This document shows positions 1 to 64,000 of a stretch of 64,000 nucleotides of DNA, in pieces. Both the position numbers and the translations under genes were made by a program. The first letter of the stretch is position 1, and every line of letters begins with the position of its first letter. This stretch comes from Halorubrum coriense DSM 10284. GTDB taxonomy: Archaea; Halobacteriota; Halobacteria; Halobacteriales; Haloferacaceae. The notes below the pieces were generated by a model. The model worked only from the letters and a program-made list of their open reading frames with translations, was not told the DNA's origin and ran no database searches. The stretch is taken from the NCBI RefSeq assembly GCF_000337035.1, contig NZ_AOJL01000026.1, positions 124,001-188,000 on the forward strand. Direction: 5' to 3'.

Positions 1-238
1 TCGTCACGTCGGTCGCGCCGGCCTCGCGGACGGCGTCTTGGATCTGGAGCAGTTCGACCCACGCCTCGTCGGAGTCGGTCGTGGCGACGATCACGGCCTC
101 GTCGGCGTCGAAGTCGGGCACCGCCGCGAGCCGCTCCCCGTCCGGGAACCGGTCGTAGGTCGGCGTCGCGAGCGCCCGGCCCGCCTCCGCCGCGAGCGCG
201 GCGGCGAGCTGCTGTGAGCTGGACCCGGGTACGATCAT
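1..238 (-). CDS. prs: Ribose-phosphate pyrophosphokinase, N-terminal part (cut by window edge)
   Basis: The reading frame starts at the ATG on the minus strand at 238 and runs off the left edge. The first residues, MIVPGSSSQ, followed by a YDRFPDGE stretch, match the N-terminus of archaeal PRPP synthases, where the RFPDGE motif lies in the first nucleotide-binding lobe. The enzyme makes PRPP from ribose 5-phosphate and ATP for nucleotide, His and Trp synthesis in the cytoplasm. Only about 79 residues are visible, so the PRPP-binding loop cannot be checked. It is divergent from the zinc-finger gene at 368. Confidence 0.85.
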   Translation of the reverse strand, partial: MIVPGSSSQQLAAALAAEAGRALATPTYDRFPDGERLAAVPDFDADEAVIVATTDSDEAWVELLQIQDAVREAGATDVT

Positions 239-367
239 GGGCGACCGTTCCGCGGACTCCGGTAAACCAGTTTCCTTACCGCGCCGGCCGCCGAGCGCCA
301 CGCGAGCGCGGCCCACACCGACCGCACAGGGGCGGATATTTACGGACGCGGCGGATACGACCGCCTA

Positions 368-1024
368 ATGAGCGACACCGAAGCCGGCGCGCGCGTCGGG
401 CTCCCCTGCCCGTCGTGTTCGCCCGCCGAGCCGACCGTCCACGAGGTCCTCAGCCCGGGCGGGCAGGCCACCGTGCGCTGTACCGAGTGCGACCACACCC
501 ACAAGACCGAGATCCCCGAGGAGGAGACCGTCGCCGTGACGATCGTCGTCTCGCAGGACGGCGACTCGTTCACGACGACGATGGACGTGCCCGCCGAGGG
601 GGACGTGGGCACCGGCGAGGAGTTCGTCGTCGACACCGACGAGGCGCTGATGCAGGTGCGGATCACGGGGATCGAACTCGGTCCCGAGAACCGCGTCGAG
701 GAGGCGGACATCACCGACGTGGAGACGCTGTGGACCCGCGCGGTCGACAACGTCGCGGTCCCGGTCACGCTCCACCCGAAGGACGGCGACGCGGACCAGA
801 CCCGGTCGCTGCGCGTGAACGTCCCCGGCGACTACGAGTTCACCGTCGACGAGACGGTGGAGTTCGGCGGGGAGGAGTTCACCGTCGAGGGGCTCCACAT
901 CCGCGAGGACGCGCCCGAGTACCGCCACGAGAAGCTCGACCACCCCGGCGACCTCGCCTACGCGAAGGACCTCAAGCGGGTGTACGCCCGCGACGAGACG
1001 CTGACCGCGTGGTCGGCCTGGTAG
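368..1024 (+). CDS. HVO_0476-type zinc finger protein
   Basis: A 218-residue acidic cytoplasmic protein. Two Cys pairs near the N-terminus (CPSC at about 14-17 and CTEC at about 38-41) form one zinc ribbon. A beta-rich region follows, then a conserved C-terminal part (DLKRVYARDETLTAW). I recognise it as the conserved haloarchaeal family named after Haloferax HVO_0476. Its function is unknown; nucleic-acid or protein binding is inferred only from the zinc ribbon. The ATG at 368 lies about 30 nt after an AT-rich patch (gatatttacg), consistent with a leaderless transcript. Confidence 0.8.
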   Translation: MSDTEAGARVGLPCPSCSPAEPTVHEVLSPGGQATVRCTECDHTHKTEIPEEETVAVTIVVSQDGDSFTTTMDVPAEGDVGTGEEFVVDTDEALMQVRITGIELGPENRVEEADITDVETLWTRAVDNVAVPVTLHPKDGDADQTRSLRVNVPGDYEFTVDETVEFGGEEFTVEGLHIREDAPEYRHEKLDHPGDLAYAKDLKRVYARDETLTAWSAW

Positions 1025-1098
1025 GAGCCCCTCCCCGCGGCGATCCTCATACCAACATAAACAATTATGAAGGATACGCACGTTGTGTGTGACGTGCC

Positions 1099-1362
1099 GC
1101 CCGTAGTACACGACTGACGCACGCTCGACGGCGGGGACGACCGGTCCCGGCGGTCCGAGCACGCGCGAGGCGACGCGGACCGAACAGCCCACCGACCGAT
1201 CGGGTCCATCCACGGAATCGGCCGCGAGCGACGCGCCGGACGACCTTCCGACCGCCGCGGAGGCGGTCGCGCAGGCGGCGGCGACGTTCGGCCCGTCGGA
1301 CACTCGACGGATCGGGAACGGGACCGACCGCTGGAACGAGTACGCCGGTTCGTCGCACTGAC
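1099..1362 (+). pseudogene. Possible decayed open frame in the 1025-1412 gap
   Basis: From about 1099 to the TGA at 1360-1362 one frame is open and reads as a plausible acidic/Ala-rich peptide ending WNEYAGSSH, but no ATG or GTG is in frame after the upstream TAG. A GTG-initiated peptide in another frame stops at about 1118. The pattern fits a small gene that lost its start through a frameshift, or random GC-rich openness. Nothing else is visible in this gap. Confidence 0.2.
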
Positions 1363-1412
1363 CGCGCGGCCGGATCCTTTTATCCTCCGGCGCGACTACC
1401 GACGAGCGGCCG

Positions 1413-1505
1413 ATGACGAACCACCGCTCCGAGCCGGACTCGGCACCCGGCGACGACGAGCCCTATGAGTACCGAGGCCGTCGCTTTTCATCCGCACCCC
1501 CGTGA
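1413..1505 (+). CDS. Possible 30-residue leaderless small protein
   Basis: An ATG at 1413 opens a 30-codon frame (MTNHRSEPDSAPGDDE to RRFSSAPP, stop at 1503). A TATA-like ttttat at about 1378-1383 sits 30 nt upstream, the usual haloarchaeal spacing for leaderless mRNA. I do not recognise the peptide and there is no domain. It may be a real microprotein, a leader, or chance. Confidence 0.3.
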   Translation: MTNHRSEPDSAPGDDEPYEYRGRRFSSAPP

Positions 1506-1601
1506 GGAAGGGTGCCCGTTCGTCGCCCGAGAGCGACGGGAGGTATCACGCCGGGAGCGGCCGGACGTCTATGTAGCTCCGGCCGTATCCACAGGTAGAG
1601 G

Positions 1602-2552
1602 ATGTCGAACCGGAGCGCGGTCGACGGGAGCGTGAGCGTCGTCCTCCCGACCCGGCGGTGGACGACGGCCTGCGACGAACTGGTCGAACAGGTGGCCCGG
1701 GACGACGAGTTCATTCTCGCGTGCGACGGGCCCGACGATCCGGTGGTCGAGGACGCGGCGGGCACCCCCGCGGAGGTAGTCGTCGCCGGCGAGCCGGAAG
1801 GGTGTTCCGCGAAGTGTAACGCGCTCGCCGCGGCCCTCGAGCGGGCGACGGGCGAGCACATCGTCTGTACGGACGCCGACTTCGAACACGGCCCGGAGTG
1901 GCTCCAGCGGGTCCTGCGCCACCTCGCCGATGCTCCGCCGGACCGCGTCGTCTCGACCGCTCCCGTCCCGATCAGCGACGGCCCGCTGCTGAAGCCGTTG
2001 GAGGGGCCGGGCGCGATCGGCGCGGCGCTGACGACGCTTTTGAACACGACCGCGTGGGGCGGAACGATGGCGTTCCGCCGCGAGGCGGTCGACGTGGACG
2101 AGTACGTCGCGGACCTCAGGCGGACGGTCAGCGACGACGCCCTGCTCACGGACCGCGTCGAGGGCGTCGAGTCCGTCCCGGACCTCGTCCGGGAAATGCC
2201 GGTCTCCGGCACGCTCGAGGAGACGCTCGATCGTCAGGTCCGGTGGACGCGAACGGCGCTGTACCTCGATCCCGGCGGACTGGCCTTCGGAGCGCTGATA
2301 CAGCTCGCCGTCGTGACCGGGACGCTGCTGGTCCCGCTCGTGACGGTGCCGCTCGTGACCGCGGTCGCCGGCCTCGCGTACGCCTACTTCGGCCTCAGGC
2401 GGTGGACGTTCCTGCTCGCCGTCCCGGCCTACGTCCTGAGCCTTCCCATGCTCGTGTACGGGCTCGCGCGGACGGAGTTCGACTGGCAGGGCCGCCGCTA
2501 CCGCTGGACGGGGCTGTACGACGTGGACGTCCTCGACCGCGACGCGGAGTGA
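1602..2552 (+). CDS. Family 2 glycosyltransferase, membrane-anchored
   Basis: A 316-residue protein. The N-terminal GT-A domain shows SVSVVLPTRRW (about 9-19) and a DAD metal-binding motif in VCTDADFEHGPEW (about 85-97), as in GT2 enzymes that transfer sugars from nucleotide-sugar donors. The QVRW stretch (about 211-214) is close to the QxxRW signature of processive GT2 enzymes. The C-terminal third has at least two hydrophobic segments (LIQLAVVTGTLLVPLV and FLLAVPAYVLSLPMLVYGL), placing it on the cytoplasmic face of the membrane. The acceptor is unknown; glycosylation or exopolysaccharide roles are inference. It is monocistronic. Confidence 0.8.
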   Translation: MSNRSAVDGSVSVVLPTRRWTTACDELVEQVARDDEFILACDGPDDPVVEDAAGTPAEVVVAGEPEGCSAKCNALAAALERATGEHIVCTDADFEHGPEWLQRVLRHLADAPPDRVVSTAPVPISDGPLLKPLEGPGAIGAALTTLLNTTAWGGTMAFRREAVDVDEYVADLRRTVSDDALLTDRVEGVESVPDLVREMPVSGTLEETLDRQVRWTRTALYLDPGGLAFGALIQLAVVTGTLLVPLVTVPLVTAVAGLAYAYFGLRRWTFLLAVPAYVLSLPMLVYGLARTEFDWQGRRYRWTGLYDVDVLDRDAE

Positions 2553-2756
2553 CGGACAGTTGAGGCCCCCGGCCGAGCCGCGGGTCCCGAGGCAACGCGT
2601 TCGGAGCGCATCGAGCGCCGGCGTGAGCCGGGTCGACGGGTCGACGGGCCACCGCCCGTCGTCGGCCGTCAGCCGAGCCGACCGTTTCCGGGTCGCCGCG
2701 TCCGGATACCCGGCGCCACGGGGGTTTTACGCGTCGCAGCCCACCGTTCAGACGAA

Positions 2757-3062
2757 ATGTCCGACTCCGAATACGCGCTTCAGGCGCGGCTCGAAGCGAA
2801 GCCCGAGAAGGCCGACGAGGTGGCCGAGTTCCTCGAGTCCGCGCTTCCCGCGGCCGAGGCAGAGGAGCAGACGACGACGTGGTTCGCGCTGCGCTTAGAC
2901 GAGACCGCGTTCGGCATCTTCGACACGTTCCCCGACGAGGCGGGGCGACAGGCGCACCTCGACGGCGAGATCGCGGCGGAGCTGATGGAGCGCGCCGACG
3001 AGCTGTTCGTCGAGGACCCGCAGATCGACGAGGTCGAAGTGCTGGCGGCGAAGCACTCCTGA
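2757..3062 (+). CDS. Antibiotic-biosynthesis-monooxygenase (ABM) domain protein
   Basis: A 101-residue dimeric alpha/beta-barrel type protein. The pattern EYALQARLEAKPEKADEVAEF near the start, TTTWFALRLDE in the middle and FGIFDTFPDEAGRQAHL match ABM/YgiN-type putative quinol monooxygenases. No cofactor site is expected in this family. The substrate is unknown; a role in quinone or oxidative chemistry is inferred from homologues. A promoter-like gggttttac lies about 30 nt upstream. Confidence 0.75.
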   Translation: MSDSEYALQARLEAKPEKADEVAEFLESALPAAEAEEQTTTWFALRLDETAFGIFDTFPDEAGRQAHLDGEIAAELMERADELFVEDPQIDEVEVLAAKHS

Positions 3063-3138
3063 GCCGCGCGGCCCCCGGTATCAGAGACCGGATAGATCCG
3101 GTCGGTGGTTTATCCTCCCGCGCGTCGGACGGAGACCC

Positions 3139-4797
3139 ATGGAACCAGACTTAGATCGGTTCACCTCGCGGCGATCGACCGTGTACGGGGAGCGCGGCGT
3201 GGTGGCGACCAGCCAACCGCTGGCGAGCCAGGCGGGGATCGAGGTGTTGCGCGAAGGCGGGAACGCGTTCGACGCCGCGGTCGCGACCGCCGCCGCCCTC
3301 AACGTCGTCGAGCCCACCTCGACCGGGCTCGGCGGCGACGTGTTCGCGCTGTACCGGACCGCCGACGGCGAGGTGGGCGCGATGCGCTCCTGCGGCGGCG
3401 CGCCCGCGGACGCGACGATCGAGAACGTTCGGGCGGCGCTCGCCGAGGACGAGAACGCGGACTCGTACTACCCCGACGACGGCGGCTACGCGGTCGACGA
3501 CGCCGGCGAGGCCGGGATGCCGTTCTACGGGCCCCACGCGGTCACGGTCCCCGGAACCGCTCGCGGCTGGGAGGCGACCGTCGAGGAACTGGGCCGGCTC
3601 GGCCTCGCCGACGCGCTCGCGCCGGCGATCCGCTACGCGACCGAGGGGTACCCGGTGTCCGAGGTGATCGCCTCCCACTGGGCGAGCGCCGACGCGCTGT
3701 TCACCGACGACCACGCCCGCGAGGCGTTCCTGTTCGACGACGAGCCGCCGGGCGTCGGCCAGACGGTGACGCTCCCGCGGCTCGGCGAGTCGATGAAGCG
3801 GATCGCCGAGGAGGGGGCGGACGTCGTCTACGAGGGCGAGATCGCCGAGGCGATCGCCGACGAGGTCCAGTCGCAGGGCGGGTTCATGACCGTCGACGAC
3901 CTCGCCGGCTTCGAGGTCGAGTGGCCGGACCCGGTGTCGACCACGTACAACGGCGCGGAGGTGTACGAGCTCCCGCCGAACAACCAAGGGCTCATCGCGC
4001 TGGAGGCCCTCGACGTCGCGGCCGAGCTGGGCGCGGGCGAGTACGACTACGACTCCCCCGAGCGCGTCCACTACTTCGCCGAGGCATTGAAGCGAGCCTT
4101 CCATGACGGCCACCGCTACATCACCGACCCCGAGTACGAGGAGGTCCCACCGCTCGCGTCGGCCGACTGGGCCGCCGAGCGCGCCGCCGGCGTCGGCGAG
4201 ACCGCCTCCCACGACGTCTCCTTCGGCGTGCCGAACGCGAACGCGGAGGACGCCGACACCGTGCTGCTCACGGTCGCCGACGACGCCGGCAACGTCGTCT
4301 CCTACATCAACTCCCGGTTCGCGGGCTTCGGCTCCGGGCTCGTCGCCGGCGACACCGGCATCGCGCTCCAGAACCGCGGCGCGTCCTTCTCGCTCGACCC
4401 CGACCATCCGAACGCGCTCGAACCCGGCAAGCGGCCCTTCCACACGCTCATCCCGGGCGTCGTCCGGTTCGACGAGGACGACTGGGCGGCGTTCGGCGTG
4501 ATGGGCGGGTACATGCAGCCGCAGGGCCACGTCCAGCTGATCTCGAACCTCGTCGACTACGGGATGCCCCTCCAGCGCGCGCTCGACGAGCCGCGGTGGC
4601 GCTACCGCGAGAGCGGCGAGCTGGCGCTCGAACCGCACTTCGACGACGACGCCGCGGCGAAGCTGGTTCGGAGGGACCACGACGTGCGGACGCTCTCCCC
4701 GGTCATGTTCGGCGGGGCGCAGATAGCCCGCAACCGCGACGGGGTCCTCTCGGCGGCCACCGAGCCGCGGAAGGACGGGAACGCGCAGGGGTACTGA
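3139..4797 (+). CDS. ggt: Gamma-glutamyltransferase (Ntn hydrolase)
   Basis: A 552-residue protein of typical family length. The N-terminal GGNAFDAAVATAAALNVVEP motif and the later VPGTARGWE are characteristic. Self-cleavage is expected just before Thr374 in the stretch DADTVLLTVADDAGNVVS, making Thr374 the N-terminal nucleophile of the small subunit. The downstream GPASFSLDPDHPN-like and FHTLIPG segments form the glutamate-binding site. It hydrolyses or transfers gamma-glutamyl groups; haloarchaea use gamma-glutamylcysteine as a thiol, so that is a likely substrate. No signal peptide is visible, so it is probably cytoplasmic. Monocistronic. Confidence 0.9.
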   Translation: MEPDLDRFTSRRSTVYGERGVVATSQPLASQAGIEVLREGGNAFDAAVATAAALNVVEPTSTGLGGDVFALYRTADGEVGAMRSCGGAPADATIENVRAALAEDENADSYYPDDGGYAVDDAGEAGMPFYGPHAVTVPGTARGWEATVEELGRLGLADALAPAIRYATEGYPVSEVIASHWASADALFTDDHAREAFLFDDEPPGVGQTVTLPRLGESMKRIAEEGADVVYEGEIAEAIADEVQSQGGFMTVDDLAGFEVEWPDPVSTTYNGAEVYELPPNNQGLIALEALDVAAELGAGEYDYDSPERVHYFAEALKRAFHDGHRYITDPEYEEVPPLASADWAAERAAGVGETASHDVSFGVPNANAEDADTVLLTVADDAGNVVSYINSRFAGFGSGLVAGDTGIALQNRGASFSLDPDHPNALEPGKRPFHTLIPGVVRFDEDDWAAFGVMGGYMQPQGHVQLISNLVDYGMPLQRALDEPRWRYRESGELALEPHFDDDAAAKLVRRDHDVRTLSPVMFGGAQIARNRDGVLSAATEPRKDGNAQGY

Positions 4798-5043
4798 GGC
4801 GACCGCGGGTGGCGGAGAGCGGCGGCGTCGGTGTCGGCCGCCGCGACGGTCGATCCCGGTTCGAGACGTCGTTCGGTCCGCGTCCCGTCGCGCTCTCGCG
4901 AACACGTATCAGCGGGTGGGAACGACCGGCGTTTCAGACCGTCGCCAGCGCTGTCCGAAACGCTCTGAGCGCACGCCAGACCGCGTGAGAAGCCGTCTGA
5001 CCCCGGCGACTCCGCGGGGGTGGTATTTGTGGTCGTGGATACA

Positions 5044-5050
5044 CTTATAA
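5044..5050 (+). promoter_or_regulatory. TATA box of the binding-protein gene
   Basis: The sequence cttataa lies 27-33 nt upstream of the ATG at 5077. This supports a near-leaderless transcript and argues for that ATG rather than the in-frame upstream codons at 5020 and 5050. Confidence 0.55.
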
Positions 5051-5076
5051 TGGCTCGTATGGTATACGCTCACAGG

Positions 5077-6477
5077 ATGAAGCGAAGAATCCAGCGACGC
5101 GACGTACTCAAGGGTGCCGGGGCGGTCGGCATCGCGGGGCTCGCCGGCTGCTCGACGGAGAGCGGCGACGGCGGCGACGGCTCCGACGGCGGCGACGGGA
5201 TGGACGGCGGCGACGGCTCCGACGGCGGCGACGGGATGGACGGCGACGACGGCTCCGACGGCGGCGACCAGAACAACGTCCCGGACGCCGTGATGGTCGT
5301 CGGCTTCCCGCAGTCCGGTATCCAGCTGTTCCGCGACTTCTACTCCGACTTCGCCGGGAGCGCACCGGACCTGGACATCATCGTCCCGGACGGGCTGATC
5401 GACAGCGACCTCCCCGGCGAGGTCGACAACGACATGAACAACGTCATTGGCACCGCCCCCTCGGCGGGCGGTCCCGGCGCGGAGTTCTTCACGTCGTCGT
5501 ACGAGGAGGAGTACGGCGAGGGGCCGGGCGTGTTCACCGCGCAGGCGTACGACGCGATGGCGGTCGAGATACTCGCGGCGACCGCCGCGGGCGAGAACAG
5601 CGGCGAGGCGATCCGCGACCGGGTCCGGACCGTCGCCAACCCCGGCGGCGAGGAGTTCGGTCCCGCGGACCTCCCCGAGGCGGTCGAGACGGTCGCCGGC
5701 GGCGACCCGGTCCACTACGTGGGCGCGTCCTCCAGCGTCGACTTCGACGTCAACGGCGACATCTCCACCGCCGCGTACGACATCATCGACTTCCAAGACG
5801 GCGAACTCGTCACCCTCGACACCGTCGAGTTCGGCAACGAGCTCTCCGACGAGGATCAGAACGCGACGGCCGCGGACCCGGTCGGCGTCGACTCCTTCAC
5901 CGCCCGGATCGGCGTTTTGATGCCGGAGACGGGCGACCTCGGGCCGCTCGGCGTCCCGATCCGCGACGGTGCGCTGCTCGCCGCCACGCAGGTCAACGAC
6001 GCGGGGATCAACGTCGACGTCGAGACCCGCGTCGAGGACACCCAGACGGACCCGCAGGCGGGCATCTCGGGGGCGAACGCGCTCGTCAACGCCGGCTTCG
6101 GCGCGGTCGTCGGCCCGGCGTCGTCGAACGTCAACCTCCAGGTCTCCGAGCAGGTGTTCATCCCCAACGGCGTCGTCGGCGTCTCGCCGTCGTCGACCGA
6201 CCCGAACGTGACCGATCTGGAGGACAACGGCTACATCTTCCGGACCGCGCCCTCCGACCTGCTTCAGGGGCCCGCGATGGCCGACCTCGCCGTCAGCGAC
6301 ACGGTCGGCGCGTCGACGTCCGGGACGCTGTACCTCAACGACGCCTACGGCCAGTCGTTAGAGGAGTCGTACGTCAACGCCTTCGAGGAGCGCGACGGGA
6401 CGGTCGACCAGCGCGTCTCCTTCGAGCCGAACCAGGCGACGTACACCAGCCAGTGGTCGAGCGTGCTGAACCAGTAA
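5077..6477 (+). CDS. Branched-chain amino-acid ABC substrate-binding lipoprotein with circularly permuted lobes
   Basis: A 466-residue Tat lipoprotein: QRRDVLKG twin-Arg motif, lipobox LAGC with Cys25, then a Gly/Asp/Ser linker (about 27-66). The order of the type-1 periplasmic-binding fold is inverted. Residues 67 to about 265 (from NVPDAVMVVGF to LDTVEFGNEL) correspond to the second half of LivJ-type proteins, and residues 276-466 (ARIGVLMPETGDLGPLG to TYTSQWSSVLNQ) to the first half. The protein ends exactly where the family normally continues into the PDAV strand. Near-identical gaYcagaac sequences occur at 5266-5274 and 5854-5862, at the two junctions. It should capture amino acids outside the membrane for the facing livHMGF operon. 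A T-run at 6505-6510 may terminate it. Confidence 0.85.
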   Translation: MKRRIQRRDVLKGAGAVGIAGLAGCSTESGDGGDGSDGGDGMDGGDGSDGGDGMDGDDGSDGGDQNNVPDAVMVVGFPQSGIQLFRDFYSDFAGSAPDLDIIVPDGLIDSDLPGEVDNDMNNVIGTAPSAGGPGAEFFTSSYEEEYGEGPGVFTAQAYDAMAVEILAATAAGENSGEAIRDRVRTVANPGGEEFGPADLPEAVETVAGGDPVHYVGASSSVDFDVNGDISTAAYDIIDFQDGELVTLDTVEFGNELSDEDQNATAADPVGVDSFTARIGVLMPETGDLGPLGVPIRDGALLAATQVNDAGINVDVETRVEDTQTDPQAGISGANALVNAGFGAVVGPASSNVNLQVSEQVFIPNGVVGVSPSSTDPNVTDLEDNGYIFRTAPSDLLQGPAMADLAVSDTVGASTSGTLYLNDAYGQSLEESYVNAFEERDGTVDQRVSFEPNQATYTSQWSSVLNQ

Positions 6478-6504
6478 GGGCTCGTCCGACCGCCGCCGAA
6501 CCGA

Positions 6505-6510
6505 TTTTTT
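6505..6510 (+). terminator. T-run terminator after the binding-protein gene
   Basis: A tttttt tract lies 28 nt after the stop codon, between two convergent genes. Archaeal transcription commonly ends at such U-tracts. Confidence 0.4.
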
Positions 6511-6543
6511 ACTCGGTACCGCCGTCCGCGAGGCGACGCCCCG

Positions 6544-7389
6544 CTATCCGCCGAGGAAGTCGCGCCGCACGTCCTCGTCGGCGAGCAGCACGTCGCCGCG
6601 GTCCGTGTAGCGGTTCTCACCGTTCACCAGCACGTACCCGCGGTCGCAGCGGCGCAGCGCCTCCTTCGCGTTCTGTTCGACCATCAACACCGCCGTCCCG
6701 CCCTCGTTGATCCGGTCGATCCGGTCGAACATGTCGGCGACGAGGTCGGGGGCGAGGCCGGCCGAGGGCTCGTCGAGCAGCAGCAGGTCGGGGTCGAGCA
6801 TGAGCGCCCGCCCCATCGCGACCATCTGCCGTTGGCCGCCGGAGAGCGTCCCCGCCTTCTGGTCGCTGCGCTCCCGGAGGATCGGGAACCGGTCGTAGAT
6901 CGTCTCGATCTGGTCTTCGGGCACTTCGTCGAGGATGTACGCCCCCATTTCGAGGTTCTCGCGGACGCTGAGCCCGGGGAACACGTTGTCGTTCTGCGGG
7001 ACGAAGCCGATCCCCTCGCGGATGATCTGCTCGGGCGCGAGCCCCTGGATCGCCTCCCCCTGGAACTCGACGCGACCGCCCATGTGCGTCGTGAGCCCGA
7101 AGACGGTCTTCATCACCGTCGACTTGCCGGCCCCGTTGGGGCCGACGATGGTCACGTACTCCTCGTCCGCCACGTCGAGGACGACGTCGGAGAGGATCTG
7201 GAGGTCGCCGTACCCGGCGTCGAGGTCGCGGAGACGCAGGATCGCGTCGCCGTCGATCGCGTGGTCGGTGCCGGCGGTGGCGGCCGTTTCCGTCTCGTCG
7301 GCGGGACCCTCGGGAGCCTCGTCGGCGGCCGCCCCCGTCTCACCCGCGTCGACCCCGCCCACGTCGTCGGCCGCGGCGTCGGCGGTCAT
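6544..7389 (-). CDS. livF: Branched-chain amino-acid ABC transporter ATPase LivF
   Basis: A 281-residue ABC ATPase. It has an acidic N-terminal extension of about 45 residues, then Walker A GPNGAGKST, a Q-loop region (FVPQNDNVFPGLSVRENL), signature LSGGQRQM, Walker B LLLLDEPSAG and an H-loop replaced by VEQNAK, the LivF variant of the switch. It powers import with LivG, LivH and LivM at the cytoplasmic face. The start ATG overlaps the livG stop (ATGA), so it is translationally coupled as the last gene of livHMGF. Confidence 0.93.
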   Translation of the reverse strand: MTADAAADDVGGVDAGETGAAADEAPEGPADETETAATAGTDHAIDGDAILRLRDLDAGYGDLQILSDVVLDVADEEYVTIVGPNGAGKSTVMKTVFGLTTHMGGRVEFQGEAIQGLAPEQIIREGIGFVPQNDNVFPGLSVRENLEMGAYILDEVPEDQIETIYDRFPILRERSDQKAGTLSGGQRQMVAMGRALMLDPDLLLLDEPSAGLAPDLVADMFDRIDRINEGGTAVLMVEQNAKEALRRCDRGYVLVNGENRYTDRGDVLLADEDVRRDFLGG

Positions 7390-8297
7390 AGGTCCTCACC
7401 CAGGTACGCCTCGATGACCCGCTCGTCGCTCCGTATCTCGTCGCCGGTCCCCTCGGCGAGAACGCTCCCCTGATGCATGACGATGACGTGTTCGCAGTTC
7501 TCCATGATGATGTCCATGTCGTGCTCGACCAGCAGGAAGGTGTAGCCGTCGGCGCGCAGCTCGTGGATCCGGTCGAGGAGCTTCTCCTCCAAGGTGGGGT
7601 TGACCCCGGCGAGCGGCTCGTCGAGCAACACCATCTCGGGGTCGGTCATCAGCGCCCGGGCCATCTCCAGCAGCTTCCGCTGGCCGCCGGAGAGGTTCCC
7701 CGCGTGTTCGTGCGCGAGGTGGTCGATCTCGAAGAACTCCAGCGTCTCCCACGCCCGCTCGCGGAGGTCGGTCTCCTCCGCGACGACCGCGCCGCGGAGC
7801 CCGGGCGTGACCGCGCGGACCGCGGACTCGCCGATCTGCCCCTGCGGCGCGAGCATGAGGTTCTCCAAGACGGTCATCTCGGCGAGCTCTCGGGCGATCT
7901 GGAACGTCCGAACCAGTCCCTGCCGCGCGATCCGATGCGGTCTGAGGCCGGTGATGTCCTCGCCCTCGAAGTACACCGACCCGGCGGTCGGCTCGTGGAC
8001 GCCGGTGATACAGTTGAACGTCGTCGACTTCCCGGCGCCGTTCGGTCCGATCAGCCCGGTCAGCGACCCGGACTCGACCTCGAAGGAGGCCCCGTCGACG
8101 GCGGTGACGCCGCCGAACCGCTTCACGAGCCCCTCCACGCGGAGCGGCGGATCCCCCGAGGGGGGCCCCGACGGGACGTGTTTCGCCGCCTCCTCGACCT
8201 CGCTGTCGTTCGCCTCCGGTTCGGCGTCGGGGCCGTCCGCGGCGGAGACCGCGTCGGGCGCGCCGCCGTCGGTCGGGTCCGGGGCGTCGCTACTCAT
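7386..8297 (-). CDS. livG: Branched-chain amino-acid ABC transporter ATPase LivG
   Basis: A 303-residue ABC ATPase. Walker A is GPNGAGKST, followed by a LivG-type stretch FEGEDITGLRPHRIARQGLVRTFQ, the signature LSGGQRKLLEMARAL, Walker B MVLLDEPLAGVNP and the H-switch LVEHDMD. The N-terminal ~45 residues are an acidic haloarchaeal tail. The ATG at 8297 overlaps the livM stop by 8 nt (ATGAGTAG); an upstream in-frame ATG at 8306 is less likely. It couples with LivF to energise the LivH/LivM channel. Confidence 0.93.
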   Translation of the reverse strand: MSSDAPDPTDGGAPDAVSAADGPDAEPEANDSEVEEAAKHVPSGPPSGDPPLRVEGLVKRFGGVTAVDGASFEVESGSLTGLIGPNGAGKSTTFNCITGVHEPTAGSVYFEGEDITGLRPHRIARQGLVRTFQIARELAEMTVLENLMLAPQGQIGESAVRAVTPGLRGAVVAEETDLRERAWETLEFFEIDHLAHEHAGNLSGGQRKLLEMARALMTDPEMVLLDEPLAGVNPTLEEKLLDRIHELRADGYTFLLVEHDMDIIMENCEHVIVMHQGSVLAEGTGDEIRSDERVIEAYLGEDL

Positions 8298-9624
8298 CGG
8301 CGTCACCTCCGGCAGGCCGCTCGGAGAGGTCGACGGCCGCGGCCGTCTCGATCCGGTCGCCGAGGATCCCGTCGGGCCGTCGGTGGATGATGAACACCAA
8401 GACGAGGCCGAGGAAGACGAACTGGAGCGGCGCGATGTTGTCGGTCGCGTACGCGAGGAACGTCACCGGGTCCAGCGACGCGACGGCGTCGGCGAACGAC
8501 GCCGGCGTCTGCGCGTCGATGAGCCCCCGGACCGTCGCGCCGACGCGCCGGGGCCCCTCGAACAGTACCGCGGCGAAGACGATGCCCCCGAGGACCGAGC
8601 CGGTGTTCGACCCGGAACCGCCGATGATCACCGCGATGAAGACGTAGAACGTCAGGAGCGGTCGGAACTGCGGCGTCGGCGAGACGTTGCCCTGACTGCC
8701 GAACCAGAGGATCCCGGCGAGCCCCATCAGCGCGCAGCCGATGACGAACACCTTGATCTTCACGAGGTTCACGTCCTTGCCGAGCGAGTCGGCGACGAGT
8801 TCGTCCTCGCGGATCGCCTTCATCACCCGGCCGAACGGCGACCGCCCGAGGCGTTCGAGCAGGAGGTAGAAGCCGACGAGGAAGCCGGCGAGCACGGCGA
8901 TGTACCCCCACCCGATGAGGATCGGGTGCGCGATCCCGAGGCCGTCGGTCCCGAAGATCCCGAAGACGAGGTCGCCGAACGCGGTCGGCGTCCCCGCCTG
9001 GCCGTCAACGAGGAACAGGTCGCGGACGGGGTTGTCCGGCATCCCCATCCCGCGACCGCCCCCGGTCCCGGCACCGATCGTGTCGCGCAGGAAGTTGTCG
9101 AAGGTGCTCGACTGGAGCGACAGGCGGACGATCTCGGAGAGCCCGAGCGTCACGATGGCGAGGTAGTCGGCCTTGAGCCGCAGCGCCGGCAGGGCGGCGA
9201 CGGCGCCGAGCAGGCCCGCCGTCGCCATCCCGGCGACGATGCCGACCGGGAGCGGTAACCCCAGTCCGGGCGGTCCGAAGGCGGGGTCCGGCGACCGCAC
9301 GACCATCCCCATCGTGTACACGCCGACGGCCATGAAGCCGGCGACGCCGATGTTGAACAGCCCGGTGTACCCCCACTGGAGGTTGAGGGCGAGCGCGGTG
9401 AGCGCGTAGACGAGCCCGAGGAACGTCAGCGTCTCTAACAGTCCGACGACGCTGTTGAGGCCGTCGGTGAATGTCAGGAGCGTCGCGGCGGCGTAGATCG
9501 CGAGCAGCGTGCCGACCACGAGGCCGAGGTCGCTCTCCCGGGCGGCCTCGACCAGCGCCGCCGTGGCGCTCTCCGGCGCGTCCGACGAGCGCCGGGCCCC
9601 GTCGGGGACGTCGGCGTCGCTCAC
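8290..9624 (-). CDS. livM: Branched-chain amino-acid ABC permease LivM
   Basis: A 444-residue integral membrane protein with about 8-10 hydrophobic segments. The LivM hallmarks are QWGYTGLFNIGVAGFMAVG, ALRLKADYLAIVTLGLSEI and ESPFGRVMKAIREDE-like (RSPFGRVMKAIREDE). The GTG start at 9624 overlaps the livH stop (GTGA), which explains why the much longer open frame upstream is not used. It carries a roughly 55-residue insertion between the TLGLSEI and IGWGYI regions. It forms half of the membrane channel. Confidence 0.9.
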   Translation of the reverse strand: MSDADVPDGARRSSDAPESATAALVEAARESDLGLVVGTLLAIYAAATLLTFTDGLNSVVGLLETLTFLGLVYALTALALNLQWGYTGLFNIGVAGFMAVGVYTMGMVVRSPDPAFGPPGLGLPLPVGIVAGMATAGLLGAVAALPALRLKADYLAIVTLGLSEIVRLSLQSSTFDNFLRDTIGAGTGGGRGMGMPDNPVRDLFLVDGQAGTPTAFGDLVFGIFGTDGLGIAHPILIGWGYIAVLAGFLVGFYLLLERLGRSPFGRVMKAIREDELVADSLGKDVNLVKIKVFVIGCALMGLAGILWFGSQGNVSPTPQFRPLLTFYVFIAVIIGGSGSNTGSVLGGIVFAAVLFEGPRRVGATVRGLIDAQTPASFADAVASLDPVTFLAYATDNIAPLQFVFLGLVLVFIIHRRPDGILGDRIETAAAVDLSERPAGGDADE

Positions 9625-10742
9625 GCCGTCGACACCCCCTTGAACAGCCCCTCGGGACGCAAGAGGAGCATCAGGATCATCACGGCGAACGCCGCGGCCT
9701 GATTGAAGTCGGACGGGATCCAGATCGTCGAGGTGGTGAACACGACCCCGATGACGAGTCCGCCGACGATCGCGCCGTACACCGACCCGATCCCGCCGAG
9801 GATCACGGCCGCGAAGATGAGGAGCAGGAGGAGCCAGCCGAAGTCGAACTGGATCGTCCCGCGGAGCAGGACGTAAAGATAGCCGGACGCCCCCGCGAGC
9901 CCGCCGCCGATGACCCACGTGGCGGTGACGACGCGCTCGGCCGGGATGCCGGTGATGAGCGCGAGGTCCTTGTTGTCGGCCATCGCCCGCATCGCGGTGC
10001 CGAGCTTCGTGTGCTGGAGCATGCCGTGCATCGCGAGCATCAGCCCGACCGCGGCCACGAGGATGGTGAGCTCGTGCGCGTTCACCGAGAGCCCGAGCGG
10101 GCCGAACGCCAAGTTCGACGCCTCGACGCTGGCGGTCACGCCGCGCCGGTCGGAGCCGTAGCCGAACTGGAGCAGGTAGCGGACGATGAGCGCCGCGCCG
10201 ATGGAGGCGATGAGCAGGGAGATCCCGTCGCGGTCCCGCATCGGCTTGTAGAACGTGCGGTCGAGCGCCACTGCGAGCAGCGCCGTGACGGCGAACGCCG
10301 CGACCAGTCCGACGAGGATCGCGCCCGGCGTCGTGAGGATGTGCGCGCCGATGTCGCCCGGCGACGCGCTCCCGGCGTCGCGGACCGTCAGGAGCGCGCG
10401 GGCCGGGATGTCACCGAAGCCGGCGATCAGGAAGGCGACGCCCCACCCGGAGAACGCGCCCACGCTGACGAGGTCACCGTGCGAGAAGTTCGCGAACGAG
10501 AGGATGCTGTACGTCATCGAGAGCCCGATGCCGGCGAGCCCGATCACGAGGCCGATGACGATGCCGTTCCAGAGGTTCGAGCCGAGCCGGTCGACCGAGA
10601 GCGACCCCCCGATCGGACCGAGGCCGACGCCCGCGAGTTTCGCCGCGAGGTCGACGAGGAGCAGGCCACCGAGGAGGGCGACGAAGAGAAGCCCCGGCCG
10701 GGCCCGCGCCGAGTCGACGATCGACGAGTCAGTTGTTCCCAT
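9621..10742 (-). CDS. livH: Branched-chain amino-acid ABC permease LivH
   Basis: A 373-residue integral membrane protein and the first gene of livHMGF. Recognisable LivH segments are MTYSILSFANFSHGD, a long periplasmic insertion, AMRAMADNKDLALITGIP (the coupling helix region) and the C-terminal GGIGSVYGAIVGGLVIG. It is about 80 residues longer than bacterial LivH because of an N-terminal extension and a loop insertion around 130-150. No binding-protein gene is in this operon; the only candidate nearby is the permuted lipoprotein converging from the other side. Confidence 0.9.
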   Translation of the reverse strand: MGTTDSSIVDSARARPGLLFVALLGGLLLVDLAAKLAGVGLGPIGGSLSVDRLGSNLWNGIVIGLVIGLAGIGLSMTYSILSFANFSHGDLVSVGAFSGWGVAFLIAGFGDIPARALLTVRDAGSASPGDIGAHILTTPGAILVGLVAAFAVTALLAVALDRTFYKPMRDRDGISLLIASIGAALIVRYLLQFGYGSDRRGVTASVEASNLAFGPLGLSVNAHELTILVAAVGLMLAMHGMLQHTKLGTAMRAMADNKDLALITGIPAERVVTATWVIGGGLAGASGYLYVLLRGTIQFDFGWLLLLLIFAAVILGGIGSVYGAIVGGLVIGVVFTTSTIWIPSDFNQAAAFAVMILMLLLRPEGLFKGVSTA

Positions 10743-10780
10743 GTGTGCGTGTCACTGACGCAGGGTGAGGTACCGAGAGG

Positions 10781-10788
10781 TAAATAAC
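10781..10788 (-). promoter_or_regulatory. Probable TATA box of the liv operon
   Basis: On the minus strand gttattta lies about 39-46 nt upstream of the livH ATG, so a short leader of 10-15 nt is expected. The call is by sequence and spacing only. Confidence 0.4.
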
Positions 10789-10888
10789 TCGCTGTTCGGA
10801 CAAACATCGAGACCTCAAAAACGCCTGACAGCTGGGAAGTTCACTCTGGTCCGGGAGCGCTCCGCGCGGGTCTCTGGGGCGTCGCCGG

Positions 10889-11827
10889 TCAGTCGCCGCC
10901 CGCGGCCCGCGCGTGGCGTCGGGCGTCTTCGGGCGACCGACCCTCGCGCAACAGCGCCTCGACGAACAGCTCGCCGGCCTTGTACGACGACCGGACCATC
11001 GCGCCCGACGCGCAGTAGAGGAAGTCGAACTCCTCCTCGGCGACGCGCCGCCACGTCTCGAAGACGTCCGGGTGGACGTACTCGAACACGTCGAGGTGCG
11101 AGCGGGAGGGCTGGAGGTACTGGCCGAAGGTGACCACGTCGACGCCCACCTCGCGGAGGTCGCCGAGCGTCCGATACACCTCGTGGTCGTACTCGCCGAC
11201 GCCCAGCATGAGACTCGTCTTCGTGTGGATGTCGGACTCGCGGTCGACCTGATCGAGGACCGCCAGCGACTGCTCGTAGTTCGCGCGGCGGTCGCGGACC
11301 GGCCACTGGAGGCGTTCGACCGTCTCGACGTTGTGCGCGATCACGTCCGGCTCGGCGTCGATTATCCGCCGGATCGCCTCGGGGTCCCCGCCGAAGTCCG
11401 GGATGAGCGTCTCGACGAGGATCTCGGGGTCGCGGCGCTTGATCGCCCGGATCGTCTCGGCGAAGTGCGCCGACCCGCCGTCCGCGAGGTCGTCGCGGTC
11501 GACGGACGTGAGGACGACGTAGTCCAGCCCGATCTCCGCGACCGCGTCCGCGACGTTAGCGGGCTCGTCCGGGTCGAGCGCCTCCATCCCGCCCGTCTCG
11601 ACGTCGCAGAAGTTACAGCCGCGCGAGCAGCGGTCGCCCAGCAGCATGAACGTCGCCGTCCCGGGACCGTCGTTCCCAGACCAGCACTCGCCCATGTTCG
11701 GGCAGTTCGCCTCCTCGCAGACCGTGTGGAGGTCGTGCTCGCGGAGGGTGGACTTGATCTCGGTGAACCGACTCCCGGACGGCGGGCGCGACTTCAGCCA
11801 GTCCGGCTTCCGGCGGCCGCGTGACAT
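10889..11827 (-). CDS. lipA: Lipoyl synthase (radical SAM)
   Basis: A 312-residue protein of normal family length. It carries both iron-sulfur motifs: C37, C42 and C48 (CEEANCPNMGEC) for the auxiliary cluster and C67, C71 and C74 (CSRGCNFC) for the radical-SAM cluster. It inserts two sulfurs into octanoyl groups on E2/GcvH proteins. The DDLADGGSAHF and HNVETV stretches are also typical. It stands alone here; no lipB is adjacent. The C-terminal R-R-H-A-R-A tail is haloarchaeal. Confidence 0.94.
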   Translation of the reverse strand: MSRGRRKPDWLKSRPPSGSRFTEIKSTLREHDLHTVCEEANCPNMGECWSGNDGPGTATFMLLGDRCSRGCNFCDVETGGMEALDPDEPANVADAVAEIGLDYVVLTSVDRDDLADGGSAHFAETIRAIKRRDPEILVETLIPDFGGDPEAIRRIIDAEPDVIAHNVETVERLQWPVRDRRANYEQSLAVLDQVDRESDIHTKTSLMLGVGEYDHEVYRTLGDLREVGVDVVTFGQYLQPSRSHLDVFEYVHPDVFETWRRVAEEEFDFLYCASGAMVRSSYKAGELFVEALLREGRSPEDARRHARAAGGD

Positions 11828-11903
11828 GGATGTCCCTTGGCGTCCGAGCGCAAAAGGGTGCGGGTCGACCGGACGTCGATGATGGCCGTCTCCGGCCGCG
11901 GGC

Positions 11904-12905
11904 TCACGCCTCGGGGACGAACACGTTCATCGACGGCGTCTGGATCCCCTGGAACTTGTTCTTCCAGTTGTACGCGACGTTCAGCACGCGCCGCCGGTCG
12001 TCCGGCGGTCCCGTCACCACGCTCACGGAGGTCCCGTCTTCCGGGATCTCGACGCGGGTGTCGACCCAGTCGAAGCCGGCGAGCAGCGCCGAGGGGTTCT
12101 CGACCGACACCGTTCCGCTGTTCCTGTTCACCTCGTAGAGGCGGTAGGCGTCGGCTTCGAGCAGCCGCTTGATCTCGTCGAGGTCGTCGTCGAAGTGCTC
12201 CTCCAGCGCGTCGGCGGTGTGGTAGCCGCAGACGATCAGGTGCGCGAACGTCTCGACGTTGCGCGGGTTCTGCTCGGCCTCGCGGAGGTGGTCGAAGTAC
12301 GCCAGCTTCTCCTCGCGGTCGAGGTCGAGGATGGCGTCGACGATCCGCGCCGCCTCGCGCTCCGTCTCCGTCGCGTCCGGGTCGGCGAGGACCTCGTCCG
12401 CCCGCGACCCCGTGTTCTGGCCCCGCGAGACGTCGAGGACGTTCTTGAGGTGTTTCGCGCGGTCGTACACCGCCGACTTGTACGACCAGTCGCGGACGTC
12501 GTCCGGGTAGCCGTCGAACTCGCGGAGCAGCGCCTCGCGGTCCTCGGGGAACCCGATCTCGTCGCGGAAGTCGCTCCACGCCGTCGCGTCCTCGAACAGT
12601 TCGAACTGCGTCAGCGTGTCCTGGCCGAGGTTCGCCCGCGTGCCGCCGCTGGCGACGAACTTCGCCTCGACGAACGTCTCCCCGTCGGGCGACTCGACGA
12701 TCAGGTCGCCCAGCGAGTCGTAGGAGTTGCCGGCGTGGCGCACCGCGGTCAGGTCGGGGAAGTCGCTCCGGAGCCGGTCGGCGAGGGCCTCGGCGAGGTC
12801 GGGTCGGCCCTCGTCTTCGAGGTCGGCGTCCGGCTCCGCGCCGTTCGCGAGCCGCGCCGTCAGCTTCTCCGTGGCCTCGACCCAACCGCGCTCGTGTTTG
12901 CCCAT
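11904..12905 (-). CDS. Uncharacterised protein with PD-(D/E)XK nuclease-like core
   Basis: A 333-residue acidic cytoplasmic protein. Residues about 55-85 read NSYDSLGDLIVESPDGETFVEAKF: a conserved Asp (GDL) followed by E-x-K (EAK) 13 residues later, the arrangement of a PD-(D/E)XK catalytic core. The middle is helical, and the C-terminal part is beta-rich with a VAYNWKNKFQGIQTPSMN stretch. There is no methyltransferase or helicase neighbour. It may be a stand-alone restriction-like or DNA-repair nuclease. I do not recognise the family by name. Confidence 0.5.
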   Translation of the reverse strand: MGKHERGWVEATEKLTARLANGAEPDADLEDEGRPDLAEALADRLRSDFPDLTAVRHAGNSYDSLGDLIVESPDGETFVEAKFVASGGTRANLGQDTLTQFELFEDATAWSDFRDEIGFPEDREALLREFDGYPDDVRDWSYKSAVYDRAKHLKNVLDVSRGQNTGSRADEVLADPDATETEREAARIVDAILDLDREEKLAYFDHLREAEQNPRNVETFAHLIVCGYHTADALEEHFDDDLDEIKRLLEADAYRLYEVNRNSGTVSVENPSALLAGFDWVDTRVEIPEDGTSVSVVTGPPDDRRRVLNVAYNWKNKFQGIQTPSMNVFVPEA

Positions 12906-13042
12906 GTGGTCTGTCGGTCAGAGAGTGGAAGGTAAAAAGCGCCTACTGCGGCGGGGTTCGGTCCGGCCTGCCGGGGGCGCCGGTCTGGGTCGATGAACGC
13001 GAGAGACGCGGCCGCGTCGCTCGCGGTTCGGGAAAGGGAGGA

Positions 13043-13114
13043 AGCCTAGGCCGAGATTTGAACTCGGGGTCTCGTCCTTACCAAGGACGCGCTTTACCGC
13101 TAAGCTACCCAGGC
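13043..13114 (-). tRNA. tRNA-Thr (anticodon GGT)
   Basis: On the minus strand the acceptor GCCTGGG pairs with CCTAGGC (one G-U). The anticodon stem CGTCC/GGACG closes the loop TTGGTAA with anticodon GGT, and the T-arm CCGAG-TTCAAAT-CTCGG is intact. The discriminator base is U, usual for archaeal tRNA-Thr. CCA is not encoded and there is no intron. Confidence 0.95.
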
Positions 13115-13212
13115 ACGCAATCAGTCGTTGACCGGATTCGACTTTATGGGTTTCGATCCGCGGGCGCGGCGTCCGGGAATCGGGACCCGTTCCGGCGTCG
13201 CCGTCCCGCCGG

Positions 13213-13884
13213 TCACCGATCGGTCGCGCTGACGGCGCGGTCCGAGATGTCGGCGATGCGGTCGGCGGTCGCCTCCGGGAGCGCCCGGCCGGCCGGGGGG
13301 AACTCGCCGTCGCAGTCGGCGGCGAGTTCGCGGGCGTACGCGAGCAGCTCCTCGGGCGGGTCGCCGCCGACCGCGGTGGTGCCGGCGACGACCGCGAGTT
13401 CGAGGGCGTCGACCTCCAGGTTGCGGTCGAGCGCGGCCGCGGCGTCGGCGTCCGTCTCCTCGCGGTCGCGGAGCGTCTGGTCGCGGCCGAACGCGCGCAC
13501 CACGTCGACCGCGGGGCGGGCGGCGTCGGTACACGCCAGAAGCGAGAAGCCACGAGAGACGAGCACGTCGGCGGCGAGGATGTCCATGTCGGCGTCGACC
13601 TCGGCCGCGGCGGTCGGCGCGGTCACCCACGGCTCCTCGCGGGCGACCGTGCGGGTGAGTCGCAGCCCCTCGTAGATGAGCTGCACGCCCGCGGCGCGGT
13701 CGGCCACGTCGCCGAGGTCGACGTCCGGGTCGAGCGCGCGAGCGGTGACCAGCGCCAGTACGCCGGGGGTCACCGCCGCGTCGAGGATCCGAGCGTCGAG
13801 GGCCTCGCGGAGCTGTTCGGGTTCGACGTCCGCGAGCGCCTCGCGCGCAGCGTCACGCGCTCGCGCGGCATCGTCCATTGTCAT
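13213..13884 (-). CDS. Conserved haloarchaeal protein resembling a degenerate polyprenyl-synthase fold
   Basis: A 223-residue, almost entirely helical acidic protein. The segments GVQLIYEGLRLTRTVAREEP and DMDILAADVLVSRGFSLLA resemble the paired helices of polyprenyl diphosphate synthases, but no DDxxD motif is present, so catalysis is not expected. I recall it as a conserved haloarchaeal DUF without known function. It is divergent from the enoyl-CoA hydratase gene, with starts 54 nt apart. An alternative start is the ATG at 13878. Confidence 0.6.
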   Translation of the reverse strand: MTMDDAARARDAAREALADVEPEQLREALDARILDAAVTPGVLALVTARALDPDVDLGDVADRAAGVQLIYEGLRLTRTVAREEPWVTAPTAAAEVDADMDILAADVLVSRGFSLLACTDAARPAVDVVRAFGRDQTLRDREETDADAAAALDRNLEVDALELAVVAGTTAVGGDPPEELLAYARELAADCDGEFPPAGRALPEATADRIADISDRAVSATDR

Positions 13885-13937
13885 CCGGTAGACGAGCGAA
13901 GGGCAAAGACCTTTGGAAACGAACGGGATTCCGTCCC

Positions 13938-14645
13938 GTGATCCGAACCCGAACCGACGCCGACGTGCGCGTCGTCACGATCGACCGTCCCGAGGCCCGC
14001 AACGCGCTTCGACCCGCGGACCTGACATCCCTGCGCGAGGCGTTCGAACCGCCGGAGACCGATGGTCATCCCCCGGTGACGTTCCTCCGTGGCGCGGGCG
14101 AGGCGTTCTGCGCCGGCGCGGACCTCGACGCGGTCGCCGCGCTCGACGACCCGGCGGCGTTCGCGCGCCGGGGGCAGCGCGTCGCCGCCGCGATCGAGGA
14201 GTCGCCGTCGGTCGTCGTCTGCGGGGTCGACGGGGCGGCTCGCGGCGGCGGCGTGGAGCTGGCGCTCGCCGCGGACGTCCGGGTCGCGACCCCGCGGGCG
14301 ACGCTCGCCGAGCCCGGCGTCTCGCTGGGGCTGTTCGGCGCGTGGGGCGGGACGGTGCGGCTGCCGCGGGTGATGGGCGAGGGGGAGGCGCTCGACTTCG
14401 CGCTCTCGGGACGGGTCCTCGACGCGGCGGCGGCCCGCCGGACCGGGCTCGTCTCGCGCGTGGTCGATGACCCCCGCTCGGTGGCCGACGAGATAGCGGC
14501 GGGCGAGGCCGACGCGCTCGCGGCGATCAAGCGGCGGCTCCGCGACCGCAGCGACGACGAGACGCAGGAGGCCGCGGAGGCCGCGGCGTTCGCCGACCTC
14601 CACGACGCCCACGCCGACGAGATCGCGCGGCGACGCGAGCGGTGA
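13938..14645 (+). CDS. Enoyl-CoA hydratase/isomerase family protein
   Basis: A 235-residue crotonase-fold protein. It has IDRPEARNAL at the N-terminus, the oxyanion-hole region EAFCAGADLDAV (about 54-65) and the second oxyanion motif DGAARGGGVELALAADVRVA (about 96-115). Catalytic Glu candidates lie in AEPGVSLGLFGAWGGT. The GTG at 13938 begins directly before the first beta strand (VIRTRTDADVRVVTIDR); upstream in-frame codons read as intergenic. The likely role is fatty-acid or branched-chain acyl-CoA metabolism. At 235 residues it is slightly short for the family. Confidence 0.85.
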   Translation: MIRTRTDADVRVVTIDRPEARNALRPADLTSLREAFEPPETDGHPPVTFLRGAGEAFCAGADLDAVAALDDPAAFARRGQRVAAAIEESPSVVVCGVDGAARGGGVELALAADVRVATPRATLAEPGVSLGLFGAWGGTVRLPRVMGEGEALDFALSGRVLDAAAARRTGLVSRVVDDPRSVADEIAAGEADALAAIKRRLRDRSDDETQEAAEAAAFADLHDAHADEIARRRER

Positions 14646-14734
14646 GACGGGGTCGCCGTGTGTTCCGTACGGTTCCGCCGTCCCGATGTGACAGACTTAA
14701 GTGAGTCTCCGACAAACTAGCAAATGCGAAGCAC

Positions 14735-14805
14735 GCACCGGTAGTGTAGTGGTATCACGCAACCTTGCCATGGTTGCAACCCGAGTTCAAATCTCGGCCG
14801 GTGCA
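14735..14805 (+). tRNA. tRNA-Gly (anticodon GCC)
   Basis: The acceptor GCACCGG pairs with CCGGTGC. The anticodon stem CAACC/GGTTG closes TTGCCAT with anticodon GCC, and the T-arm CCGAG-TTCAAAT-CTCGG is intact. The discriminator is A and CCA is not encoded. Its 3' end from 14783 and the following 13 nt are duplicated exactly downstream (see the repeat entry). Confidence 0.95.
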
Positions 14806-15096
14806 CTCCTTTCAGTCGTGCCCCGGCCTGACTCCCACTCGCTGCGTCGCCGGCGCTACGCGCCGGCTACCAGAGGGACCGCAGGTCCCTCGCTGCTCGC
14901 GGGAGTCTCGGCCGGTGTATTTTCTGACTGACTATGCCGGTCAGCGTCCGCTTCGCTCGGTGGACTTGCGAACGAAGTGAGCGAAGTCACCGAGAGAGAT
15001 TTGAACGCTATCAGTCGCGCGCAGCGAGCGGCGAAGCCGCGAGCGAGCACGTCTGATTCTGAGTTCAAATCTCGGCCGGTGCACTCCTTTCAGTCG
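14783..15096 (+). mobile_element. Scar of an excised/decayed element at tRNA-Gly: duplicated tRNA 3' ends
   Basis: The 36-nt block 14783-14818 (T-arm, acceptor 3' strand and 13 nt beyond) recurs without mismatch at 15061-15096. A third partial copy (tctcggccggtg) is at 14906-14917. Between them are small hairpins (gccggcgctacgcgccggc and agggaccgcaggtccct) and no credible gene. This is the footprint expected from tyrosine-recombinase integration into a tRNA 3' end followed by deletion of nearly all of the insert. The rest of the gap, 15097-15245, holds only the PiT promoter. Confidence 0.6.
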
Positions 15097-15245
15097 ACAA
15101 CCCCGCGAGCGACCGTTTCGGGTAGCCTTCGCGTCGCGCCGTTCGGCGAACTCGCGAACCGTTCGACCGGAGCGCGTCACACGAGCAGCGCCGGCGGGGG
15201 CAGACCCCGTCCGTTTAACAGCGCGTGCGTCGTCTGATCGTTCAT

Positions 15246-16412
15246 ATGGTCGAAGTTCTTCTTCTCGTCGGCGTCGCGGTGGCGGCGTTCGTCGGATACA
15301 ACATCGGTGGAGCGACGACGGGACCGGCGTTCGGGCCGGCGGTCGGCGCGGATGTACTGTCGAAGGCGGGCGCGGCGGGGCTGATGTCCGTGTTCTTCTT
15401 CGTCGGCGCGGGGACGTTGGGGCAGCGCGTCGTCACGACGCTCGGCGAGGACCTCGTCACGGGCGCGAACGTGTTCACGCTGGAGACGAGCATCATCGTC
15501 CTCTTCTTCATCGGCGGCGCGCTGTTCGTCGGCAACTTCGCCGGCGTGCCGGCGTCGACATCGATGACGGCGGTGGGAGCCATCGCCGGACTGGGCATCG
15601 CGACGAACACCCTCGACTGGGCGGTGATGGGCGAGATCGCGATCTGGTGGCTCGTCGCGCCGATCATCGGGTTCTGGGTGTCGGGCGTCGTCGGCCGCTA
15701 CTTCTACTCCACGATCGACCGCTGGGTGGCGATCGAGAGCACCGAGGGCGCGCTGTTCGAGTTCGACCGGTCGGGAACGATCCCGCGCCCGATCCTCGGC
15801 CCGAACACGACGCGGCGCGAGCTGACGGGCGGGATCGTCGTCATCGCCATTGGCTGCCTGATGGCGTTCTCCTCGGGGACCTCGAACATCGCGAACGCTA
15901 TCGCGCCGCTCGTCGCGCTCGACTCCGTGGAGATGACCCCGATGATCCTCCTCGGCAGCGCCGCGGTCGCGGTCGGCGCGTTCACCATCGCCCGGCGGAC
16001 GCTCGACACGCTCGGCAACGACATCACCGACCTCCCGCTGACGGCCGCCATCGTCGTCGCGGTCGTCTCGTCGGGGATCGTGATCAGCCTCTCCGCGGTC
16101 GGCATCCCCGCCTCGTTCGTGATCATCGCGACGATGTCGATCGTCGGGCTCGGCTGGGGCCGCGCGACCCGCACGGTGACGGTCCGACAGGGGATCAGAG
16201 GCGAGAAGGAGCCCACGGTCTCCGTCGGCGCGCTGACGGCCGACGAGATGCCGCCGATCGGCGAGGGCGACGCGAGCGACGTCCCCTCCGCGTCCGACCT
16301 GTTCAACCCCGGGACGAGCGCGCGCGTCGTGCTGATGCAGAACGTCGTGCCGATCCTCTCGACGGTCGGCGCGCTGGTGACGTTCGCGGCCCTCTTCGGC
16401 TTCGTCTGGTAA
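15246..16412 (+). CDS. PiT-family inorganic phosphate transporter
   Basis: A 388-residue membrane protein with about 10 hydrophobic segments in two repeats. The PHO4-type duplicated signatures are visible: VGYNIGGATTGPAFGPAVGA and VGNFAGVPASTSMTAVGAIAGLG in the first half, and SSGTSNIANAIAPLVAL and LGNDITDLPLTAAIVVA in the second. It moves phosphate by Na+ or H+ symport. The ATG at 15246 was chosen because MVEVLLLVGVAVAAFVG begins the first helix and a gtttaaca TATA-like box lies at 15213-15220. Confidence 0.9.
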   Translation: MVEVLLLVGVAVAAFVGYNIGGATTGPAFGPAVGADVLSKAGAAGLMSVFFFVGAGTLGQRVVTTLGEDLVTGANVFTLETSIIVLFFIGGALFVGNFAGVPASTSMTAVGAIAGLGIATNTLDWAVMGEIAIWWLVAPIIGFWVSGVVGRYFYSTIDRWVAIESTEGALFEFDRSGTIPRPILGPNTTRRELTGGIVVIAIGCLMAFSSGTSNIANAIAPLVALDSVEMTPMILLGSAAVAVGAFTIARRTLDTLGNDITDLPLTAAIVVAVVSSGIVISLSAVGIPASFVIIATMSIVGLGWGRATRTVTVRQGIRGEKEPTVSVGALTADEMPPIGEGDASDVPSASDLFNPGTSARVVLMQNVVPILSTVGALVTFAALFGFVW

Positions 16413-16441
16413 GTCGACTCGGCGGGACGCGCCCGCGCCGC

Positions 16442-17065
16442 TCACCGACCGAACCGGCGCTGCCGGTCTTGGAAGTCCAACACCGCTCGGAGGTACTCGC
16501 GCCGACGGAAGTCGCGCCAGTTCACGTCGGTGAAGTAGAGTTCGGCGTACACGGACTGCCAGATGGCGAAGTCGGAGAGCCGCTCCGCGCCGGTCTTGAT
16601 GACTAGGTCGGGCTCCTCCGGGAACAGCAGCCGCTCGGCGATGTCGCTCTCGTCGATGGCGTCGGGCGATATCTCCTCGGCGGCGACGTCGCTCGCGAGC
16701 TCGCGGACCGCGCCCGCGAACTCGGCCTTGCCGCCGAGGCCGACGAGGATCCGGACCGGCGCGTCGACGCCGGCGTCGGTCGCCGCCTCGTCCTCGTCGG
16801 GGCCGCGGACCACGGTCTCAGCCGGGGCGTCGAGGCGGCGGAGCTCCCGGACGAGCGTCGGGGCGACCGCGCGGTCGAGGACGGAGACGGAGACCGTGAC
16901 GCGGTCCGCGCCGTACTCGAACGCCCAGCCGACGGCCGACGACAGCGTGTCGAACGCGCCGTCGGCGAGGAGGTCGCGTTCGGTGAGGACGAGCGCGACG
17001 TGCGCCGGCGGCTCGGCGTCGTGGAGGCGATGGCGCGTCGCGAGGTACGCGTCGTAGAGGCCCAC
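16442..17065 (-). CDS. Short cis-prenyltransferase paralogue lacking the catalytic loop
   Basis: A 207-residue protein. The C-terminal 55 residues are a good UppS/cis-prenyltransferase match: DLVIKTGAERLSDFAIWQS, AELYFTDVNWRDF and a final QRRFGR containing the RxG motif. The N-terminal catalytic loop that normally reads DGNRRWA is replaced by TERDLLADGAFD, so the Mg/diphosphate-binding Asp context is gone and the protein is about 50-100 residues shorter than active enzymes. It may be an accessory subunit comparable in logic to Nus1/NgBR, working with a separate catalytic UppS on the membrane dolichol pathway. Confidence 0.65.
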   Translation of the reverse strand: MGLYDAYLATRHRLHDAEPPAHVALVLTERDLLADGAFDTLSSAVGWAFEYGADRVTVSVSVLDRAVAPTLVRELRRLDAPAETVVRGPDEDEAATDAGVDAPVRILVGLGGKAEFAGAVRELASDVAAEEISPDAIDESDIAERLLFPEEPDLVIKTGAERLSDFAIWQSVYAELYFTDVNWRDFRRREYLRAVLDFQDRQRRFGR

Positions 17066-17140
17066 GTCTGGAGATCCGGTCGGGCGTATAAATGGCTTCC
17101 CGACGAGGGGTTTAATTCGCCGACGCGCCTATCACGGGCG

Positions 17141-17734
17141 ATGGCAGACGCCTACCGCGGAGTGTTCGGCGCGATCCCGTACGCGTTCCGCGCGACGAAG
17201 TCGCTGACGATGCGCGCGTACGCCGCGCTCGGTGCGCTCGCGGCGGGGTTCGTCGCGGTCGTCGTCACCCTCGCCCTAGTCGTCTGGATGGGCGAGACCG
17301 TCTCGGCGCAAGGGGGGACGTTCCTCTTCTCCCGGTCGCTGTTCGTGGTCGCCGGCCTCGGTGCCGTCGGCCCGCTGCTCGCACCGATCCTGTTCGTCGC
17401 CCGCCGCCACCGGCGCGGCGACCGGGTCGCACCCACGTACGACCGGTGGATGGGGATCGCCGGGTTCCTGTTCCTCCTCTCGCTGTACCTCGGGCTGATC
17501 ATCTCGGCTCCCGAGGGCCTCCGCGACCCGAGCAGCTCCGTCGTGATCGGCGCGCTGTACGCGCTCCCGCAGCTGGCGGGGTTCGTTCCCCCGGTCGGGG
17601 CCGCGCTCGCCATCTTCGCGACGCACTTCAGACTCCGAGGGGGCTCCGACGACGCGGCGCTCGACGACGGGGCGGTCGACGCCGAACAGTCCGCTGACGC
17701 CGGGGAGCCGACAGACGCCGACGGCTCGCCGTGA
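17141..17734 (+). CDS. Four-helix membrane protein, conserved in haloarchaea, function unknown
   Basis: A 197-residue protein with four clear transmembrane segments (ALGALAAGFVAVVVTLALVV, LFVVAGLGAVGPLLAPILFV, GIAGFLFLLSLYLGLII and LPQLAGFVPPVGAALAIFA) and an acidic low-complexity cytoplasmic tail. The ATG at 17141 is about 30 nt after tttaat, a good TATA position. There is no recognised domain. It is divergent from the cis-prenyltransferase paralogue, so a lipid-related role is only a guess. Confidence 0.6.
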   Translation: MADAYRGVFGAIPYAFRATKSLTMRAYAALGALAAGFVAVVVTLALVVWMGETVSAQGGTFLFSRSLFVVAGLGAVGPLLAPILFVARRHRRGDRVAPTYDRWMGIAGFLFLLSLYLGLIISAPEGLRDPSSSVVIGALYALPQLAGFVPPVGAALAIFATHFRLRGGSDDAALDDGAVDAEQSADAGEPTDADGSP

Positions 17735-17794
17735 GCGATGCCGCCCGCCCGCGGCTCGAAAGCCGGAAGTCGCCCGAGCGACTACCCGGGCGCA

Positions 17795-18265
17795 ATGACC
17801 GATGAGAAGGAGAGCACGTTCCTCGTCACGCACGTCGAGAGCGACTCCGCGGTGCTGAAAGACGTCCACGACGGACAGGTACACACGCTGAGTTCGAACC
17901 CCGGTCTCGACGTCGACGACGCCGTCGAGGCGACGGTCGCCCCCGATCCGCCGATGGAGGTCACGTATCAGGTGATCGAGGTCGAGGAGCGCCGGTCGCT
18001 GTCGATCGAGGAGAGCCCGGAGCCGCCGACCGTCCACGAGCGCGAACTCGCCGCGGAGACGGCGACCGGGGAGCTCGCCAGGAAGGAACGCGCGGGCGTC
18101 GGCGAGGTCCACGTGCTGACGCCGCCGGAGCCGGAGACGGCCGAGGCGGTCGCCGACGTGATCGACGACCGCGAGGGGACCCTCTCGCGGGCGGCCCGGC
18201 TGGGCGTGAACCGCGTCGAGGTCCGCTCGGAGCCGGGCGTCGTCGCCGTGCGATACCTGCCGTGA
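17795..18265 (+). CDS. DUF5812-like haloarchaeal protein
   Basis: A 156-residue soluble acidic protein. The N-terminal half reads as a small beta-barrel (TFLVTHVESDSAVLKDVHDG, HTLSSNPGLDVDDAVEATV); the C-terminal half is helical (ETAEAVADVIDDREGTLSRA). I recall this as a haloarchaeal family of unknown function annotated DUF5812. The ATG at 17795 is preferred over the upstream in-frame ATG at 17738, because the conserved part starts at MTDEKESTFLVTH. It lies just upstream of secF on the same strand. Confidence 0.65.
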   Translation: MTDEKESTFLVTHVESDSAVLKDVHDGQVHTLSSNPGLDVDDAVEATVAPDPPMEVTYQVIEVEERRSLSIEESPEPPTVHERELAAETATGELARKERAGVGEVHVLTPPEPETAEAVADVIDDREGTLSRAARLGVNRVEVRSEPGVVAVRYLP

Positions 18266-18346
18266 GGCGGGCGGTTACGGCCCCGTCTTCGCCGTCGGCC
18301 CGGTAGATAAGAAGGCTTATTCGCGCCCGCAGAGGAAGCGGTATTT

Positions 18347-19231
18347 ATGGTAGCGATCGAGGTGCCGGAGGTCAACTATACCGACTACTCGAACCGGCAG
18401 CTCGCGGCGGTGCCGCTCGCGTTCCTGGTCCTCGCGCTGGCGATCATCGGCGGGTGGGTCGTCGCCACCGGTGCGCCGGCGAACCTAGGGCTGGAGTTCA
18501 CGGGCGGCGTCGAACTGCGAGTCGCGGACGACACGAACGGCGACGTCCAACAACAGATCCAGACCGCCTTCGACCGAGAGCCCGACTCGGTCCGCACGAT
18601 CCCCGGCGACGACGTCGTGGTCGTCACCTTCCAGGCGGCTCAAGACGACCCGGAGGGACTCGCGAACGACCTCCAAGACCAAGCGGACGCCGCGGGACTG
18701 ACGACGACCGCGGTCGACCAGGTGTCGCCGAGCTTCGCGAGCGACACCGCGCGAACCGCGCTCTTCGGCGTGGCGCTCGCGTTCCTCGGGATGAGCGTGC
18801 TCGTGTTCGCGCTGTTCCGCACGTTCGTACCCTCGTTGGCGGTCGTCGCCTCCGCGTTCTCCGACCTCGTCATCCCGGTCGCGGCGATGAACCTCCTCGG
18901 CATCCAGATGACGCTGGGGACGATCGCGGCGCTGCTGATGATCATCGGGTACAGCGTCGACTCGGATATCCTGCTGAACGACTCGGTGCTGCGGCGGACC
19001 GGGGAGTTCTACGAGTCGGTCAGCCGCGCGATGCGGACCGGGGTGACGATGACGCTCACGTCCATCGCGGCGATGATCGTGATGGCGGTCGTCGCCTCGG
19101 TGTTCGGGATCGGACTCCTCCGTGACATCGGGATCATCCTCGCGGTCGGGCTCTGCGCCGACCTCATGAACACGTACCTGATGAACGTCTCGCTGCTTCG
19201 CTGGTACAAGTTCGAGGGGGTGGCCCGCTGA
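18347..19231 (+). CDS. secF: Protein-export membrane protein SecF
   Basis: A 294-residue protein with six transmembrane segments. It shows the RND-type SecF features: the LGLEFTGGVELRV motif after the first helix, an extracellular domain (about 50-130), and then the cluster LIPVAAMNLLG, IIGYSVDSDILLNDSVLR and LTSIAAMIVMAVVASVFG. With SecD it uses the ion gradient to assist Sec translocation from the outside. Its stop overlaps the secD ATG (TGATG), so the two are co-translated. Confidence 0.93.
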   Translation: MVAIEVPEVNYTDYSNRQLAAVPLAFLVLALAIIGGWVVATGAPANLGLEFTGGVELRVADDTNGDVQQQIQTAFDREPDSVRTIPGDDVVVVTFQAAQDDPEGLANDLQDQADAAGLTTTAVDQVSPSFASDTARTALFGVALAFLGMSVLVFALFRTFVPSLAVVASAFSDLVIPVAAMNLLGIQMTLGTIAALLMIIGYSVDSDILLNDSVLRRTGEFYESVSRAMRTGVTMTLTSIAAMIVMAVVASVFGIGLLRDIGIILAVGLCADLMNTYLMNVSLLRWYKFEGVAR

Positions 19232-20838
19232 TGCTCGAACCGATCAAAGAGAACTGGCGGATCCTGCTGCTCGTCGTGGTCGTGATCGGCTCGTCGGTGG
19301 CGCTGTTCGGCCCCGGGTTCGGTCCGGAGCCCGCCCCCGGCGAGAGCGCGAGCGAGGCCCAACAGGGGATCACGAACCTCCAGTACGGCCTCGATCTGGC
19401 CGGCGGGACGCGGGTCCGCGCGCCCCTCTCGGGGTACACCGCGACCGACGTCGCGCTCGACGGCGACACGCCGGGCGCGGTCGCGGAGGCGGTCGCCGCC
19501 GAACTGGACAACGCGTCGACGCGGGACGTCGGCGTCGTCCCCGAGGAGCGCGCGGTGGAGGTCACGGAGCTGTCGGTGACCGAGTCGCAGTTCCGCGCGG
19601 CGATGGACGCGGCGGGGTACGAGTACGCCGACGTTCGCTCGGGCGTTACCCAGCAGACGCGCGACGAGACGATGAGCGTCATCCAGGGGAAGATCAACGA
19701 AGCGGGTCTCTCGGGCGGGAGCGTCCAGCAGATCCAGTCGATCACCGGGGAGTACTTCATCCTCGTCGAAGTGCCGGGGCAGGGCCGACAGGAGGTGATC
19801 GATCTCCTCGAGGAGCGCGGGACCGTGCGGATCGATGTCGCGTATCCCGACGGGAACGGGACCGCCGTTCAGGACGGGGCGCTGATCCAAGACGACTTCG
19901 AGGAGATCGGGACCGCGGCCCAGAGCGACCGCGGGACGGGCGCGTACGTCCCCGTCACCGTGCGCAACACCGCCGCGGACGGATCGCAGTCGCCGGCGCA
20001 CGCGTTCCAAGACGCCGTGGCCCAGCGCGGGTTCGCCGACGCGTACCAGACGCAGGCGGACCGGTGCGGGTACAACCCGGAGACCGGTGCGATCGAGGCG
20101 GTGAACGGGGACCGGAACCCGTGTCTCCTGCTCGTCGTCGACGGCGAGGTCGTCAACTCCTTCGGGATGGACCCCGGCCTCGCCGACAGCATGGCGGCCG
20201 GGTCGTGGGCGGACACCGGGAACTTCCGGCTCACCACCGGCGAGTTCACCGAGGCCCAGACCATCTCGCTGAACCTCCGCGCCGGCGCGCTCCCGGCCGA
20301 CCTCGACATCAGCGGCGAGGGGACCTCCTCGTCCATCTCCGCTTCGCAGGGGGAGAACTTCCGGACGTACTCGCTCGTCATCGGCGTGCTCTCGGTGTTC
20401 GCGGTCGCGGGCATGGTGTTCCTCCGCTACCGCGAGCCCCGCGTCGCGCTCCCGATGATCGTCACGGCGCTGGCGGAGGTGTACGCCCTGCTCGGGTTCG
20501 CGGCGCTGCTCGGCTACCCGCTCGAACTCGCGGTCATCGCCGGGTTCATCGCGGTGGTCGGGACCGGCGTCGACGACCTCGTCATCATCGCCGACCAGGT
20601 GATGAGCGAGGGCGACGTGAACTCCCGGACGGTGTTCGACTCCCGGTTCCGACAGGCGTTCTGGGTCATCGGCGCGGCCGCGGCCACGACCATCATCGCG
20701 ATGTCGCCGCTGATGGTGCTGTCGCTCGGCGACCTCTCCGGGTTCGCCATCTTCACCGTCCTCGGCGTGCTGATCGGCGTGCTGATCACCCGTCCCGCGT
20801 ACGGCGACATCCTGCGTCGCCTGCTGACGGTCAGGTAA
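19231..20838 (+). CDS. secD: Protein-export membrane protein SecD
   Basis: A 535-residue protein. The first helix is followed by LQYGLDLAGGTRVRAPL, the large periplasmic P1 domain spans about 60-370, and a six-segment C-terminal membrane domain includes YALLGFAALLGYPLELAVIA, GFIAVVGTGVDDLVIIADQV and TTIIAMSPLMVLSLGDLSGF. It partners SecF directly downstream of it in the operon. The D-D in GTGVDDLV corresponds to the proton-relay Asp of RND-type transporters. Confidence 0.93.
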   Translation: MLEPIKENWRILLLVVVVIGSSVALFGPGFGPEPAPGESASEAQQGITNLQYGLDLAGGTRVRAPLSGYTATDVALDGDTPGAVAEAVAAELDNASTRDVGVVPEERAVEVTELSVTESQFRAAMDAAGYEYADVRSGVTQQTRDETMSVIQGKINEAGLSGGSVQQIQSITGEYFILVEVPGQGRQEVIDLLEERGTVRIDVAYPDGNGTAVQDGALIQDDFEEIGTAAQSDRGTGAYVPVTVRNTAADGSQSPAHAFQDAVAQRGFADAYQTQADRCGYNPETGAIEAVNGDRNPCLLLVVDGEVVNSFGMDPGLADSMAAGSWADTGNFRLTTGEFTEAQTISLNLRAGALPADLDISGEGTSSSISASQGENFRTYSLVIGVLSVFAVAGMVFLRYREPRVALPMIVTALAEVYALLGFAALLGYPLELAVIAGFIAVVGTGVDDLVIIADQVMSEGDVNSRTVFDSRFRQAFWVIGAAAATTIIAMSPLMVLSLGDLSGFAIFTVLGVLIGVLITRPAYGDILRRLLTVR

Positions 20839-21014
20839 CTCGGGGGGCGGGTCGCAGACCGCGATTCTCGACCGTATGTGACGTTCGATCGATTTTCTCT
20901 CGCGTTCGGCGACCTCAGTTGTCATCAGTGAAGTGACTCGACTAGCGTTGCGGCTTCGACGAGAACGGAAAACGCACCCGACAAACTGTTAATTTAGACC
21001 GGTCAAAAACGAAC

Positions 21015-21254
21015 ATGCCGACCGACGCCGTCGAAGATTATCTCAAGGCGATCTATCGGATCGAATCGCGGGGCGGGACGCCCGTCGCGAGCTCCCAGAT
21101 CGCGGAGGCGCTCGGCAGGACCCCCGGAACGGTGGCGAACATGGTCGAGACGCTCACCGACGGACTGCCCTCCCGCGAGGAGTACGAGGGCGTCGAGTTC
21201 ACCCGCGCCGCGGAGTCGACCGCCGCCGGCGGTCAGGAGGCGGGCGACGCATGA
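21015..21254 (+). CDS. Minimal DtxR/MntR-type winged-helix regulator
   Basis: A 79-residue protein. Residues 4-65 match the DtxR/MntR DNA-binding domain (VEDYLKAIYRIESRGG, SSQIAEALGRTPGTVANMVE), but the protein ends after YEGVEFTRA plus a short Ala/Gly tail. The dimerisation and metal-binding domain, normally another ~70-150 residues, is absent. It is promoted from an AT-rich region (cgacaaactgttaatttaga). Its stop overlaps the start of a GDT1-type cation transporter (ATGA), which suggests it controls manganese homeostasis, sensing metal by another route. Confidence 0.75.
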   Translation: MPTDAVEDYLKAIYRIESRGGTPVASSQIAEALGRTPGTVANMVETLTDGLPSREEYEGVEFTRAAESTAAGGQEAGDA

Positions 21255-21952
21255 CCGGCTACGTCGAGATCGTCGCGATCGCGTTCGTGACGCAGCTCGC
21301 GGTGCTGCCGGGCGAGAAGGTACAGCTGATGATCGCCGGGCTCTCCACGCGGTACGATCCAAAGGTCGTCGTCGCGGCCGCCGGGTCGGCGTTCGCCGGC
21401 TGGACCGCCGTGGAGATCGCGTTCGGGCAGGCCCTCCAGTCGGCGCTGCCGCCGGTTGTGTTGGACGCGATCACCGCGGTGCTGTTCTTCGTCTTCGCGG
21501 TCCTGCTGTACCGGTCCGCGCCGTCGCGAGGGACGACCCCGGAGTCGGAGCGCACCGACGGCGGGCTGGCGGCGTTCGACGACCTCTCGCTCCCCGGGCG
21601 GCTCGACGAGTACTCGGGGTCGCTCGGCGGCTTCTTCCCCATCTTCCTGCTCACCGCGACCGGCGAGTTCGGCGACAAGACGCAGCTCGTCACCATCGGG
21701 CTGGCGGTCCAGTACGGCGCGACCTCGGCCATCTGGGCCGGCGAGATGCTCGCGATCATCCCGGTGAGCCTCGCGAACGCCTACTTCTTCCACACGTTCG
21801 CCGGGCGGGTCGACATGCGGCTCGCGCACTTCGCCTCCGCGCTGCTGTTCGCCTTCTTCGGCGCGGACACCGTGTTAGCGATCGCGACCGGCTTCTCGGT
21901 GTGGGAGACCATCGTCGGGGCGGTCGGCGGGCTCGTGGCCGGGCTGTTCTGA
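21251..21952 (+). CDS. TMEM165/GDT1 (UPF0016) family cation exporter
   Basis: A 233-residue protein with six to seven membrane segments in two homologous halves. The second half carries the family motif E-x-G-D-K-T (TGEFGDKTQLVTIGLA). The first half has a diverged version, LAVLPGEKVQLMIAGLS, lacking the acidic Glu of the consensus. Family members exchange Mn2+/Ca2+ for H+. Translational coupling to a DtxR/MntR-type regulator supports a manganese role here. Confidence 0.8.
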   Translation: MTGYVEIVAIAFVTQLAVLPGEKVQLMIAGLSTRYDPKVVVAAAGSAFAGWTAVEIAFGQALQSALPPVVLDAITAVLFFVFAVLLYRSAPSRGTTPESERTDGGLAAFDDLSLPGRLDEYSGSLGGFFPIFLLTATGEFGDKTQLVTIGLAVQYGATSAIWAGEMLAIIPVSLANAYFFHTFAGRVDMRLAHFASALLFAFFGADTVLAIATGFSVWETIVGAVGGLVAGLF

Positions 21953-21987
21953 GGAACCTCCCCGCCTGACGGCCCCGATGTTTCCCG

Positions 21988-22695
21988 TCAGAACTCATCC
22001 AACGCCGACTGCTCGGCGGCCGCCAGCGCGTCCTCGCAGGTGCTCCACGAGGCGCGCGCGCAGTCGGGTAGCGTCCCGTGGTCCCCGACGTACGCGGCGA
22101 GGAACGCGCGGGTCGTCGGGTCGCTCGGGTAGCCGCTCCCGAGGTCGTACTCCGGACGGGCGGCGTCGAGGTCTGTCATCGCGGCGTCGCGGACCACCTT
22201 CGCGACGACGCTGGCCGCGCCGACGACCGGATCGTCCTCGTCCGCCCCGTGCGCGGCCGTCACGTCGACCGCGGGGAGTGCGCCGTCGGCTCGGGGTTCC
22301 GCTTCATCGCCGCCGTCCGCGACGAACTCGCGGAGCCGCCGCGCGAACCGCGCCTCGCTGGTGTCGCCCGCGTCGGCGACGACGCGGATCGGTCCGTCGG
22401 TCTCGGCGGGGAGGGCGGCGAGCGCGCGCCGGACCGCCCGCGCCTGTCCACGGACGGTGAGGGTGTTCATGTCGGTGTCCGGGCGGTCGATCTCGTCGGG
22501 CTCGACGCGGGCGACGCCGACGGCGACGTCCGGGTCACTGCGGAAGGCCGCGGCCATCTCCTCGCGGCGGTCCGGTGCGATCCGCTTCGAGTCGTCCACG
22601 TCGGTCGGCAGGCTCGCCTGGTCGGCGACCACCGCCGCCGCGACCATCGGTCCGAGCGCGGGTCCCTTGCCGGCCTCGTCGACGCCGAGATACAC
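21988..22695 (-). CDS. rnhB: Ribonuclease HII
   Basis: A 235-residue protein. The DEAGKGPALGPMV motif at residues 6-18 supplies the first catalytic D-E pair. VDDSKRIAPDRREEM follows, and VVADAGDTS plus VGAASVVAKVVRDAAM supply the remaining acidic and basic active-site residues. It nicks RNA-DNA hybrids 5' of embedded ribonucleotides. It lies downstream of S8e on the same strand, 50 nt away. Confidence 0.92.
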   Translation of the reverse strand: MYLGVDEAGKGPALGPMVAAAVVADQASLPTDVDDSKRIAPDRREEMAAAFRSDPDVAVGVARVEPDEIDRPDTDMNTLTVRGQARAVRRALAALPAETDGPIRVVADAGDTSEARFARRLREFVADGGDEAEPRADGALPAVDVTAAHGADEDDPVVGAASVVAKVVRDAAMTDLDAARPEYDLGSGYPSDPTTRAFLAAYVGDHGTLPDCARASWSTCEDALAAAEQSALDEF

Positions 22696-22745
22696 GCGTG
22701 GCTAGTGGGTGTGCGAGCGGAAATACCTTCAGAACGACCGCGACC

Positions 22746-23117
22746 TCAGTCGAGCAGGACCGCGTTGACCTGGCCGGTCTGGCCGGGTCGGGAGGTGACG
22801 CGGGCGCGGCCGGCGGACGTCTCGATGACGGCGCCCTTCGTGATGATGTTCCGGCGGGCGTAGTTGACGTTCGCGGGGTTGTCGACGACGTTCTCGATCT
22901 CCGCCTCGCTGACCTCGCCGTCGGTGGCGACCTGCGCGACGTCCGTCGAGAGGGCACGGACCTTCTTCTCCGTCCCGCGGGAGTCGATGTACTGGAGTCG
23001 GGTCTCGCCGACCGTCGTCTCGGCGGGCTCGCGGCCGAGCTGGTGGCGCTTCTTGTTCGAGGCGTGCTTGAGTCGGCCGCCGGTCCGCTTGCGCGTGGAG
23101 CGTCCCTGGTCTTTCAT
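22746..23117 (-). CDS. rps8e: Small-subunit ribosomal protein S8e
   Basis: A 123-residue basic protein starting MKDQGRSTRKRTGGRLKHA. GREPAETTVGETRLQYIDSR, VDNPANVNYARRNIITKGA and TSRPGQTGQVNAVLL match archaeal S8e over its full length. It binds 16S rRNA. The start is the ATG at 23117; the long open frame extending upstream on the same strand is antisense to nothing useful and overlaps the channel gene. Confidence 0.96.
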   Translation of the reverse strand: MKDQGRSTRKRTGGRLKHASNKKRHQLGREPAETTVGETRLQYIDSRGTEKKVRALSTDVAQVATDGEVSEAEIENVVDNPANVNYARRNIITKGAVIETSAGRARVTSRPGQTGQVNAVLLD

Positions 23118-23188
23118 ACGGGTACGAACAGCCAGCGAATACTTGAAGCGTTCGACTCGTCCCGGCGGGTTCGCCGGTGCGAGCGGGG

Positions 23189-24823
23189 TCAGGCGAACGC
23201 GCGCTCGAACGCGCGGACGCCCTCGTCGGTGCCCGCGACGACGAGTTCGTCGCCGCGCTCGACCCGCGTCTCCTGGCCCACGTCGGTGACGAGGTCGTCG
23301 CCGCGCTCGATCGCGATGACGGTACAGCCGGTGCGCTCGCGGACGGCCGCCTCGCCGACCGTGCGCCCGACCAGCGCCGGGGCCTCGGTCCTGACGACCT
23401 CGACGTGCGTGTCGAGCGAGAGTACCTCCCGGTCGGGGAGCACGGCCGACGCCGACATCCGGCCGGTCACCGTCGAGAGGGAGAGCACGTAGTCGGCCCC
23501 GGCCCGGTGCATCTTCGGCACGCTCTCGGGGTCCGCGACGCGCGCGAGTATCTCCACGTTCGGCGCGAGGTCCCGGACCACGAGCGTCGCGAACTCGGCC
23601 GTCGTGTCGTCGGGGAGCGCGAGGACGACGGTCCGCGCGTCCGCGACGCCGGCGGCCCGCAGCGTCTCCGGCTCGGTCGCGTCCCCGACCACGTCGATCG
23701 CCTCCCCGTCGTCGCGGTCGACGACGGTGACCGCGAGGTCGGCTTCTTCGAGGGCGTTCGTGACGGTCTTCCCGACCTGTCCGTGGCCGACGACGACCGT
23801 CTCGCCCGCGCCGAACCGGCGGGCCGCCGAATTGGTCAGGTCGACGAGCCGCTCCACCTGTCCCTCGGTCCCCGAGACGAGGAGGACGGTCCCGGCCGAC
23901 AGCGTCGCGTCCGGCGGCGGGGCCGCCTCGAACGACCCGTTGAACCACGCGCCGATCACGTCGACGCCCGTCCGTTCGCCGATCCGGCTCCCGGCGAGCG
24001 TCGATCCGGCGAGGCCGCTCCCGTGGTGGATCGACACCTCGGCGATCCGCAGCGAGTCGCCGATGGCGACCGCCTCGTCGAGGTCGGTCCGCACCGCCGT
24101 CGTCACCTTGGAGGCGAGGCTCTCGCCGAGCAGCGACCGCGGGGAGAGCACCTCGTCCGCGCCGGCGAGGCGGTGGTAGCGCTCGCGGGCCGGGTCCTCG
24201 ACGACGCTTATCGCGCGGACGTCGGTCGAGAGCTCCTTCGCGGCGAGGACGATGCTCGCGTCGACCCGGTCGGAGACGTCGGTGACGAGGGCGCGAGCGT
24301 CGCTGAGGCGGGCGCTCTCGAGTCCGGCCGTCGTCTCCGGGTCGGCCCGGACCACCACGTGACCCGCCTCGTACAGCGCCAGCGCCCGGTCGGGGTCGGG
24401 CTCGACGACGACGTAGGGGACGGCCTCCGACTCGAACTCGTCCAAGAGCGCGTCGGAGCGCGTGGTGTCGGAGGCGACCACGACGTGTCCGGTCAGGTCC
24501 GACTCCAGCGACCGGGGGACCGTCGTCGAGAACGCGGACTCGAGCAGCGGCGTCGCGACGACGGGGAGCGCGCCGATGAGCAGCGCCATGCCCACGAGGT
24601 CCATCACGGCGATGAACGCGTTCATCTCCTGACTCTGCCACGGCGAGTCGCCGCCGAACCCGGTCGTCGAGAACATCTCGACGGCGAACCGGAACGACTC
24701 GATCAGGGTGCGCGGGTCGTTCTCGTAGACGCGCATCCCCCACCGGTACGCGACGGCGGTGAACGTGAGCATGACGCCGAGGAACACCGCGTAGTACACG
24801 ACTCGCCGCTTCCACGTGTCCAT
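23189..24823 (-). CDS. Potassium-channel protein with two RCK (TrkA-N/TrkA-C) modules
   Basis: A 544-residue protein. Two N-terminal membrane segments flank a pore loop with the filter-like FSTTGFGGDSPW. Two cytoplasmic Rossmann modules follow. The first (GHVVVASDTTRSDALL, about 112) has lost the GxGxxG motif; the second (VVVGHGQVGKTVTNALEEAD, about 345) keeps it and the acidic ribose-binding residue. A TrkA-C domain closes each half. This is the architecture of ligand-gated K+ channels such as MthK or Kch, fitting osmotic K+ control in a salt-in organism. Confidence 0.82.
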   Translation of the reverse strand: MDTWKRRVVYYAVFLGVMLTFTAVAYRWGMRVYENDPRTLIESFRFAVEMFSTTGFGGDSPWQSQEMNAFIAVMDLVGMALLIGALPVVATPLLESAFSTTVPRSLESDLTGHVVVASDTTRSDALLDEFESEAVPYVVVEPDPDRALALYEAGHVVVRADPETTAGLESARLSDARALVTDVSDRVDASIVLAAKELSTDVRAISVVEDPARERYHRLAGADEVLSPRSLLGESLASKVTTAVRTDLDEAVAIGDSLRIAEVSIHHGSGLAGSTLAGSRIGERTGVDVIGAWFNGSFEAAPPPDATLSAGTVLLVSGTEGQVERLVDLTNSAARRFGAGETVVVGHGQVGKTVTNALEEADLAVTVVDRDDGEAIDVVGDATEPETLRAAGVADARTVVLALPDDTTAEFATLVVRDLAPNVEILARVADPESVPKMHRAGADYVLSLSTVTGRMSASAVLPDREVLSLDTHVEVVRTEAPALVGRTVGEAAVRERTGCTVIAIERGDDLVTDVGQETRVERGDELVVAGTDEGVRAFERAFA

Positions 24824-24969
24824 CGGTCCGCGGTACGACGCGGCCGTACAAAAACGGGGGGACTCGCGCGGCTCGGAGCGGGGATCCGTCCGGCGTCCGG
24901 CGGTCGGCCGCCGCGTCGGCGCTGGACCGAAGTTCGATACTTTAAGTTCCGCGGGCCGAACCCTCTCCT

Positions 24970-25368
24970 ATGGTGCGGGACCCGTCGCGAGACCCGGAGC
25001 CCCCGTCGGTCGACGAGGTGCTCGACGCGCTGGCCGACGACGCGGCCCGTCGGATCGTCGCGGCGCTCACCGAGCCGAAGACCGCGAGCGAGCTCTCCGA
25101 GGAGTGCGACATCCCTCTGTCGACGACCTACCGGAAGCTGGAGAAGCTCACCGACGCCTCCCTGCTGGCGGAGTCGACCGACATCCGCCGGGACGGACAG
25201 CACACGACGCGGTACTCGGTGTCGTTCGACGCCGTCACCGTCTCCGTCGACGAGGGCGCGGAGGGCGACGGGGACGGTCGCGAGTTCGACGTTGAGTTCT
25301 CTCGGCCGGAGCGGACCCGAGACGAGCGACTGGCCGACCTGTGGTCTGAGCTACGAGAGGAAACATGA
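24970..25368 (+). CDS. ArsR-like winged-helix transcription regulator
   Basis: A 132-residue protein. Residues 13-65 form a winged helix (VDEVLDALADDAARRIVAAL, TASELSEECDIPLSTTYRKL) of the haloarchaeal ArsR-like type, followed by a wing (HTTRYSVSFDAVTVSVD) and a charged tail. Its stop overlaps the ATG of a small membrane protein (ATGA), a common haloarchaeal regulator/membrane-protein pair. An AT-rich actttaag at about 24939 is a candidate TATA box. Confidence 0.78.
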   Translation: MVRDPSRDPEPPSVDEVLDALADDAARRIVAALTEPKTASELSEECDIPLSTTYRKLEKLTDASLLAESTDIRRDGQHTTRYSVSFDAVTVSVDEGAEGDGDGREFDVEFSRPERTRDERLADLWSELREET

Positions 25369-25643
25369 ACCCCTACATCGACCTGACTATCATCGCCGCA
25401 AAGACCGCCATCCTGGTACTCGGTGGCAGCATCACCTACTACGCGCTCCGCGCGTACGACCGGACGGGCGACCGGTCGCTTCGCGAGCTCGGCGTCGGCT
25501 TCGGCATCGTCACCGTCGGCGCGCTTCTGGGCGGGGTCTCCCACCAGATCATCGGCGCGGACCTCGCGGTCGGCATCGCCATCGACGGGCTCCTCACGGC
25601 GGTCGGGTTCGGGGTCATCGTCTACTCGCTGTACCTGGAGTGA
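25365..25643 (+). CDS. Small three-helix membrane protein (DUF7521-like)
   Basis: A 92-residue protein of three transmembrane segments (TIIAAKTAILVLGGSITYYA, GVGFGIVTVGALLGGVSH and AIDGLLTAVGFGVIVYSLYL). It is translationally coupled to the preceding winged-helix gene. I recall this pairing as common in haloarchaea. Function is unknown; a membrane sensor for the regulator is speculative. Confidence 0.65.
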   Translation: MNPYIDLTIIAAKTAILVLGGSITYYALRAYDRTGDRSLRELGVGFGIVTVGALLGGVSHQIIGADLAVGIAIDGLLTAVGFGVIVYSLYLE

Positions 25644-25704
25644 GGGCGGGTTCGACGCGCGACGAACGGTACCCTTTTGCGGCGCTCGGCCGTCCGTTCA
25701 CCGC

Positions 25705-26406
25705 ATGAGCGACGCACGCGAGGAGCTCTCCCGCCGGATCGCGGGCGAGATAACGCTGAGCGACGACCCGGGGGCGACGCTCCGGAAGTGGCGGACCGAC
25801 TTCGACGTCTCGCAGACGGAGCTGGCCGACCAGCTCGGCGTCTCCTCGTCGGTCGTCTCCGACTACGAGAGCGGCCGCCGCGAGAGCCCGGGGATCGGCG
25901 TCGTCCGCCGGACCGTGGAGGGGCTGCTCGACATCGACGAGCGTCGGGGGGGCGGCCGCCTCCGCCAGCACGCCCGGGTGCTCTCGGCCGGGTTCGAGAG
26001 CGACATCGTCCACGACCTCCGCGAGTACTCCACGGCGGTCCCCCTGTCGGAGTTCTACGAGGCGATGGGCGCGACCGAGGTCGTCCGCGGCGACCACGAC
26101 CACGTGAACGGCCACACCGTCATCGACTCGATCCAGGCGATCACGCGGCTCTCCAGCGAGGAGTTCTACCGGCTGTACGGCCAGTCGACGAACCGCGCGC
26201 TCGTGTTCACCCGGGTGACGCGCGGCGAGTCCCCGCTCGTCGCGCTGCGGGTCGTGAGCCCGACGCCGAACGCGGTCGTGCTCCACGGGATCGAGGACGG
26301 CGACCTCTGGGACCACGCCGCCGACCTCGCCCGCGTCGACGGCGTGTCGCTGGCCACGTCGAACCGCGACCTCGACGACTGTCTCGCGGACCTCCAAGCG
26401 CTGTGA
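25705..26406 (+). CDS. Xre-type helix-turn-helix regulator with C-terminal ligand-like domain
   Basis: A 233-residue protein. Residues about 26-75 are a clear lambda-repressor-like HTH (WRTDFDVSQTELADQLGVSS, VVSDYESGRRESPGIGVVRR). The C-terminal ~150 residues (YSTAVPLSEFYEAMGATEV, HTVIDSIQAITRLSSEEFY) form a conserved archaeal effector domain, not a known enzyme. The ATG at 25705 lies 30 nt after ccctttt. It is monocistronic. The target genes cannot be told from the sequence. Confidence 0.78.
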   Translation: MSDAREELSRRIAGEITLSDDPGATLRKWRTDFDVSQTELADQLGVSSSVVSDYESGRRESPGIGVVRRTVEGLLDIDERRGGGRLRQHARVLSAGFESDIVHDLREYSTAVPLSEFYEAMGATEVVRGDHDHVNGHTVIDSIQAITRLSSEEFYRLYGQSTNRALVFTRVTRGESPLVALRVVSPTPNAVVLHGIEDGDLWDHAADLARVDGVSLATSNRDLDDCLADLQAL

Positions 26407-26494
26407 CGGCGTCGCGGCCGCCGCGGTCGGGGAGGCTGCCGGCGCCGACACCGGAACCGCGGGCCTGAAACCGCGGGCGCCCGTCGAACCGCCC

Positions 26495-27040
26495 ATGAGC
26501 GAGGACTACGCCGAGCGGCTCCGCGCAAATCGCCGGGAGAAAGACGAGTTCTTCGACGACCACCCGCAGTCCCCGATTCCGCCGGAACACCGCGACGACT
26601 TCGACGGGCTGGACTACTTCCCGCCGGACCCGGACTACCGCGTCGAGGCGACCGTCACCGTCCACGACGACCCGGACCCGGTCGAGATGGAGACGACCGC
26701 GAGCAACCCGGTCCGGTACCTCCGGGTCGTCACGTTCGCGTTCGAGATCGACGGGGCGGAACACACGCTCGCCGGCTACCGGCAGGAAGGCGACGACGGC
26801 GCCATCTTCGTCCCCTTCCGCGACAAGACGACCGGCCAGCAGACGTACTACCAGGGCCGGTACATGGAGCTGGCCCCCGAGCGCGACCTCGACGACGGCG
26901 ACGCCGTCACGGTCGACTTCAACCTCGCGTACAGCCCCTTCTGCGCGTACAGCGAGACGTTCTCCTGTCCGCTGCCGCCGGAGGAGAACTGGCTGGAGAT
27001 CGTCGTCCCTGCGGGCGAGCGGGCTCCGGACCTCGACTGA
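26495..27040 (+). CDS. DUF1684 domain protein
   Basis: A 181-residue cytoplasmic protein. The N-terminal helix LRANRREKDEFFDDHPQSPI and the core GYRQEGDDGAIFVPFRDKTTG, YYQGRYMELA and VDFNLAYSPFCAYSETFSCP are diagnostic of DUF1684. The Cys/Pro-rich FNLAYSPFCAYS stretch is the conserved family signature. The biochemical role is unknown. The gene is monocistronic. Confidence 0.85.
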   Translation: MSEDYAERLRANRREKDEFFDDHPQSPIPPEHRDDFDGLDYFPPDPDYRVEATVTVHDDPDPVEMETTASNPVRYLRVVTFAFEIDGAEHTLAGYRQEGDDGAIFVPFRDKTTGQQTYYQGRYMELAPERDLDDGDAVTVDFNLAYSPFCAYSETFSCPLPPEENWLEIVVPAGERAPDLD

Positions 27041-27156
27041 CCGAGAACGCGGCTGGCGGTGTGGTCGGCGACGCGATCGGCGGTGCGGCCGCTCGGTGCT
27101 GAAAAAACGGAGAATCGAACGTCGGGTCGTGCCGGAAGCAGTCCGCCGCGGGCCGT

Positions 27157-27705
27157 CTACTCGAGCGTCTCGCTCGTGACGAGCGTGTCGTCTTCGAGGT
27201 AGTGCTCGATGTGGTGGCCGTGTTCCTCGACGTCTTCGAGGATGCCGCGGAGCTGCTCTTCGGTGTTGTAGTCGCCGAGGTTGTTGGCGAGCTGGATGTG
27301 CTCGCGGAGCTGCTCGGTGATGTCGCCGAACATCTCGAGGTCGTGTTCCAGCGACGTCCGGATGTCGTAGGCGTCGGCGTCCTCGGGGGTCACCGGCGCG
27401 TGTTCCTCGTAGTTCGCGCCGCCCGAGAGCGGCACGCCGCCGAGCGCCTGCGCGCGCTCCGCGAGGATGTCGGCCCCCTCTTCGAGGTCCTCCGCGACCT
27501 CGCCGAGGAACTCGTGGATGCCGAGGAACTCGGCCCCCTCGACGAGCCAGTGGTGCTTCTTGACCTGATGGTAGAGGACGTACGTCGCCGCGAGGTCGCT
27601 GTTGAGCGCGTCGACGAGCTGTTCGGCCTTCTCCTCGGGGACGCGGAGCGCTTCGCTCTCGTGAACGTCGCCGTACCGTTGACGGGCCTGCTTCTGTGTA
27701 CTCAT
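27157..27705 (-). CDS. dpsA: DNA-protecting ferritin-like protein DpsA
   Basis: A 182-residue four-helix protein. The Dps ferroxidase residues are visible in VLYHQVKKHHWLVEGAEF and HEFLGEVAEDLEEGADILAE. It matches halobacterial DpsA throughout. Twelve subunits store iron oxidised with peroxide and protect DNA. The upstream region (27706-27780) is unusually AT-rich, with a tattaag TATA-like box on the minus strand; haloarchaeal dps genes are controlled by iron and oxidative stress. Confidence 0.94.
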   Translation of the reverse strand: MSTQKQARQRYGDVHESEALRVPEEKAEQLVDALNSDLAATYVLYHQVKKHHWLVEGAEFLGIHEFLGEVAEDLEEGADILAERAQALGGVPLSGGANYEEHAPVTPEDADAYDIRTSLEHDLEMFGDITEQLREHIQLANNLGDYNTEEQLRGILEDVEEHGHHIEHYLEDDTLVTSETLE

Positions 27706-27785
27706 TTCAACTATACATACGCGCGCAACCTACTTAATAGTTGCTACTGAGAAAACTACTCTTTCAGTATTCGAAAAATTATTTT

Positions 27786-28622
27786 CTACGTCTCGTCGAC
27801 AGCGGCGACGAGCGCCCGCTGTGCGGCGAGGGTATCGCGGTCGAGCGTCGCCGTCAGCGTCGCCGGATCCCGGCCGAGTTCGGCGGCCACACCCCCGTCC
27901 GGACGCGCGACGAGGGAGTTGCCGGCGTACGTCGCCGCGTCCGCCGGGCGCTCGCCGCCCGCGGTCCCGGTGCGGCCGGCACCGACGGTCCACCTGACGC
28001 CGTCGAGCGCCCGCGCCCGGAGGAGGAGTCGCCAGTTCGCGACGTGATCGGCGGGCCACGCGCCGACGACGACGAGGGCGTCGACCGCGCGCTCCGCGAA
28101 CCACGCGCTCTCCGCGACGAAGTTGAGGTCGTAGCAGGTCAGCAGTCCGGTCGACCCGGCGGGCGTCTCGACGACCGCGCGGTCGCCGCCGGGCTCGACC
28201 CAGTCCGCCTCCTCGTCCCACAGGTGTCGCTTGCGGTAGACGGAGGACTCTCCGACGCCGTCGGTCGCGTCCGCGCTCGAACCGTCGCTCGGGGACCGCC
28301 CCGGCGGCGAGACGTACGCGGTGGCGTTGTACACGGTCCCGCCGTCCCGTTCGGCGTACCCCGCGATCACGGGCGCGTCGGCGGCCTCGGCGACGGATTC
28401 GAGCCGTGCGCGCGCCGCGTCTCTGGGAAGTGCGGCCTCCCGGAGGCGCTCGTCGGCCGCGAATCCGGTGAGCGCGTACTCGGGGAAGACCGCCAAGTCG
28501 ACTGCCGCCGGCAAGTCGGCCGCCCGGCGTCGGATCCGATCGAGGTTCGCGTCGACGTCGAGGTCGTCGACGGGGATCTGCGGGACCGCGACGGTCGGGC
28601 TGTCGTGGGGTCGGTCGCTCAC
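27786..28622 (-). CDS. Carbon-nitrogen hydrolase (nitrilase superfamily)
   Basis: A 278-residue protein. The nitrilase Glu-Lys-Cys triad is visible: Glu in VFPEYALTGF, Lys in SSVYRKRHLWDEE and Cys in LLTCYDLNF. It hydrolyses amides or nitriles; the specific substrate is unknown. The GTG at 28622 precedes the first beta strand (TVAVPQIPVDD); an upstream in-frame ATG at 28715 would add 31 non-conserved residues and overlap the divergent gene. Confidence 0.85.
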   Translation of the reverse strand: MSDRPHDSPTVAVPQIPVDDLDVDANLDRIRRRAADLPAAVDLAVFPEYALTGFAADERLREAALPRDAARARLESVAEAADAPVIAGYAERDGGTVYNATAYVSPPGRSPSDGSSADATDGVGESSVYRKRHLWDEEADWVEPGGDRAVVETPAGSTGLLTCYDLNFVAESAWFAERAVDALVVVGAWPADHVANWRLLLRARALDGVRWTVGAGRTGTAGGERPADAATYAGNSLVARPDGGVAAELGRDPATLTATLDRDTLAAQRALVAAVDET

Positions 28623-28708
28623 GCCGCGGCCTTCGGCGTGGCGGACAATAACGTCCGGCCTCCGCCCCGGCCGCAAGGACGATACGGACGGGGCACCGAC
28701 CGGCGGGT

Positions 28709-29392
28709 ATGGCATTCGCCGACCTGTTCGAGCGCGCGGCCGCGCTCGGCGGCGACCCCGACGAGACGGACGTGCGACGCGCGCTCGACGACGTGCGCTC
28801 GGCGCCGGGAGCGGGCGGCGACCACGGCGGCGAAGTCGACTCCGCGAGTGACGAGGCTTCCGATGACGAGAGCGCCGTCGCCGACCCGCTCGACCCCAGT
28901 CCGGCCCGCGTCGTCGTCGACGCCGACGCGCTCGCGGCCGACCTCTTCCTCGGCGGCGACGCCCGCGAGGCCCTCGACGCGCTCCGGTCGCACGCGTGGA
29001 CGACGCTCGTCGCCAGCGACCCGCTCCTCGACGACGCCGAGGCGGTGATCGGGTCGCTCTCGGACGCCGACTTGGCGGCGGACTGGCGCGCGGCCGTCGA
29101 GGAGTGGCGCGAACCGGTCGCCCAGCCAGCCGGTGATCACCCCGCGCTGGCGTCCGCCTACCGCGGCGGCGCGATGCAGGTGGTGAGCCTCGACCCGTCG
29201 CTGACCGGGCCGCGGGCGGCCGCCGGGCTGCGCGACCGCCTCCCCGTGAGCGTTCGGGAACCGCGGGCGTTCGCGACCGTGTTCGACCCGGCGAAGCTGT
29301 ACCCGGACGCGGTCGGCGGGGAGTACCCCGGTCCCGACCGCGACCCGCGAACGATGGCCCCGCCCCCCGCCGACGGGGACCAGCACCGATAA
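28709..29392 (+). CDS. Conserved haloarchaeal protein, possibly PIN-like
   Basis: A 227-residue acidic protein. After a low-complexity acidic linker (about 40-65) comes RVVVDADALAADLFLGGDA, which resembles the first strand and Asp of PIN-type nucleases; TLVASDPLLDDAEAVIGSL follows. The other PIN acidic residues are not obvious, so catalysis is uncertain. It ends 18 nt before mutY and is likely co-transcribed with it, which would fit a nucleic-acid function. Confidence 0.55.
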   Translation: MAFADLFERAAALGGDPDETDVRRALDDVRSAPGAGGDHGGEVDSASDEASDDESAVADPLDPSPARVVVDADALAADLFLGGDAREALDALRSHAWTTLVASDPLLDDAEAVIGSLSDADLAADWRAAVEEWREPVAQPAGDHPALASAYRGGAMQVVSLDPSLTGPRAAAGLRDRLPVSVREPRAFATVFDPAKLYPDAVGGEYPGPDRDPRTMAPPPADGDQHR

Positions 29393-29410
29393 ACCGCCGC
29401 CGACCGGACC

Positions 29411-30376
29411 ATGGATATGACCGACTCGGACGGTGCGACCGCGGGCGACGAGGGCGACCGCCCCGAGGGCGCGCCGGAACTCCCGGCCGACCGCGACGCG
29501 GTCCGCGACGCGCTCGTCGACTGGTACGCGGCCGACCACCGCGAGTTCCCGTGGCGGCGCACCGAGGACCCCTACGAGATCCTCGTCAGCGAGGTGATGA
29601 GCCAGCAGACCCAGCTCGACCGCGTCGTGTCCGCCTGGGAGGACTTCCTCGACGAGTGGCCGACGGCGGCGGCCCTCGCCGGCGCCGACCGCGCCGACGT
29701 GGTCGCCTTCTGGTCGGATCACTCGCTCGGGTACAACAACCGCGCGAAGTACCTCCACGAGGCGGCCGGACAGGTCGAGTCCGAGTACGACGGCGCGTTC
29801 CCCGAGGATCCGGACGAGCTGAGCGAACTGATGGGCGTTGGCCCGTACACCGCCAACGCGTTGGCGTCGTTCGCGTTCGACAACGGTGACGCCGTCGTCG
29901 ACACCAACGTGAAGCGCGTGCTGTACCGCGCGTTCGACGTGCCGGACGACGACGACGCGTTCGAGCGGGTCGCCTCGCGGCTCATGCCGGCGGGCGAGTC
30001 GCGGGTGTGGAACAACGCGATCATGGAACTCGGCGGCGTCGCCTGCGGGAAGAAGCCCCGCTGCGACGAGCGTGGCTGCCCGTGGCGCGAGTGGTGTCAC
30101 GCCTACCAGACGGGCGACTTCACCGCGCCCGACGTGCCCGAGCAGCCGAGCTTCGAAGGGAGTCGGCGGCAGTTCCGCGGGCGGATCGTCCGGCTTCTCG
30201 GCGACCGCGACGGGATGGAACTCGACGCCCTCGGCCACCGGATCCGCGTCGACTACGCGCCGGACGGCGAACACGGCCGCGAGTGGCTCCGGGGGCTCGT
30301 CGACGACCTCGCCGACGACGGACTGGTCGAGGCCGACGCCGGCGAAGACGGCGTCGTCGTCTCGCTCCGGCGCTGA
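29411..30376 (+). CDS. mutY: A/G-specific adenine glycosylase
   Basis: A 321-residue HhH-GPD glycosylase. FPWRRTEDPYEILVSEVMSQ contains the catalytic Glu, the hairpin is LMGVGPYTANALASFAF, and the catalytic Asp lies in VVDTNVKR. Four Cys (CGKKPRCDERGCPWREWC) bind the [4Fe-4S] cluster, with slightly altered spacing (C-x5-C-x4-C-x5-C). The usual C-terminal NUDIX-like 8-oxoG-recognition domain is missing and replaced by an ~85-residue winged-helix-like tail, as is common in haloarchaea. It removes A opposite 8-oxoG. Confidence 0.9.
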   Translation: MDMTDSDGATAGDEGDRPEGAPELPADRDAVRDALVDWYAADHREFPWRRTEDPYEILVSEVMSQQTQLDRVVSAWEDFLDEWPTAAALAGADRADVVAFWSDHSLGYNNRAKYLHEAAGQVESEYDGAFPEDPDELSELMGVGPYTANALASFAFDNGDAVVDTNVKRVLYRAFDVPDDDDAFERVASRLMPAGESRVWNNAIMELGGVACGKKPRCDERGCPWREWCHAYQTGDFTAPDVPEQPSFEGSRRQFRGRIVRLLGDRDGMELDALGHRIRVDYAPDGEHGREWLRGLVDDLADDGLVEADAGEDGVVVSLRR

Positions 30377-30449
30377 GACGGCGTCGTCTCCCCGCACCGT
30401 CCGCCGCGGGAACCGTCACCCGTTTATTACGGGAGCCGGAAGGCAACGT

Positions 30450-30848
30450 ATGAGCGAGACCGTCGATTCGGACCTGTACGCCCGCACGAAGGCCCTCTTA
30501 GAGCCCGGCGACATCGAGCTGCTGGGCTGTATCGTCCACACGGACCTCGAGGGCGAGCAGGACCTGGAGATGCACGAGCTGACGGTCGCCGTCAACGAGG
30601 TCATCGCCGACCACGCGGGCAAGGGCGAGACGTACATCGAGGCGGGCAACGACGACACGGACTTCTCGTCGAACCAGTTCCAGGGGCTGACGCTCGACGA
30701 CGAGGCCTTCGTCTGGGAGTGCCAGCAGCTGCTCCGCGGCGGTACGTTCGACATCGTGTTCTACTACGAGGCGACCGTCGATCAAGAGGCGCTCGCGAGC
30801 GACCTCGAAGCCCTCGACAACGTCGACCGCGTGACGCAGGTCCCCTGA
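30450..30848 (+). CDS. DUF5778-like haloarchaeal protein
   Basis: A 132-residue acidic soluble protein. LYARTKALLEPGDIELLGCI, NDDTDFSSNQFQGLTLDDEA and FVWECQQLLRGGTFDIVFYY are highly conserved in haloarchaea in my memory of this family (DUF5778). Function is unknown. The ATG at 30450 lies about 25 nt after tttatta, a good TATA box. Confidence 0.7.
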   Translation: MSETVDSDLYARTKALLEPGDIELLGCIVHTDLEGEQDLEMHELTVAVNEVIADHAGKGETYIEAGNDDTDFSSNQFQGLTLDDEAFVWECQQLLRGGTFDIVFYYEATVDQEALASDLEALDNVDRVTQVP

Positions 30849-30882
30849 GCGGGACCGGCGACGACCGCCGACTCTCCCTCCC

Positions 30883-31506
30883 GTGACCGACACCGTTCTG
30901 ATCCCCGGCGGCCGCGACGTGCGCGCCACCCTCGACACCGCCGCGAGCGACGGCGCTCGGAGCGACGCGGTCGTCGTCGCCTGTCCGCCGCACCCGCAGC
31001 AGCGCGGCCACCGCGGTGACGAGCGCCTGCTGGCCGCGAGCGACGCCCTGACCGAACGCGGGATCGACTGCCTCCGGTTCGACTACGGCGACTGGGACGA
31101 GGGGTACGGCGAGACCACGGACGCGGACGCGGCGGTCGGCTGGGCGCTCGACCGCTACGACCGCGTCGGACTGTTCGGCTTCTCGTTCGGCGGGACGGTC
31201 GCGCTCGTCGCGGCCGCCTCTCGACCGGCCCTCGCCGGCGTCTGCGCGCTCGCGCCGACCGCCCGCCTGAACCCCGACGTCGACGCGGTCGCCGCGCTCA
31301 ACGAGCTCGTCGAACGCGGCGTGCCGGTCCGCGTGCTGTACGCGACGCGGGACTCGACGGCGGAGTGGGAGCCGGTGGTCGAACGCGCGGAAGAACTTGG
31401 CGTCGAGACGGTCGCGTTCGAGTCCGACCACTTCTTCGTCGGTCGGAGCGGGAGCGTCGGAGAGGCGGTCGCGGCGTTTCTCGGGCCGCGGCTCCGCGAC
31501 GAGTAG
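30883..31506 (+). CDS. Alpha/beta hydrolase
   Basis: A 207-residue protein starting with GTG at 30883. The nucleophile elbow is LFGFSFGGTVAL (Ser in GFSFGG), an oxyanion region lies at CPPHPQQRGHRGD, and the likely catalytic His is in ESDHFFVG near the C-terminus. The preceding YATRDSTAEWEP supplies the acid. The fold matches dienelactone-hydrolase/esterase-like short hydrolases. The substrate is unknown. Confidence 0.75.
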   Translation: MTDTVLIPGGRDVRATLDTAASDGARSDAVVVACPPHPQQRGHRGDERLLAASDALTERGIDCLRFDYGDWDEGYGETTDADAAVGWALDRYDRVGLFGFSFGGTVALVAAASRPALAGVCALAPTARLNPDVDAVAALNELVERGVPVRVLYATRDSTAEWEPVVERAEELGVETVAFESDHFFVGRSGSVGEAVAAFLGPRLRDE

Positions 31507-31530
31507 GAAACACCGGTGAGTCGACGCCGG

Positions 31531-32775
31531 CTACTCGCTTCCGACCTTCGTCGTCACCCGGAACGTCTCGGGCGGGCTGACGATGCCGGCGACCGTCCCC
31601 ATCGAGTGGATGACGGTGATCACGGGTGCGAGCGGGACGGCCAGCGCCCACCGGTGATGGTCGTCGCCGTAGTAGCCGACGCCGAGGAGGAACCAGCCGA
31701 GCGTACACACCGCCAGCCCCATCGACGCCGCGAAGAACAGCCCGCTGTACGCGATCGTCACGCTCAGAAGCGACAGCGGGACGACGATCAGGGTGACGAT
31801 CGGCGAGAGCGCCCACGCGTAGTTGCGCACCCTGGTCAACAGCTCGTAGCGGAACGGGAGCATCGTCGACGCCTGAACGTTGCCGGCCGCCCAGCGCCGG
31901 CGCTGCTGGAGGATCTCGTACAGCGACGGGGGCGCTTCGTTCCGACAGACCGCGTCCGACAGCGCGAACGTCACGTCCGACTCCCGGAAGGCCGCCCAGA
32001 CGAAGGCGGTGTCCTCGACGAGCGTCTCGCGGTCCCACGTCGTCTCGTCTTCCACCTCGCTGCGGACCGCGATGCCGCCGCCCCACGCGAACAGCGGGAT
32101 CGAGAGGCGCGCGAAGACGCGCTGCTCGATCTGGACCCCCATCCGGTACATGTCGGCCAGGTAGCTGAGGTTCGACCCCGTGCGCCGGGGCTTCTCGCGG
32201 AGCTGGACGATGTCGGCGTCGGGGAGCCCGTCGAGCGACTCGACGAGGCTGTCCTCGTCGAGGTAGAGGACGAACTCCTTCCCGCAGTCGAGCGACCGCC
32301 GCGCCCACTCCTGCGCCCGGCCCTTCCGGACCGCGTTACACGCGAACTCGTCCGGAACGACGTGGACCGTCGCCCCGCGCACGTCGATGGGAGACTCCGC
32401 GATCACGTGGACGTCGTCGAGCCTCTCCGGCAGGGAGTCGACGGTGTCCTGGACGACGTCGGCGGCGTCGACGGTCATGATGCGGACCTGGATCTCGTCG
32501 AGACCGTACTCGTTCGGCGGCGACTCGTAGCCCGCGCCCACGACGCCGGTGAGCACGAATCAGACGAGCGCGGTCGCGCCGAAGAGGAGCGTCACGCCCC
32601 ACAGCGCGACGCTGAACAGCGACCCGAGTCCGGCGTCGGCGACGGCGGTGGTGACTGCCGCCTGCCCGGGAGCGCCCCCCGGTCCGGAGGCGACGGTCGG
32701 TGCGAACAGCGTCGCGAGTCCGCCGACGACGAGCGCCAGCGTCACCGCGACCAGTGCGATGCGTTCGGTGTTCAT
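31531..32775 (-). pseudogene. Family 2 glycosyltransferase interrupted by an in-frame TGA
   Basis: Two frames join without a shift: 32775-32560 encodes two hydrophobic helices (IALVAVTLALVVGGLATLFA, LFSVALWGVTLLFGATALV). A TGA at 32562-32560 follows, and the same frame continues FVLTGVVGAGYESPPNEY into a complete GT2 domain with DEDS, LVEDTAF and QQRRRWAAGN, plus two or three C-terminal membrane helices, ending at 31531. One base change (TGG to TGA) would explain it. The downstream part could still start at the GTG at 32556, giving 341 residues without the N-terminal anchor. It is a processive-type, membrane-bound transferase. Confidence 0.65.
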
Positions 32776-32962
32776 CGTGGCTCCACCTCCCGCGCCGAGC
32801 CGTATGAACGGTCCAAACGCTACAGCGGAATTCGGTCGCGTTTCGGCCGAGTTCACGGGGTTAAATCCGACTAACTCGAACAAATCGACGGACAGCGACA
32901 CTGTGGTGGATGGTAGTCTGTAACGAGACACCGAGGAACGAGAACGGCCGGACCGCGCCCGC

Positions 32963-33514
32963 TCACGCCGCGTCGTCGCCGCGCGCGCACCGGAGGTCGT
33001 CGATCAGTTCGGCCGCCATCCGCCGGCCGCGGGCGGGGTCGTACCCCTCCATCCGGAGGTGCGCCAGCGGGGCCACGTACGGGTTCGGCTCCCAGTGGGC
33101 CCACACCTCGGTGGCGCCGTCCGGCGCGGGGAACAGCCGCACGTGGACCTGCCAGTCGCCGGTAAGCCCCTCGGGGCGGTGGACGAAGCTCCCGACCTCG
33201 TGGACCGTCTCCCCGTCGCGGTCGTAGGCGTGGAAGTACGCCCGAACGAGCTCCGAGAAGCCCTCCTCGGGGAGTCGCTCGCGGGTCTCTGCGGGGGTCG
33301 TCGGCAGCGTCCCAGCGTACTCGTCCGGCGGCGGCGGCAGCACCTGAACGTGGTCGGGCGCGCCGTCGTCTGGCAGCAGCGCGAGGAGCCTCCCGACGGC
33401 GAGTCGCACGCGCCAGAACCCGAGCCCGCGGCCGACGAGGAACGCGAGCGGGACGGCAACCGAGAGCGCGGCGAGCGCGCGGACGGACCGAGTCCGTGGG
33501 CCTCCCCGCGGCAT
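32963..33514 (-). CDS. Membrane-anchored conserved haloarchaeal protein (paralogue of the 62676 gene)
   Basis: A 183-residue protein with one N-terminal hydrophobic segment (RALAALSVAVPLAFLVGRGL), then a soluble domain. The stretch EVGSFVHRPEGLTGDWQVHV, followed by RLFPAPDG and VWAHWE, recurs in the protein encoded at 62676-63341. Function is unknown. The ATG at 33514 lies 5 nt after the stop of the transcription factor S gene, so the two are probably one transcript. Confidence 0.65.
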   Translation of the reverse strand: MPRGGPRTRSVRALAALSVAVPLAFLVGRGLGFWRVRLAVGRLLALLPDDGAPDHVQVLPPPPDEYAGTLPTTPAETRERLPEEGFSELVRAYFHAYDRDGETVHEVGSFVHRPEGLTGDWQVHVRLFPAPDGATEVWAHWEPNPYVAPLAHLRMEGYDPARGRRMAAELIDDLRCARGDDAA

Positions 33515-33519
33515 CGCGG

Positions 33520-33849
33520 TCAGTTGTACCCCCGCCAGCGGCGGCCGCACTCCTTACACTTGAAGAAGCGGGTCGGGGGCTCGTCGGCGGCCCCCGTCTG
33601 CTTGATCGTGTACCACGCCTCCCCGTGGCCGCACTCGTCGCAGACCACGTCGGTCGCGGTCGGCTTCCCCTCGAAGTTCGCGCCCTCCTCCGTCTCGATC
33701 ACCTCGTCGCCGGTCTGTTCGGTCGTCGACTCGAACTCGGCGGCGAGCGCCTCGTCGCGCTCCGTGGTCGCGCCGCAGTCGTCGTTCTGACACACCATCT
33801 CCCCGTCGCGAGAGACCATCATCGAGCCGCAGTCGTCACAGAACTGCAT
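33520..33849 (-). CDS. tfs: Transcription factor S (TFIIS/RPB9-like)
   Basis: A 109-residue protein with two zinc ribbons: CDDC and CQNDDC at the N-terminus, and CDECGHGEAWYTIKQT with CKECGRRW at the C-terminus. The latter contains the conserved ADEPPT loop of TFIIS domain III, where Asp-Glu enter the polymerase active site. It stimulates RNA cleavage by backtracked polymerase. Of usual archaeal length. Confidence 0.92.
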   Translation of the reverse strand: MQFCDDCGSMMVSRDGEMVCQNDDCGATTERDEALAAEFESTTEQTGDEVIETEEGANFEGKPTATDVVCDECGHGEAWYTIKQTGAADEPPTRFFKCKECGRRWRGYN

Positions 33850-33924
33850 ATCGGTGGATTACAGGGCGTCGAGCGGTTTAGGTCCGATGGGTGCGGCCCC
33901 GGTCGAGTCGCGCTCGCCGGGACT

Positions 33925-35007
33925 TCACCGGCCGATCCGCTCCCACGCGAGGTGGACCGCGATCCCGGCGAGGAACGCGACGCCGAGGTTCGTCGCCAGC
34001 GCGAGGAGCCCGATCCCGACCGAGAGCGCGCGGTTCCCCGAGTCGGTGACGTTGCGCGCGAGCGAGACGGCGACGACGGCGAGGAGCGCGCCGAGCATCG
34101 CCAGCGGGAACGCCGCGATCAGCGCGGGCGTGGCGAAGAGCGCTGCGGCGAGGTAGCCGACGCCGAGGACGACGTTCGCGCCCCCGGTCCGCGCGCCGAA
34201 GGCGTACTTGCCGGCCACCCCGTCGCAGCCGTGACACATCGGGACCCCGCCGAGCGGCACCGCGATCAGGTTCGTCACGCCCATGCTCGTCGACAGCTCG
34301 TCGGGCGTGACCTCGGCGTCCAGCAGGTCCGAGAAGAGGAGCGACGTCGCGAGCGCGGCGTTGCCGATGGTCATCGCGAGCTGCGCGATCACCCCGTCGA
34401 AGGTGGCGCGCGTGACGGCCGCGCCGAGCGAGAGCGTCGGCGGCGCGCCGGGCAACCGGGGCGCGGGAACGCCGGCGACGACGAGCGCGGTCGCGACGCC
34501 GACGAGCGCGACGGCCAGCGCGCTCGCTTTCCCCCGGCCCGCGAGCGCGACGGCGATGACGACCCCCGCGAGCGCGACGAGGGGGTCGTCGACCGCGAGG
34601 CCGAGTCCCGTCTCCAAGAGCACGAGCCCCACGGCGAACTGGACGCCGCGGATGACGGGTTCGCCGATCCACCGCTCGACGGTCGCGAGCGTTCCCGTGA
34701 GCCCGAAAACGAGGAGGAGGCCGCCGAGGACCATCCCGGCGAGCGCGAGCTCGGCGTACGTGAGCGCGCCGGCGATTGCGAGCGCGGCCAGCGCCTTCAT
34801 CGGCTCGACGGACACCGGGAGGCCGTACCGGACCCCCCAGACGATCTGGAACGCGCCGAACGCGACGAGCGCGTGCGGCAGCGATACCTCCGTCAGCAGC
34901 GCCAGCGCGACGACGAGCGGGACGACCGTAATCGAATCCCCTATCGCGCCGGTGAGCGCACCGGCTCCGAACTCGACCGATCGGCGCTCGCCTGAGACGG
35001 GTCCCAT
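33925..35007 (-). CDS. MOT1-type molybdate/sulfate transporter
   Basis: A 360-residue protein with about 10 membrane segments. The two MOT1 signatures are present: YGLPVSVEPMKALAALAIAG (about 61-80) and PLGGVPMCHGCDGVAGKYAF followed by GARTGGANVVLG (about 250-282). These identify the SulP-related MOT1 branch, which transports molybdate with high affinity. It is monocistronic and divergent from nothing; its stop faces the tfs promoter. The exact anion cannot be decided from sequence. Confidence 0.82.
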   Translation of the reverse strand: MGPVSGERRSVEFGAGALTGAIGDSITVVPLVVALALLTEVSLPHALVAFGAFQIVWGVRYGLPVSVEPMKALAALAIAGALTYAELALAGMVLGGLLLVFGLTGTLATVERWIGEPVIRGVQFAVGLVLLETGLGLAVDDPLVALAGVVIAVALAGRGKASALAVALVGVATALVVAGVPAPRLPGAPPTLSLGAAVTRATFDGVIAQLAMTIGNAALATSLLFSDLLDAEVTPDELSTSMGVTNLIAVPLGGVPMCHGCDGVAGKYAFGARTGGANVVLGVGYLAAALFATPALIAAFPLAMLGALLAVVAVSLARNVTDSGNRALSVGIGLLALATNLGVAFLAGIAVHLAWERIGR

Positions 35008-35098
35008 CGCGTGACGTGCGTCGTACCGACCGCTCGCACTTGAACGCGTTCAGAAACGTCGAAGGGGTACTCGCACGGGGTCGCGCGGTCGATTCCGG

Positions 35099-35794
35099 TT
35101 ACTCCCGGTCGAACGCGGGGCCCTCCGCGTCGACCATCGGGCAGTCGCGGACGCGGAACCGCGAGAAGTCGACCGACTCGACGATCGCGGTCCCCTCGTG
35201 GGAACACGCGGTCTCGGGGGGTTCCGAGAAGTGCGGACACTGCTGACAGTAGCTCCGCTTGTCGACCACCTGCTCGTCGGGAGTCGCCGCCCCGCCGGCC
35301 GTCGGATCGGCCGACCGTCCCGCGGCGTCGCCGAGGTCGCCGCCGGCCTCGGCGTCGAACGCAGACGCGTCGGGGCCGACTACCGTCCCCTCGTCGAGCG
35401 CCTCCCAGACGTCCTCGTCGCCGACCTCGCCGGTCCCCATCGACTCGAAGGGGTCCCCGTCGGTCGCCGCGCCGCCCGCGTCGGCGTCCAACTCAGCGAA
35501 CGGGTCGTCGGCCGGCGCGGCCGGTTCCGGGTCCGCGGGCGACGCCTCCGCGTCACCGCCGGAACCGTTCTCCTCCGCCGGCCTCGCGTCCTCACCGACG
35601 CCCTCGCCGAGCGCCTCGAACGGGTCCTCGACGGCGTCGCTCGTCTCGTCGTCGAAGGGGTCGCTATCGGTGGCTTCGTCGTCGAAGGGGTCGCCGTCGG
35701 TGGCTCCGTCGTCGAAGGGATCGGAGTCAGAGAATTCGTCGTCGAAGGGGTCGTCCCCGCCGTCGTCGCGGTCCGGCCGGTCGTCGTCGCTCAT
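35099..35794 (-). CDS. Acidic repeat protein with C-terminal Cys cluster
   Basis: A 231-residue, extremely acidic protein. The first ~60 residues repeat a DPFDD unit five or more times (EFSDSDPFDDGATDGDPFDD). The rest is disordered acidic sequence up to a compact C-terminal module (SYCQQCPHFSEPPETACSHE ... VRDCP) with four or five Cys/His, probably binding zinc or an Fe-S cluster. It is translationally coupled (ATGA) to the coiled-coil zinc-ribbon gene upstream. Function is unknown. Confidence 0.6.
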   Translation of the reverse strand: MSDDDRPDRDDGGDDPFDDEFSDSDPFDDGATDGDPFDDEATDSDPFDDETSDAVEDPFEALGEGVGEDARPAEENGSGGDAEASPADPEPAAPADDPFAELDADAGGAATDGDPFESMGTGEVGDEDVWEALDEGTVVGPDASAFDAEAGGDLGDAAGRSADPTAGGAATPDEQVVDKRSYCQQCPHFSEPPETACSHEGTAIVESVDFSRFRVRDCPMVDAEGPAFDRE

Positions 35795-36783
35795 CGCTTC
35801 TCCCCGCTGGCCCCGCCGTCGCTCGCGGTCCGGTCCGGCGATCGGGTGCCGTCGGCGCGGTCGCCGTCCGCGACGTCGCCGTCGATTGCCGGCCGGTCGC
35901 CGACGAGGAGTTTGGACGTGCCGAGGAAGCCCGTGCTGGGCTCGACGTCCTCGAACCGCCGCCCGCAGTGGGGACACTCCGGGGCCGACAGCAGCCCCAG
36001 TTCGACGTCGCCGCCGCACTGGTCGCAGTCGGCGGTCCGCACTCCGTGTCGGTTGGCCGTCCGCGTCAGCGCGTCGAGTCGCTCGCGGTCCGCGCGGTCG
36101 CGCTCGGCCGCGTCGAGCCGCCGCTTGACCCTGACGACCGCGTTGGCGACCCGCGAGAGCTTGTCGTCGATCTCGGTCAGCTCGTCCGCCGAGATGTCGC
36201 CGAGGTCGGACTCGACCGCGGCGACCCGGTCGTCAACGGTCTCGACCCGCTCGTCGACGTCGTCGATTCGGCTGTCGGCCCCGTCGAGACGCTCGTCGAA
36301 GGCCGCCAACCGGTCGCTGACGGCGTCCAGCTCGTCGAGACGGGCGTCGAGGGCCGTCACCCGCTCGTCGAGGTCGGCGACCCGGTCCGACGACGGCGCG
36401 TCGGCGACGGCGGCGTCGAGGCGGTCGAGCCGCGCCGCGGCCTCCTCCAGTTCGGCGGCGAGGTCGTCGAGCCGCGCCGCGGTCGCGCGCTCCGCGTCGC
36501 CCTCGGCGGTCGCGTCGCCGGCGTCTTCGTCCGCGGCGTCGAGCGACTCCACCTCCCGGTAGAGGTCGACGAACCGCTCGCGGAGGTCGGTGACCTTCTC
36601 GTCTAGCTCCGCGTCGAGGTCGTCGAGGCGCGCCTCGACCGCCGCCAGCTCCTCGGCGTTGGGGACGTCGATCTCCTCGGACTCCGCGAGCGCGACGAGC
36701 GCGCGCTTGAGGAACTCCTCGCGGCTCACGCCGGCGTCCGCGGCGGCGTCGTCGAGGGCGGCCGCCGGGTCGAGGTCACTCAT
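35791..36783 (-). CDS. Coiled-coil protein with C-terminal zinc ribbon
   Basis: A 330-residue protein. The N-terminus GVSREEFLKRALVALAESEE is a short helical domain; about 45-235 is a long coiled coil (repeated DRVAxLDERV/VDDRVAAVESDL units). A zinc ribbon CDQC...CPHC follows at about 254-275, then FLGTSKLLVGDRP. It is probably an elongated oligomer. It forms a two-gene operon with the acidic Cys-cluster protein. I do not recognise a function; a role in chromosome or membrane organisation is speculation. Confidence 0.6.
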   Translation of the reverse strand: MSDLDPAAALDDAAADAGVSREEFLKRALVALAESEEIDVPNAEELAAVEARLDDLDAELDEKVTDLRERFVDLYREVESLDAADEDAGDATAEGDAERATAARLDDLAAELEEAAARLDRLDAAVADAPSSDRVADLDERVTALDARLDELDAVSDRLAAFDERLDGADSRIDDVDERVETVDDRVAAVESDLGDISADELTEIDDKLSRVANAVVRVKRRLDAAERDRADRERLDALTRTANRHGVRTADCDQCGGDVELGLLSAPECPHCGRRFEDVEPSTGFLGTSKLLVGDRPAIDGDVADGDRADGTRSPDRTASDGGASGEKR

Positions 36784-36916
36784 CGCGGGTCCTCCGTCAT
36801 CTACGTGTCGTTGAGCGGCGAGGCTTAAGTAACCTGCCGCGGCGTTCTCCGAATCGATACTGGGCGGAAGTCGTCTGATCGGGGGACGGACGGCGGACCG
36901 AACCGGGCCGCGCCCG

Positions 36917-37753
36917 CTACCGGATCTTGCGCACGTCGCTGATGTCGAACCCGCCCTCGTGGATCTCGGTCTCGAAGCGGACGATGTTCTCGGCCTCCAG
37001 CCGCGAGAGCACGCCGCGGAACTCGCGGACGAACATGGTCCGGGCGCGCTGCGAGCCGCCGCTCTCCCAAGAGAACTGGAGCGTCCCGCCGGCGGCGTCC
37101 ATCAGCGTGCCGAACTCGCGGTCGCTGATCGAGTCCGTGTTCACCAACACGAGGACGAGGGCGCCCCACTCGTAGGCGGCCTTCTTCAGCCCCTTCATCA
37201 CCATGGCGACGTCGCTCCAGTCGGTGTCGTCGGAGCCCATGGAGACGAGGTCGGTGACCGAGTCGATGCAGACGAGGCTCCCTTGCCCGTGCTCGGAGAG
37301 GTAGTCGCCGAACGCGGTGAGGACGTCCTCGTACTCGCCGCGGTCGCCGAGTTCGGTGATCGAGGCCGTCTCCGTCTCGTACCAGTCGCGCGGCACCGGC
37401 GACAGCTGGAAGTACTCCGGCGAGAGGTCGCGGAAGGATATCTCGTCGACCGCGGCGTCGACGATCTCGTCGGCCATGGTGAACCCCATCTCTCGGGTGA
37501 TCGCCTCGGTGTCGGCAGTGAAGGAGATGTAGTGGACCGACTCGGGCAGCGCGGCCCCCGCGTCGATGTCGCCGTAGTACAGGTCGAACAGCTCCTCGTC
37601 GGCCCGCGCGAGCGCGTTCATCGCCGCGCTGGTGTAACAGAACTCCCGAGCGCCCGCGCCCGCCTCGCCGGCGAGCAACACGACGCTGCCGGGCGGCGCG
37701 CCGCCGCCGAGGATCGAATCGAGGCGCGCGACCCCGAACGGAAGACTAGACAT
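36917..37753 (-). CDS. KaiC/RadA-superfamily protein with altered Walker A
   Basis: A 278-residue RecA-fold protein. It begins LPFGVARLDSILGGGAPPGS as in KaiC-like proteins, but the P-loop reads GEAGAGAREF, lacking the Gly-Lys-Ser/Thr. The Walker B-like strand SLVCIDSVTDLVSMG is kept. The C-terminal part ends FETEIHEGGFDISDVRKIR. It is found across haloarchaea as an HTR-like conserved protein. It may bind nucleotide weakly or act as a structural/regulatory partner. Confidence 0.75.
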   Translation of the reverse strand: MSSLPFGVARLDSILGGGAPPGSVVLLAGEAGAGAREFCYTSAAMNALARADEELFDLYYGDIDAGAALPESVHYISFTADTEAITREMGFTMADEIVDAAVDEISFRDLSPEYFQLSPVPRDWYETETASITELGDRGEYEDVLTAFGDYLSEHGQGSLVCIDSVTDLVSMGSDDTDWSDVAMVMKGLKKAAYEWGALVLVLVNTDSISDREFGTLMDAAGGTLQFSWESGGSQRARTMFVREFRGVLSRLEAENIVRFETEIHEGGFDISDVRKIR

Positions 37754-37809
37754 GGCTTACGCCCCGTCGCCCCGGGGCTTAGTGTTACCTCTCCCGGTCC
37801 GTGCCGCCC

Positions 37810-38841
37810 TCACTCGCCCGCGCCCTCGTCGACTCGCGCGCCCTCGTCGGCCGCCCGGACGACCGCCACCTCGCCGCCGACGCCGGCCGCGTCGAGCGCG
37901 CGCTCGCCGGCGTCGCGGGCCGCGTCCGCGTGCGCCGCGTCGGTGACGCCGTAGACTGTCGGTCCCCACGAGGACTGCCCGGCACCGTACACCGACGCGG
38001 CCCCCGACAGGGAGTCGACGACCTCCCCCACCGGCGGCCGGTACACTCCGCCCTGCTCGTCGGTGTACCACGCGCCGTTGAGCCGGCCGATCTCGGCGAC
38101 CGCGGCCCCGAACGCCTCCGCGTTTCCCGCCGCGACCGCGGGGAGGACGCGCCGGGTGACGATGCCTCCGATGCGGTCGGCGAGCCCCGGCTCCGCGCGC
38201 TCGACCGCGGTCCGCATCGCGTCGTCCTCCGCCGCTCCGTTCCGGCCGGCGGCCGCCTCGGGCGCGACGAGCAGGAACCGCCAGTCGTCCGGGACGGCGT
38301 GGCGCGCGGCCACCGGCGGCACGGTCCACTCGCCGTCCGCGGGGCGGTCCGTGGTGAAGCGCGCGGTCGGGTGACCGGCGTCGAGCACGAATCCGCCCGC
38401 CTCGAACGTCGCGACGCCGACGCCGGAACGCCCGCCGCGGCCGAGGGCCGGAGCGCGCTCGCGCACCCGGGCCGGCTGCCCGTGGGCGGCCGCGACCGCC
38501 GCGAGCGTCGCCGCCGCCAACTGCGTCCCGCTGCCGAGCCCGGCGTGGCGCGGGAGCGACTCGCGGACCGCGACCCGAGCGCCGTCGACCCCGAGGAGGT
38601 CGACGGCCGCCGTCGCGTATCCGCGGACGTCGTCGCACACGCTCTGCGGCGGATCGGTCGACGCAGACTGGCCCGCCGCCGCCTCCTCGACCGTCACGCG
38701 CACCTCGGCGTCGCGCTCGGCGTCGACGACGACGCGGGGGCCGGCGAGCCCGACGCCGAGCGCGCCGTACAGCCGCTCGTGCGAGAGGCTGAGGTTACAG
38801 AAGCCGAAGTGGAGCCGCGCCCCGGCGCTCGCGCGTGCCAT
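37810..38841 (-). CDS. Beta-ribofuranosylaminobenzene 5'-phosphate synthase family protein (GHMP-type)
   Basis: A 343-residue protein. The start ARLHFGFCNLSLSHERLYGA and the glycine loop LPRHAGLGSGTQLAAATLAA match beta-RFAP synthase, the enzyme that joins PRPP and 4-hydroxybenzoate/pABA early in methanopterin synthesis. GVGVATFEAGGFVLDAGHP and QSSWGPTVYGVTD are also conserved. Haloarchaea lack methanogenesis, so it may act in a related pterin or another GHMP reaction. The ATG at 38841 was chosen; the longer frame runs antisense into hemC. Confidence 0.78.
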   Translation of the reverse strand: MARASAGARLHFGFCNLSLSHERLYGALGVGLAGPRVVVDAERDAEVRVTVEEAAAGQSASTDPPQSVCDDVRGYATAAVDLLGVDGARVAVRESLPRHAGLGSGTQLAAATLAAVAAAHGQPARVRERAPALGRGGRSGVGVATFEAGGFVLDAGHPTARFTTDRPADGEWTVPPVAARHAVPDDWRFLLVAPEAAAGRNGAAEDDAMRTAVERAEPGLADRIGGIVTRRVLPAVAAGNAEAFGAAVAEIGRLNGAWYTDEQGGVYRPPVGEVVDSLSGAASVYGAGQSSWGPTVYGVTDAAHADAARDAGERALDAAGVGGEVAVVRAADEGARVDEGAGE

Positions 38842-39006
38842 CTCGCCTCCGGCTAGGGCGGCGAGTGATAAAGGGCCCGTGACGGTGGCGGGAGTTGCCT
38901 CGGAACCCGACGCGGTCGTCGTCCCCGCGAATCCGGCGCGAGCCGCCGCGGTCGCCGAGGGAGCCGAACTGGTGCGCTTTTGAACGCGGGGGACCTCGGT
39001 CCGGGT

Positions 39007-40182
39007 ATGACCGAAACGCTCAGGCTCGCGACCCGCGGGTCGGACCTGGCCCTCCGGCAGGCCGAGACCGTCCGCGAGGCGCTGTCGAGCCGACGCCGCG
39101 ACGTCGAACTCCGACAGGTGGAGACGCGCGGCGACCAGATCCCCGACGAACTGATCCACCGCCTCGGGAAGACGGGGGCGTTCGTGCGCGCCTTAGACGA
39201 GGAGATTCTCGCCGGGGACGCCGACCTCGCAGTCCACTCGCTGAAGGACCTCCCCACCGAGGAGATGGCGGACCTCGTCGTCGCCGGGATCCCCGAACGC
39301 GCGCCCTCCGGCGACGTGGTCGTCCACCCGGACGGGCTCGGCGTCGAGGAGCTCCCCGCGGGTGCCGTCGTCGGAACCGGGTCGCTCCGCCGGGGAGCCC
39401 AGATCCGGGCGGCCCGACCGGACCTCACCGTCGAGCCGATCCGCGGCAACGTCGACACGCGGCTGGAGAAACTGCTCGCGCCCGGCCTTCAGGCGGAACA
39501 CGAGCGGCGGCTGATCGCCGCCGGCGAGGAGAGCGCGCTGACGGCGGAGGGCGTGGAAGACGCGGAGGACGAGGACGCGGGCGACGACGGCGCGGACGAC
39601 GACGCGGACGGTGACGACGAAGGCGACGAGGCGGTCGACGCCGACTTCGAGCGGACCGTCGAGGAGTGGTTCGACTCGCTGTCCGACCTCGAACGCGACG
39701 CGATGGAGCGCAAGGTCGAGACCGAGTACGACGCGGTCGTCCTCGCGGAGGCGGGGCTCCGCCGCTCGAACCTCTTCTACGAGGTGGAGACGACGCGGCT
39801 CCCGCGAGAGGAGTTCGTCCCCGCGGCGGGACAGGGGGCCATCGCGGTCACGGCGAGCGACCCCGACGTGGTCGAGGCGGTGCGCGACGCGGTCGACCAC
39901 CCGCGGACCCGCGTGGCGGTCACCGTCGAGCGGACGGTCCTCGGCGAGCTCAACGGGGGCTGCGTCGCGCCGATCGGCGTCTCCGCGATGGTTCAGGGCG
40001 AGCACGTCCACGTCCGGGCGCGGGTGCTCTCGACCGACGGCACCGAGGAGGTGGCCGGCACCCGCGACCTCCCGATCCGGTCGCACGCGACGGCCGCCGC
40101 GGAGTTCGCCGCGGACCTCGCGGATCGCGGCGCGGACGACCTGATCGAAGCGGCCCGCGAGGAGGCCGAGGCCGATGAGTGA
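39007..40182 (+). CDS. hemC: Hydroxymethylbilane synthase
   Basis: A 391-residue protein against about 310 in bacteria. TRGSDLALRQAETV, GDADLAVHSLKDLPTE and GSLRRGAQIRAARPDL are the porphobilinogen-deaminase core. The cofactor-binding Cys is in LNGGCVAPIGVSAM (Cys about 319). The extra length is a very acidic insertion at about residues 175-240 (EDAEDEDAGDDGADDDADG and on). It polymerises four porphobilinogens. It is the first gene of hemC-cobA-hemD; its stop overlaps the cobA start by 8 nt. Confidence 0.94.
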   Translation: MTETLRLATRGSDLALRQAETVREALSSRRRDVELRQVETRGDQIPDELIHRLGKTGAFVRALDEEILAGDADLAVHSLKDLPTEEMADLVVAGIPERAPSGDVVVHPDGLGVEELPAGAVVGTGSLRRGAQIRAARPDLTVEPIRGNVDTRLEKLLAPGLQAEHERRLIAAGEESALTAEGVEDAEDEDAGDDGADDDADGDDEGDEAVDADFERTVEEWFDSLSDLERDAMERKVETEYDAVVLAEAGLRRSNLFYEVETTRLPREEFVPAAGQGAIAVTASDPDVVEAVRDAVDHPRTRVAVTVERTVLGELNGGCVAPIGVSAMVQGEHVHVRARVLSTDGTEEVAGTRDLPIRSHATAAAEFAADLADRGADDLIEAAREEAEADE

Positions 40183-41074
40183 CGACGGCGTCGGGACGGG
40201 CCCGGAGACGGACGCGGACGAGCCGCCGACGCGAAGCCGCGACGACGCCGTCGGCACCGTCTTCCTCGTCGGCTCGGGGCCGGGCGACCCGGGCCTCCTC
40301 ACGGTGAAGGCGAAGCGCCTGATCGAGTCGGCCGACGTGGTGCTCCACGACAAGCTCCCGGGCCCGGAGATCCTCGGCGAGATCCCCGAGTCGAAGCGCG
40401 AGGACGTGGGCAAGCGTGCCGGCGGCGAGTGGACGCCACAGGAGTACACCAACCGTCGCATGGTGGAGCTGGCCCGCGAGGGGAACCGCGTCGTCCGGCT
40501 GAAGGGCGGCGACCCGTTCGTCTTCGGCCGCGGCGGCGAGGAGGCCGAACACCTCGCCGAGGCGGGGATCCCCTTCGAGGTCGTGCCCGGCGTCACCTCG
40601 GCCATCGCGGGGCCCGCGGTCGCCGGGATCCCGGTCACCCACCGCGACCACACCTCGTCGGTCTCGTTCGTCACGGGCCACGAGGACCCGACGAAGGACG
40701 AGTCCGCGGTCGACTGGGAGGCGCTCGCGGCGACCGGCGGGACCATCGTCGTGCTGATGGGCGTCGGGAAGCTGCCGGCGTACGCCGCCGAGCTCCGCGA
40801 CACCGGCCTCGACGGCGGCACGCCGGTCGCGCTCGTCGAGCGCGCCACGTGGTCGGACATGCGCGTCGCCACCGGGACGCTCGACACCATCGTCGACGTC
40901 CGCGACGAGGCGGGGATCGAACCGCCGGCGATCACCGTGATCGGCGACGTGGCGGCGACCCGAGACCGGGTCGTGACCCTCCTCGAAAACGCCGGCTCCG
41001 CGCCGGTCCGGTCGGCGAGCGAGAGCGACGGATCCGGGGCGGACGACGCCCCGGACGGGGGTGACGGGACGTGA
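40175..41074 (+). CDS. cobA: Uroporphyrinogen-III C-methyltransferase
   Basis: A 299-residue protein. FLVGSGPGDPGLLTVKAKRL is the SAM-binding start. VVRLKGGDPFVFGRGGEEAE and VVPGVTSAIAGPAVAGIPVTHRD are the SUMT signatures. It methylates uroporphyrinogen III at C2 and C7 toward sirohaem and cobalamin. It sits between hemC and hemD and overlaps both, so tetrapyrrole flow is coordinated by translational coupling. The last ~25 residues are a disordered acidic tail. Confidence 0.94.
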   Translation: MSDDGVGTGPETDADEPPTRSRDDAVGTVFLVGSGPGDPGLLTVKAKRLIESADVVLHDKLPGPEILGEIPESKREDVGKRAGGEWTPQEYTNRRMVELAREGNRVVRLKGGDPFVFGRGGEEAEHLAEAGIPFEVVPGVTSAIAGPAVAGIPVTHRDHTSSVSFVTGHEDPTKDESAVDWEALAATGGTIVVLMGVGKLPAYAAELRDTGLDGGTPVALVERATWSDMRVATGTLDTIVDVRDEAGIEPPAITVIGDVAATRDRVVTLLENAGSAPVRSASESDGSGADDAPDGGDGT

Positions 41075-41829
41075 GCGACGAGGCGGACGGGCCGCGCGTG
41101 GCCGTCTTCCGCCCGGACGACGAGCGGATCGAGTCGGCCGGCGAACTGCTCCGGTCGCTCGGCGCGGAGCCGGTCGCCGACCCGATGCTCGAGGTCAACC
41201 CGACGGGGGCCGCCCCCGCCGCCGCGCCGCTCGTCGTGTTCACGAGCAAGACCGGCGTGGAACTGGCGACCGAGGCGGGATGGGAGCCCGGAGACGCCGA
41301 CCTCGCGGCCATCGGCCCGGCGACCGCCGCGGCCGCCCGCGAGGCGGGGTGGACGGTCGACCTCGTCCCGGAGGAGTACACTTCCGCGGGCCTCGTCGCG
41401 GCGCTCCGCCCCCGGGTCGCGGGCGAGCGCGTGACGGTCGCCCGCTCCGATCACGGCAGCGACGTGCTGCTCGACGGGCTCCGCGACGCGGGTGCCGACG
41501 TGACCGAGACCGTGCTGTACCGGCTCGCGCGGCCGGCCGGCGCGGGCGACTCCGCGGAGCTGGCCGCCGCGGGGGACCTCGACGCGGCCGCGTTCACCTC
41601 CTCGCTGACCGTCGACAACTTCCTCGCGGCGGCCGCCGACCGCGGCGTGGAGGCGGCGGCGCGCGCCGGGCTCGCGGACGCGGTCGTCGGCGTCATCGGT
41701 CCGCCGACCGCGGAGACGGCCGCGGACCGCGGCGTCGACGTCGATGTCATCCCCGAGGAGGCGTCGTTCGAGGCGCTCGCGACCGCCGTCGTCGACGCGC
41801 TCGACGCGGGATCGGGCCGAGAACGCTGA
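41071..41829 (+). CDS. hemD: Uroporphyrinogen-III synthase
   Basis: A 252-residue protein starting with a GTG that overlaps the cobA stop (GTGA). VAVFRPDDERIESAGELL, LVVFTSKTGVELATEAG, AIGPATAAAAREAGW, RSDHGSDVLLDGL and GVIGPPTAETAADRGVDVDV form the usual two-lobed HemD pattern. It closes hydroxymethylbilane with inversion of ring D. The identity is supported strongly by position. Confidence 0.92.
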   Translation: MSDEADGPRVAVFRPDDERIESAGELLRSLGAEPVADPMLEVNPTGAAPAAAPLVVFTSKTGVELATEAGWEPGDADLAAIGPATAAAAREAGWTVDLVPEEYTSAGLVAALRPRVAGERVTVARSDHGSDVLLDGLRDAGADVTETVLYRLARPAGAGDSAELAAAGDLDAAAFTSSLTVDNFLAAAADRGVEAAARAGLADAVVGVIGPPTAETAADRGVDVDVIPEEASFEALATAVVDALDAGSGRER

Positions 41830-42044
41830 GTCCCCGGCCGGCGACGCACCCGCGGAGGGACCCGTCGCTCGCCGTTCGACTCTATCCCCTGATAACGGAC
41901 CGCGACGAGGCGGGAGTCGAAGGTCTGGACTCAGTAATTCGGCCGTGACGGTACCGGAGCGTCGCCGCCCGCCTGCGATCACGAAATATCAGACGGGATA
42001 TTCGGGTGGTGTGATTTATGCCTCAGTACGCGAGACGACGCGTC

Positions 42045-42446
42045 ATGGAACCGAGCGAGCGCTGGCTGCTGCGGGTCGAGGACGACGTCCTCGTCGTCGA
42101 GTTCCCACACGGGACTGGACTGAGCCCCGCAGACGGCGAGGCGCTCCTCGATCGCTGGCGGAACGCCACCGACCCGGACGTGGTCGACGCCGTCGTGATC
42201 GTCGTGCGGACGAGCCGTCCCTGTTCCGACGCCGGCCGCCGGGCGCTCCGCGAGTCGGCGCAGATAGCGGTCGCCCGCGGCGTCGACCGGTTCGCCGTCG
42301 TCGGGCAGCGCTCGAAGCGCCGGTACCTCCGGCGGACCATCGACGTCGAGGGAGTCGACACCGAGGCGTTCAACGACGACGACGCCGCGATACAATGGGC
42401 GAGGTGCCCGTCTTCGACCGCGTCGTCGGTCGAACCCTCCTCGTAG
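42045..42446 (+). CDS. STAS-like conserved haloarchaeal protein
   Basis: A 133-residue protein from the ATG at 42045, 30 nt after tgattta; an in-frame ATG at 42018 would add nine residues. The order LRVEDDVLVVEFPHGTGLS, AVVIVVRTSRPCSDAGRRAL, and FAVVGQRSKRRYLRRTIDVEG resembles a STAS/SpoIIAA fold, which often mediates regulation of anion transporters or kinases. No phosphorylatable Ser is assignable. It abuts the DUF4382 gene tail to tail with no base between the stops. Confidence 0.5.
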   Translation: MEPSERWLLRVEDDVLVVEFPHGTGLSPADGEALLDRWRNATDPDVVDAVVIVVRTSRPCSDAGRRALRESAQIAVARGVDRFAVVGQRSKRRYLRRTIDVEGVDTEAFNDDDAAIQWARCPSSTASSVEPSS

Positions 42447-43586
42447 TTAGCTTCCGGTCTCGGTGCCGTTCTCCGCGTCGTCCGTCTCGTTACCGCCGGT
42501 AGCGTCGCCGGAGCCGTCGGTCGTCTCCTCGCTCTCGTCGTCCGACTCCTCGCTCTCGTCGTCGCCGTCCCCGTCCGCTTCGTCCGCCTCCTCGCTCTCG
42601 TCGTCGATCTCGTTGACTTCGACGTCGCGGCCGGCGACCCCGCTGCCCGAGATCACGGGCTGGAGGATGTAGCCGTTGTTCTTCCCGCGTTTGACGACGT
42701 TGATGTCGAAGACGAAGCTGACCGGCTCGTCCGCGGTGACCTCGAACCCGTTCGTGATCTGGAGCTTCTCGCTCGGGAGCTTCACGTCGACCTCGCTCCC
42801 GTCGACGATCCCCTCGACGGCGGAGACCGCCAGTTCGATCTTCTCGTAGCTCCCGGCCGGGAGCTCGCCGTCGAAGACGGCGATCGCGTCCTCGTCGATC
42901 ACCTGCGTGAGGTCGACCGTCGCGCCGTCGAGGTCGACGACCCGGAAGCCGGGGTCCTCCCCGCCGTCCGCGGCGTCTCCCTCGTCGTCGTCCGCTTCGG
43001 CGTCTCCCTCGTCGTCGTCCGCTTCGGCGTCTCCCTCGTCTTCGTCTGCGCTCTCGTCCCCTTCCCCGTCGTCCTCCTCGTCCGCCGTGCCGTTGGGGGA
43101 CTCGTCGTCACCGTCGGTCTCGGTGGCGTTCTCACCGGTGTCGTCGTCGGTCTCGGTGGCGTTCCCTTCGGTGTCGTCGTCCGACTCTCCCGCGTCGTCG
43201 TCCTCGCCTTCCGTCTCTTCGTCACCTTCCTCGCCCTCGCCGTCACCGGCCTCGAACACGCGGGCCCGGTCGAGAGTCACGTCCAGCCGGTCGAAGTCGC
43301 CGATGTCGGCCGGGGCGTCGCTGATGAGGAGGCGGAAGGTGCCGGTGAGGGTCTCCGAGCCGCCGTCGGAACCGTCGGAACCGTCGGAACCGTCCGAATC
43401 GCCCGAACCCCCCGACGACGGGAGCGATCCCTCGCCGGCGCAGCCGGCGAGCAGCGTCGCGGTCGCACCGGCTCCGAGGGCCACGAACTTCCGTCGGTCG
43501 AGGCCGCCGGTGGCCCCGTCGGCCGGCCGGCCGTCGTCTGTCAGCTGCGATCCGTCGCCGCCCGTCGTCCGCGATCGGTCCGTCAT
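42447..43586 (-). CDS. DUF4382 Tat lipoprotein with long acidic linker
   Basis: A 379-residue protein. The Tat lipobox is RRKFVALGAGATATLLAGC (Cys about 50). The DUF4382 domain is split: GTFRLLISDAPADIGDFDRL before, and VVDLDGATVDLTQVIDED to VFDINVVKRGKNNGYILQPV after, a roughly 110-residue Glu/Asp/Thr linker with GDAEADDDE repeats. A second acidic tail follows. It is anchored outside the membrane; function is unknown. Repeats may vary in copy number between strains. Confidence 0.8.
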   Translation of the reverse strand: MTDRSRTTGGDGSQLTDDGRPADGATGGLDRRKFVALGAGATATLLAGCAGEGSLPSSGGSGDSDGSDGSDGSDGGSETLTGTFRLLISDAPADIGDFDRLDVTLDRARVFEAGDGEGEEGDEETEGEDDDAGESDDDTEGNATETDDDTGENATETDGDDESPNGTADEEDDGEGDESADEDEGDAEADDDEGDAEADDDEGDAADGGEDPGFRVVDLDGATVDLTQVIDEDAIAVFDGELPAGSYEKIELAVSAVEGIVDGSEVDVKLPSEKLQITNGFEVTADEPVSFVFDINVVKRGKNNGYILQPVISGSGVAGRDVEVNEIDDESEEADEADGDGDDESEESDDESEETTDGSGDATGGNETDDAENGTETGS

Positions 43587-43715
43587 GGTGATTCGACGGA
43601 CGGGCCGCGGACGGGTATAAATCGGAGATACTCCGGCCGGATTCAGGCCAATAAAGTCGGTTTTAGCGGGTCCCGCGGCGGTTCGCGGCGAGCGGCCCGC
43701 GCTCGGCGGGGCGGA

Positions 43716-45041
43716 CTACGGTTCTGCCGTGTCGATGCCGGCCGCGTCGACCACGCGCTCGGCGTGGCGCGTCGCGCGCTCGCGGACCGCCGCCGCGTCG
43801 ACCCCGACGTGCTCGCCGTCCGCGTAGCGGACCTCGCCGTCGACCATCGTGAAGACCACGTCGTCGCCGTGGGCCGCGTACACCAGATGCGAGAGGGGGT
43901 CGTGGAGCGGCGTCGCGCGGGTCAGGTCGGTCGTGATCCCGATCACGTCGGCGCGGTGTCCCTCGCGCAGCGCGCCGAGTCGGTCGAAGCCGGCGGCGCG
44001 AGCGCCGTGTTCGGTCGCCATCTCCAGCACGGTCGACGCCGGGAGGCGGGTCGGGTCGCGGGCGTCGACCTTGCCGAGGAGGCTCGCCTGCCGCATCTCT
44101 GTGAAGGGGTCGAGCGTGTTGTTACACGGCGGGCCGTCGTTGCCGAGCGCGACCGTGACCCCGCGGTCGAGGTAGTCCTGGACCGGGGCGATCCCCGAGG
44201 CGAGTTTCATGTTCGAGGAGGGGCAGTGGGTGACCACCGTGTCCGTCTCGGCGAGGACCTCGCGCTCGCGCTCGTCGGTGTGGACGCAGTGGGCGAGCGT
44301 CACGTCCGGCCCGGTCAGGCCGACCTCGTCGAGCCAGAGGAGGTTGCGCCGCCCGGTGTCGGCCTCGACCGTCTCGATCTCGTCCTCGTTCTCGCTGGCG
44401 TGGGTGTGGATCGTCACGCCGTCGTACCGGTCGGCCAGCTCGCGGCAGCCGCGCAGGCAGGCCTCGGTACAGGTGACGGCGAACCGCGGCGTGACCGCGT
44501 AGCGGACGCGGCCGCCGGCGGCCCCGTGGTACTCCCGGATGAGCGCCTCGCTCTCCGCGAGCGCGGCGTCGGTCTCCTCCAAGAGACCGTCCGGCGAGTC
44601 GCGGTCCATCAGCACCTTCCCGAGCCGCGCACGGATCCCCGTCTCGATCGCGGCCTCGAACGCCTCCGCGGCGTGGTTCACCGAGAGGTGGTCGACGACG
44701 GTCGTCGTCCCCGATTCGAGACACTCCAAGTAGCCGAGCTCGGCGGCCGCGCGGGTGGCCTCGGCGTCCATCGCGGCCTCCATAGGCAGCACAGCGTCGA
44801 ACAGCCAGTCGAGGAGCGCGGCGTCGTCGGCGATCCCCCGGCCCAGCGACTGGACGGAGTGAACGTGGCCGCCGACGAGGCCGGGCGCGACGAGGTCGAA
44901 GTCGCGGCGCTCGTGGTCGGGGTAGCGGTCCCGCAGCGTGCGCTCGTCGCCGACCGCGGCGATCGTGTTCCCCTCGACGACGACGGCGCCGTCGGGGATG
45001 ACGGTCTCGGAGTCGGCCACGACGGTTCCGGCGATCAGCAT
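43716..45041 (-). CDS. Amidohydrolase, adenosine/SAH/5'-deoxyadenosine deaminase type
   Basis: A 441-residue metal-dependent hydrolase. The metal ligands are visible: HVHS after VAPGLVGG (about 54-57), HTHASE (about 200), the HC in LAHCVHTDE and the Asp in LGNDGPPCNNTLD. The sequence VTHCPSSNMKLASGIAPVQD marks the MtaD/DadD group, which deaminates S-adenosylhomocysteine, methylthioadenosine or 5'-deoxyadenosine. It is probably a salvage enzyme for SAM by-products. The ATG at 45041 is chosen; the upstream frame is a GC-rich artefact. Confidence 0.85.
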   Translation of the reverse strand: MLIAGTVVADSETVIPDGAVVVEGNTIAAVGDERTLRDRYPDHERRDFDLVAPGLVGGHVHSVQSLGRGIADDAALLDWLFDAVLPMEAAMDAEATRAAAELGYLECLESGTTTVVDHLSVNHAAEAFEAAIETGIRARLGKVLMDRDSPDGLLEETDAALAESEALIREYHGAAGGRVRYAVTPRFAVTCTEACLRGCRELADRYDGVTIHTHASENEDEIETVEADTGRRNLLWLDEVGLTGPDVTLAHCVHTDEREREVLAETDTVVTHCPSSNMKLASGIAPVQDYLDRGVTVALGNDGPPCNNTLDPFTEMRQASLLGKVDARDPTRLPASTVLEMATEHGARAAGFDRLGALREGHRADVIGITTDLTRATPLHDPLSHLVYAAHGDDVVFTMVDGEVRYADGEHVGVDAAAVRERATRHAERVVDAAGIDTAEP

Positions 45042-45463
45042 GTCCGTCCGTTCCTGACGGTGGACCGGTAAGAGGCTGTCCGTTCGGTGATTTCTGTTCG
45101 ATCGGCGTCTTGGGCTACTGAGATAGCCGATAACTAATTGTGCGGTGGCGCGTGCCTGCGAGCGGCCGCCACCGGCGGCCGCGAGGAACACGCGCGAGGG
45201 ACGCGGCGACCGGAGGGAGCCGCGAGGTTGGGGAGGTGTGAGGTGCTGTGCGGGGCGGTGCGGAGCGGTGCGGGGTGTGGGACTCAAAGGGGCAGCCGCG
45301 AGGGCGAAGCACGCCGCAGTAAGCACCGCAACGAGGGAGCGTGAGCGACCGAGTGAGGCGTGCAGCAAGACGCGCGAGCCGTCGCGGCTGGGGCTTTGGA
45401 GGGGTTCCCCGCCGAGCGGCGCTCGACTACTTCTAAATACTCGCCGAGAGATACCGTGTCAAC
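45042..45463. other. Gene-free purine-rich repeat region
   Basis: No credible gene in 420 nt. It contains an inverted repeat (gcggccgc around 45162-45184, ggccgccaccggcggcc), then a purine-rich run with three tandem variants of ggtgcggggc/ggtgcggagc at about 45251-45283, and ends in a more AT-rich stretch with ttctaaatac. Such G/A-rich intergenic repeats are common in haloarchaea and may form folded RNA or DNA, but I cannot assign one. Confidence 0.4.
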
Positions 45464-45964
45464 TTATTCCAGTCGGCGGTCGCGGAACGCGCGGATCACG
45501 TCCTGCCGGGCGATGATGCCGACGAGCCGACCCTCATCATCGACGACGGGCACGCGGTTGATGTCGGGGTCGTCGCCGACGAGCAGGTCCAGCACGTCGT
45601 CGACGGGAGCATCCGGCGTCACCGTCGCCACGTCGGCGCTCATCACGTCGGAGACGGGGCGGTCCGCGTTGCGGATCATGTCGACGCCGAGGTCGAGGTC
45701 GGCCCACGGGCGCTTCACCTGATACGAGAGGGTGTCGACGAACGGCGGGAGGCCGATGGGGATCCACAGCGTCTCGTCCTCGGGTTCGAACAGGTCGACG
45801 AGGTCGGACTCGGTGATGACGCCCACCACCCGCTCGTCGTCGTCGACCACGGGGAACCCGCTGAACTCGTACCGGGCGAACCGCTTGAACACGTCTGCGA
45901 CGTCGTCGTCGGGCGAGACCGTCTTCACGTCCGGTTCCATCAGGTCGCGGGCGGTGAGTGACAT
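45464..45964 (-). CDS. Two-CBS-domain protein
   Basis: A 166-residue protein made of two CBS domains: DLMEPDVKTVSPDDDVADVF to GVITESDLVDLF, and VSDVMSADVATVTPDAPVDD to GIIARQDVIRAF. The pair should form a Bateman module that binds adenine nucleotides. The linker ETLWIPIGLPPFVDTLSYQV is typical of the archaeal stand-alone group. The partner is unknown. Confidence 0.88.
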   Translation of the reverse strand: MSLTARDLMEPDVKTVSPDDDVADVFKRFARYEFSGFPVVDDDERVVGVITESDLVDLFEPEDETLWIPIGLPPFVDTLSYQVKRPWADLDLGVDMIRNADRPVSDVMSADVATVTPDAPVDDVLDLLVGDDPDINRVPVVDDEGRLVGIIARQDVIRAFRDRRLE

Positions 45965-46052
45965 ACCGGACGGTCACGGCGGGAGGCCGTAGTCGTTTCG
46001 CCCCCGGCGCAGCGACACAACGAACTTACCGACCCGGAACGCAGTCGATCAC

Positions 46053-46547
46053 GTGTACCGAAACGGCCACGTCGGGGCGTCGCTCGTCGTCTACGCGCCG
46101 TTCGGGTTCCTCGTCACCGCCCTCGCCTCGGTCGAGGTCGGCGGCGGCGGCGCGCTCGGCGTCGCCTCGCTGGCGATGGTCCCCGACCTCGACGTGCGGA
46201 TCCCCTTCGTCCGGCACCGGGGAATCACGCACACCGTCTGGTTCGCGCTGCTCGTCGGGGTCGCATTCGGGCTGGTCGGGGCGGCCGTCGGCCTCGATGA
46301 CGGACTCGCCGAGGCGCTCCTGTTCGGCGGCGCTGGATTCCTGTTCGGCGCGGTGACGATCGTCTCGCACCTCCTCGCGGACGCGCTCACGCCGATGGGC
46401 GTCCGGCCGTACGCGCCCGTGCGAGACGACGAGTACACGCTCGGCCTGTTCACCGCTGCGAACCCGCTCGCGAACTACGCGCTGTTGGGACTCGGACTAG
46501 TCGTCGTCGCGGTCGCGCTCGTCGCCGGCGAAGCGGTCCCGGCGTAG
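46053..46547 (+). CDS. YdjM-like membrane metal-dependent hydrolase, copy 1
   Basis: A 164-residue protein starting with GTG. Four membrane segments carry conserved His/Asp residues: GHVGASLVVYAPFG, MVPDLDVRIPFVRHRGITHT and IVSHLLADALTPMG. These are the family's presumed metal ligands. It is the last core gene before the integrated region. A close paralogue, about 70 % similar by eye, lies at 60827-61321, and both share the RGITHTVWFAL and SHLLADALTPMG blocks. Confidence 0.8.
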   Translation: MYRNGHVGASLVVYAPFGFLVTALASVEVGGGGALGVASLAMVPDLDVRIPFVRHRGITHTVWFALLVGVAFGLVGAAVGLDDGLAEALLFGGAGFLFGAVTIVSHLLADALTPMGVRPYAPVRDDEYTLGLFTAANPLANYALLGLGLVVVAVALVAGEAVPA

Positions 46548-46674
46548 GGGGACGGTCGCGCGGCGCGGACGAGGAGACCGCAAGCGCCGACGCTCGGCAG
46601 TCGGGAAGTCGAGAAGATGGCCGGGGTGGGCTCCGAACACGATGTTTACATGGCGACTGATATACTATTTGAAC

Positions 46675-47892
46675 ATGACCGATCAGCCCCGGACTGCGAT
46701 CGATCGCTCCGTTGAGCGGTGTCAGAATCGCGAGGGGATGAGCGAGGCCGACGCCGAGGCCATCCTCGACGCCCACCGACACATCGAGCTCCTCGGCCCG
46801 AGCGAGATCTCCGAGAGCCACCACAGCGACGTCCTCATGCGAAGCGTCAAGATGGCGCGCGAGGTCGGCGGCCTCGCCGACGCCCTCGAGGACAGAGAGG
46901 CGGCCGAGGAGATCGTCCGCTGGATCAACCGCTCCTACGAGAACGAAGAGACGAACCGAGGATACCGGAAGTGCCTCCGCGCCTTCGGTCGGCACGCCAT
47001 CGGCGTCGAGGAGACACCCGAGACACTCGCGTGGGTTCCGTCGGGCTATTCCAGCACCTACGACCCGGCACCCGATCCCGGCGAGATGTTCCACTGGGAT
47101 GAGCACGTCAAGCCGATGATCGACGCCGCCTCGAACGTTCGCGACGAGGCGCTCGTCGCCCTCTGCTGGGACCTCGGCCCGCGAACCTCCGAGCTCTACG
47201 ACCTCCAGGTCACCGACATCTCCGAAGGGGAGTTCGGCCTCCGGATCAACATCGAGAACGGGAAGAACGGCTCGCGCTCGCCGACCATCGTCAAGGCCGT
47301 CCCCTACGTCCGTGACTGGCTCGAACGCCATCCCGGCGCTGGCGAGGACTACCTGTGGAGTCGCATCAACCGCCCCGACCGCGTCAGTCGGAACTACCTG
47401 CGGGACGTCCTGAAGCGACTCGCCCGGAACGCCCCGATCGACCCGCCGGCGACGCCGACGCCGACGCAGTTCCGGAAGAGCTCGGCCAGCTACCTCGCCA
47501 GCCAGAACGTCAACCAAGCCTTCCTCGAAGATCATCACGGCTGGGTCCGTGGTTCCGACAAGGCCGCCCGGTACGTCGCTGTCTTCGGTGACGCGAACGA
47601 CCGCGCCATCGCGAGCGCGCACGGCGTCGACGTCGAGGTCACTGACGACACGCCCTCGATGAGCGAGTGCGTCCGCTGCGAAGAGCTCAACGAGCCCGAC
47701 CGGTCGCGATGCCGTCGGTGTGGCTACCCGCTCGACCAGCAGGCGGTCGAGCGCGAAGACCTCCGACAGGAGCGCCTCAGTAAGCAACTCGCCATGCTCG
47801 ACGGCGACGACGCGATGCGTCTCCTCGAGGTCATGGATGCCCTGGACGATCCGGAGGTCCTCGAAACGCTCGACCGAATCGCGAGCCGGTGA
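46675..47892 (+). CDS. Tyrosine recombinase (integrase) with C-terminal zinc ribbon
   Basis: A 405-residue protein. The N-terminal SAM-like core-binding domain spans about 15-120, and the catalytic domain about 135-310: Arg170 in DLGPRTSELYDL, Arg267 in TPTQFRKSSASYLAS (the usual preceding His is Thr264), His288 in LEDHHGWVRG and Tyr300 in AARYVAVFG. A zinc ribbon CVRC...CRRCG lies at about 338-355, followed by a helical tail. It integrates and excises the element. It is the leftmost gene, oriented inward, and faces the nine-gene leftward operon tail to tail. Confidence 0.88.
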   Translation: MTDQPRTAIDRSVERCQNREGMSEADAEAILDAHRHIELLGPSEISESHHSDVLMRSVKMAREVGGLADALEDREAAEEIVRWINRSYENEETNRGYRKCLRAFGRHAIGVEETPETLAWVPSGYSSTYDPAPDPGEMFHWDEHVKPMIDAASNVRDEALVALCWDLGPRTSELYDLQVTDISEGEFGLRINIENGKNGSRSPTIVKAVPYVRDWLERHPGAGEDYLWSRINRPDRVSRNYLRDVLKRLARNAPIDPPATPTPTQFRKSSASYLASQNVNQAFLEDHHGWVRGSDKAARYVAVFGDANDRAIASAHGVDVEVTDDTPSMSECVRCEELNEPDRSRCRRCGYPLDQQAVEREDLRQERLSKQLAMLDGDDAMRLLEVMDALDDPEVLETLDRIASR

Positions 47893-47893
47893 C

Positions 47894-48064
47894 TCACTCG
47901 CCATCGTCGGCCTCCTGACGCTCGTCGAGCGCCACCAGCATGTTCTGGGCGTGCGGTGCCCACGGGCCGTCCTCCTCGACGATCTTCTCGAAGAGGTCGC
48001 GCTTGTCCGCGAGCTGCTCCCACGGTTCCTGTGCGTCGTCAGCTGTGGATGTCGTCGTACTCAT
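47894..48064 (-). CDS. Small acidic protein, last gene of nine-gene operon
   Basis: A 56-residue protein: MSTTTSTADDAQEPWEQLAD, then KRDLFEKIVEEDGPWAPHAQ and an acidic end. The ATG overlaps the stop of the upstream gene (ATGA). The repeated Pro-Trp motif (EPWEQ, GPWAPH) is notable. I do not recognise the family. It stops one base after the end of the integrase gene on the opposite strand. Confidence 0.65.
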   Translation of the reverse strand: MSTTTSTADDAQEPWEQLADKRDLFEKIVEEDGPWAPHAQNMLVALDERQEADDGE

Positions 48065-48402
48065 CGGGCAGCCTCCAAATTCCGCGGGTCAATCTGCGCG
48101 CAGTACTCCGTGCCACACTGCTCGTCGACGGCAGCCGCGACGGCGACGCCGTGGATGTTGGACAGGTGCGCCGGCGAGAGGCCGTACACCGTCACGAGCG
48201 CCTGGTCGCGACGGAAGACGACCGTGTCGGTCAGCTCGTCGAAGACGGCCTCGTCGTGTGCCGGGACGGGCGCAACGGCCGGGATCGTCACGGTGACGCC
48301 CCGCTCGTAGGCCACCGCAGCCGAGACGAGCTCACCGCTCGTTCGGTCGCGCATCCGCCCCGCACAGTGCGGGGTGACGCACTCGACAGGCTCGATGCTC
48401 AT
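48061..48402 (-). CDS. Hypothetical protein of the leftward operon
   Basis: A 113-residue protein. CVTPHCAGRMRDRTSGELVS near the N-terminus carries a C-x4-C pair, and the C-terminus has EQCGTEYCAQIDPRN. Four Cys could bind one zinc. The middle is beta-rich (ERGVTVTIPAVAPVPAHDEA). The ATG at 48402 overlaps the stop of the preceding gene. No function is recognised. Confidence 0.65.
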   Translation of the reverse strand: MSIEPVECVTPHCAGRMRDRTSGELVSAAVAYERGVTVTIPAVAPVPAHDEAVFDELTDTVVFRRDQALVTVYGLSPAHLSNIHGVAVAAAVDEQCGTEYCAQIDPRNLEAAR

Positions 48403-48491
48403 GCGACCACCATGATGATCAGGAGTGCGCTGAGCGCGGTTGCGGTACCGACGATGAACCAGTATGCGGTCCACGCGAGAGGGTCGGTCAT
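48399..48491 (-). CDS. 30-residue single-span membrane peptide
   Basis: MTDPLAWTAYWFIVGTATAL followed by SALLIIMVVA: essentially one transmembrane helix. Overlaps on both sides (ATGA at 48488-48491 and 48399-48402) with genes of the same operon strongly suggest it is translated. Small spanins, holin-like or superinfection-exclusion peptides of viruses look like this; that is inference. Confidence 0.6.
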   Translation of the reverse strand: MTDPLAWTAYWFIVGTATALSALLIIMVVA

Positions 48492-49219
48492 GGACTCACC
48501 TCGCTCGGGTCTCGCCCCTCGACGACGACCTCGTAGATCGCCCGAAGCGTCTCCTTGTTCCAGTCGTCGCGAGCGCCCGGCGCGTCGATGTCGAGGGCGC
48601 GCTCGAGAACGTCGGTCGTCGCGGCCTGTGTGAGCTCGTCTATCCACTCTCGCCGGTCGGCCTCCTCGGCCTCCTGGACGGCCGTCGGCTCGTGGCCAAC
48701 GCGCTCGCAGACCGCCGCGAGGACATCGCGCATCCAGTCGACCGTCGTGATCGCCGTTTCCCAGCGCGCGCCGCCGCGCTCGACCATCTCGTAGCGGTCG
48801 CCGCCGGCGTCAGTCGCGGCCGAGATCTCGCGAACGAGGCTCGGCTTTTGAAGCTTCTGCGACCGACGCTGGGTGGCCTCGCCAGCGCGACGCTTGAACA
48901 CCCACTTCACCGGCGAGGTATCGCGCCACTTCGAGACCTCGACATCAGTCAGGAAGTCCTCTGGCGTATCGCCGCGTAGGTGTGCGCCGAGCGTCTTCCC
49001 GATCTCTTGGGTGCGGACGTCGTCAGCGGTAGCCGCGATCGAGCCGGACGACACGATCCGCTCGTCGACGACGTGCTCGGACACGTACGTTTTGATGGCC
49101 GCGATGGCCGACTCAGAGCCCTGATACGCCGTGCCCTCGTAGTCGTTCTTCTGACCGACTCCCTGCTTTTCGAGCAGCTCTTCGACGGTCGTGGACTCCG
49201 ACTCCGCGCTACTCGACAT
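48488..49219 (-). CDS. Hypothetical protein, possible DNA-binding
   Basis: A 243-residue charged protein, the largest in the leftward operon apart from 49561-50283. Helical segments (STTVEELLEKQGVGQKNDYE, SAIAAIKTYVSEHVVDERIV) are followed by SKWRDTSPVKWVFKRRAGEA, which looks like a helix-turn-wing with basic residues, and DWNKETLRAIYEVVVEGRDP at the end. I do not recognise the family. The ATG at 49219 overlaps the preceding gene by 11 nt. Confidence 0.6.
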   Translation of the reverse strand: MSSSAESESTTVEELLEKQGVGQKNDYEGTAYQGSESAIAAIKTYVSEHVVDERIVSSGSIAATADDVRTQEIGKTLGAHLRGDTPEDFLTDVEVSKWRDTSPVKWVFKRRAGEATQRRSQKLQKPSLVREISAATDAGGDRYEMVERGGARWETAITTVDWMRDVLAAVCERVGHEPTAVQEAEEADRREWIDELTQAATTDVLERALDIDAPGARDDWNKETLRAIYEVVVEGRDPSEVSP

Positions 49220-49346
49220 CGTCCACCTCCTCGAGGACGTACGTCGTGTCGTCATCGTGGGCGAGGATCGCGGTGTCGTTGCGCTCTAGGAGCTCGGCCG
49301 TCTCGCGCTCGACGCGGTCGACGACGCGGAACTGCGTCGCGGTCAC
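49209..49346 (-). CDS. 45-residue small protein with GTG start
   Basis: VTATQFRVVDRVERETAELL, then ERNDTAILAHDDDTTYVLEE and DVE. The GTG overlaps the upstream stop (GTGA), and its stop overlaps the next ATG. The beta-strand pattern resembles small DUF3006-like proteins (protein that reads VDRVE...AVLL). The function is unknown. Confidence 0.6.
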   Translation of the reverse strand: MTATQFRVVDRVERETAELLERNDTAILAHDDDTTYVLEEVDDVE

Positions 49347-49564
49347 AGGCCATCACTCTCCTGCGGGCCGCCGAGCGCCATCACCAGCTGGGCAAGCTCG
49401 TCGTTGGTGAACTGCTGTTGGGCCTCCGCGTCGGGATCGTGTTCCATCCCAGCGAGAGAGTCGATCTCTTGCCGGAGGTCGGCGGCCGTGTTCGCCTCGG
49501 CGAGGACAAAGGCTCGCGCCTCGAACGGCCAGTCCTCGTACTTGTCAGGGACGTCGAGGTTCAT
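49343..49564 (-). CDS. Hypothetical small acidic protein
   Basis: A 73-residue helical protein (MNLDVPDKYEDWPFEARAFV, LAEANTAADLRQEIDSLAGM, FTNDELAQLVMALGG). It is translationally coupled on both sides. There is no recognised domain; a helical partner protein or a small regulator of the operon is possible. Confidence 0.65.
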   Translation of the reverse strand: MNLDVPDKYEDWPFEARAFVLAEANTAADLRQEIDSLAGMEHDPDAEAQQQFTNDELAQLVMALGGPQESDGL

Positions 49565-50283
49565 GCTTCACTCTCCGTGCTGTCACGGACATCCCCGAGC
49601 GTGCCTTGGTACTCCTCAGGCAGGCTCGCGAACGGCAGGATCTCCGAGTTGATGAACGCCGCGTACGTCCCTGGCCGGTCGCCACCGTCGAACAGCGCGA
49701 CGTAGCCGCTCTCGGAGACGACGCCACGCGTGTAGCCCTCGTTCCAGTTGTACTCGAAGCCAAGCATCACCGTGTCGCGACTTCCACCCGTGTCAGCGAG
49801 GTGGGCCGCGTCGTGGTACGCGATCACCGACTCCTCGGCATCGTCATCGGCGTCGAAGCTCCGCGTCTGCGTGACGTTCCAGGCGTCGGCGGTCGGGTAG
49901 TCGCTCAGGTACTCCGCGAAGCCGTCGACGTCGATCTGGGCGCGGTGGATGCGAGTGCCCTTCGCCAGCCCGACCGTATCGAACAACCAGTCGCCGTCCG
50001 AGCGGTTGACACCGAGCCAACCCTCTGACAGGTCCGCGATCCACTCGCAGTAGGTGTGCTCCGTCGCCTCCTCGGTCTCGGTGATGATCGAGTCATCGGA
50101 GACGTAGATCGTCTCGCTCTCGACGTCGATCCGACCGGCGGCGTCGCCGGCGTACACCGTGGTCCCGTCGAGGCGCTCGTACGCGGTCGCGTCGATCGCG
50201 GGGTACGTCGCGTTCTCGACGTGGCTTTCGATCTGCGGGTCAGCGATGTCGTCTTGGGCGAGCCCGAGGATGGTCGCGCGCAT
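49561..50283 (-). CDS. Hypothetical protein of the leftward operon
   Basis: A 241-residue acidic soluble protein. It is beta-rich with aromatic clusters (EEATEHTYCEWIADLSEGWL, MLGFEYNWNEGYTRGVVSES). The region SVIAYHDAAHLADTGGSRDT contains His and Asp residues, but no enzyme motif is certain. The ATG at 50283 forms a TGATG overlap with the preceding gene. I do not recognise the family. Confidence 0.65.
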   Translation of the reverse strand: MRATILGLAQDDIADPQIESHVENATYPAIDATAYERLDGTTVYAGDAAGRIDVESETIYVSDDSIITETEEATEHTYCEWIADLSEGWLGVNRSDGDWLFDTVGLAKGTRIHRAQIDVDGFAEYLSDYPTADAWNVTQTRSFDADDDAEESVIAYHDAAHLADTGGSRDTVMLGFEYNWNEGYTRGVVSESGYVALFDGGDRPGTYAAFINSEILPFASLPEEYQGTLGDVRDSTESEA

Positions 50284-50534
50284 CAAGCCACCTCCCACTC
50301 GTCTTCTTCAACTTCGGCTTCGAGCAGCTCGTCGATGTCCGCGAACTCGCCGATCTCATTCTCCAGCGATCCGGCGAGTACGCGCAGTGCCTCCTCGGGT
50401 GTCTCCCCAGCGCACGGGTGATCAAGCCCGGGCGCATCGACCTTCCACTCCGTCTCGACATCACTCTCGAAGTCTTCACCGCGCGTCTCGTACGACTCCA
50501 GTGTCAGCTCGACCGTGCGGTCATCTCCCGGCAT
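50283..50534 (-). CDS. Small acidic HicB-like/type-II antitoxin-like protein
   Basis: An 83-residue protein. TLESYETRGEDFESDVETEW, then DHPCAGETPEEALRVLAGSL resembles the partially RNase-H-like fold of HicB antitoxins (a strand pair followed by G-x-T-x-E-E-A-L helix). No HicA toxin is adjacent. It may be a stand-alone HicB-type regulator. It overlaps PadR upstream and the next gene downstream by one base each (TGATG). Confidence 0.5.
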   Translation of the reverse strand: MPGDDRTVELTLESYETRGEDFESDVETEWKVDAPGLDHPCAGETPEEALRVLAGSLENEIGEFADIDELLEAEVEEDEWEVA

Positions 50535-50902
50535 CAGTATTCCCCCCGCTCCCACGCCTGCCGCTCGGCGAGCAGCTGCGTGGCCTCATCGCTCAGCGTG
50601 TAGTCGTTCGTCCGCTTGTCGCGCATGGTCTTCACGACGAGACCGGCCTCAACGAGGTCGTCGAGGTTCGGGTACAGTCGCCCGTGGTTGACCTCGTCGC
50701 CGTACAGCGCCTCTAGCTGGCGCTTGATCCGCAGGCCGTACGCCTCGTGGTCGGCCTCATGGAATAGCGTCCAGAGGATGTCGCGCTTGAACGCGGTCAG
50801 GTCTGCGAACGCGCGCAGCTGCTCGCGAGTCTCGTGATCAGCGTCGATACGTGCCGCGTCGTTGGGCCCATCTTGAATAGGCCCCGAGTTTGACTTACTC
50901 AT
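50534..50902 (-). CDS. PadR-family transcription regulator
   Basis: A 122-residue winged-helix protein. DLTAFKRDILWTLFHEADHE, AYGLRIKRQLEALYGDEVNH, GRLYPNLDDLVEAGLVVKTM and DKRTNDYTLSDEATQLL match PadR. It is the first gene of the nine-gene leftward operon, so it probably autoregulates it. The ATG at 50902 follows an unusually long ~100-nt leader that contains the conserved hairpin at 50951-50974. Confidence 0.85.
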   Translation of the reverse strand: MSKSNSGPIQDGPNDAARIDADHETREQLRAFADLTAFKRDILWTLFHEADHEAYGLRIKRQLEALYGDEVNHGRLYPNLDDLVEAGLVVKTMRDKRTNDYTLSDEATQLLAERQAWERGEY

Positions 50903-50950
50903 GGGTCTCTCGAATGCCCTCGTCACGAGGGCGCCATCTCGGGACCCAGC

Positions 50951-50974
50951 CCGTCGGCGTGCCAGCGCCGGCGG
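50951..50974 (-). promoter_or_regulatory. Conserved leader hairpin, copy 1
   Basis: On the transcribed minus strand arms CCGCCGGCG and CGCCGACGG enclose the loop CTGGCA (one C-A mismatch in the stem). The same stem, with loop GTGGGA, stands before the second leftward operon at 57667-57690, each time followed upstream by CAGAAA. It lies between promoter and start codon and could act as an RNA element or as a DNA operator. Confidence 0.5.
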
Positions 50975-51074
50975 GGTTTCTGCTCCCGCGAAGGCCAGGT
51001 CAACTAACCTTTCACACCCTCTCTACTAATAATTTGCTGTGCTGAATACAGGCTGTGGAGTACTCTTGTGAGTG

Positions 51075-51109
51075 TATTTATATTGGTGTGTAGCGTATAG
51101 CGTAACACC
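51075..51109 (+). promoter_or_regulatory. Promoter and candidate operator of the PhiH1-type repressor gene
   Basis: A TATA-like tatttatat at about 51075-51083 is followed by ggtgt (51085-51089), two direct copies of tagcgta (51091-51104) and acacc (51105-51109), an inverted repeat around the direct repeats. It lies directly before the ATG at 51119, so a bound repressor would block transcription. On the other strand an AT-rich taataatttgc at about 51029 may drive the leftward operon. Confidence 0.5.
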
Positions 51110-51118
51110 GGTATCACT

Positions 51119-51418
51119 ATGAGTTCCACAGTCGAAGCCAGCGTCGTGCCACGAGGACGCGCGGAGTGGATGCGCCCTGTCGATGAGGCTATTCTGGAGC
51201 ATCTGCGCTCGGAGGGGAACCTGACGCCTGACGCGCTCGAAAAGTTGGACGTCACCGTCTCGAACTACGCGAGCAACCGCCTCACGAAGCTCCGCAAATA
51301 CGGGCTCGTCGAGCGGGTTGTCCCGGGTGTCCGAGGCCTTTACCGCATCACTGACGCTGGCGAGGCGTTCCTCGACGAGGAGCTCGACGCCGCCGAGCTC
51401 GATCCGGTCAATTCCTGA
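51119..51418 (+). CDS. PhiH1-repressor-like winged-helix protein
   Basis: A 99-residue protein. PVDEAILEHLRSEGNLTPDA, SNYASNRLTKLRKYGLVERV and LYRITDAGEAFLDEEL form one winged helix as in the haloarchaeal phage PhiH1 repressor group. It is divergent from the PadR operon across a 216-nt control region and is probably the immunity/lysogeny-type repressor of the element, controlling both directions. Confidence 0.8.
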   Translation: MSSTVEASVVPRGRAEWMRPVDEAILEHLRSEGNLTPDALEKLDVTVSNYASNRLTKLRKYGLVERVVPGVRGLYRITDAGEAFLDEELDAAELDPVNS

Positions 51419-51424
51419 TACCAT

Positions 51425-51676
51425 TTACACCACCCGCAGGCCGGGCGCGGCCTTCTTCAACGCGGGGCCGAGCCAGCGCGGAGCCGACCGCCCGGGCGTT
51501 CTCTTCACCTGTCCATACTCGTCGAACGTGAGCGTCCACTCGTCGGTGCCGTGAGCGACCTCAACGGTCGTCTCGTCGTCGTGCTCGTTGATCGTGACGT
51601 CGACGGCAGCGTCGACGTCGAAGCCCAGTTCAGTCAGGTCAACTGTCTTCTGTGTCCGGTGTGCCTGCGGGGGCAT
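51425..51676 (-). CDS. Hypothetical small protein, convergent with the repressor
   Basis: An 83-residue protein: VDLTELGFDVDAAVDVTINE, TTVEVAHGTDEWTLTFDEYG, then a basic tail QVKRTPGRSAPRWLGPALKK. Acidic beta-rich body with basic tail suggests nucleic-acid or protein binding. No family recognised. Its promoter contains a motif shared with the orc1 promoter. Confidence 0.55.
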   Translation of the reverse strand: MPPQAHRTQKTVDLTELGFDVDAAVDVTINEHDDETTVEVAHGTDEWTLTFDEYGQVKRTPGRSAPRWLGPALKKAAPGLRVV

Positions 51677-51698
51677 ACCGCAGCCGACGGGTGGATGA

Positions 51699-51727
51699 AC
51701 GGTAAAAGGGGGCCGTACTTCCGGGGT
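51699..51727 (-). promoter_or_regulatory. Shared promoter motif, copy A
   Basis: On the minus strand ACCCCGGAAG (51718-51727), then three bases, GGC, CC, and CTTTTACC form a block that recurs before orc1 (54089-54118) as ACCCCGGAAG-N3-GGC-TCC-GCTTTATTACC. The T-rich part sits where the BRE/TATA should be. The ten-base core is identical. It probably marks co-regulated promoters. Confidence 0.45.
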
Positions 51728-51728
51728 C

Positions 51729-52499
51729 CTACGCTGTGATGGCTGCGCTCAGCATGTTGTCCCTTTGAGACCACGGGACTAACGAGTCGCTGTAGTTCCT
51801 CAATATCTTCTCAGAGTCATAGCCGAACTCACCCGATTCATCATCAATTACGGAGATGCGATTGACTTTATTTCCGTAGTGGCCCTGGATCTCAGTCCAT
51901 TTATACATCGTTCTTTGGGCCATTGTCTTAGCTGTGGAAGCGTCTTCAGCGTGGAGGGCCTGAATGTATGTTGGGCTTTCCTGACCCCTTACCCCGAAGT
52001 CAACACGGTGCTTTTCAGACGCGCCTTCGACTTCAGGATTGGTATCGTACCGGAATCCCAGTTCAGTGATGTACGTTCCAACATCAGCTCTGAAATCAGT
52101 CTGGGTGTACTGTCTTCTGGTGAAGGTGAGATGAGAGATTGACTGAACAGCCTGGCCCACCTCAAGAATTCTCTGGCCAAGCTCATCTGCGGAGGCAGTT
52201 GTCTTGACCTCTTGCTTCGCTTGGTCAAGGCTGTAGCGCTCTTGGATAGTGTTGACACGGTTAGCTCGACGCTCTTGATCCAGGTTGATGTTTGAGAGGT
52301 ACAGAAGTCCGTAGGTTTCGCCCTCATCAGTAATCGTGTACTGATCGCCGTTTTGAACAACCCACAGACGAATTGCGTCTCCATCCGATCGCTCAAGTGG
52401 GAGTGTAACACGGCAATCCTCACTGTCGGCTTCGATTGACATCCCTGTATCAAAGGCGTCAGTTAGCCGCGGTCGGATAAGTTCGCTACAGTTTGTCAT
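51729..52499 (-). CDS. DUF1828-domain protein
   Basis: A 256-residue protein. The N-terminal ~90 residues (IRPRLTDAFDTGMSIEADSE, RLWVVQNGDQYTITDEGETY, GLLYLSNINL) are DUF1828; the C-terminal part (YITELGFRYDTNPEVEGASE, KHRVDFGVRG, YIQALHAEDASTAKTMAQRT) resembles a DUF1829-like/PD-(D/E)XK-type half with D-x-G and a later Q-A. It is translationally coupled (ATGA) to the preceding DUF6978-like gene. Visibly lower G+C than neighbours. Such pairs occur on mobile DNA and may be toxin/antitoxin or defence units; this is inference. Confidence 0.65.
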   Translation of the reverse strand: MTNCSELIRPRLTDAFDTGMSIEADSEDCRVTLPLERSDGDAIRLWVVQNGDQYTITDEGETYGLLYLSNINLDQERRANRVNTIQERYSLDQAKQEVKTTASADELGQRILEVGQAVQSISHLTFTRRQYTQTDFRADVGTYITELGFRYDTNPEVEGASEKHRVDFGVRGQESPTYIQALHAEDASTAKTMAQRTMYKWTEIQGHYGNKVNRISVIDDESGEFGYDSEKILRNYSDSLVPWSQRDNMLSAAITA

Positions 52500-52912
52500 G
52501 CTTCAAGCCTGTCTTGACGTTGGTAGTCGCCTCTCAGCTCTATATTACATTCATTAAGAAAGTCCTGAAAGGCCTTATCAACATCGTCCGTTGCTACGTC
52601 ATCAACTGGATATGCGCAGTTGTCCTCATACTGCGGATGCCACTTGTGCTTGTGAGAGCCGTCGATCACTTCTCCATCTGGATTCCGATGTCGAGAATCA
52701 TCCCAGCGTCGGACAACTTTGGAGCTTTTGTATAGCAGGCAGAAGCCATATGACCGCCTTTTCCAAGCTTTCAGAGAGAGTATTGCTTCTGAGTCAAAAC
52801 AATATACCGTGGCCTCACCGATCAAGTTTGGTCCATCAGTCTCCCATATCCAGTCTTCTTCGATGATCTTCTTCATGTCGTAGAGTTCCTCGATTTCAGC
52901 TTGTGAGACCAT
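52496..52912 (-). CDS. DUF6978-like protein
   Basis: A 138-residue protein from the ATG at 52912 (an ATG at 52927 is also in frame). QAEIEELYDMKKIIEEDWIW, then SLKAWKRRSYGFCLLYKSSK, RRWDDSRHRNPDGEVIDGSH and KHKWHPQYEDNCAYPVDD match the pattern I know as DUF6978 (HxNPDG and HxH motifs). It is the first gene of the pair with the DUF1828 protein and is low in G+C. It likely binds nucleic acid or metal through the HRNPDG...HKHKWH cluster. Confidence 0.6.
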   Translation of the reverse strand: MVSQAEIEELYDMKKIIEEDWIWETDGPNLIGEATVYCFDSEAILSLKAWKRRSYGFCLLYKSSKVVRRWDDSRHRNPDGEVIDGSHKHKWHPQYEDNCAYPVDDVATDDVDKAFQDFLNECNIELRGDYQRQDRLEA

Positions 52913-52933
52913 GTAACCAGATATCACGATGAT

Positions 52934-52948
52934 TTAACCCCCGGTTAA
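52934..52948 (-). promoter_or_regulatory. Palindromic operator TTAACC-N3-GGTTAA
   Basis: A perfect six-base inverted repeat with three-base centre lies 22-36 nt upstream of the DUF6978-like ATG and overlaps an AT-rich TATA region (atataatt on the minus strand). The position is ideal for autorepression of the gene pair. Because it lies beside the orc1 gene, an origin-type element is an alternative. Confidence 0.5.
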
Positions 52949-52986
52949 TTATATTTTCGCACTCAATTATTCAAATCGAAAAACAA

Positions 52987-54063
52987 TCACTTAGTCATAC
53001 ATTTTAATTGGATTTGTTGTTCATCTATCCCTGTAAGAGGTGCTATAAGCTCACTATCTGTAGGTGCGTACAACCAACGGTGATCCAAGCGTTCACGCTC
53101 GACAAGGTCGTATGCCCGAAGTTTGTTGAGTTTGTTCCGCCGTGAGCGACGGCTAATCGGTGTGTACTCTCGGTTCGCGTAGACACCTTCTTTGATCTCC
53201 TCGTACTGCGCGTGTAGCTTCCGACCAGTCACTTGACTGCCCTCTCGGATCAACTCGTACAGCACGCGGTGATGAAACGGAAGCGACTGGAGATTCGCTT
53301 CACGGATGCTGGCACGAGCGCGCTCGTAGGCATCGTCGACGTCGGTATCATGAATCGATGTGTGTTCGCACTCATTGGCAATCTCGGCAGCCGCCCGGAG
53401 CGTCTGAATCCCTTCCCGGGCCACACCGGCGACGTCGTCGGCGATCGTCTCCAACTGCTTGCGTGAGACGGCGCCGTCGACGAGCCCAACACGAGCCCGG
53501 TCAGCAAGGATGTCCGCGAGCTCGTCGACGCCGAATCGACGTAGCTCGATGCGCCCACTGTGGAGGTACTGCCGAGTGTCAGCCTCTGCGCGGGCCAGCC
53601 AGTCATCTGGCTCGTGGCAGATCACGACGACCTCGACGCCGGGCACGGCAATCAGCTGCCCGACAGCTCCAGTGCCAGCAATGTCGTCGGCCTCGTCAAG
53701 GAGCACGAGGAGATCGTCTCCGACGAGCGTCTCTCGAAGCTTCCTGGGAAGCGTATCGTTCGGCGCGTTGTCGACGACGGACCCACCGGCGCCTCGTATC
53801 GCTTCCCGGAACAGCTCGCCAGTGGTCGTTCCGAGAGCCTGAATCCACGTCCAGTGCGTTCCGAACTCATGACTGAACTCCTCAAGAACGGTCCGGCCGA
53901 GAGCCGTCTTCCCGACACCACTCGGGCCGGCTAGCAGGGCACCCTGGTCGTGGTCGGTACGAGCGCGGTGGAGGAGGCGGATCAGCTCTTGGACCTGCGC
54001 TTCGCGGTGCCGAAGGTCTGGAGGAGGCGTCTCGTCGTCGAAGACCTCTGGACGACGTATCAT
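52987..54063 (-). CDS. Orc1/Cdc6-family replication initiator
   Basis: A 358-residue AAA+ protein. It has Walker A GPSGVGKTAL (residues 46-55), Walker B LLVLLDEADDIAG (about 118-130), a sensor-1 region VVVICHEPDDWL, sensor-2 type VAREGIQTLRAAAE, and a winged helix (FHHRVLYELIREGSQVTGRK to VERERLDHRWLYAP) at the C-terminus. It is somewhat short, like initiators of haloarchaeal plasmids and viruses. It probably starts replication of the element when excised. Its promoter has the shared ACCCCGGAAG motif. Confidence 0.85.
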   Translation of the reverse strand: MIRRPEVFDDETPPPDLRHREAQVQELIRLLHRARTDHDQGALLAGPSGVGKTALGRTVLEEFSHEFGTHWTWIQALGTTTGELFREAIRGAGGSVVDNAPNDTLPRKLRETLVGDDLLVLLDEADDIAGTGAVGQLIAVPGVEVVVICHEPDDWLARAEADTRQYLHSGRIELRRFGVDELADILADRARVGLVDGAVSRKQLETIADDVAGVAREGIQTLRAAAEIANECEHTSIHDTDVDDAYERARASIREANLQSLPFHHRVLYELIREGSQVTGRKLHAQYEEIKEGVYANREYTPISRRSRRNKLNKLRAYDLVERERLDHRWLYAPTDSELIAPLTGIDEQQIQLKCMTK

Positions 54064-54088
54064 GTTGATGACGGCTGACGCGAGCAGG

Positions 54089-54118
54089 GGTAATAAAGCG
54101 GAGCCTCGCTTCCGGGGT
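54089..54118 (-). promoter_or_regulatory. Shared promoter motif, copy B (orc1)
   Basis: On the minus strand the ten-base core ACCCCGGAAG (54109-54118) is followed by GGC and GCTTTATTACC, in the same order as copy A at 51699-51727. TTCC-N5-GGAA also makes this site a weak inverted repeat, so an Orc1 binding site is possible. Confidence 0.45.
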
Positions 54119-54186
54119 GGAACTAAAAGTAAATCAGAGCCACAATTGGCAGAGGTTTTACAACATCATCACACCACTGGGCTGTC

Positions 54187-55242
54187 ATGAGACGTCGAAA
54201 GGTGCTCGCGTTCACAGCAGGTGGTATTGCCCTCCCACTCGCCGGGTGTTCAGGGGACAGCGATAGCGGACCAGAGCCCACGGACAGCGACAGTAGCGAT
54301 GGATCGGACGGCGGTGATGGTAGTGACGGAAGCGACGAGTCCACAGACGAAAATGGGTCTGACGAGAGCGACGATTCTGACTCTGGGCCTGAGCAAGTCC
54401 AGGCTGCTGTCGGCGATCTCGTTGAGGGCGACCAGCTCCACCTCGTCGTTGAGGGGATTGAGCGGACTACAAGCCTCGGTCAGTTCTCCCAGCCGGACGC
54501 TGGCAACGAGTTTGTCGTCGTGTCGCTCGCGCTCAAAAACGTGAGCGACGACTACGTGTCGGTAAGCAACCTGCTCCAGACACGGCTTCGAGACGCTGAG
54601 GATTTCCAGTACGACCAGACGTTCGCCGGTGGCGGCGGGAATACGTTCAACGCCGGCCAGTTCGCACCTGGCGAGGTTGAGCGCGGGACGATCACCTTTG
54701 AGGTACCAGAGGATGCGTCCGGGCTCCAGTTGGTGTTCGACCTGGACGCCTCGATCATCGGCGGCATCGACCGGGCACGGATCAACCTCGGAGAGCAGGC
54801 AGACTCCGTTGCCGAGCTCGAGCAAGACCTCGGTATCGATGTGTACGGGACTGGCGAGGAGATTGGGTATCAAGATGTCGCCGTCACCGTCAACGGAACA
54901 CGAACCGAGTCATCCCTCGGCCAATACTCGCAGCCGGATGAGGGGAACGAGTTCGTTATCGTCGACATCAGCATCACCAACAATACCGGCGAAGAGCGAA
55001 GCTTCTCGACGATCCTCCAAATGATGCTCAAAGACGGCGAGGGGTACACGTATCAAGAGAGTTTGACAGCAACGTCTAGCCTCGATCGATCCTTCGACGA
55101 GGGGACGCCACTGAGCGACGGTGAGACACGACGTGGCGAACTTGCGTACGAACTCGCGGAGGGAACCGCACCGCTCTACTGGGTGTTTGAGTTCTCGGTG
55201 TTTGCGGGCGGCGATAAAACGTTCTGGGAGGTTCGAGGTTAG
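54187..55242 (+). CDS. Tat lipoprotein with two DUF4352-like domains
   Basis: A 351-residue protein. The signal RRRKVLAFTAGGIALPLAGC ends at Cys21; a Ser/Asp/Gly-rich linker runs to about 75. Two similar immunoglobulin-like halves follow, each with a SLGQ(F/Y)SQPD-GNEFV block: about 98-118 and 238-258. They match DUF4352 (TRF2-like) domains of secreted lipoproteins. The second domain has drifted. Such proteins often bind surface partners. It overlaps the leftward operon tail to tail (TTAG). Confidence 0.78.
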   Translation: MRRRKVLAFTAGGIALPLAGCSGDSDSGPEPTDSDSSDGSDGGDGSDGSDESTDENGSDESDDSDSGPEQVQAAVGDLVEGDQLHLVVEGIERTTSLGQFSQPDAGNEFVVVSLALKNVSDDYVSVSNLLQTRLRDAEDFQYDQTFAGGGGNTFNAGQFAPGEVERGTITFEVPEDASGLQLVFDLDASIIGGIDRARINLGEQADSVAELEQDLGIDVYGTGEEIGYQDVAVTVNGTRTESSLGQYSQPDEGNEFVIVDISITNNTGEERSFSTILQMMLKDGEGYTYQESLTATSSLDRSFDEGTPLSDGETRRGELAYELAEGTAPLYWVFEFSVFAGGDKTFWEVRG

Positions 55243-55526
55243 CAGTCGTCCAGCGTGTCGAACGCGTCGCCGGGATCGGCCGGCGACCGCCGAGAGGCGT
55301 CGCGCTGCGGACACGTCGGCTTGTGGACGAGTTCGTCGATGCTCGTCTGGTGGCCTCCAGGACCGTCGACGATCACCTGTGCGCCACAGTAGCGACACCG
55401 CATGAATTTGGTCTCAGTGATGGCGAACCCGTCGACGCTCGGCGGCGACCCACTCTCGACGAGTTCCCACTCAGTGTCGGGGTCGATTACCCTGCGGAAG
55501 GCGCTCATCTGGTCAGCCATCGTCAC
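55239..55526 (-). CDS. Small zinc-ribbon protein
   Basis: A 95-residue protein. The GTG at 55526 is preferred over an ATG at 55520 because it overlaps the upstream stop (GTGA), as elsewhere in this operon. FMRCRYCGAQVIVDGPGGHQ carries a CxxC pair, and HKPTCPQRDA supplies His/Cys for a metal site. It is the last gene of the six-gene operon. No function is recognised. Confidence 0.65.
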   Translation of the reverse strand: MTMADQMSAFRRVIDPDTEWELVESGSPPSVDGFAITETKFMRCRYCGAQVIVDGPGGHQTSIDELVHKPTCPQRDASRRSPADPGDAFDTLDDC

Positions 55527-56104
55527 GGGCCCTCCATGAGCGAGACGGCGGCGCGGTGCTCGCCCTCAACGACGAGTTCGTCTAGCTCCTCGCCACCACA
55601 GGGCACCCACGTCCGGCCGTCCCAGCGGTCGACGTGACGCTCGGCTTGGTGCGGCTTCCCCGGCGTACGTTCGTAGCGGACGCGCCGGCGCTCGCCCGAC
55701 TCGGCCTGGTACGCGATCGTCGGGAGGTTGCTATCGTCACCCTCATTTGAATCCTGGGGCGTACCGTAGAACGCGGTATCAAGGCACGCGATTTCATCTC
55801 CGCGCTCAACCTGCTCGCCGGCACGGTAGTCACGCAGGTCGGGCGCCCATCCGAGTTCCTGACACCACTGCGCGACTGCCCACCGAGCGACCTCGGTCTC
55901 GTCGCCGTCCCAGTTGCCATCGTACCGCTTCCCCTCGATGAGCAGCATCACGAGGTAGTCGATCGGGTTGTCGGCGGTCAGCTGCTCGCCGTCGACGACG
56001 AGCCGAATCGAACTCCGCTCGGCACTCGACGCCGGGATCTCGTCATTTTCCTCGGCCTGTCGGATCTGCTCGTTAACTGCGTTCGCGTGTTCGTTGTCAG
56101 TCAC
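55523..56104 (-). CDS. Hypothetical protein of the six-gene operon
   Basis: A 193-residue acidic protein with GTG start overlapping the preceding stop. The middle ADNPIDYLVMLLIEGKRYDG and VARWAVAQWCQELGWAPDLR are helical; the end (VRYERTPGKPHQAERHVDRW, DGRTWVPCGGEELDE) is beta-like. I do not recognise it. Confidence 0.6.
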   Translation of the reverse strand: MTDNEHANAVNEQIRQAEENDEIPASSAERSSIRLVVDGEQLTADNPIDYLVMLLIEGKRYDGNWDGDETEVARWAVAQWCQELGWAPDLRDYRAGEQVERGDEIACLDTAFYGTPQDSNEGDDSNLPTIAYQAESGERRRVRYERTPGKPHQAERHVDRWDGRTWVPCGGEELDELVVEGEHRAAVSLMEGP

Positions 56105-56469
56105 TGGTCGAACACCTCCGTCCGGCCGTCGGCCGTTGCGATACGCGGGCTCGCGGCGAGGTGCTGGCCCAGCTGGTCGTCGATCGCCGAGCGGTCGACC
56201 CAGCCCGGGATCGGTCGCTCGCCGCGCGCCAGCGCTACGCGGAGCCGGTGCTTACAGCCCTCGTCGGGTGCCCGGTGGAGCGCGTCCGGACAGTCGCAGG
56301 TGTCGGCGATCGCGTCGACGCGGTAGGTACCCGTCGGCGTGACGACGAGGAACTCCTCGTCGCGGAGGTCGTGGTCGAGCGAGTCGTCGATGACGGTCAT
56401 CGACTCGGTGAGGGCCTTGGCTGCGCGCGTGCTGAACTCCCCGGTCGGCGCGTCGGCGGCGCTAGACAT
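56101..56469 (-). CDS. SWIM-type zinc-finger protein
   Basis: A 122-residue protein. YRVDAIADTCDCPDALHRAP, then DEGCKHRLRVALARGE gives the C-x-C-x(n)-C-x-H signature of SWIM fingers, which bind DNA or partners. FLVVTPTGTY precedes it, as in many haloarchaeal small SWIM proteins. The ATG at 56469 overlaps the previous gene by 8 nt (ATGTCTAG). Confidence 0.75.
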   Translation of the reverse strand: MSSAADAPTGEFSTRAAKALTESMTVIDDSLDHDLRDEEFLVVTPTGTYRVDAIADTCDCPDALHRAPDEGCKHRLRVALARGERPIPGWVDRSAIDDQLGQHLAASPRIATADGRTEVFDQ

Positions 56470-56857
56470 CGCCAACCTCCATGTCGCCCCACGCCTGCTC
56501 CACGGGGAGATACATCAGCCGCGCGCTCGGGAAGTCGTAGGTCTTCCCGGGCTTGTGCGCGTTCTGGGGGTTGCCGTCGATGTACACGCACTCGTAGACG
56601 GCGTTTTCGACGTCGATTCCGGGCAGGTACGGGTGCGTCTTGTACGTCGCGAGGTCGTATCCCTCGGCCTCGTAGTGCGCCTCGAGGCTGTCGTACGTAC
56701 ACTTGCGAACGAACACGGCCTGCCGCGTGACGATGTCGATCGCGACGCCGCCCTCGACAGGCTCGGTCTGGACATCGTCGAGCGCGTTCGCGACGCGCTG
56801 CTCGTACGGGAGCTCGGCGTCGTCGAAGTCCGAGTCGATGGCGCCCTGCTCAGACAT
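56462..56857 (-). CDS. Hypothetical protein of the six-gene operon
   Basis: A 131-residue protein. It begins acidic and helical (LPYEQRVANALDDVQTEPVE) and becomes beta-rich (GGVAIDIVTRQAVFVRKCTY, YDLATYKTHPYLPGIDVENA). There is no recognised domain. Its start overlaps the preceding gene by 8 nt (ATGTCTGA). Confidence 0.6.
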   Translation of the reverse strand: MSEQGAIDSDFDDAELPYEQRVANALDDVQTEPVEGGVAIDIVTRQAVFVRKCTYDSLEAHYEAEGYDLATYKTHPYLPGIDVENAVYECVYIDGNPQNAHKPGKTYDFPSARLMYLPVEQAWGDMEVGDV

Positions 56858-57326
56858 TCTTGATCACCCCCTGACGCGTGAACAGCTCATCGACGTCCGG
56901 GAGCGTGTTGCCGTAGTCGACACCGGCGCGCTCGGCCGGGTTCGTGTTCCGAGCGAGCCACTGGCGGGCCTCCCACACGGCTTCACGGAGGTCGTCCTCG
57001 TCGTGGATGTCGGCCCACTCGCCGGCATCCTTCGCGACAAGCTCACACAGCTCGGCGAGTCGCTCGTACGACCGCTTCTCGATGGCGAACTTCACGTGGC
57101 CTGTCGCCTTGTCGAGGTTGCTGGCGGCGTCGTCGTATCCGTTCTCATCGTCGCGATGCGTACACGCCGCGTCGACGGTGCCGTACGCCGCGGCCATCTG
57201 TTGCAGCTGCTCGTCCTCACGGAACCGGTCGTGGATGACGTCGCCGAGCAGCGTGTCGAACGCATCGGCGAACTTTGACTCGAGGCGCGAGATCTCCTTC
57301 TCGGCGGTCCGGTTGAGGTCGCGCAT
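56850..57326 (-). CDS. Hypothetical helical protein of the six-gene operon
   Basis: A 158-residue, mostly helical acidic protein: MRDLNRTAEKEISRLESKFA, DAASNLDKATGHVKFAIEKR, LREAVWEARQWLARNTNPAE. It is coupled by TGATG to the first gene. No family is recognised. Helical bundles of this size in early virus operons are often host-takeover or replication accessory proteins, but that is only context. Confidence 0.6.
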   Translation of the reverse strand: MRDLNRTAEKEISRLESKFADAFDTLLGDVIHDRFREDEQLQQMAAAYGTVDAACTHRDDENGYDDAASNLDKATGHVKFAIEKRSYERLAELCELVAKDAGEWADIHDEDDLREAVWEARQWLARNTNPAERAGVDYGNTLPDVDELFTRQGVIKNV

Positions 57327-57643
57327 CAGAACGCACCTCCGAACACGTCGCGAGCGGTCATCTGCGTACGCTCCGCCCAGCCGACCTCACCGCCGATGAA
57401 CTCGTGGACGTACACGTCGACGGCGTTGCCCATCGCGACGTGCTCGCGAGTGGCGACCCACTCGGCGAGGTCCGACCGGCGTTCGCGAGCGCCGGTCTCA
57501 GTGTCGATACGGTGGACGACCGCAGCGTCGCGGTCGAAGTGGTGGACGTAGCCCTCGGCGTCGACGCCAAGCGACGTGTGCTGCGGGGCGAGGCGTGGTT
57601 GCGAGTCGGTACGGCTTTTGCCGCGTAGGTTATTAGCTGACAT
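57326..57643 (-). CDS. Hypothetical protein, first gene of the six-gene operon
   Basis: A 105-residue protein. RLAPQHTSLGVDAEGYVHHF, then HRIDTETGARERRSDLAEWV and VDVYVHEFIGGEVGWAERTQ suggest a small beta/alpha domain. It follows the leader hairpin at 57667-57690 and the four-box operator. No function is recognised. Confidence 0.6.
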   Translation of the reverse strand: MSANNLRGKSRTDSQPRLAPQHTSLGVDAEGYVHHFDRDAAVVHRIDTETGARERRSDLAEWVATREHVAMGNAVDVYVHEFIGGEVGWAERTQMTARDVFGGAF

Positions 57644-57666
57644 GCTGTCGTTAGTGGACAGCGCGG

Positions 57667-57690
57667 TCGTCGGCGTCCCACCGCCGGCGG
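57667..57690 (-). promoter_or_regulatory. Conserved leader hairpin, copy 2
   Basis: Minus-strand arms CCGCCGGCG and CGCCGACGA with loop GTGGGA match copy 1 at 50951-50974 in 21 of 23 core positions; the two changes are both in the loop. Next to it CAGA-AAG-TCTG can form a second small hairpin. It sits 24-47 nt before the first gene of the six-gene operon. Confidence 0.5.
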
Positions 57691-57726
57691 CCAGACTTTC
57701 TGACCGCGTCCCGCGCTTCCTACTTG

Positions 57727-57821
57727 TTAGTATATTTGCTAACTACTTATAGATTAGCATTTGCGCTAACTATTAGTATATGCGCTAAGTAACGCCCTGT
57801 AGAGGTTAGCAAATACTACAA
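57727..57821. promoter_or_regulatory. Four-copy palindromic operator in a divergent control region
   Basis: Three 16-bp palindromes with outer half-sites TTAG/CTAA lie at 57727-57742 (ttagtatatttgctaa), 57754-57769 (ttagcatttgcgctaa) and 57773-57788 (ttagtatatgcgctaa). A fourth, half-conserved copy is at 57806-57821 (ttagcaaatactacaa). They cover TATA-like stretches of both the leftward six-gene operon and the rightward pair. The spacing (27, 19, 33 bp) suggests co-operative binding by one dimeric repressor. Confidence 0.65.
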
Positions 57822-57844
57822 TGGACACGCACGGAACACGCGGT

Positions 57845-58054
57845 ATGGCGAAGACTCGCGCGCTCCTCACGGAAACGGAGCGCGAGCAGATTGCGGGTGA
57901 GCATGGCGACTCTCGAAGGTATCAGGCAACCTCCAGAGTCCGCGGCCGGATCCAGGAAGAGCTCGAAAGGGACGTGGAGGTCCTTGAGGAGCATCACCCG
58001 GACCTGCTTGAGGAGCTCCGCGGAGTCGTGTGCGAGGAAACCGATGATGAGTGA
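57845..58054 (+). CDS. Small helical haloarchaeal protein
   Basis: A 69-residue protein from the ATG at 57845; the in-frame ATG at 57821 would add eight residues and start inside operator box four. MAKTRALLTETEREQIAGEH and GRIQEELERDVEVLEEHHPD, ending VVCEE, match a small protein I have seen repeatedly on haloarchaeal chromosomes and viruses, without known function. It may be DNA-binding. It overlaps the next gene by about 8 nt. Confidence 0.65.
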   Translation: MAKTRALLTETEREQIAGEHGDSRRYQATSRVRGRIQEELERDVEVLEEHHPDLLEELRGVVCEETDDE

Positions 58055-58307
58055 CGGGAAGACCGAGACGTTCGAGGGGTACCTCGTCCTTGACTGGCGG
58101 TCGGGTGAACAGCGTCAGCGAAAGACAGAGCCCGATGATCTGGCGCCCCACCAGATCGCGATTCCGTACTCGATTGACGTCGAGGTTCCCGACGTGACTG
58201 TGCCGACCATCGAAGCCGCGATCGAAGTCCCCGAGGCTAAGGTCGAGCAGTCGGTCATCGAGGAGACGCGCGATCTCGCAGACGAATACGAAACGGGCGA
58301 CGCGTAG
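58047..58307 (+). CDS. Small acidic hypothetical protein
   Basis: An 86-residue protein. TETFEGYLVLDWRSGEQRQR, KTEPDDLAPHQIAIPYSIDV, then VPDVTVPTIEAAIEVPEAKV. The LVLDWRSGE-R-RK-P-L-PYEI pattern resembles small haloarchaeal proteins that accompany the preceding gene. It has two possible ATGs (58044, 58047) overlapping the upstream stop. Function is unknown. Confidence 0.6.
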   Translation: MSDGKTETFEGYLVLDWRSGEQRQRKTEPDDLAPHQIAIPYSIDVEVPDVTVPTIEAAIEVPEAKVEQSVIEETRDLADEYETGDA

Positions 58308-58365
58308 CCCTCACCCGTTTGCCTTCTGTGAATGTAACAGCGCAGTTGACATCCTAGAGGTTCTT

Positions 58366-58848
58366 TTACTCCGGAGGATCGCCGATCGATGCCCTCTCTG
58401 TGTCGAACTCCTCTAAAATCCGCTCAAATTCAGATATCTCGACCTCAACACCCGCGTCCGGACGGCCACTGCTAAAATTGATCTTGTTGTTCTGGAATAT
58501 TTCGGTGTCTACGTAAATCGGACAGTCGTTATCAGGGAAGAACGGTGGTATTGCTCCGATAGTATATCCGAGATCTTCTTCTATGACTTCCTCGTCAGCG
58601 AATTTTAGGCTGCTGATATTTGCTGTCTCCCTGAGGGCACCAAGGTCGACTTTTCTCTCAGCTGGAACAATCGCAACAACCACCTCCCGCTGGTCGTCCA
58701 AAAATACCATCGATTTTATCATTTCAACGAGAGGGACGTTACGCAATTCAGCTGCCTTCTCAGATGTTAAGGCGTCGCTATTGTGTTCTAACAAGCTGTA
58801 TTCGATTTCACGATCATGAAGATACTCCGTGATTTCTGTTTGTGTCAT
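58366..58848 (-). CDS. YbaK/ProX-type aminoacyl-tRNA deacylase
   Basis: A 160-residue protein. EKAAELRNVPLVEMIKSMVF holds the conserved Lys, and DQREVVVAIVPAERKVDLGA, LGYTIGAIPPFFPDNDCPIY and NKINFSSGRPDAGVEVEISE complete the YbaK fold (G-x-I-P-P-F and the S-S-G-R-P pair are diagnostic). It should hydrolyse mischarged tRNAs. It is notably AT-richer than core genes, a sign of recent transfer. Confidence 0.82.
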   Translation of the reverse strand: MTQTEITEYLHDREIEYSLLEHNSDALTSEKAAELRNVPLVEMIKSMVFLDDQREVVVAIVPAERKVDLGALRETANISSLKFADEEVIEEDLGYTIGAIPPFFPDNDCPIYVDTEIFQNNKINFSSGRPDAGVEVEISEFERILEEFDTERASIGDPPE

Positions 58849-58895
58849 AACACCCTGCTGTGTATACCGGATGGTAGAAATAAGTTAATTAAACC

Positions 58896-59105
58896 GTGCG
58901 ACTGCCGCCAGGTGACGACTCGGGGACGGAGGTGATCGCACGAGCCCCATCACGAGCCAGACAAGGTGCTCGGCGTCGCGAAGGACGTGCCGAGCAGGTC
59001 GTGAAGGGTGCGTTCCGCGAGCTCGTGAAGGAGGGACCACGGCGACCAAGGCGGCAACGACGAGTACGACGCAAGGGAGCTGAAGGGGAGCTCAGGACGC
59101 GTTAA
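58896..59105 (+). CDS. Doubtful small basic ORF in the 58849-59182 gap
   Basis: A GTG-started frame of 69 codons, ending in a very Arg-rich tail (RRPRRQRRVRRKGAEGELRT) after EQVVKGAFRELVKEGP. It could be a basic DNA-binding peptide or a GC-rich non-coding stretch between AT-rich flanks. Nothing else in the gap looks coding. Confidence 0.25.
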   Translation: MRLPPGDDSGTEVIARAPSRARQGARRREGRAEQVVKGAFRELVKEGPRRPRRQRRVRRKGAEGELRTR

Positions 59106-59109
59106 CTGA

Positions 59110-59149
59110 ATGAGTTATATTGTCTGTTGTGGTGTGTAGTATAACTCAT
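59110..59149. promoter_or_regulatory. Perfect 10-bp inverted repeat before the nuclease gene
   Basis: atgagttata (59110-59119) and tataactcat (59140-59149) are exact complements separated by 20 bp. Their centres are 30 bp apart, about three helical turns, 34-73 nt upstream of the nuclease ATG. This is a good candidate operator, or the loop end of a terminator for upstream DNA. Confidence 0.5.
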
Positions 59150-59182
59150 ATTGAAGTATTGTTAGCATAATCACCTCAACAT

Positions 59183-60823
59183 ATGGAACTCGCAGATCTC
59201 ATCGACCAAAATTGGCACAGCTACGAACGGAATCGGTTCCTCAAGGCTGATACAAAGCTCAGCATCGCCGATTTTGACCCGGAAGAATTCAAACACGATG
59301 GTTTCGATGACCGAGACGCGTATCTAGAGACGCACGCCCCTGCCCTTGCTGTCGAAGAGCGCGTACAAGAGGAGCTGAATAACTTCACCCCGCCGCGTGT
59401 CAGTGAGATCAATGATTCGCCGTATCAGGCACTTACGATTAGGTACGGTATCCTCCGGCAGTTGATTCAACAGCCAGACTACAGCATGGAGAAGGACGAT
59501 CTCTTGGACGCGGTACAGGCTTGGCAACATGATCTGATTTCGTCCTTCGAGGAGGGCTCATTCTCCGAATCCGACGATCTTCTTCATCTTGCGAAGGCAG
59601 CCGTCGATTACAAAAATCAGGTCGATGACTCTGAGCTTCACATGGTGTACAGCTACTTCGACCTACACAATCGCTCTTGTGAACACAAACGCGATTACTA
59701 CACGTGGCTCGACTTCTTTTACCGACTGTCTGCGATCGGCCGTTTCCCCAAGGTTTCACGATCTGAGAGCCCTGAACACGCATTGAAAACCATCGAGAAA
59801 GGCCTCTGGTCGCTCCAAGAGCAAGCGCTGGTATATGAGGTAACACCCGAAGACGGAGGGGAACTCGTCGGAATTCCCGAAGATTACATCGACGTGATTC
59901 AGGACTGGCTCCACTACGAGATGTCAGATGCCAACTTCCAGCGGATGCTGGACACGCTCGACGTCTTCGATCGCCAGAGCATCCTTATCGAGGCCCGTGA
60001 CACATTTGATGTTACGGGGAAGAACTACGGGAAGAACCAAAATCGGCGTGAAAATATTGTTGAGGCAGGGGTTTATCCCAGTGAGCTTCTGAGGGAGGTC
60101 GTTCCGAAAGATGTACTGAAGTCCATCGTTGGAGAGTATGGGTTAGACGCCCACAGGCGGAAGACTGAGGAGATGATATCCGCGGTTATCGAATACTTCG
60201 AGCGCTCACAGAGGTCGGTAGACGAGGGTGAACCCGCTGCTGAATTGTTCCTCACTACGTATGATGAAATCGCAGACGGATCCGTGACGGAGATTCCACC
60301 ACAACTTCAGGACCTTGTCGATGCTGACAATCCCTCTGAAAAGATGGATATCCTGTTTGAGGACGCAACGGTGGAGATATTCCAAAATGTGTTCAATCTT
60401 GAGGGGACAAACCAACTCGGTCAGCATTCAAGCGGCGTGGTGGCCGACGGAGAGATCACTCAGGGCGGTGACTGGTTGTTGTGGGATAACAAACGTCGAC
60501 GGCAGAAGTTCCGTCTTGGCAGCAGCACCCGAAGCAAGATTAAAAACTATATTGACACCAAAAGCCAGCAGCACGATGTCGAGTACTTCCTGATTATAGC
60601 ACCCGGGTTTACTGAGAGCGCAGCTGAGAATGCGCTACAGCTGGAGATGGAGATTGGGACGGACATAAGACTCGTCCATGCGACCGAACTCCAGAAGCTA
60701 GCAACAGTCTGGAAAGAAGAATATGCGAGAGAAGAACGTGAACTCCCGCTGTCAGTGTTTCGCGGCTCTGAGACATTTGATGTTGAAACCGCAAAGAAGC
60801 TTCTGGAGACACAGTTCTCATAG
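59183..60823 (+). CDS. FokI-type nuclease with large helical N-terminal region
   Basis: A 546-residue protein. The C-terminal ~140 residues fit the FokI cleavage-domain pattern: NLEGTNQLGQHSSGVVADGE with Asp422, then WDNK with Asp435 and Lys437 (in place of DTK), IDTKSQQHDVEYFLIIAPGF and IRLVHATELQKLA. The first ~400 residues are helical with no recognised DNA-reading domain, and no methyltransferase is adjacent. Lower G+C and lies among cargo genes. It may be a stand-alone restriction, type IV-like or abortive defence enzyme. It ends 3 nt before the hydrolase ATG. Confidence 0.7.
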   Translation: MELADLIDQNWHSYERNRFLKADTKLSIADFDPEEFKHDGFDDRDAYLETHAPALAVEERVQEELNNFTPPRVSEINDSPYQALTIRYGILRQLIQQPDYSMEKDDLLDAVQAWQHDLISSFEEGSFSESDDLLHLAKAAVDYKNQVDDSELHMVYSYFDLHNRSCEHKRDYYTWLDFFYRLSAIGRFPKVSRSESPEHALKTIEKGLWSLQEQALVYEVTPEDGGELVGIPEDYIDVIQDWLHYEMSDANFQRMLDTLDVFDRQSILIEARDTFDVTGKNYGKNQNRRENIVEAGVYPSELLREVVPKDVLKSIVGEYGLDAHRRKTEEMISAVIEYFERSQRSVDEGEPAAELFLTTYDEIADGSVTEIPPQLQDLVDADNPSEKMDILFEDATVEIFQNVFNLEGTNQLGQHSSGVVADGEITQGGDWLLWDNKRRRQKFRLGSSTRSKIKNYIDTKSQQHDVEYFLIIAPGFTESAAENALQLEMEIGTDIRLVHATELQKLATVWKEEYAREERELPLSVFRGSETFDVETAKKLLETQFS

Positions 60824-60826
60824 CAC

Positions 60827-61321
60827 ATGCATCAGAAAGGTCACATCGGTGCGTCGCTCCTCGTATACGCGCCGTTTGGGTTCGTTCTTGCCGCCCTCGC
60901 TTCGATGGAGTTAGCTTTCATCGGCGCCGCAGCCGTTGGGTCAATGGCGATGGTCCCTGACCTCGACATGCGAATTCCGCTGATAAAACACCGTGGGATT
61001 ACTCACACCGTCTGGTTTGCGCTCGTAGTCGGCGCCGCGTTCGGTCTGGTCGGGGCTGTCCTCGGGGTTCAGGAGAGTATCGTCGGCGGTGTGCTGTTCG
61101 GATTTCTCGCGTTCGGCTTCGGCACACTAACGATCGTGTCGCACCTGCTCGCCGACGCGCTCACGCCGATGGGTATCAAGCCGTTTTCTCCCGTCCGAGA
61201 CACGAAGTACACGCTTGATCTGTTCAAAGCCGCGAACCCGATCGCGAACTACGCGCTGCTCGGGCTCGGTGGTGCTGTCGTCGCGGTCGCGGTCGTCGCC
61301 GGCGGCGCAGTCCCGCTGTAA
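60827..61321 (+). CDS. YdjM-like membrane metal-dependent hydrolase, copy 2
   Basis: A 164-residue paralogue of the gene at 46053, with the same length and motifs: GHIGASLLVYAPFG, MVPDLDMRIPLIKHRGITHT and IVSHLLADALTPMG. Four membrane helices. The nucleotide sequence is also close, especially 61135-61175. It lies 3 nt after the nuclease gene, so it may be co-transcribed. The two copies bracket 14 kb of accessory DNA. Confidence 0.8.
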   Translation: MHQKGHIGASLLVYAPFGFVLAALASMELAFIGAAAVGSMAMVPDLDMRIPLIKHRGITHTVWFALVVGAAFGLVGAVLGVQESIVGGVLFGFLAFGFGTLTIVSHLLADALTPMGIKPFSPVRDTKYTLDLFKAANPIANYALLGLGGAVVAVAVVAGGAVPL

Positions 61322-61329
61322 ACGGAGGT

Positions 61330-62160
61330 TCACTCGACATCGTCGAGGCCTTCAACCGTCACGGGTTCACCACAGTGCGGGCACTGCTTCCGTTCGTCAA
61401 GCTCGTTCTCGGCAGCCTCCATGAACCCAGCCGCGAGGATGGACGCCGGGAGCGCGAACATCCCGATCCCGAGGATCGCCGTGATTGCACCGATGAACTG
61501 CCCGGGCATCGTGACGGGGTACATGTCGCCGTATCCGACGGTCGTGAGTGCGGCGACGCCCCACCACATGGTCGCTGGTATCGACGAGAACTCCTCCGGC
61601 TGGGCCCCGCTCTCGATGAAGTACATCACCGAGCTCGCGACGACGAGCAGCAACCCGTTCGCGAACACCGCGATGACGAGCTTCTCTTTCCGGTCTTCAA
61701 GAACCCAGCCGAAGGTCCGCATCGCAGTTGAGTAGCGAGCGAGCTTCAGCAGTCGGAACAACCGGATGAGCCGCAGCGCTCGGAGGAATCGGAGGTCGAA
61801 CCCGATACCGGTGATGGCGATGTAGAAGGGCGCGATCGCGAGCAGGTCGACAATCAGCAGAGGGCGACTCGCGAACCGGAGCCGGCCGACGATCGCGCCG
61901 GAGTACTTGTCCGCTTCGACGGCCGACCACACACGGGCCGCGTACTCAATTGTGAACACGGCGACTGAGAAGATCTCAAAGGCGCGGAAGAGGCGAGCGT
62001 ATGGCTCGTAGATGGTGTCGACCGTCGTGGCGATCACCGCCGTGACATTAGCGATGATCAGCAACATGATAAACCAGTCGACAACATACCCGATTCGACC
62101 GCCGTCTCGGGGGGAAAACAGTCGGTGAGTTCGCTCGCGGATCGATCGAGGCCCAGCCAT
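61330..62160 (-). CDS. Kv-type voltage-gated potassium channel
   Basis: A 276-residue six-helix channel. S4 carries regularly spaced Arg (RFLRALRLIRLFRLLKLARY), the pore filter is TVGYGDMYP, and the pore helix MWWGVAALTT precedes it. S6 is IGAITAILGIGMFALPASIL. A CPHCGEP pair near the end suggests a metal site. It resembles KvAP. The ATG at 62160 was chosen; a TTG at 62172 would add four residues. Convergent with the hydrolase gene, 8 nt apart. Confidence 0.88.
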   Translation of the reverse strand: MAGPRSIRERTHRLFSPRDGGRIGYVVDWFIMLLIIANVTAVIATTVDTIYEPYARLFRAFEIFSVAVFTIEYAARVWSAVEADKYSGAIVGRLRFASRPLLIVDLLAIAPFYIAITGIGFDLRFLRALRLIRLFRLLKLARYSTAMRTFGWVLEDRKEKLVIAVFANGLLLVVASSVMYFIESGAQPEEFSSIPATMWWGVAALTTVGYGDMYPVTMPGQFIGAITAILGIGMFALPASILAAGFMEAAENELDERKQCPHCGEPVTVEGLDDVE

Positions 62161-62191
62161 ATGCTGAGCCAACAGCCGCTGCTACATGAAA

Positions 62192-62365
62192 TTATATTGT
62201 CTTGTCGATGAGGCAGACGGCTAGCTCACTGATCTCGAAGCGGTCGTCGCAAATAAATAGCGCAGCGAGGTGCCGAACACACTTGTCGGCATTCACTACT
62301 TGTGTGGCCTCGCGTCCAGCGCCGACGTCGAGGCGCAGAAGATCGCCGACTGGTAGTATCGCTGA
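62192..62365 (-). pseudogene. Open frame without start, remnant of a small protein
   Basis: On the minus strand a frame runs from the TAG at about 62366 to a TAA at 62192-62194. Its readable part is LLRLDVGAGREATQVV, then NADKCVRHLAALFICDDRFE and ISELAVCLIDKT, with no ATG. The AALFICDDRFEIS stretch resembles IASLFASDDRFEAS at the C-terminus of the 62676 gene, so it may be a decayed tandem copy. Confidence 0.3.
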
Positions 62366-62572
62366 CTACAACGGTCTCATAATCTCTGCCGGCTCTTTGT
62401 GCTCGTTGGTCCAGGCGATGACTGCCTCACAATGGCGGCAGCGGAGTTCTTTGCCGCTCGGAATGAGGTGCTTGTGCTGTGCCGTGAACATCTCACCGCA
62501 TGCCGGGCAGTCGTACTCGTCCCCTCGCTCAACCTCTTCCAAAACGTGATCGCCTATTGTGCCATGTGGCAT
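62366..62572 (-). CDS. Small double-CxxC zinc-ribbon protein
   Basis: A 68-residue protein. DEYDCPACGEMFTAQHKHLI and ELRCRHCEAVIAWTNEHKEP carry two CxxC knuckles of one zinc ribbon. The ATG at 62572 is preferred over the in-frame upstream codon because conserved residues start MPHGTIGDHV. Nucleic-acid or protein binding is likely; no specific role is known. Confidence 0.6.
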   Translation of the reverse strand: MPHGTIGDHVLEEVERGDEYDCPACGEMFTAQHKHLIPSGKELRCRHCEAVIAWTNEHKEPAEIMRPL

Positions 62573-62675
62573 ACCCCTAGATAGACCTGATATATGAATC
62601 AACGCTGCGGGTCGCAAACGGACACGGGACGGTATAAGTGGAAAAAATGAGTCTACTCGCGCGCCCCGGCTAACT

Positions 62676-63341
62676 CTACCCCCGCTCGCTCGCCTCGAAG
62701 CGGTCGTCGCTCGCGAACAGCGACGCGATCTCCGCGACGCCGCGGTCAGCGTCCCACCCGTCGCCGCGGTAGTGGCGGACGGGCTGGCGCCACGCCGACC
62801 GCTCGTAGTGCGCCCAGAGGCGCGTGCCGCCGTCCGGCGCCGGCGTCAGACGGACGTGGTACTGCCAGACTGCGAGGAACCCCTGCGGTCGATACGCGTA
62901 GCTGCCGACCTCCCAGACGCGACGCCCGTCTGCGACGTCGAACTGGATCGACGCGAGGGTGTTTGGCCACACGCGCTCCATCGAGCGGAGCTCCTCGCGG
63001 ACGGCCTTGGGTGGTGCGTCCACGACGCCGACGTACTCCTCCGGCTGGAGCGGCAGCCCTGTCTTTTCCGGGAGGGCGTCGACGGCAGCCGACACATCGA
63101 TAGAGGTGTGTCCGTCGACCCGCTCCACGACGTCATCGTACTCGCCGTCGGCAAGGCGGTCAAGGGCGGGCAGCACGAGGCGCCGCGCCCGCCACAGATC
63201 GGGCCATCGCCCGAGGTGTCGGCGGGCGGCGACGAACAGCGCGAGCGTGACGAGCGGGACGATGATCGGTCCCCAGAGGTCAGCGGTCGCTAGTGGTTCG
63301 GTAGTGATGCGTCTCAGGGTGTTGTAAACTGACTGTATCAT
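62676..63341 (-). CDS. Membrane-anchored conserved haloarchaeal protein (paralogue of the 32963 gene)
   Basis: A 221-residue protein. One membrane helix (LWGPIIVPLVTLALFVAARR) is followed by a soluble domain. EVGSYAYRPQGFLAVWQYHV, then RLTPAPDGG and LWAHYE mirror the protein encoded at 32963-33514. Function is unknown. An AT-rich stretch at 63355-63395 provides the promoter. Confidence 0.65.
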   Translation of the reverse strand: MIQSVYNTLRRITTEPLATADLWGPIIVPLVTLALFVAARRHLGRWPDLWRARRLVLPALDRLADGEYDDVVERVDGHTSIDVSAAVDALPEKTGLPLQPEEYVGVVDAPPKAVREELRSMERVWPNTLASIQFDVADGRRVWEVGSYAYRPQGFLAVWQYHVRLTPAPDGGTRLWAHYERSAWRQPVRHYRGDGWDADRGVAEIASLFASDDRFEASERG

Positions 63342-63492
63342 TGTTACTGATTGTCGAGGCGCATGAAGATCAAAAGGTATTCAATATTTGACTGACAGAA
63401 CGGAGGTAGGGACCATTGGTCCCTGCTGGAGACGGGTCGCTCCCTCCCCCATCCTCTGACCTGCCCGTCTCCTGCTCCTGCTGCGTCGTGGG

Positions 63493-64000
63493 TCAGACGT
63501 TGCGTGAGACGGCACTAATCCCAGACCGGATTTCGCCGAAGACATCGCGCGCGGCTTTGCGACTCCCGAGTGTCAGCGACACCTTCCGGGCGTTGCTGTT
63601 GATATTCCGCAGTTCCATCGGGCCTTCAAACGGCAGTTGCTCGGTAGGGATCGACGCGACAAGCGACTGGTCGGGATCGGCCTTACGAACAGTCACATCA
63701 GCCTCTTCAAGCGGCGCAGCCACCTCGCGGACGACCGCGAGCGCCACCTGTTGGCACTCACGGTTGCTCGTTGCATCAGGGACTGACTCGCGCAGCGTAT
63801 CGGGATCGTCGACGGCGGGCTGAGTGTACCGCCCCTCGAAGCGCGCCTCGTAGTCGATGGCGTACTCCGTATCGGGTGACATCGATCCGCCTTCGAGAAT
63901 CTCGATGGTTCCATCTGAGTTGTCGAGCAGGTAGTCGATGTTGTGCTCGTATTGCGTCGAGCGGTCACCGACATCGTAGACGGTCTCGGACCCCGTGTCG
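63493..64000 (-). CDS. Probable virion/tail-associated protein, C-terminal part (cut by window edge)
   Basis: The frame is open from the right edge of the window to the TGA at 63493 (about 168 codons seen). The order YEHNIDYLLDNSDGTIEILE, GGSMSPDTEYAIDYEARFEG, RYTQPAVDDPDTLRESVPDA and CQQVALAVVREVAAPLEEAD resembles C-terminal parts of haloarchaeal tailed-virus baseplate or tail proteins, with the repeated VDYE strand motif. The ATG at 63882 is internal, not the start. Confidence in the role is moderate. Confidence 0.5.
   Translation of the reverse strand, partial: DTGSETVYDVGDRSTQYEHNIDYLLDNSDGTIEILEGGSMSPDTEYAIDYEARFEGRYTQPAVDDPDTLRESVPDATSNRECQQVALAVVREVAAPLEEADVTVRKADPDQSLVASIPTEQLPFEGPMELRNINSNARKVSLTLGSRKAARDVFGEIRSGISAVSRNV

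Follow-up and report, generated by a model that had tools for sequence, protein, structure and literature searches.

LivJ and LivK, the substrate-binding proteins of the HAAT importers (PF13458; 3td9, 4n0q, 4gnr, and 1z15), match both halves of the protein described here over nearly their whole length. As in the LivJ/LivK systems, its gene adjoins homologues of LivF, LivG, LivM, and LivH. The predicted elements of the protein are the same as those of LivJ/LivK, and their order differs. Unlike in LivJ/LivK, the C-terminal half (C-half) and the N-terminal half (N-half) are exchanged, a linker, 15–21 amino acids long across the permuted proteins, connects the old termini, and the new N-terminus lies in the loop ahead of the first strand of the C-half.

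Bacteria are already known to have a type I ligand-binding lipoprotein that is naturally circularly permuted. TpMglB-2 (Tp0684), of Treponema pallidum and relatives, has been classed as "Type Ic / Cluster Bc" since its structure was solved in 2016 (PMC4990184). The first three strands of its N-lobe have shifted to the C-terminus, and the relocated segment keeps only 13% identity (PMC4990184). TpMglB-2 binds D-glucose and changes conformation (PMC4990184), so permutants of this kind can work. The authors suggested that permutation is an adaptation of binding proteins to being tethered to the membrane (PMC4990184). The type I fold, the permuted topology (predicted in our case), the N-terminal lipid anchor, and the adjacent ABC transporter genes are shared with the haloarchaeal protein. 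TpMglB-2 is bacterial and belongs to the sugar-binding (glucose/galactose) MglB family, whereas the protein studied here is archaeal and belongs to the LivJ/HAAT family. The break in TpMglB-2 follows the third strand of the N-lobe, whereas ours falls mid-chain. Unlike TpMglB-2, the haloarchaeal halves keep approximately 43–68% identity to standard-order relatives, and permuted and standard forms are found at the same locus.

The gene lies in a stretch of 64,000 nucleotides from Halorubrum coriense DSM 10284, called the window below. The features of the locus are as follows (window coordinates).

3139–4797, + strand: gamma-glutamyltransferase-like gene, which we take to be such from its sequence; left border of the Halorubrum locus by synteny
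5045–5051, + strand: possible archaeal TATA box, TTATAAT, read from the sequence, about 29 nt 5′ of the start codon
5077–5151, + strand: signal peptide MKRRIQRRDVLKGAGAVGIAGLAGC, with a Tat twin-arginine motif and the lipobox LAGC, read from the sequence
5152–5280, + strand: acidic spacer rich in GD/SDG, residues 26–68, with 9/18-nt repeats
5266–5274, + strand: first copy of the GAYCAGAAC word, GACCAGAAC; not conserved, near chance
5281–5844, + strand: LivJ C-half at the front, PDAVMVVGFPQSGI to VEFGNEL, residues 69–256, by homology of the halves
5845–5901, + strand: linker, SDEDQNATAADPVGVDSFT, between the old C- and N-termini, residues 257–275 (19 residues)
5854–5862, + strand: second copy of the GAYCAGAAC word, GATCAGAAC; not conserved, near chance
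5902–6474, + strand: LivJ N-half at the back, ARIGVLMPETG to QWSSVLNQ, residues 276–466, by homology of the halves
6475–6477, + strand: stop codon of the permuted gene
6544–7389, − strand: ABC ATPase of the LivF type, convergent with the gene for the binding protein; synteny holds in nearly all loci, permuted and standard alike
7386–8306, − strand: LivG-type ABC ATPase, by synteny
8290–9621, − strand: LivM-type permease with a putative start, the ORF being open to 9918; by synteny
9621–10742, − strand: LivH-type permease, by synteny
10889–11827, − strand: presumably lipA (lipoyl synthase), named from its sequence; right border of the Halorubrum locus by synteny

The ORF at 5077–6477 (+ strand) starts with the ATG at 5077 and encodes 466 amino acids in one intact frame with no stops. 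The spacing between the possible TATA box and the start codon is usual for haloarchaeal leaderless or short-leader transcripts. The N-terminus has the twin-arginine motif and lipobox of a haloarchaeal Tat lipoprotein (KRRIQRRDVLKG...LAGC), and Cys25 of the lipobox is presumed to be the lipidated residue. The match to the Pfam TAT_signal family was weak (residues 5–24, E = 6e-4), its 20.0 bits falling just under the 22.7-bit cut-off. The Tat/lipobox signal is kept at the N-terminus in most relatives. The spacer is made up of 9/18-nt repeats (GGCGGCGACGGCTCCGAC..., window 5160–5268); it differs in length and composition among relatives, and its length changes fast between species.

The earlier note had read the C-half as standing before the N-half in a LivJ-type lipoprotein. 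This was confirmed by the profile match, by the paralogues in the genome itself, and by blast searches with each half. PF13458 (Peripla_BP_6) matched the protein with E = 3.4e-31 in two stretches that cover both halves. In the profile search of the genome, positions 189–311 of PF13458 were found at C26:129275-129634, ahead of positions 2–186 at 129902-130465. Standard-order paralogues are present in the same genome (C61 and C27). When each half was aligned separately to relatives, the N-terminal part of the ORF matched the latter half of LivJ-type proteins and its C-terminal part the first half; blast searches of each half against more than 100 relatives assigned nearly all homologues clearly as permuted or standard. 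The junction positions given at first also held on comparison with the relatives. Both halves are homologous to the LivJ/HAAT family (PF13458), and the N-half does not precede the C-half as it does in the type I topology. Because the order is exchanged, the protein is a permuted derivative and not a canonical member of the family.

Structure prediction, which the earlier note had proposed, points to a single confident fold. The mature protein (404 residues) was modelled with AlphaFold2 from a 44-row alignment in which standard relatives were put in as separate halves. The model had a mean pLDDT of 88.6 and a pTM of 0.85, with no segment of at least 3 residues under 50. In Foldseek searches against the PDB, its top matches were LivJ/LivK-type structures aligned over approximately 190 columns, that is, one half, with at best a TM of 0.43 and an rmsd of 2.2–2.5. 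The standard-order sister from Halorarius litoreus (L129) was used as a control; its AlphaFold2 model had a pLDDT of 91.6 and a pTM of 0.91, and it aligned with the same LivJ/LivK structures over 376–384 columns with a TM of 0.81–0.82. A half-length alignment of the permuted model against a full-length one of the control is the signature of a circular permutation in which the predicted fold is kept.

The earlier note also considered a lipoprotein of this kind to be undescribed. This is not supported, because TpMglB-2 has been known as a permuted type I lipoprotein since 2016 (PMC4990184), with another breakpoint and in another family. No report of a haloarchaeal or LivJ-type natural permutation was found in the open-access literature, most subscription papers being outside the scope of that search. 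Compared with TpMglB-2, the new elements are the LivJ/HAAT family, the mid-chain break, the archaeal host, more than one origin, and a locus that holds either form.

In standard proteins, the N-half closes with a helix, ...SYxSxLxxAL, which is followed by a short loop to PDxLxVIGYP. The stretch that runs from the Tyr of this helix to the aromatic position in G[YF]P was exactly 20 residues long in all 54 distinct standard proteins parsed. Permuted proteins end 9–13 residues past the same helix Tyr, and their folded part starts at the same PD. The breakpoint is identical in all permuted clades (A, B, C, and D) and falls at profile position ~186–189 of the 343 of PF13458. In clades B, C, and D, the linker mostly ends in (G/D)R(T/E), like the mature N-termini of many standard relatives, which end in ...GRT-, ...DRT-, or ...GRE-. 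The linker of clade A, the clade of the window protein, ends in (S/E)F(E/T)-A and matches the mature N-terminus of the standard sister L129 (...SMSFE-AKVGVLMPETG), which points to tandem duplication and fusion.

Tandem duplication had been proposed in the earlier note, with recombination between two GAYCAGAAC words at the junctions. Duplication with in-frame fusion is the most likely route, and the crossover at these words was dropped. The words are indeed present at 5266–5274 and 5854–5862. The window holds 3 of them against 1.03 expected, and 8 of 100 shuffles reached 3. They stand at both junctions only in the window and in its nearest relative (L103). Crossover scars were ruled out, the words not being conserved within the genus and their frequency being near chance. 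The words are no recombination scar, because the permutation is far older and they are missing at the junctions in other Halorubrum species.

The LivH/LivM permease and LivG/LivF ATPase genes accompany the binding-protein gene as in HAAT systems, convergent and not co-directional with it. The order livF-livG-livM-livH, convergent with the binding-protein gene, was found in nearly every locus with flanking sequence, permuted or standard. The binding-protein gene is co-directional with the permease genes in a few loci only (L185 and L141/L142). In Halorubrum, the slot flanked by the gamma-glutamyltransferase gene and lipA is occupied by the window-type permuted gene in L043, L045, L103, and others, by a standard gene in L086 (G041), and by a second permuted type with the cassette inverted in L047 and L050 (genomes G023 and G008). 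The standard sisters L129 and L086 have the same convergent cassette of a binding-protein gene and livFGMH with the normal N–C order, and they show 57–67% identity per half to the window protein. Permuted and standard genes share one slot and so appear to be interchangeable forms of a single component. This supports the idea that the permuted protein serves the adjacent importer as its binding protein.

Several loci differ from this pattern. The cassettes of L047/L050 and L043/L045 have binding proteins approximately 50% identical and opposite orientations, as if one had been replaced by transfer. In two Halorubrum loci with a standard-order gene, L092 and L093 (genomes G049 and G034), livFGMH was not detected in the flanking DNA fetched; the gene is possibly an orphan, and L093 is a short contig end. 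A tandem pair of permuted binding-protein genes was found in L068 (5986–8798), and another in L171. The copy nearer livF in L068 (5986–7311) has neither the lipobox Cys nor the spacer, so it may be secreted and not anchored. In L060 (genome G152), two permuted copies lie approximately 11 kb apart, and one ORF runs into a stretch of N. In L046 (genome G016), the permuted gene is broken after residue ~362 by an ORF that, judged by eye, resembles a transposase (from ~7080), and livFG and part of livM still adjoin it.

Whole-genome searches with the window protein found a permuted gene in 48 of 52 Halorubrum genomes. The window type was present in 31 (76–100% identity, one truncated), the second permuted type, approximately 50% identical, in 17, and the standard type in 3; one genome had none. 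In the sample of the order Halobacteriales, 160 of 392 genomes carried a permuted gene, called as a collinear match over both halves with E ≤ 1e-75; these belong to 36 of 95 genera and to nine families. Outside Halobacteriales, the genomes sampled from the phylum yielded no permuted form, the matches being standard-order pairs or single halves. The earlier note had overlooked both that the permuted form is widespread in Halobacteriales and that it has more than one origin.

This distribution bears on whether the gene order is real. The source genome is a draft of 69 contigs, and a mis-joined contig could have hidden a gene in standard order. However, order, junctions, and neighbours are identical in the 160 genomes, which were sequenced independently, span 36 genera, and include the single-contig assemblies G021, G042, and G045. 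Assembly error is ruled out by this conservation, and we give a chimera practically no weight. Another explanation is that the permuted gene is a relic in decay, or that its function has changed, with the halves working apart from each other or solely as domain-swapped dimers. The broken gene in L046 counts in favour of this. Against this, the dN/dS of the halves is low (0.07–0.39 in comparisons with nine relatives), the linker being mostly less constrained, and the gene is conserved across 36 genera, is constantly paired with livFGMH, and is confidently predicted to fold as a monomer. The dN/dS values rule out a pseudogene. The gene is under purifying selection, and we consider a relic, separately acting halves, or an obligate domain-swapped dimer very unlikely.

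The number of origins is a closer question. For the trees, the halves of the permuted proteins were first returned to standard order. With the first, smaller sampling of binding proteins, a single permuted clade was not rejected (ΔlnL 42.5, AU p = 0.068), which, together with the identical breakpoint in all clades, would fit one ancient permutation, with the standard genes being reversions or the trees being misled by gene conversion or transfer between the forms. The linkers of clades B, C, and D are also loosely alike, with a faint likeness to clade A (TAADPVGVD vs PAADSGPGGSD), and B, C, and D as one clade survived testing (p = 0.19). When standard genes from more families were added, however, a single permuted clade was rejected (ΔlnL 87, AU p = 0.0008), as was A and B as one group (p = 0.018). 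The LivFGMH tree, built from independent data of approximately 1,340 columns, also rejected one permuted clade (ΔlnL 184, p = 4.6e-6) and A with B (ΔlnL 285). In both trees, clade A is nested within successive standard-order branches, and the root is a co-directional standard operon. Permuted and standard forms also interleave in separate trees of the N-half and the C-half, with weaker support. The invariant 20-residue distance in standard proteins argues against reversion from the permuted form, the breakpoint loop carrying no reversion scar, and the linker end of clade A is specific to its own standard sister. A single ancient permutation is therefore improbable in our view, though less so than the two explanations above. 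From these sequence comparisons, there appear to have been at least two independent rearrangements in Halobacteriales, one in clade A and at least one in clades B, C, and D. Two is the safe count because B, C, and D could share a single origin; more origins would be compatible with the transporter tree. Cassettes were likely exchanged horizontally, which could blur the count.

We believe, with a probability of about 0.83, that the window encodes a functional, naturally circularly permuted type I LivJ/HAAT lipoprotein that serves LivHMGF, and that such proteins arose by tandem duplication and fusion at least twice in Halobacteriales. We infer the duplication–fusion route, the transport role, the class of ligand, and the effect on anchoring. 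A standard gene with the order signal, N-half, and C-half would have been duplicated in tandem. If the first N-half and the second C-half were then lost and the remainder fused in frame, the product would be a signal, a spacer, the C-half of copy 1, a linker, and the N-half of copy 2, and the linker would retain the end of the mature N-terminus of copy 2. Tandem copies exist today (L068 and L171), which is counted in favour of this route. Intermediates of the form N-C-N-C or C-N-C-N were not found among the loci sampled in Halobacteriales.

The new termini would lie in the short loop between the helix that closes the N-half and the strand that opens the C-half, so the two-lobed fold and the cleft are predicted to be kept. 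The feature that would change is the attachment point of the lipid-anchored spacer, now at a mid-chain loop of the old protein. The cleft motifs GPASS, SPSST, and DGL, which are drawn from both halves, align with LivJ-type proteins. The ligand is probably a small molecule, an amino acid or an amide, handed to the adjacent LivHMGF importer. The permutation may be adaptive, through the geometry of the tether or the order of export and folding, or it may be neutral. It is possible, if rather doubtful, that three or four permutations (A–D) arose independently at the same breakpoint because selection in haloarchaea repeatedly favours an anchor on the other lobe or a changed order of folding on export. 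If this were true, circular permutation would here be convergent and adaptive, and the same locus would still hold the ancestral form.

As a rule, natural circular permutation is deduced from structures and taken as a single ancient event. In the haloarchaea, permuted and standard forms share a locus among sister genera and also inside one genus, with clean junctions and more than one origin. How circular permutation comes about (through duplication and fusion), how often, and for what selective reason can thus be tested directly in cultured archaea, and the haloarchaeal pair of forms also offers a test of the tethering suggestion made for TpMglB-2 (PMC4990184). In practice, whole-length profile models match only one half of a permuted protein at a time and may score it wrongly.

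Follow-up and report, generated by a model that had tools for sequence, protein, structure and literature searches.

An orphan FokI-type nuclease gene in the haloarchaeal provirus Humcor1 and its possible part in superinfection exclusion

The question raised by this locus is what a nuclease gene with no methylase beside it does for the virus and the cell that carry it. The gene lies in a stretch of 64,000 nucleotides of Halorubrum coriense DSM 10284, called the window here and numbered from its first letter. A sequence-only reading had taken it for a single-gene defence system in cargo DNA, a stand-alone FokI-type nuclease with an N-terminal sensor region. The gene and its parts are as follows.

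59183 to 60823, + strand: nuclease gene, ATG at 59183, stop codon ending at 60823, 546 amino acids
59183 to 60226, + strand: N-terminal region, residues 1-348, with no sequence match, conserved and under purifying selection
60227 to 60820, + strand: FokI-type cleavage domain, residues 349-546, as indicated by structure matches, a profile link and conservation
60446-60448 (D422), 60485-60487 (D435) and 60491-60493 (K437), + strand: catalytic codons, invariant in 21/21 relatives and equivalent to FokI PD...DTK

By protein comparison the product is 100% identical to HrrHm1_140 of Humcor1 (QRG24139.1), which is labelled 'hypothetical protein'. The N-terminus had been said to lack known domains, and this was borne out, as the protein had no match to a Pfam, NCBIfam or PADLOC model (E<=1) or to a PDB sequence (E<=10). 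Limited literature searches retrieved no paper on the nuclease by its locus tag or protein accession and nothing on its family under FokI and haloarchaea; going by these searches and by database annotation alone, the family appears to be undescribed.

On the predicted structure, the C-terminal third is a cleavage domain of the FokI/N.BspD6I type. The AlphaFold2 model of the protein, built on a 9-row alignment, had a mean pLDDT of 49, with values of ~78-88 from residue 421 on and 51-72 at residues 350-420. When the C-terminal domain was compared with known structures by VIA-align the leading matches were N.BspD6I (2ewf, Z 15.1, rmsd 3.4, 187 aligned residues), FokI (2fok_B, Z 14.7, rmsd 3.2, 158 aligned) and R.BspD6I2 (2p14, Z 13.2), with the next different fold at Z 8.8. 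Foldseek placed FokI at the top with an E value of 9.4e-7, and its ranks 1-10 were all FokI and BspD6I. CARF nucleases, Avs4, EcoT38I and HindIII also appeared in the VIA list (Z ~6-9) and were taken to share the PD-(D/E)XK core only. The catalytic D...(D/E)xK falls on adjacent strands of the model (423-427 and 430-435), and the proposed active site of D422, D435 and K437 is present in full and invariant in all 21 aligned relatives, as is E393. Structure prediction, which had been suggested as a check, was therefore informative for the C-terminus, where a FokI-type nuclease fold was found, and not for residues 1-350, where the model was of low confidence and nothing was read from it.

Sequence comparison points weakly to the same place. 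In Pfam the FokI_cleav_dom family (PF09254 fold group) matched four of the 21 relatives with a best E value of 0.013, and no match for the cleavage domain rose above the cut-off, G288 scoring 17.1 bits against a cut-off of 25. A second haloarchaeal family, which has a FokI_cleav_dom match, aligned with nuclease residues 386-509 only (hhalign E 2.4e-4, probability 43.6), catalytic residues falling on catalytic residues, and in turn aligned with FokI's own PDG...DTK at E 0.037. A search of 194 genomes with RE_AlwI gave no match, and the control genomes gave none either.

The N-terminal region offers less to compare with. Residues 1-350 matched nothing among the sequence families of Pfam, NCBIfam and PADLOC or among PDB chains, and a second AlphaFold2 prediction of this region, on a 10-row alignment, reached a mean pLDDT of 39. 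Identical columns make up 27 of 47 in residues 179-225, against 56 of 161 in residues 386-546. Of the 28 conserved K/R, 12 fall in the segments 179-225 and 280-345, which are close to neutral whereas the rest of the protein is acidic, a charge pattern that would fit contact with DNA. A helix-strand-strand-helix pattern at ~197-246 of the low-confidence model and a sequence at ~309-342 that looks SAP-like by eye were noted and are not claimed as domains.

Relatives of the nuclease were found in 22 of 391 genomes of the class and in 13 of its 86 genera. There were 19 full-length intact copies in 18 of those 22 genomes; the copies of G226, G195 and G060 were broken and that of G336 was split over two contigs. 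A sample of the phylum gave matches in 5/392 genomes, all from the same order, a scan of genome contigs gave nine loci, all haloarchaeal, a plasmid collection gave one match, on a Natrinema plasmid, and IMG/VR and phage records each gave only Humcor1 itself. Forcing the five Halorubrum copies into one clade made the tree 66 log units worse (p-AU 0.0002), and the window copy grouped with a copy from another genus, with support of 89/90 that is not decisive. The tree does not follow host taxonomy and the gene has spread laterally.

Where dS was measurable, dN/dS was ~0.03-0.07 in each third of the protein, so that purifying selection is strong and even along its length. A decayed or neutral gene was ruled out for the intact copies by these values together with the invariant catalytic residues. 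In the relatives' alignment the N-terminal two-thirds was constrained like the catalytic part and contained no fast-evolving patch. A recognition domain engaged in an arms race often diversifies, and the lack of diversification here speaks for a single conserved ligand rather than for the sensing of something variable. The proposal that the protein senses something other than a fixed site was not supported; a constrained N-terminus is no less compatible with a single conserved ligand, which could be a fixed DNA motif.

It became apparent that the gene is part of a known virus. Window positions 46617-64000 correspond to Humcor1 positions 38393-21010, 17384 bp with zero mismatches that begin at the virus att sequence, and window position 46617 is contig position 170617. 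PMC7911831 describes Humcor1 as a provirus induced from Halorubrum coriense that is predicted to be a siphovirus and occupies nt 170617-217091 of the contig. As the stretch is identical to Humcor1, the 'cargo DNA' of the sequence-only reading is an inducible virus; the surmise that the gene sits in horizontally moved DNA was right, but the cargo is an intact, named and inducible provirus. The features that matter here are these.

46617 to 64000, no strand: left part of the Humcor1 provirus, which extends past the window; att sequence at 46617-46637
46642 to 47892, + strand: Humcor1 integrase, adjoining the att sequence, located by the Humcor1 annotation and a coordinate match
60827 to 61321, + strand: YdjM-family membrane protein, starting 3 nt after the nuclease stop codon, a possible co-transcribed neighbour
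61330 to 62160, - strand: ion channel (PF00520), convergent with the nuclease and YdjM genes and recurring near some relatives

The nuclease gene lies outside the structural and replication operons of the inducible provirus. In Humcor1 it and the YdjM gene are oriented against the flanking late and early operons, the nuclease being antisense to the late operon. Lysogenic-conversion genes often run against the operons that flank them. Humcor1-like virus genes also surround the relative in Halorubrum rubrum (L033), which is in the same slot, and the relative in G126 (L034), which adjoins orc1. The closest named virus to Humcor1 is BJ1, according to PMC7911831; its corresponding slot, matched by gene order, contains other genes including a putative glycosyl transferase. 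Elsewhere in the provirus a gene at 52496-52927 on the - strand matched DUF6978 (2.9e-15) and, weakly, toxin TumE (0.003), and is possibly part of a toxin-antitoxin pair.

Comparison of Halorubrum genomes at the att site of Humcor1 revealed further nuclease genes. In Halorubrum G153 (L037 7793-10860) the nuclease is part of a 3.07-kb insert flanked by a YdjM gene and by the 21-bp Humcor1 att sequence, in G111 (L079 1429-1500) the same flanks are 72 bp apart and constitute an empty site, in G027 (L035 ~8297-11563) the same place holds the nuclease and an Mrr nuclease, and in the window's genome it is occupied by the whole provirus. The neighbour of the nuclease in G027 is Mrr_cat and not an integrase. 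The further genes of the G153 insert include a UPF0175 gene and a 206-aa ORF without a Pfam match, which appears PIN-like by eye. The Humcor1 att site of Halorubrum swaps nuclease-bearing segments and by analogy looks like a defence hotspot. A YdjM gene adjoins the nuclease in both G153 and G027, with the nuclease following, and the YdjM genes compared were the following.

60827-61321 and 46053-46547: YdjM genes of the window
7247-7792 of L037 and 7733-8296 of L035: YdjM genes of the related loci

At the amino acid level the YdjM of Humcor1 is 71% identical to the host YdjM that flanks its att site in G153 and G027. To judge from this likeness Humcor1 may have acquired the nuclease/YdjM pair from host DNA flanking the att site, with a gene order that differs.

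The ion channel recurs as well. It was found within 1.5 kb of the nuclease in three of 20 genomes (G000, G105 and G248), with 2 nt between the two stop codons in G105, and a fourth case came from a separate record (Saliphagus L050, 87 bp, truncated ORF).

7192-8004 of L044, 11204-12022 of L039 and 9729-10265 of L050: other ion channels

The channel was convergent with the nuclease in three of the four cases, which are from unrelated genera. About 0.006 cases were expected at random against the three seen, and when a thirty-fold clustering of mobile genes was assumed P was still ~0.001 for this association, which was noticed after the fact. Most copies of the nuclease have no ion channel nearby.

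Upstream of the gene are two elements.

59110-59119 and 59140-59149, no strand: arms ATGAGTTATA and TATAACTCAT of a perfect 10-bp inverted repeat, centres 30 bp apart
59150 to 59159, + strand: upstream element ATTGAAGTAT, a probable promoter element common to 16/21 relatives at a similar distance from the ATG

The perfect 10-bp repeat that had been reported before the gene, with its 30-bp centre-to-centre distance, exists as stated. It is unlikely to be due to chance, because when the 200 bp upstream of the gene were put through 1000 single-base shuffles, repeats of at least 10 bp with a gap of at most 40 arose in just 4 of them. When 66 loci were searched for the exact pattern, only three copies of the same DNA contained it (the window genome, an IMG/VR contig and the Humcor1 record), and the repeat was discarded as a family feature, being confined to this copy. 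A phage-wide operator was likewise rejected; besides the two arms, the repeat sequence occurs once in Humcor1, with one mismatch, so that no regulon is visible. The upstream element, unlike the repeat, is shared with relatives. By plain count ATTGAAGTRT is found at -31 to -36 in 17/22 copies including that of the window, and the gene therefore seems to travel with its own promoter, as we infer from this shared element. The motif presumably differs from the usual haloarchaeal TATA box and may be the binding place of a specific regulator. In the window the element directly abuts the right arm of the inverted repeat.

Whether a methylase accompanies the nuclease was followed in 23 neighbourhoods, 20 of them of 13.5-19 kb and three from other records, some being cut by contig ends. 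No gene was constant across the 23. A D12 adenine methylase adjoined the nuclease in one (G017), at a distance of 85 bp, and an Mrr nuclease adjoined it in two (G027 and G017). The G017 locus (L040 7409-11146) has the D12 methylase, the nuclease and the Mrr nuclease in a row, with a PF00145 methylase 4.3 kb off, and no other locus places the nuclease in a restriction island that has a methylase next to it. Among 188 neighbour proteins screened for motifs, no further methylase was confirmed by Pfam; Pfam tallies of neighbours covered 128 of these proteins and, out of 80 and 92 families, the 25 most frequent, so that rare families could be missed. A gene of PF01555, PF00145 or PF02384, the families covered by the genome-wide methylase search (PF02086 was left out), lay within 10 kb of the nuclease in 4/20 genomes, the nearest at 4.3 kb. 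No methylase was present in Humcor1's annotation or beside the window gene. A restriction enzyme beside its own methylase was thus rejected as the general case. Homologues next to cognate methylases, which had been named in advance as a finding that would refute the sequence-only reading in favour of ordinary restriction, were met with at the G017 locus alone. The assertion that no partner is present held for the methylase, which is usually absent, and overlooked the YdjM gene 3 nt downstream.

The best explanation, with a probability of about 0.5, is that Humcor1, a temperate siphovirus, carries the nuclease as a lysogenic-conversion ('moron') gene and that the product is an orphan DNA endonuclease serving superinfection exclusion. 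A target-recognition part (residues 1-350) would precede the FokI-type cleavage domain, and the lysogen would express the protein from the gene's own promoter. The N-terminus would dock on a feature present in incoming and absent from resident DNA, be it a motif, a base modification or a structure of the DNA, whereupon two cleavage domains would pair, as in FokI, and cut the invader. A partner methylase would not be needed, because resident DNA would be without the feature or other methylases of the cell would keep it masked there. The gain would lie in superinfection exclusion, with the nuclease probably shielding the host cell from other invading DNA. DNA as the ligand, pairing of the cleavage domains, expression in the lysogen and defence as the benefit, and with them the term single-gene defence system, are what we infer from the observations above.

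Lysogenic conversion is favoured by the provirus location and moron-like position of the gene and by two other Humcor1-like proviruses that carry relatives. The cleavage domain, the invariant active site with its low dN/dS, the spread against host taxonomy and the want of a regular methylase speak for the explanation as well. Defence is favoured by typical company at some loci, namely the Mrr nucleases of G027 and G017, the D12 methylase of G017, helicase/PLDc and PDDEXK neighbours in G389 and the UPF0175 gene of G153. The att-site hotspot shared with Humcor1 and empty in G111, and the upstream element of 17/22 copies, count on the same side. Against the lysogenic-conversion reading stand the many copies that sit among ordinary metabolic genes and not in defence islands, the N-terminus without a recognisable DNA-binding domain, the one neighbourhood in 23 with an adjacent methylase and the lack of any PADLOC match to the window protein. 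A bolder version is doubtful. It would make the nuclease a new methylase-independent archaeal immune family, in which an undescribed 350-residue recognition domain unlike every known reader drives a FokI-type cutter, which temperate archaeal viruses carry as a superinfection-exclusion device, sometimes with a membrane partner (ion channel or YdjM).

The alternative that survives best, unlikely as it is, is a split restriction-modification system, in which the protein would be a type IIS-like restriction enzyme for a fixed short site and its methylase would lie elsewhere in the genome. The closest folds, FokI and BspD6I, belong to such enzymes, the recognition part is conserved and not diversifying, and to the D12 gene 85 bp from the nuclease in G017 can be added two PF00145 methylases on other contigs of the window's genome. 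Yet of the three methylase families searched genome-wide none occurred in all carriers, PF01555 being found in 16, PF00145 in 12 and PF02384 in 16 of 20 genomes, and of these families G000 has PF00145 only. A virus that moved such an enzyme without its methylase would, moreover, endanger its new hosts.

Somewhat less likely still is a modification-dependent, type IV-like nuclease, whose N-terminus would read a modified base of invading DNA and for which a protecting methylase would never be needed. Its transfer between genera and its orphan state in 22/23 neighbourhoods are compatible with this, the orphan state being no more than compatible, and Mrr, a known type IV kind, adjoins the nuclease at two loci; but searches of Pfam, NCBIfam, PADLOC and the PDB found no known modified-base reader domain, and the carriers themselves encode adenine or cytosine methylases. 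That the protein is an enzyme of the virus lytic cycle, used for instance to break down host DNA or to process the genome, is improbable. The gene is on a virus genome and in at least two other Humcor1-like proviruses, but most copies are outside recognisable Humcor1-like proviruses and still intact, BJ1 has other genes in the slot, and the gene is antisense to the late operon. A free-standing homing-type endonuclease that spreads by cutting empty sites would account for single-gene cargo between unrelated flanks, a patchy distribution and an empty site beside filled ones, but is very improbable, since homing depends on a single conserved site but the places of insertion vary from genus to genus, and since the inserts of G153 and G027 hold further genes and end at the virus att sequence, which points to an integrase.

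The locus matters for several reasons. A conserved and laterally spread FokI-type protein that is nearly always without a methylase needs some other means of sparing its host, and to find that means would show what the nuclease recognises. Whether a temperate archaeal virus arms its lysogen can also be put to the test here, as the virus can be induced, the host is in culture and insert-free relatives exist. Users of enzymes could take an interest in a FokI-type cutter that comes from a high-salt organism and has a new recognition module.

Among known systems the type IIS enzyme FokI (PDB 1fok/2fok) has, like the window nuclease, a C-terminal cleavage domain with the same active-site layout. 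In FokI an N-terminal recognition part precedes that domain, and FokI-type restriction enzymes normally come with a methylase; the N-terminal 350 residues of the window nuclease matched neither FokI nor any other PDB chain by sequence, and the nuclease and its relatives are usually without a methylase neighbour. N.BspD6I / R.BspD6I (PDB 2ewf, 2p14) provided the best structural match of the C-terminal domain, and D456/E469 of that system have the same 13-residue spacing as the two acidic residues of the window nuclease. The BspD6I cleavage protein acts as a subunit of a heterodimer, whereas no second subunit gene was seen here and no sequence similarity to BspD6I was found. Haloarchaeal FokI_cleav_dom proteins of ~450 aa (L061, L062, L063 and L065) align through their C-terminus over residues 386-509 and are stand-alone ORFs too, possibly also orphans, while in the same alignment their N-terminus is unrelated to that of the window nuclease. 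Mrr-type type IV restriction nucleases (PF04471) work without a methylase and, as noted, adjoin two relatives of the window nuclease; they are a different nuclease subfamily, with no Mrr match to the window protein in Pfam. The PADLOC candidate single-gene systems (PDCs), reported in PMC12988326 as enriched in archaea, match no part of the window protein at E<=1, and one of the 21 relatives, a broken copy, has a weak PADLOC match to PDC-M02A (E 2.1e-4). As far as that source describes them the PDCs resemble the window nuclease in being single genes of patchy occurrence in Halobacteria. Set beside all of these, the fold and the kind of gene are already known, and what is new lies in the recognition part, in the setting on an archaeal virus and in the orphan status.
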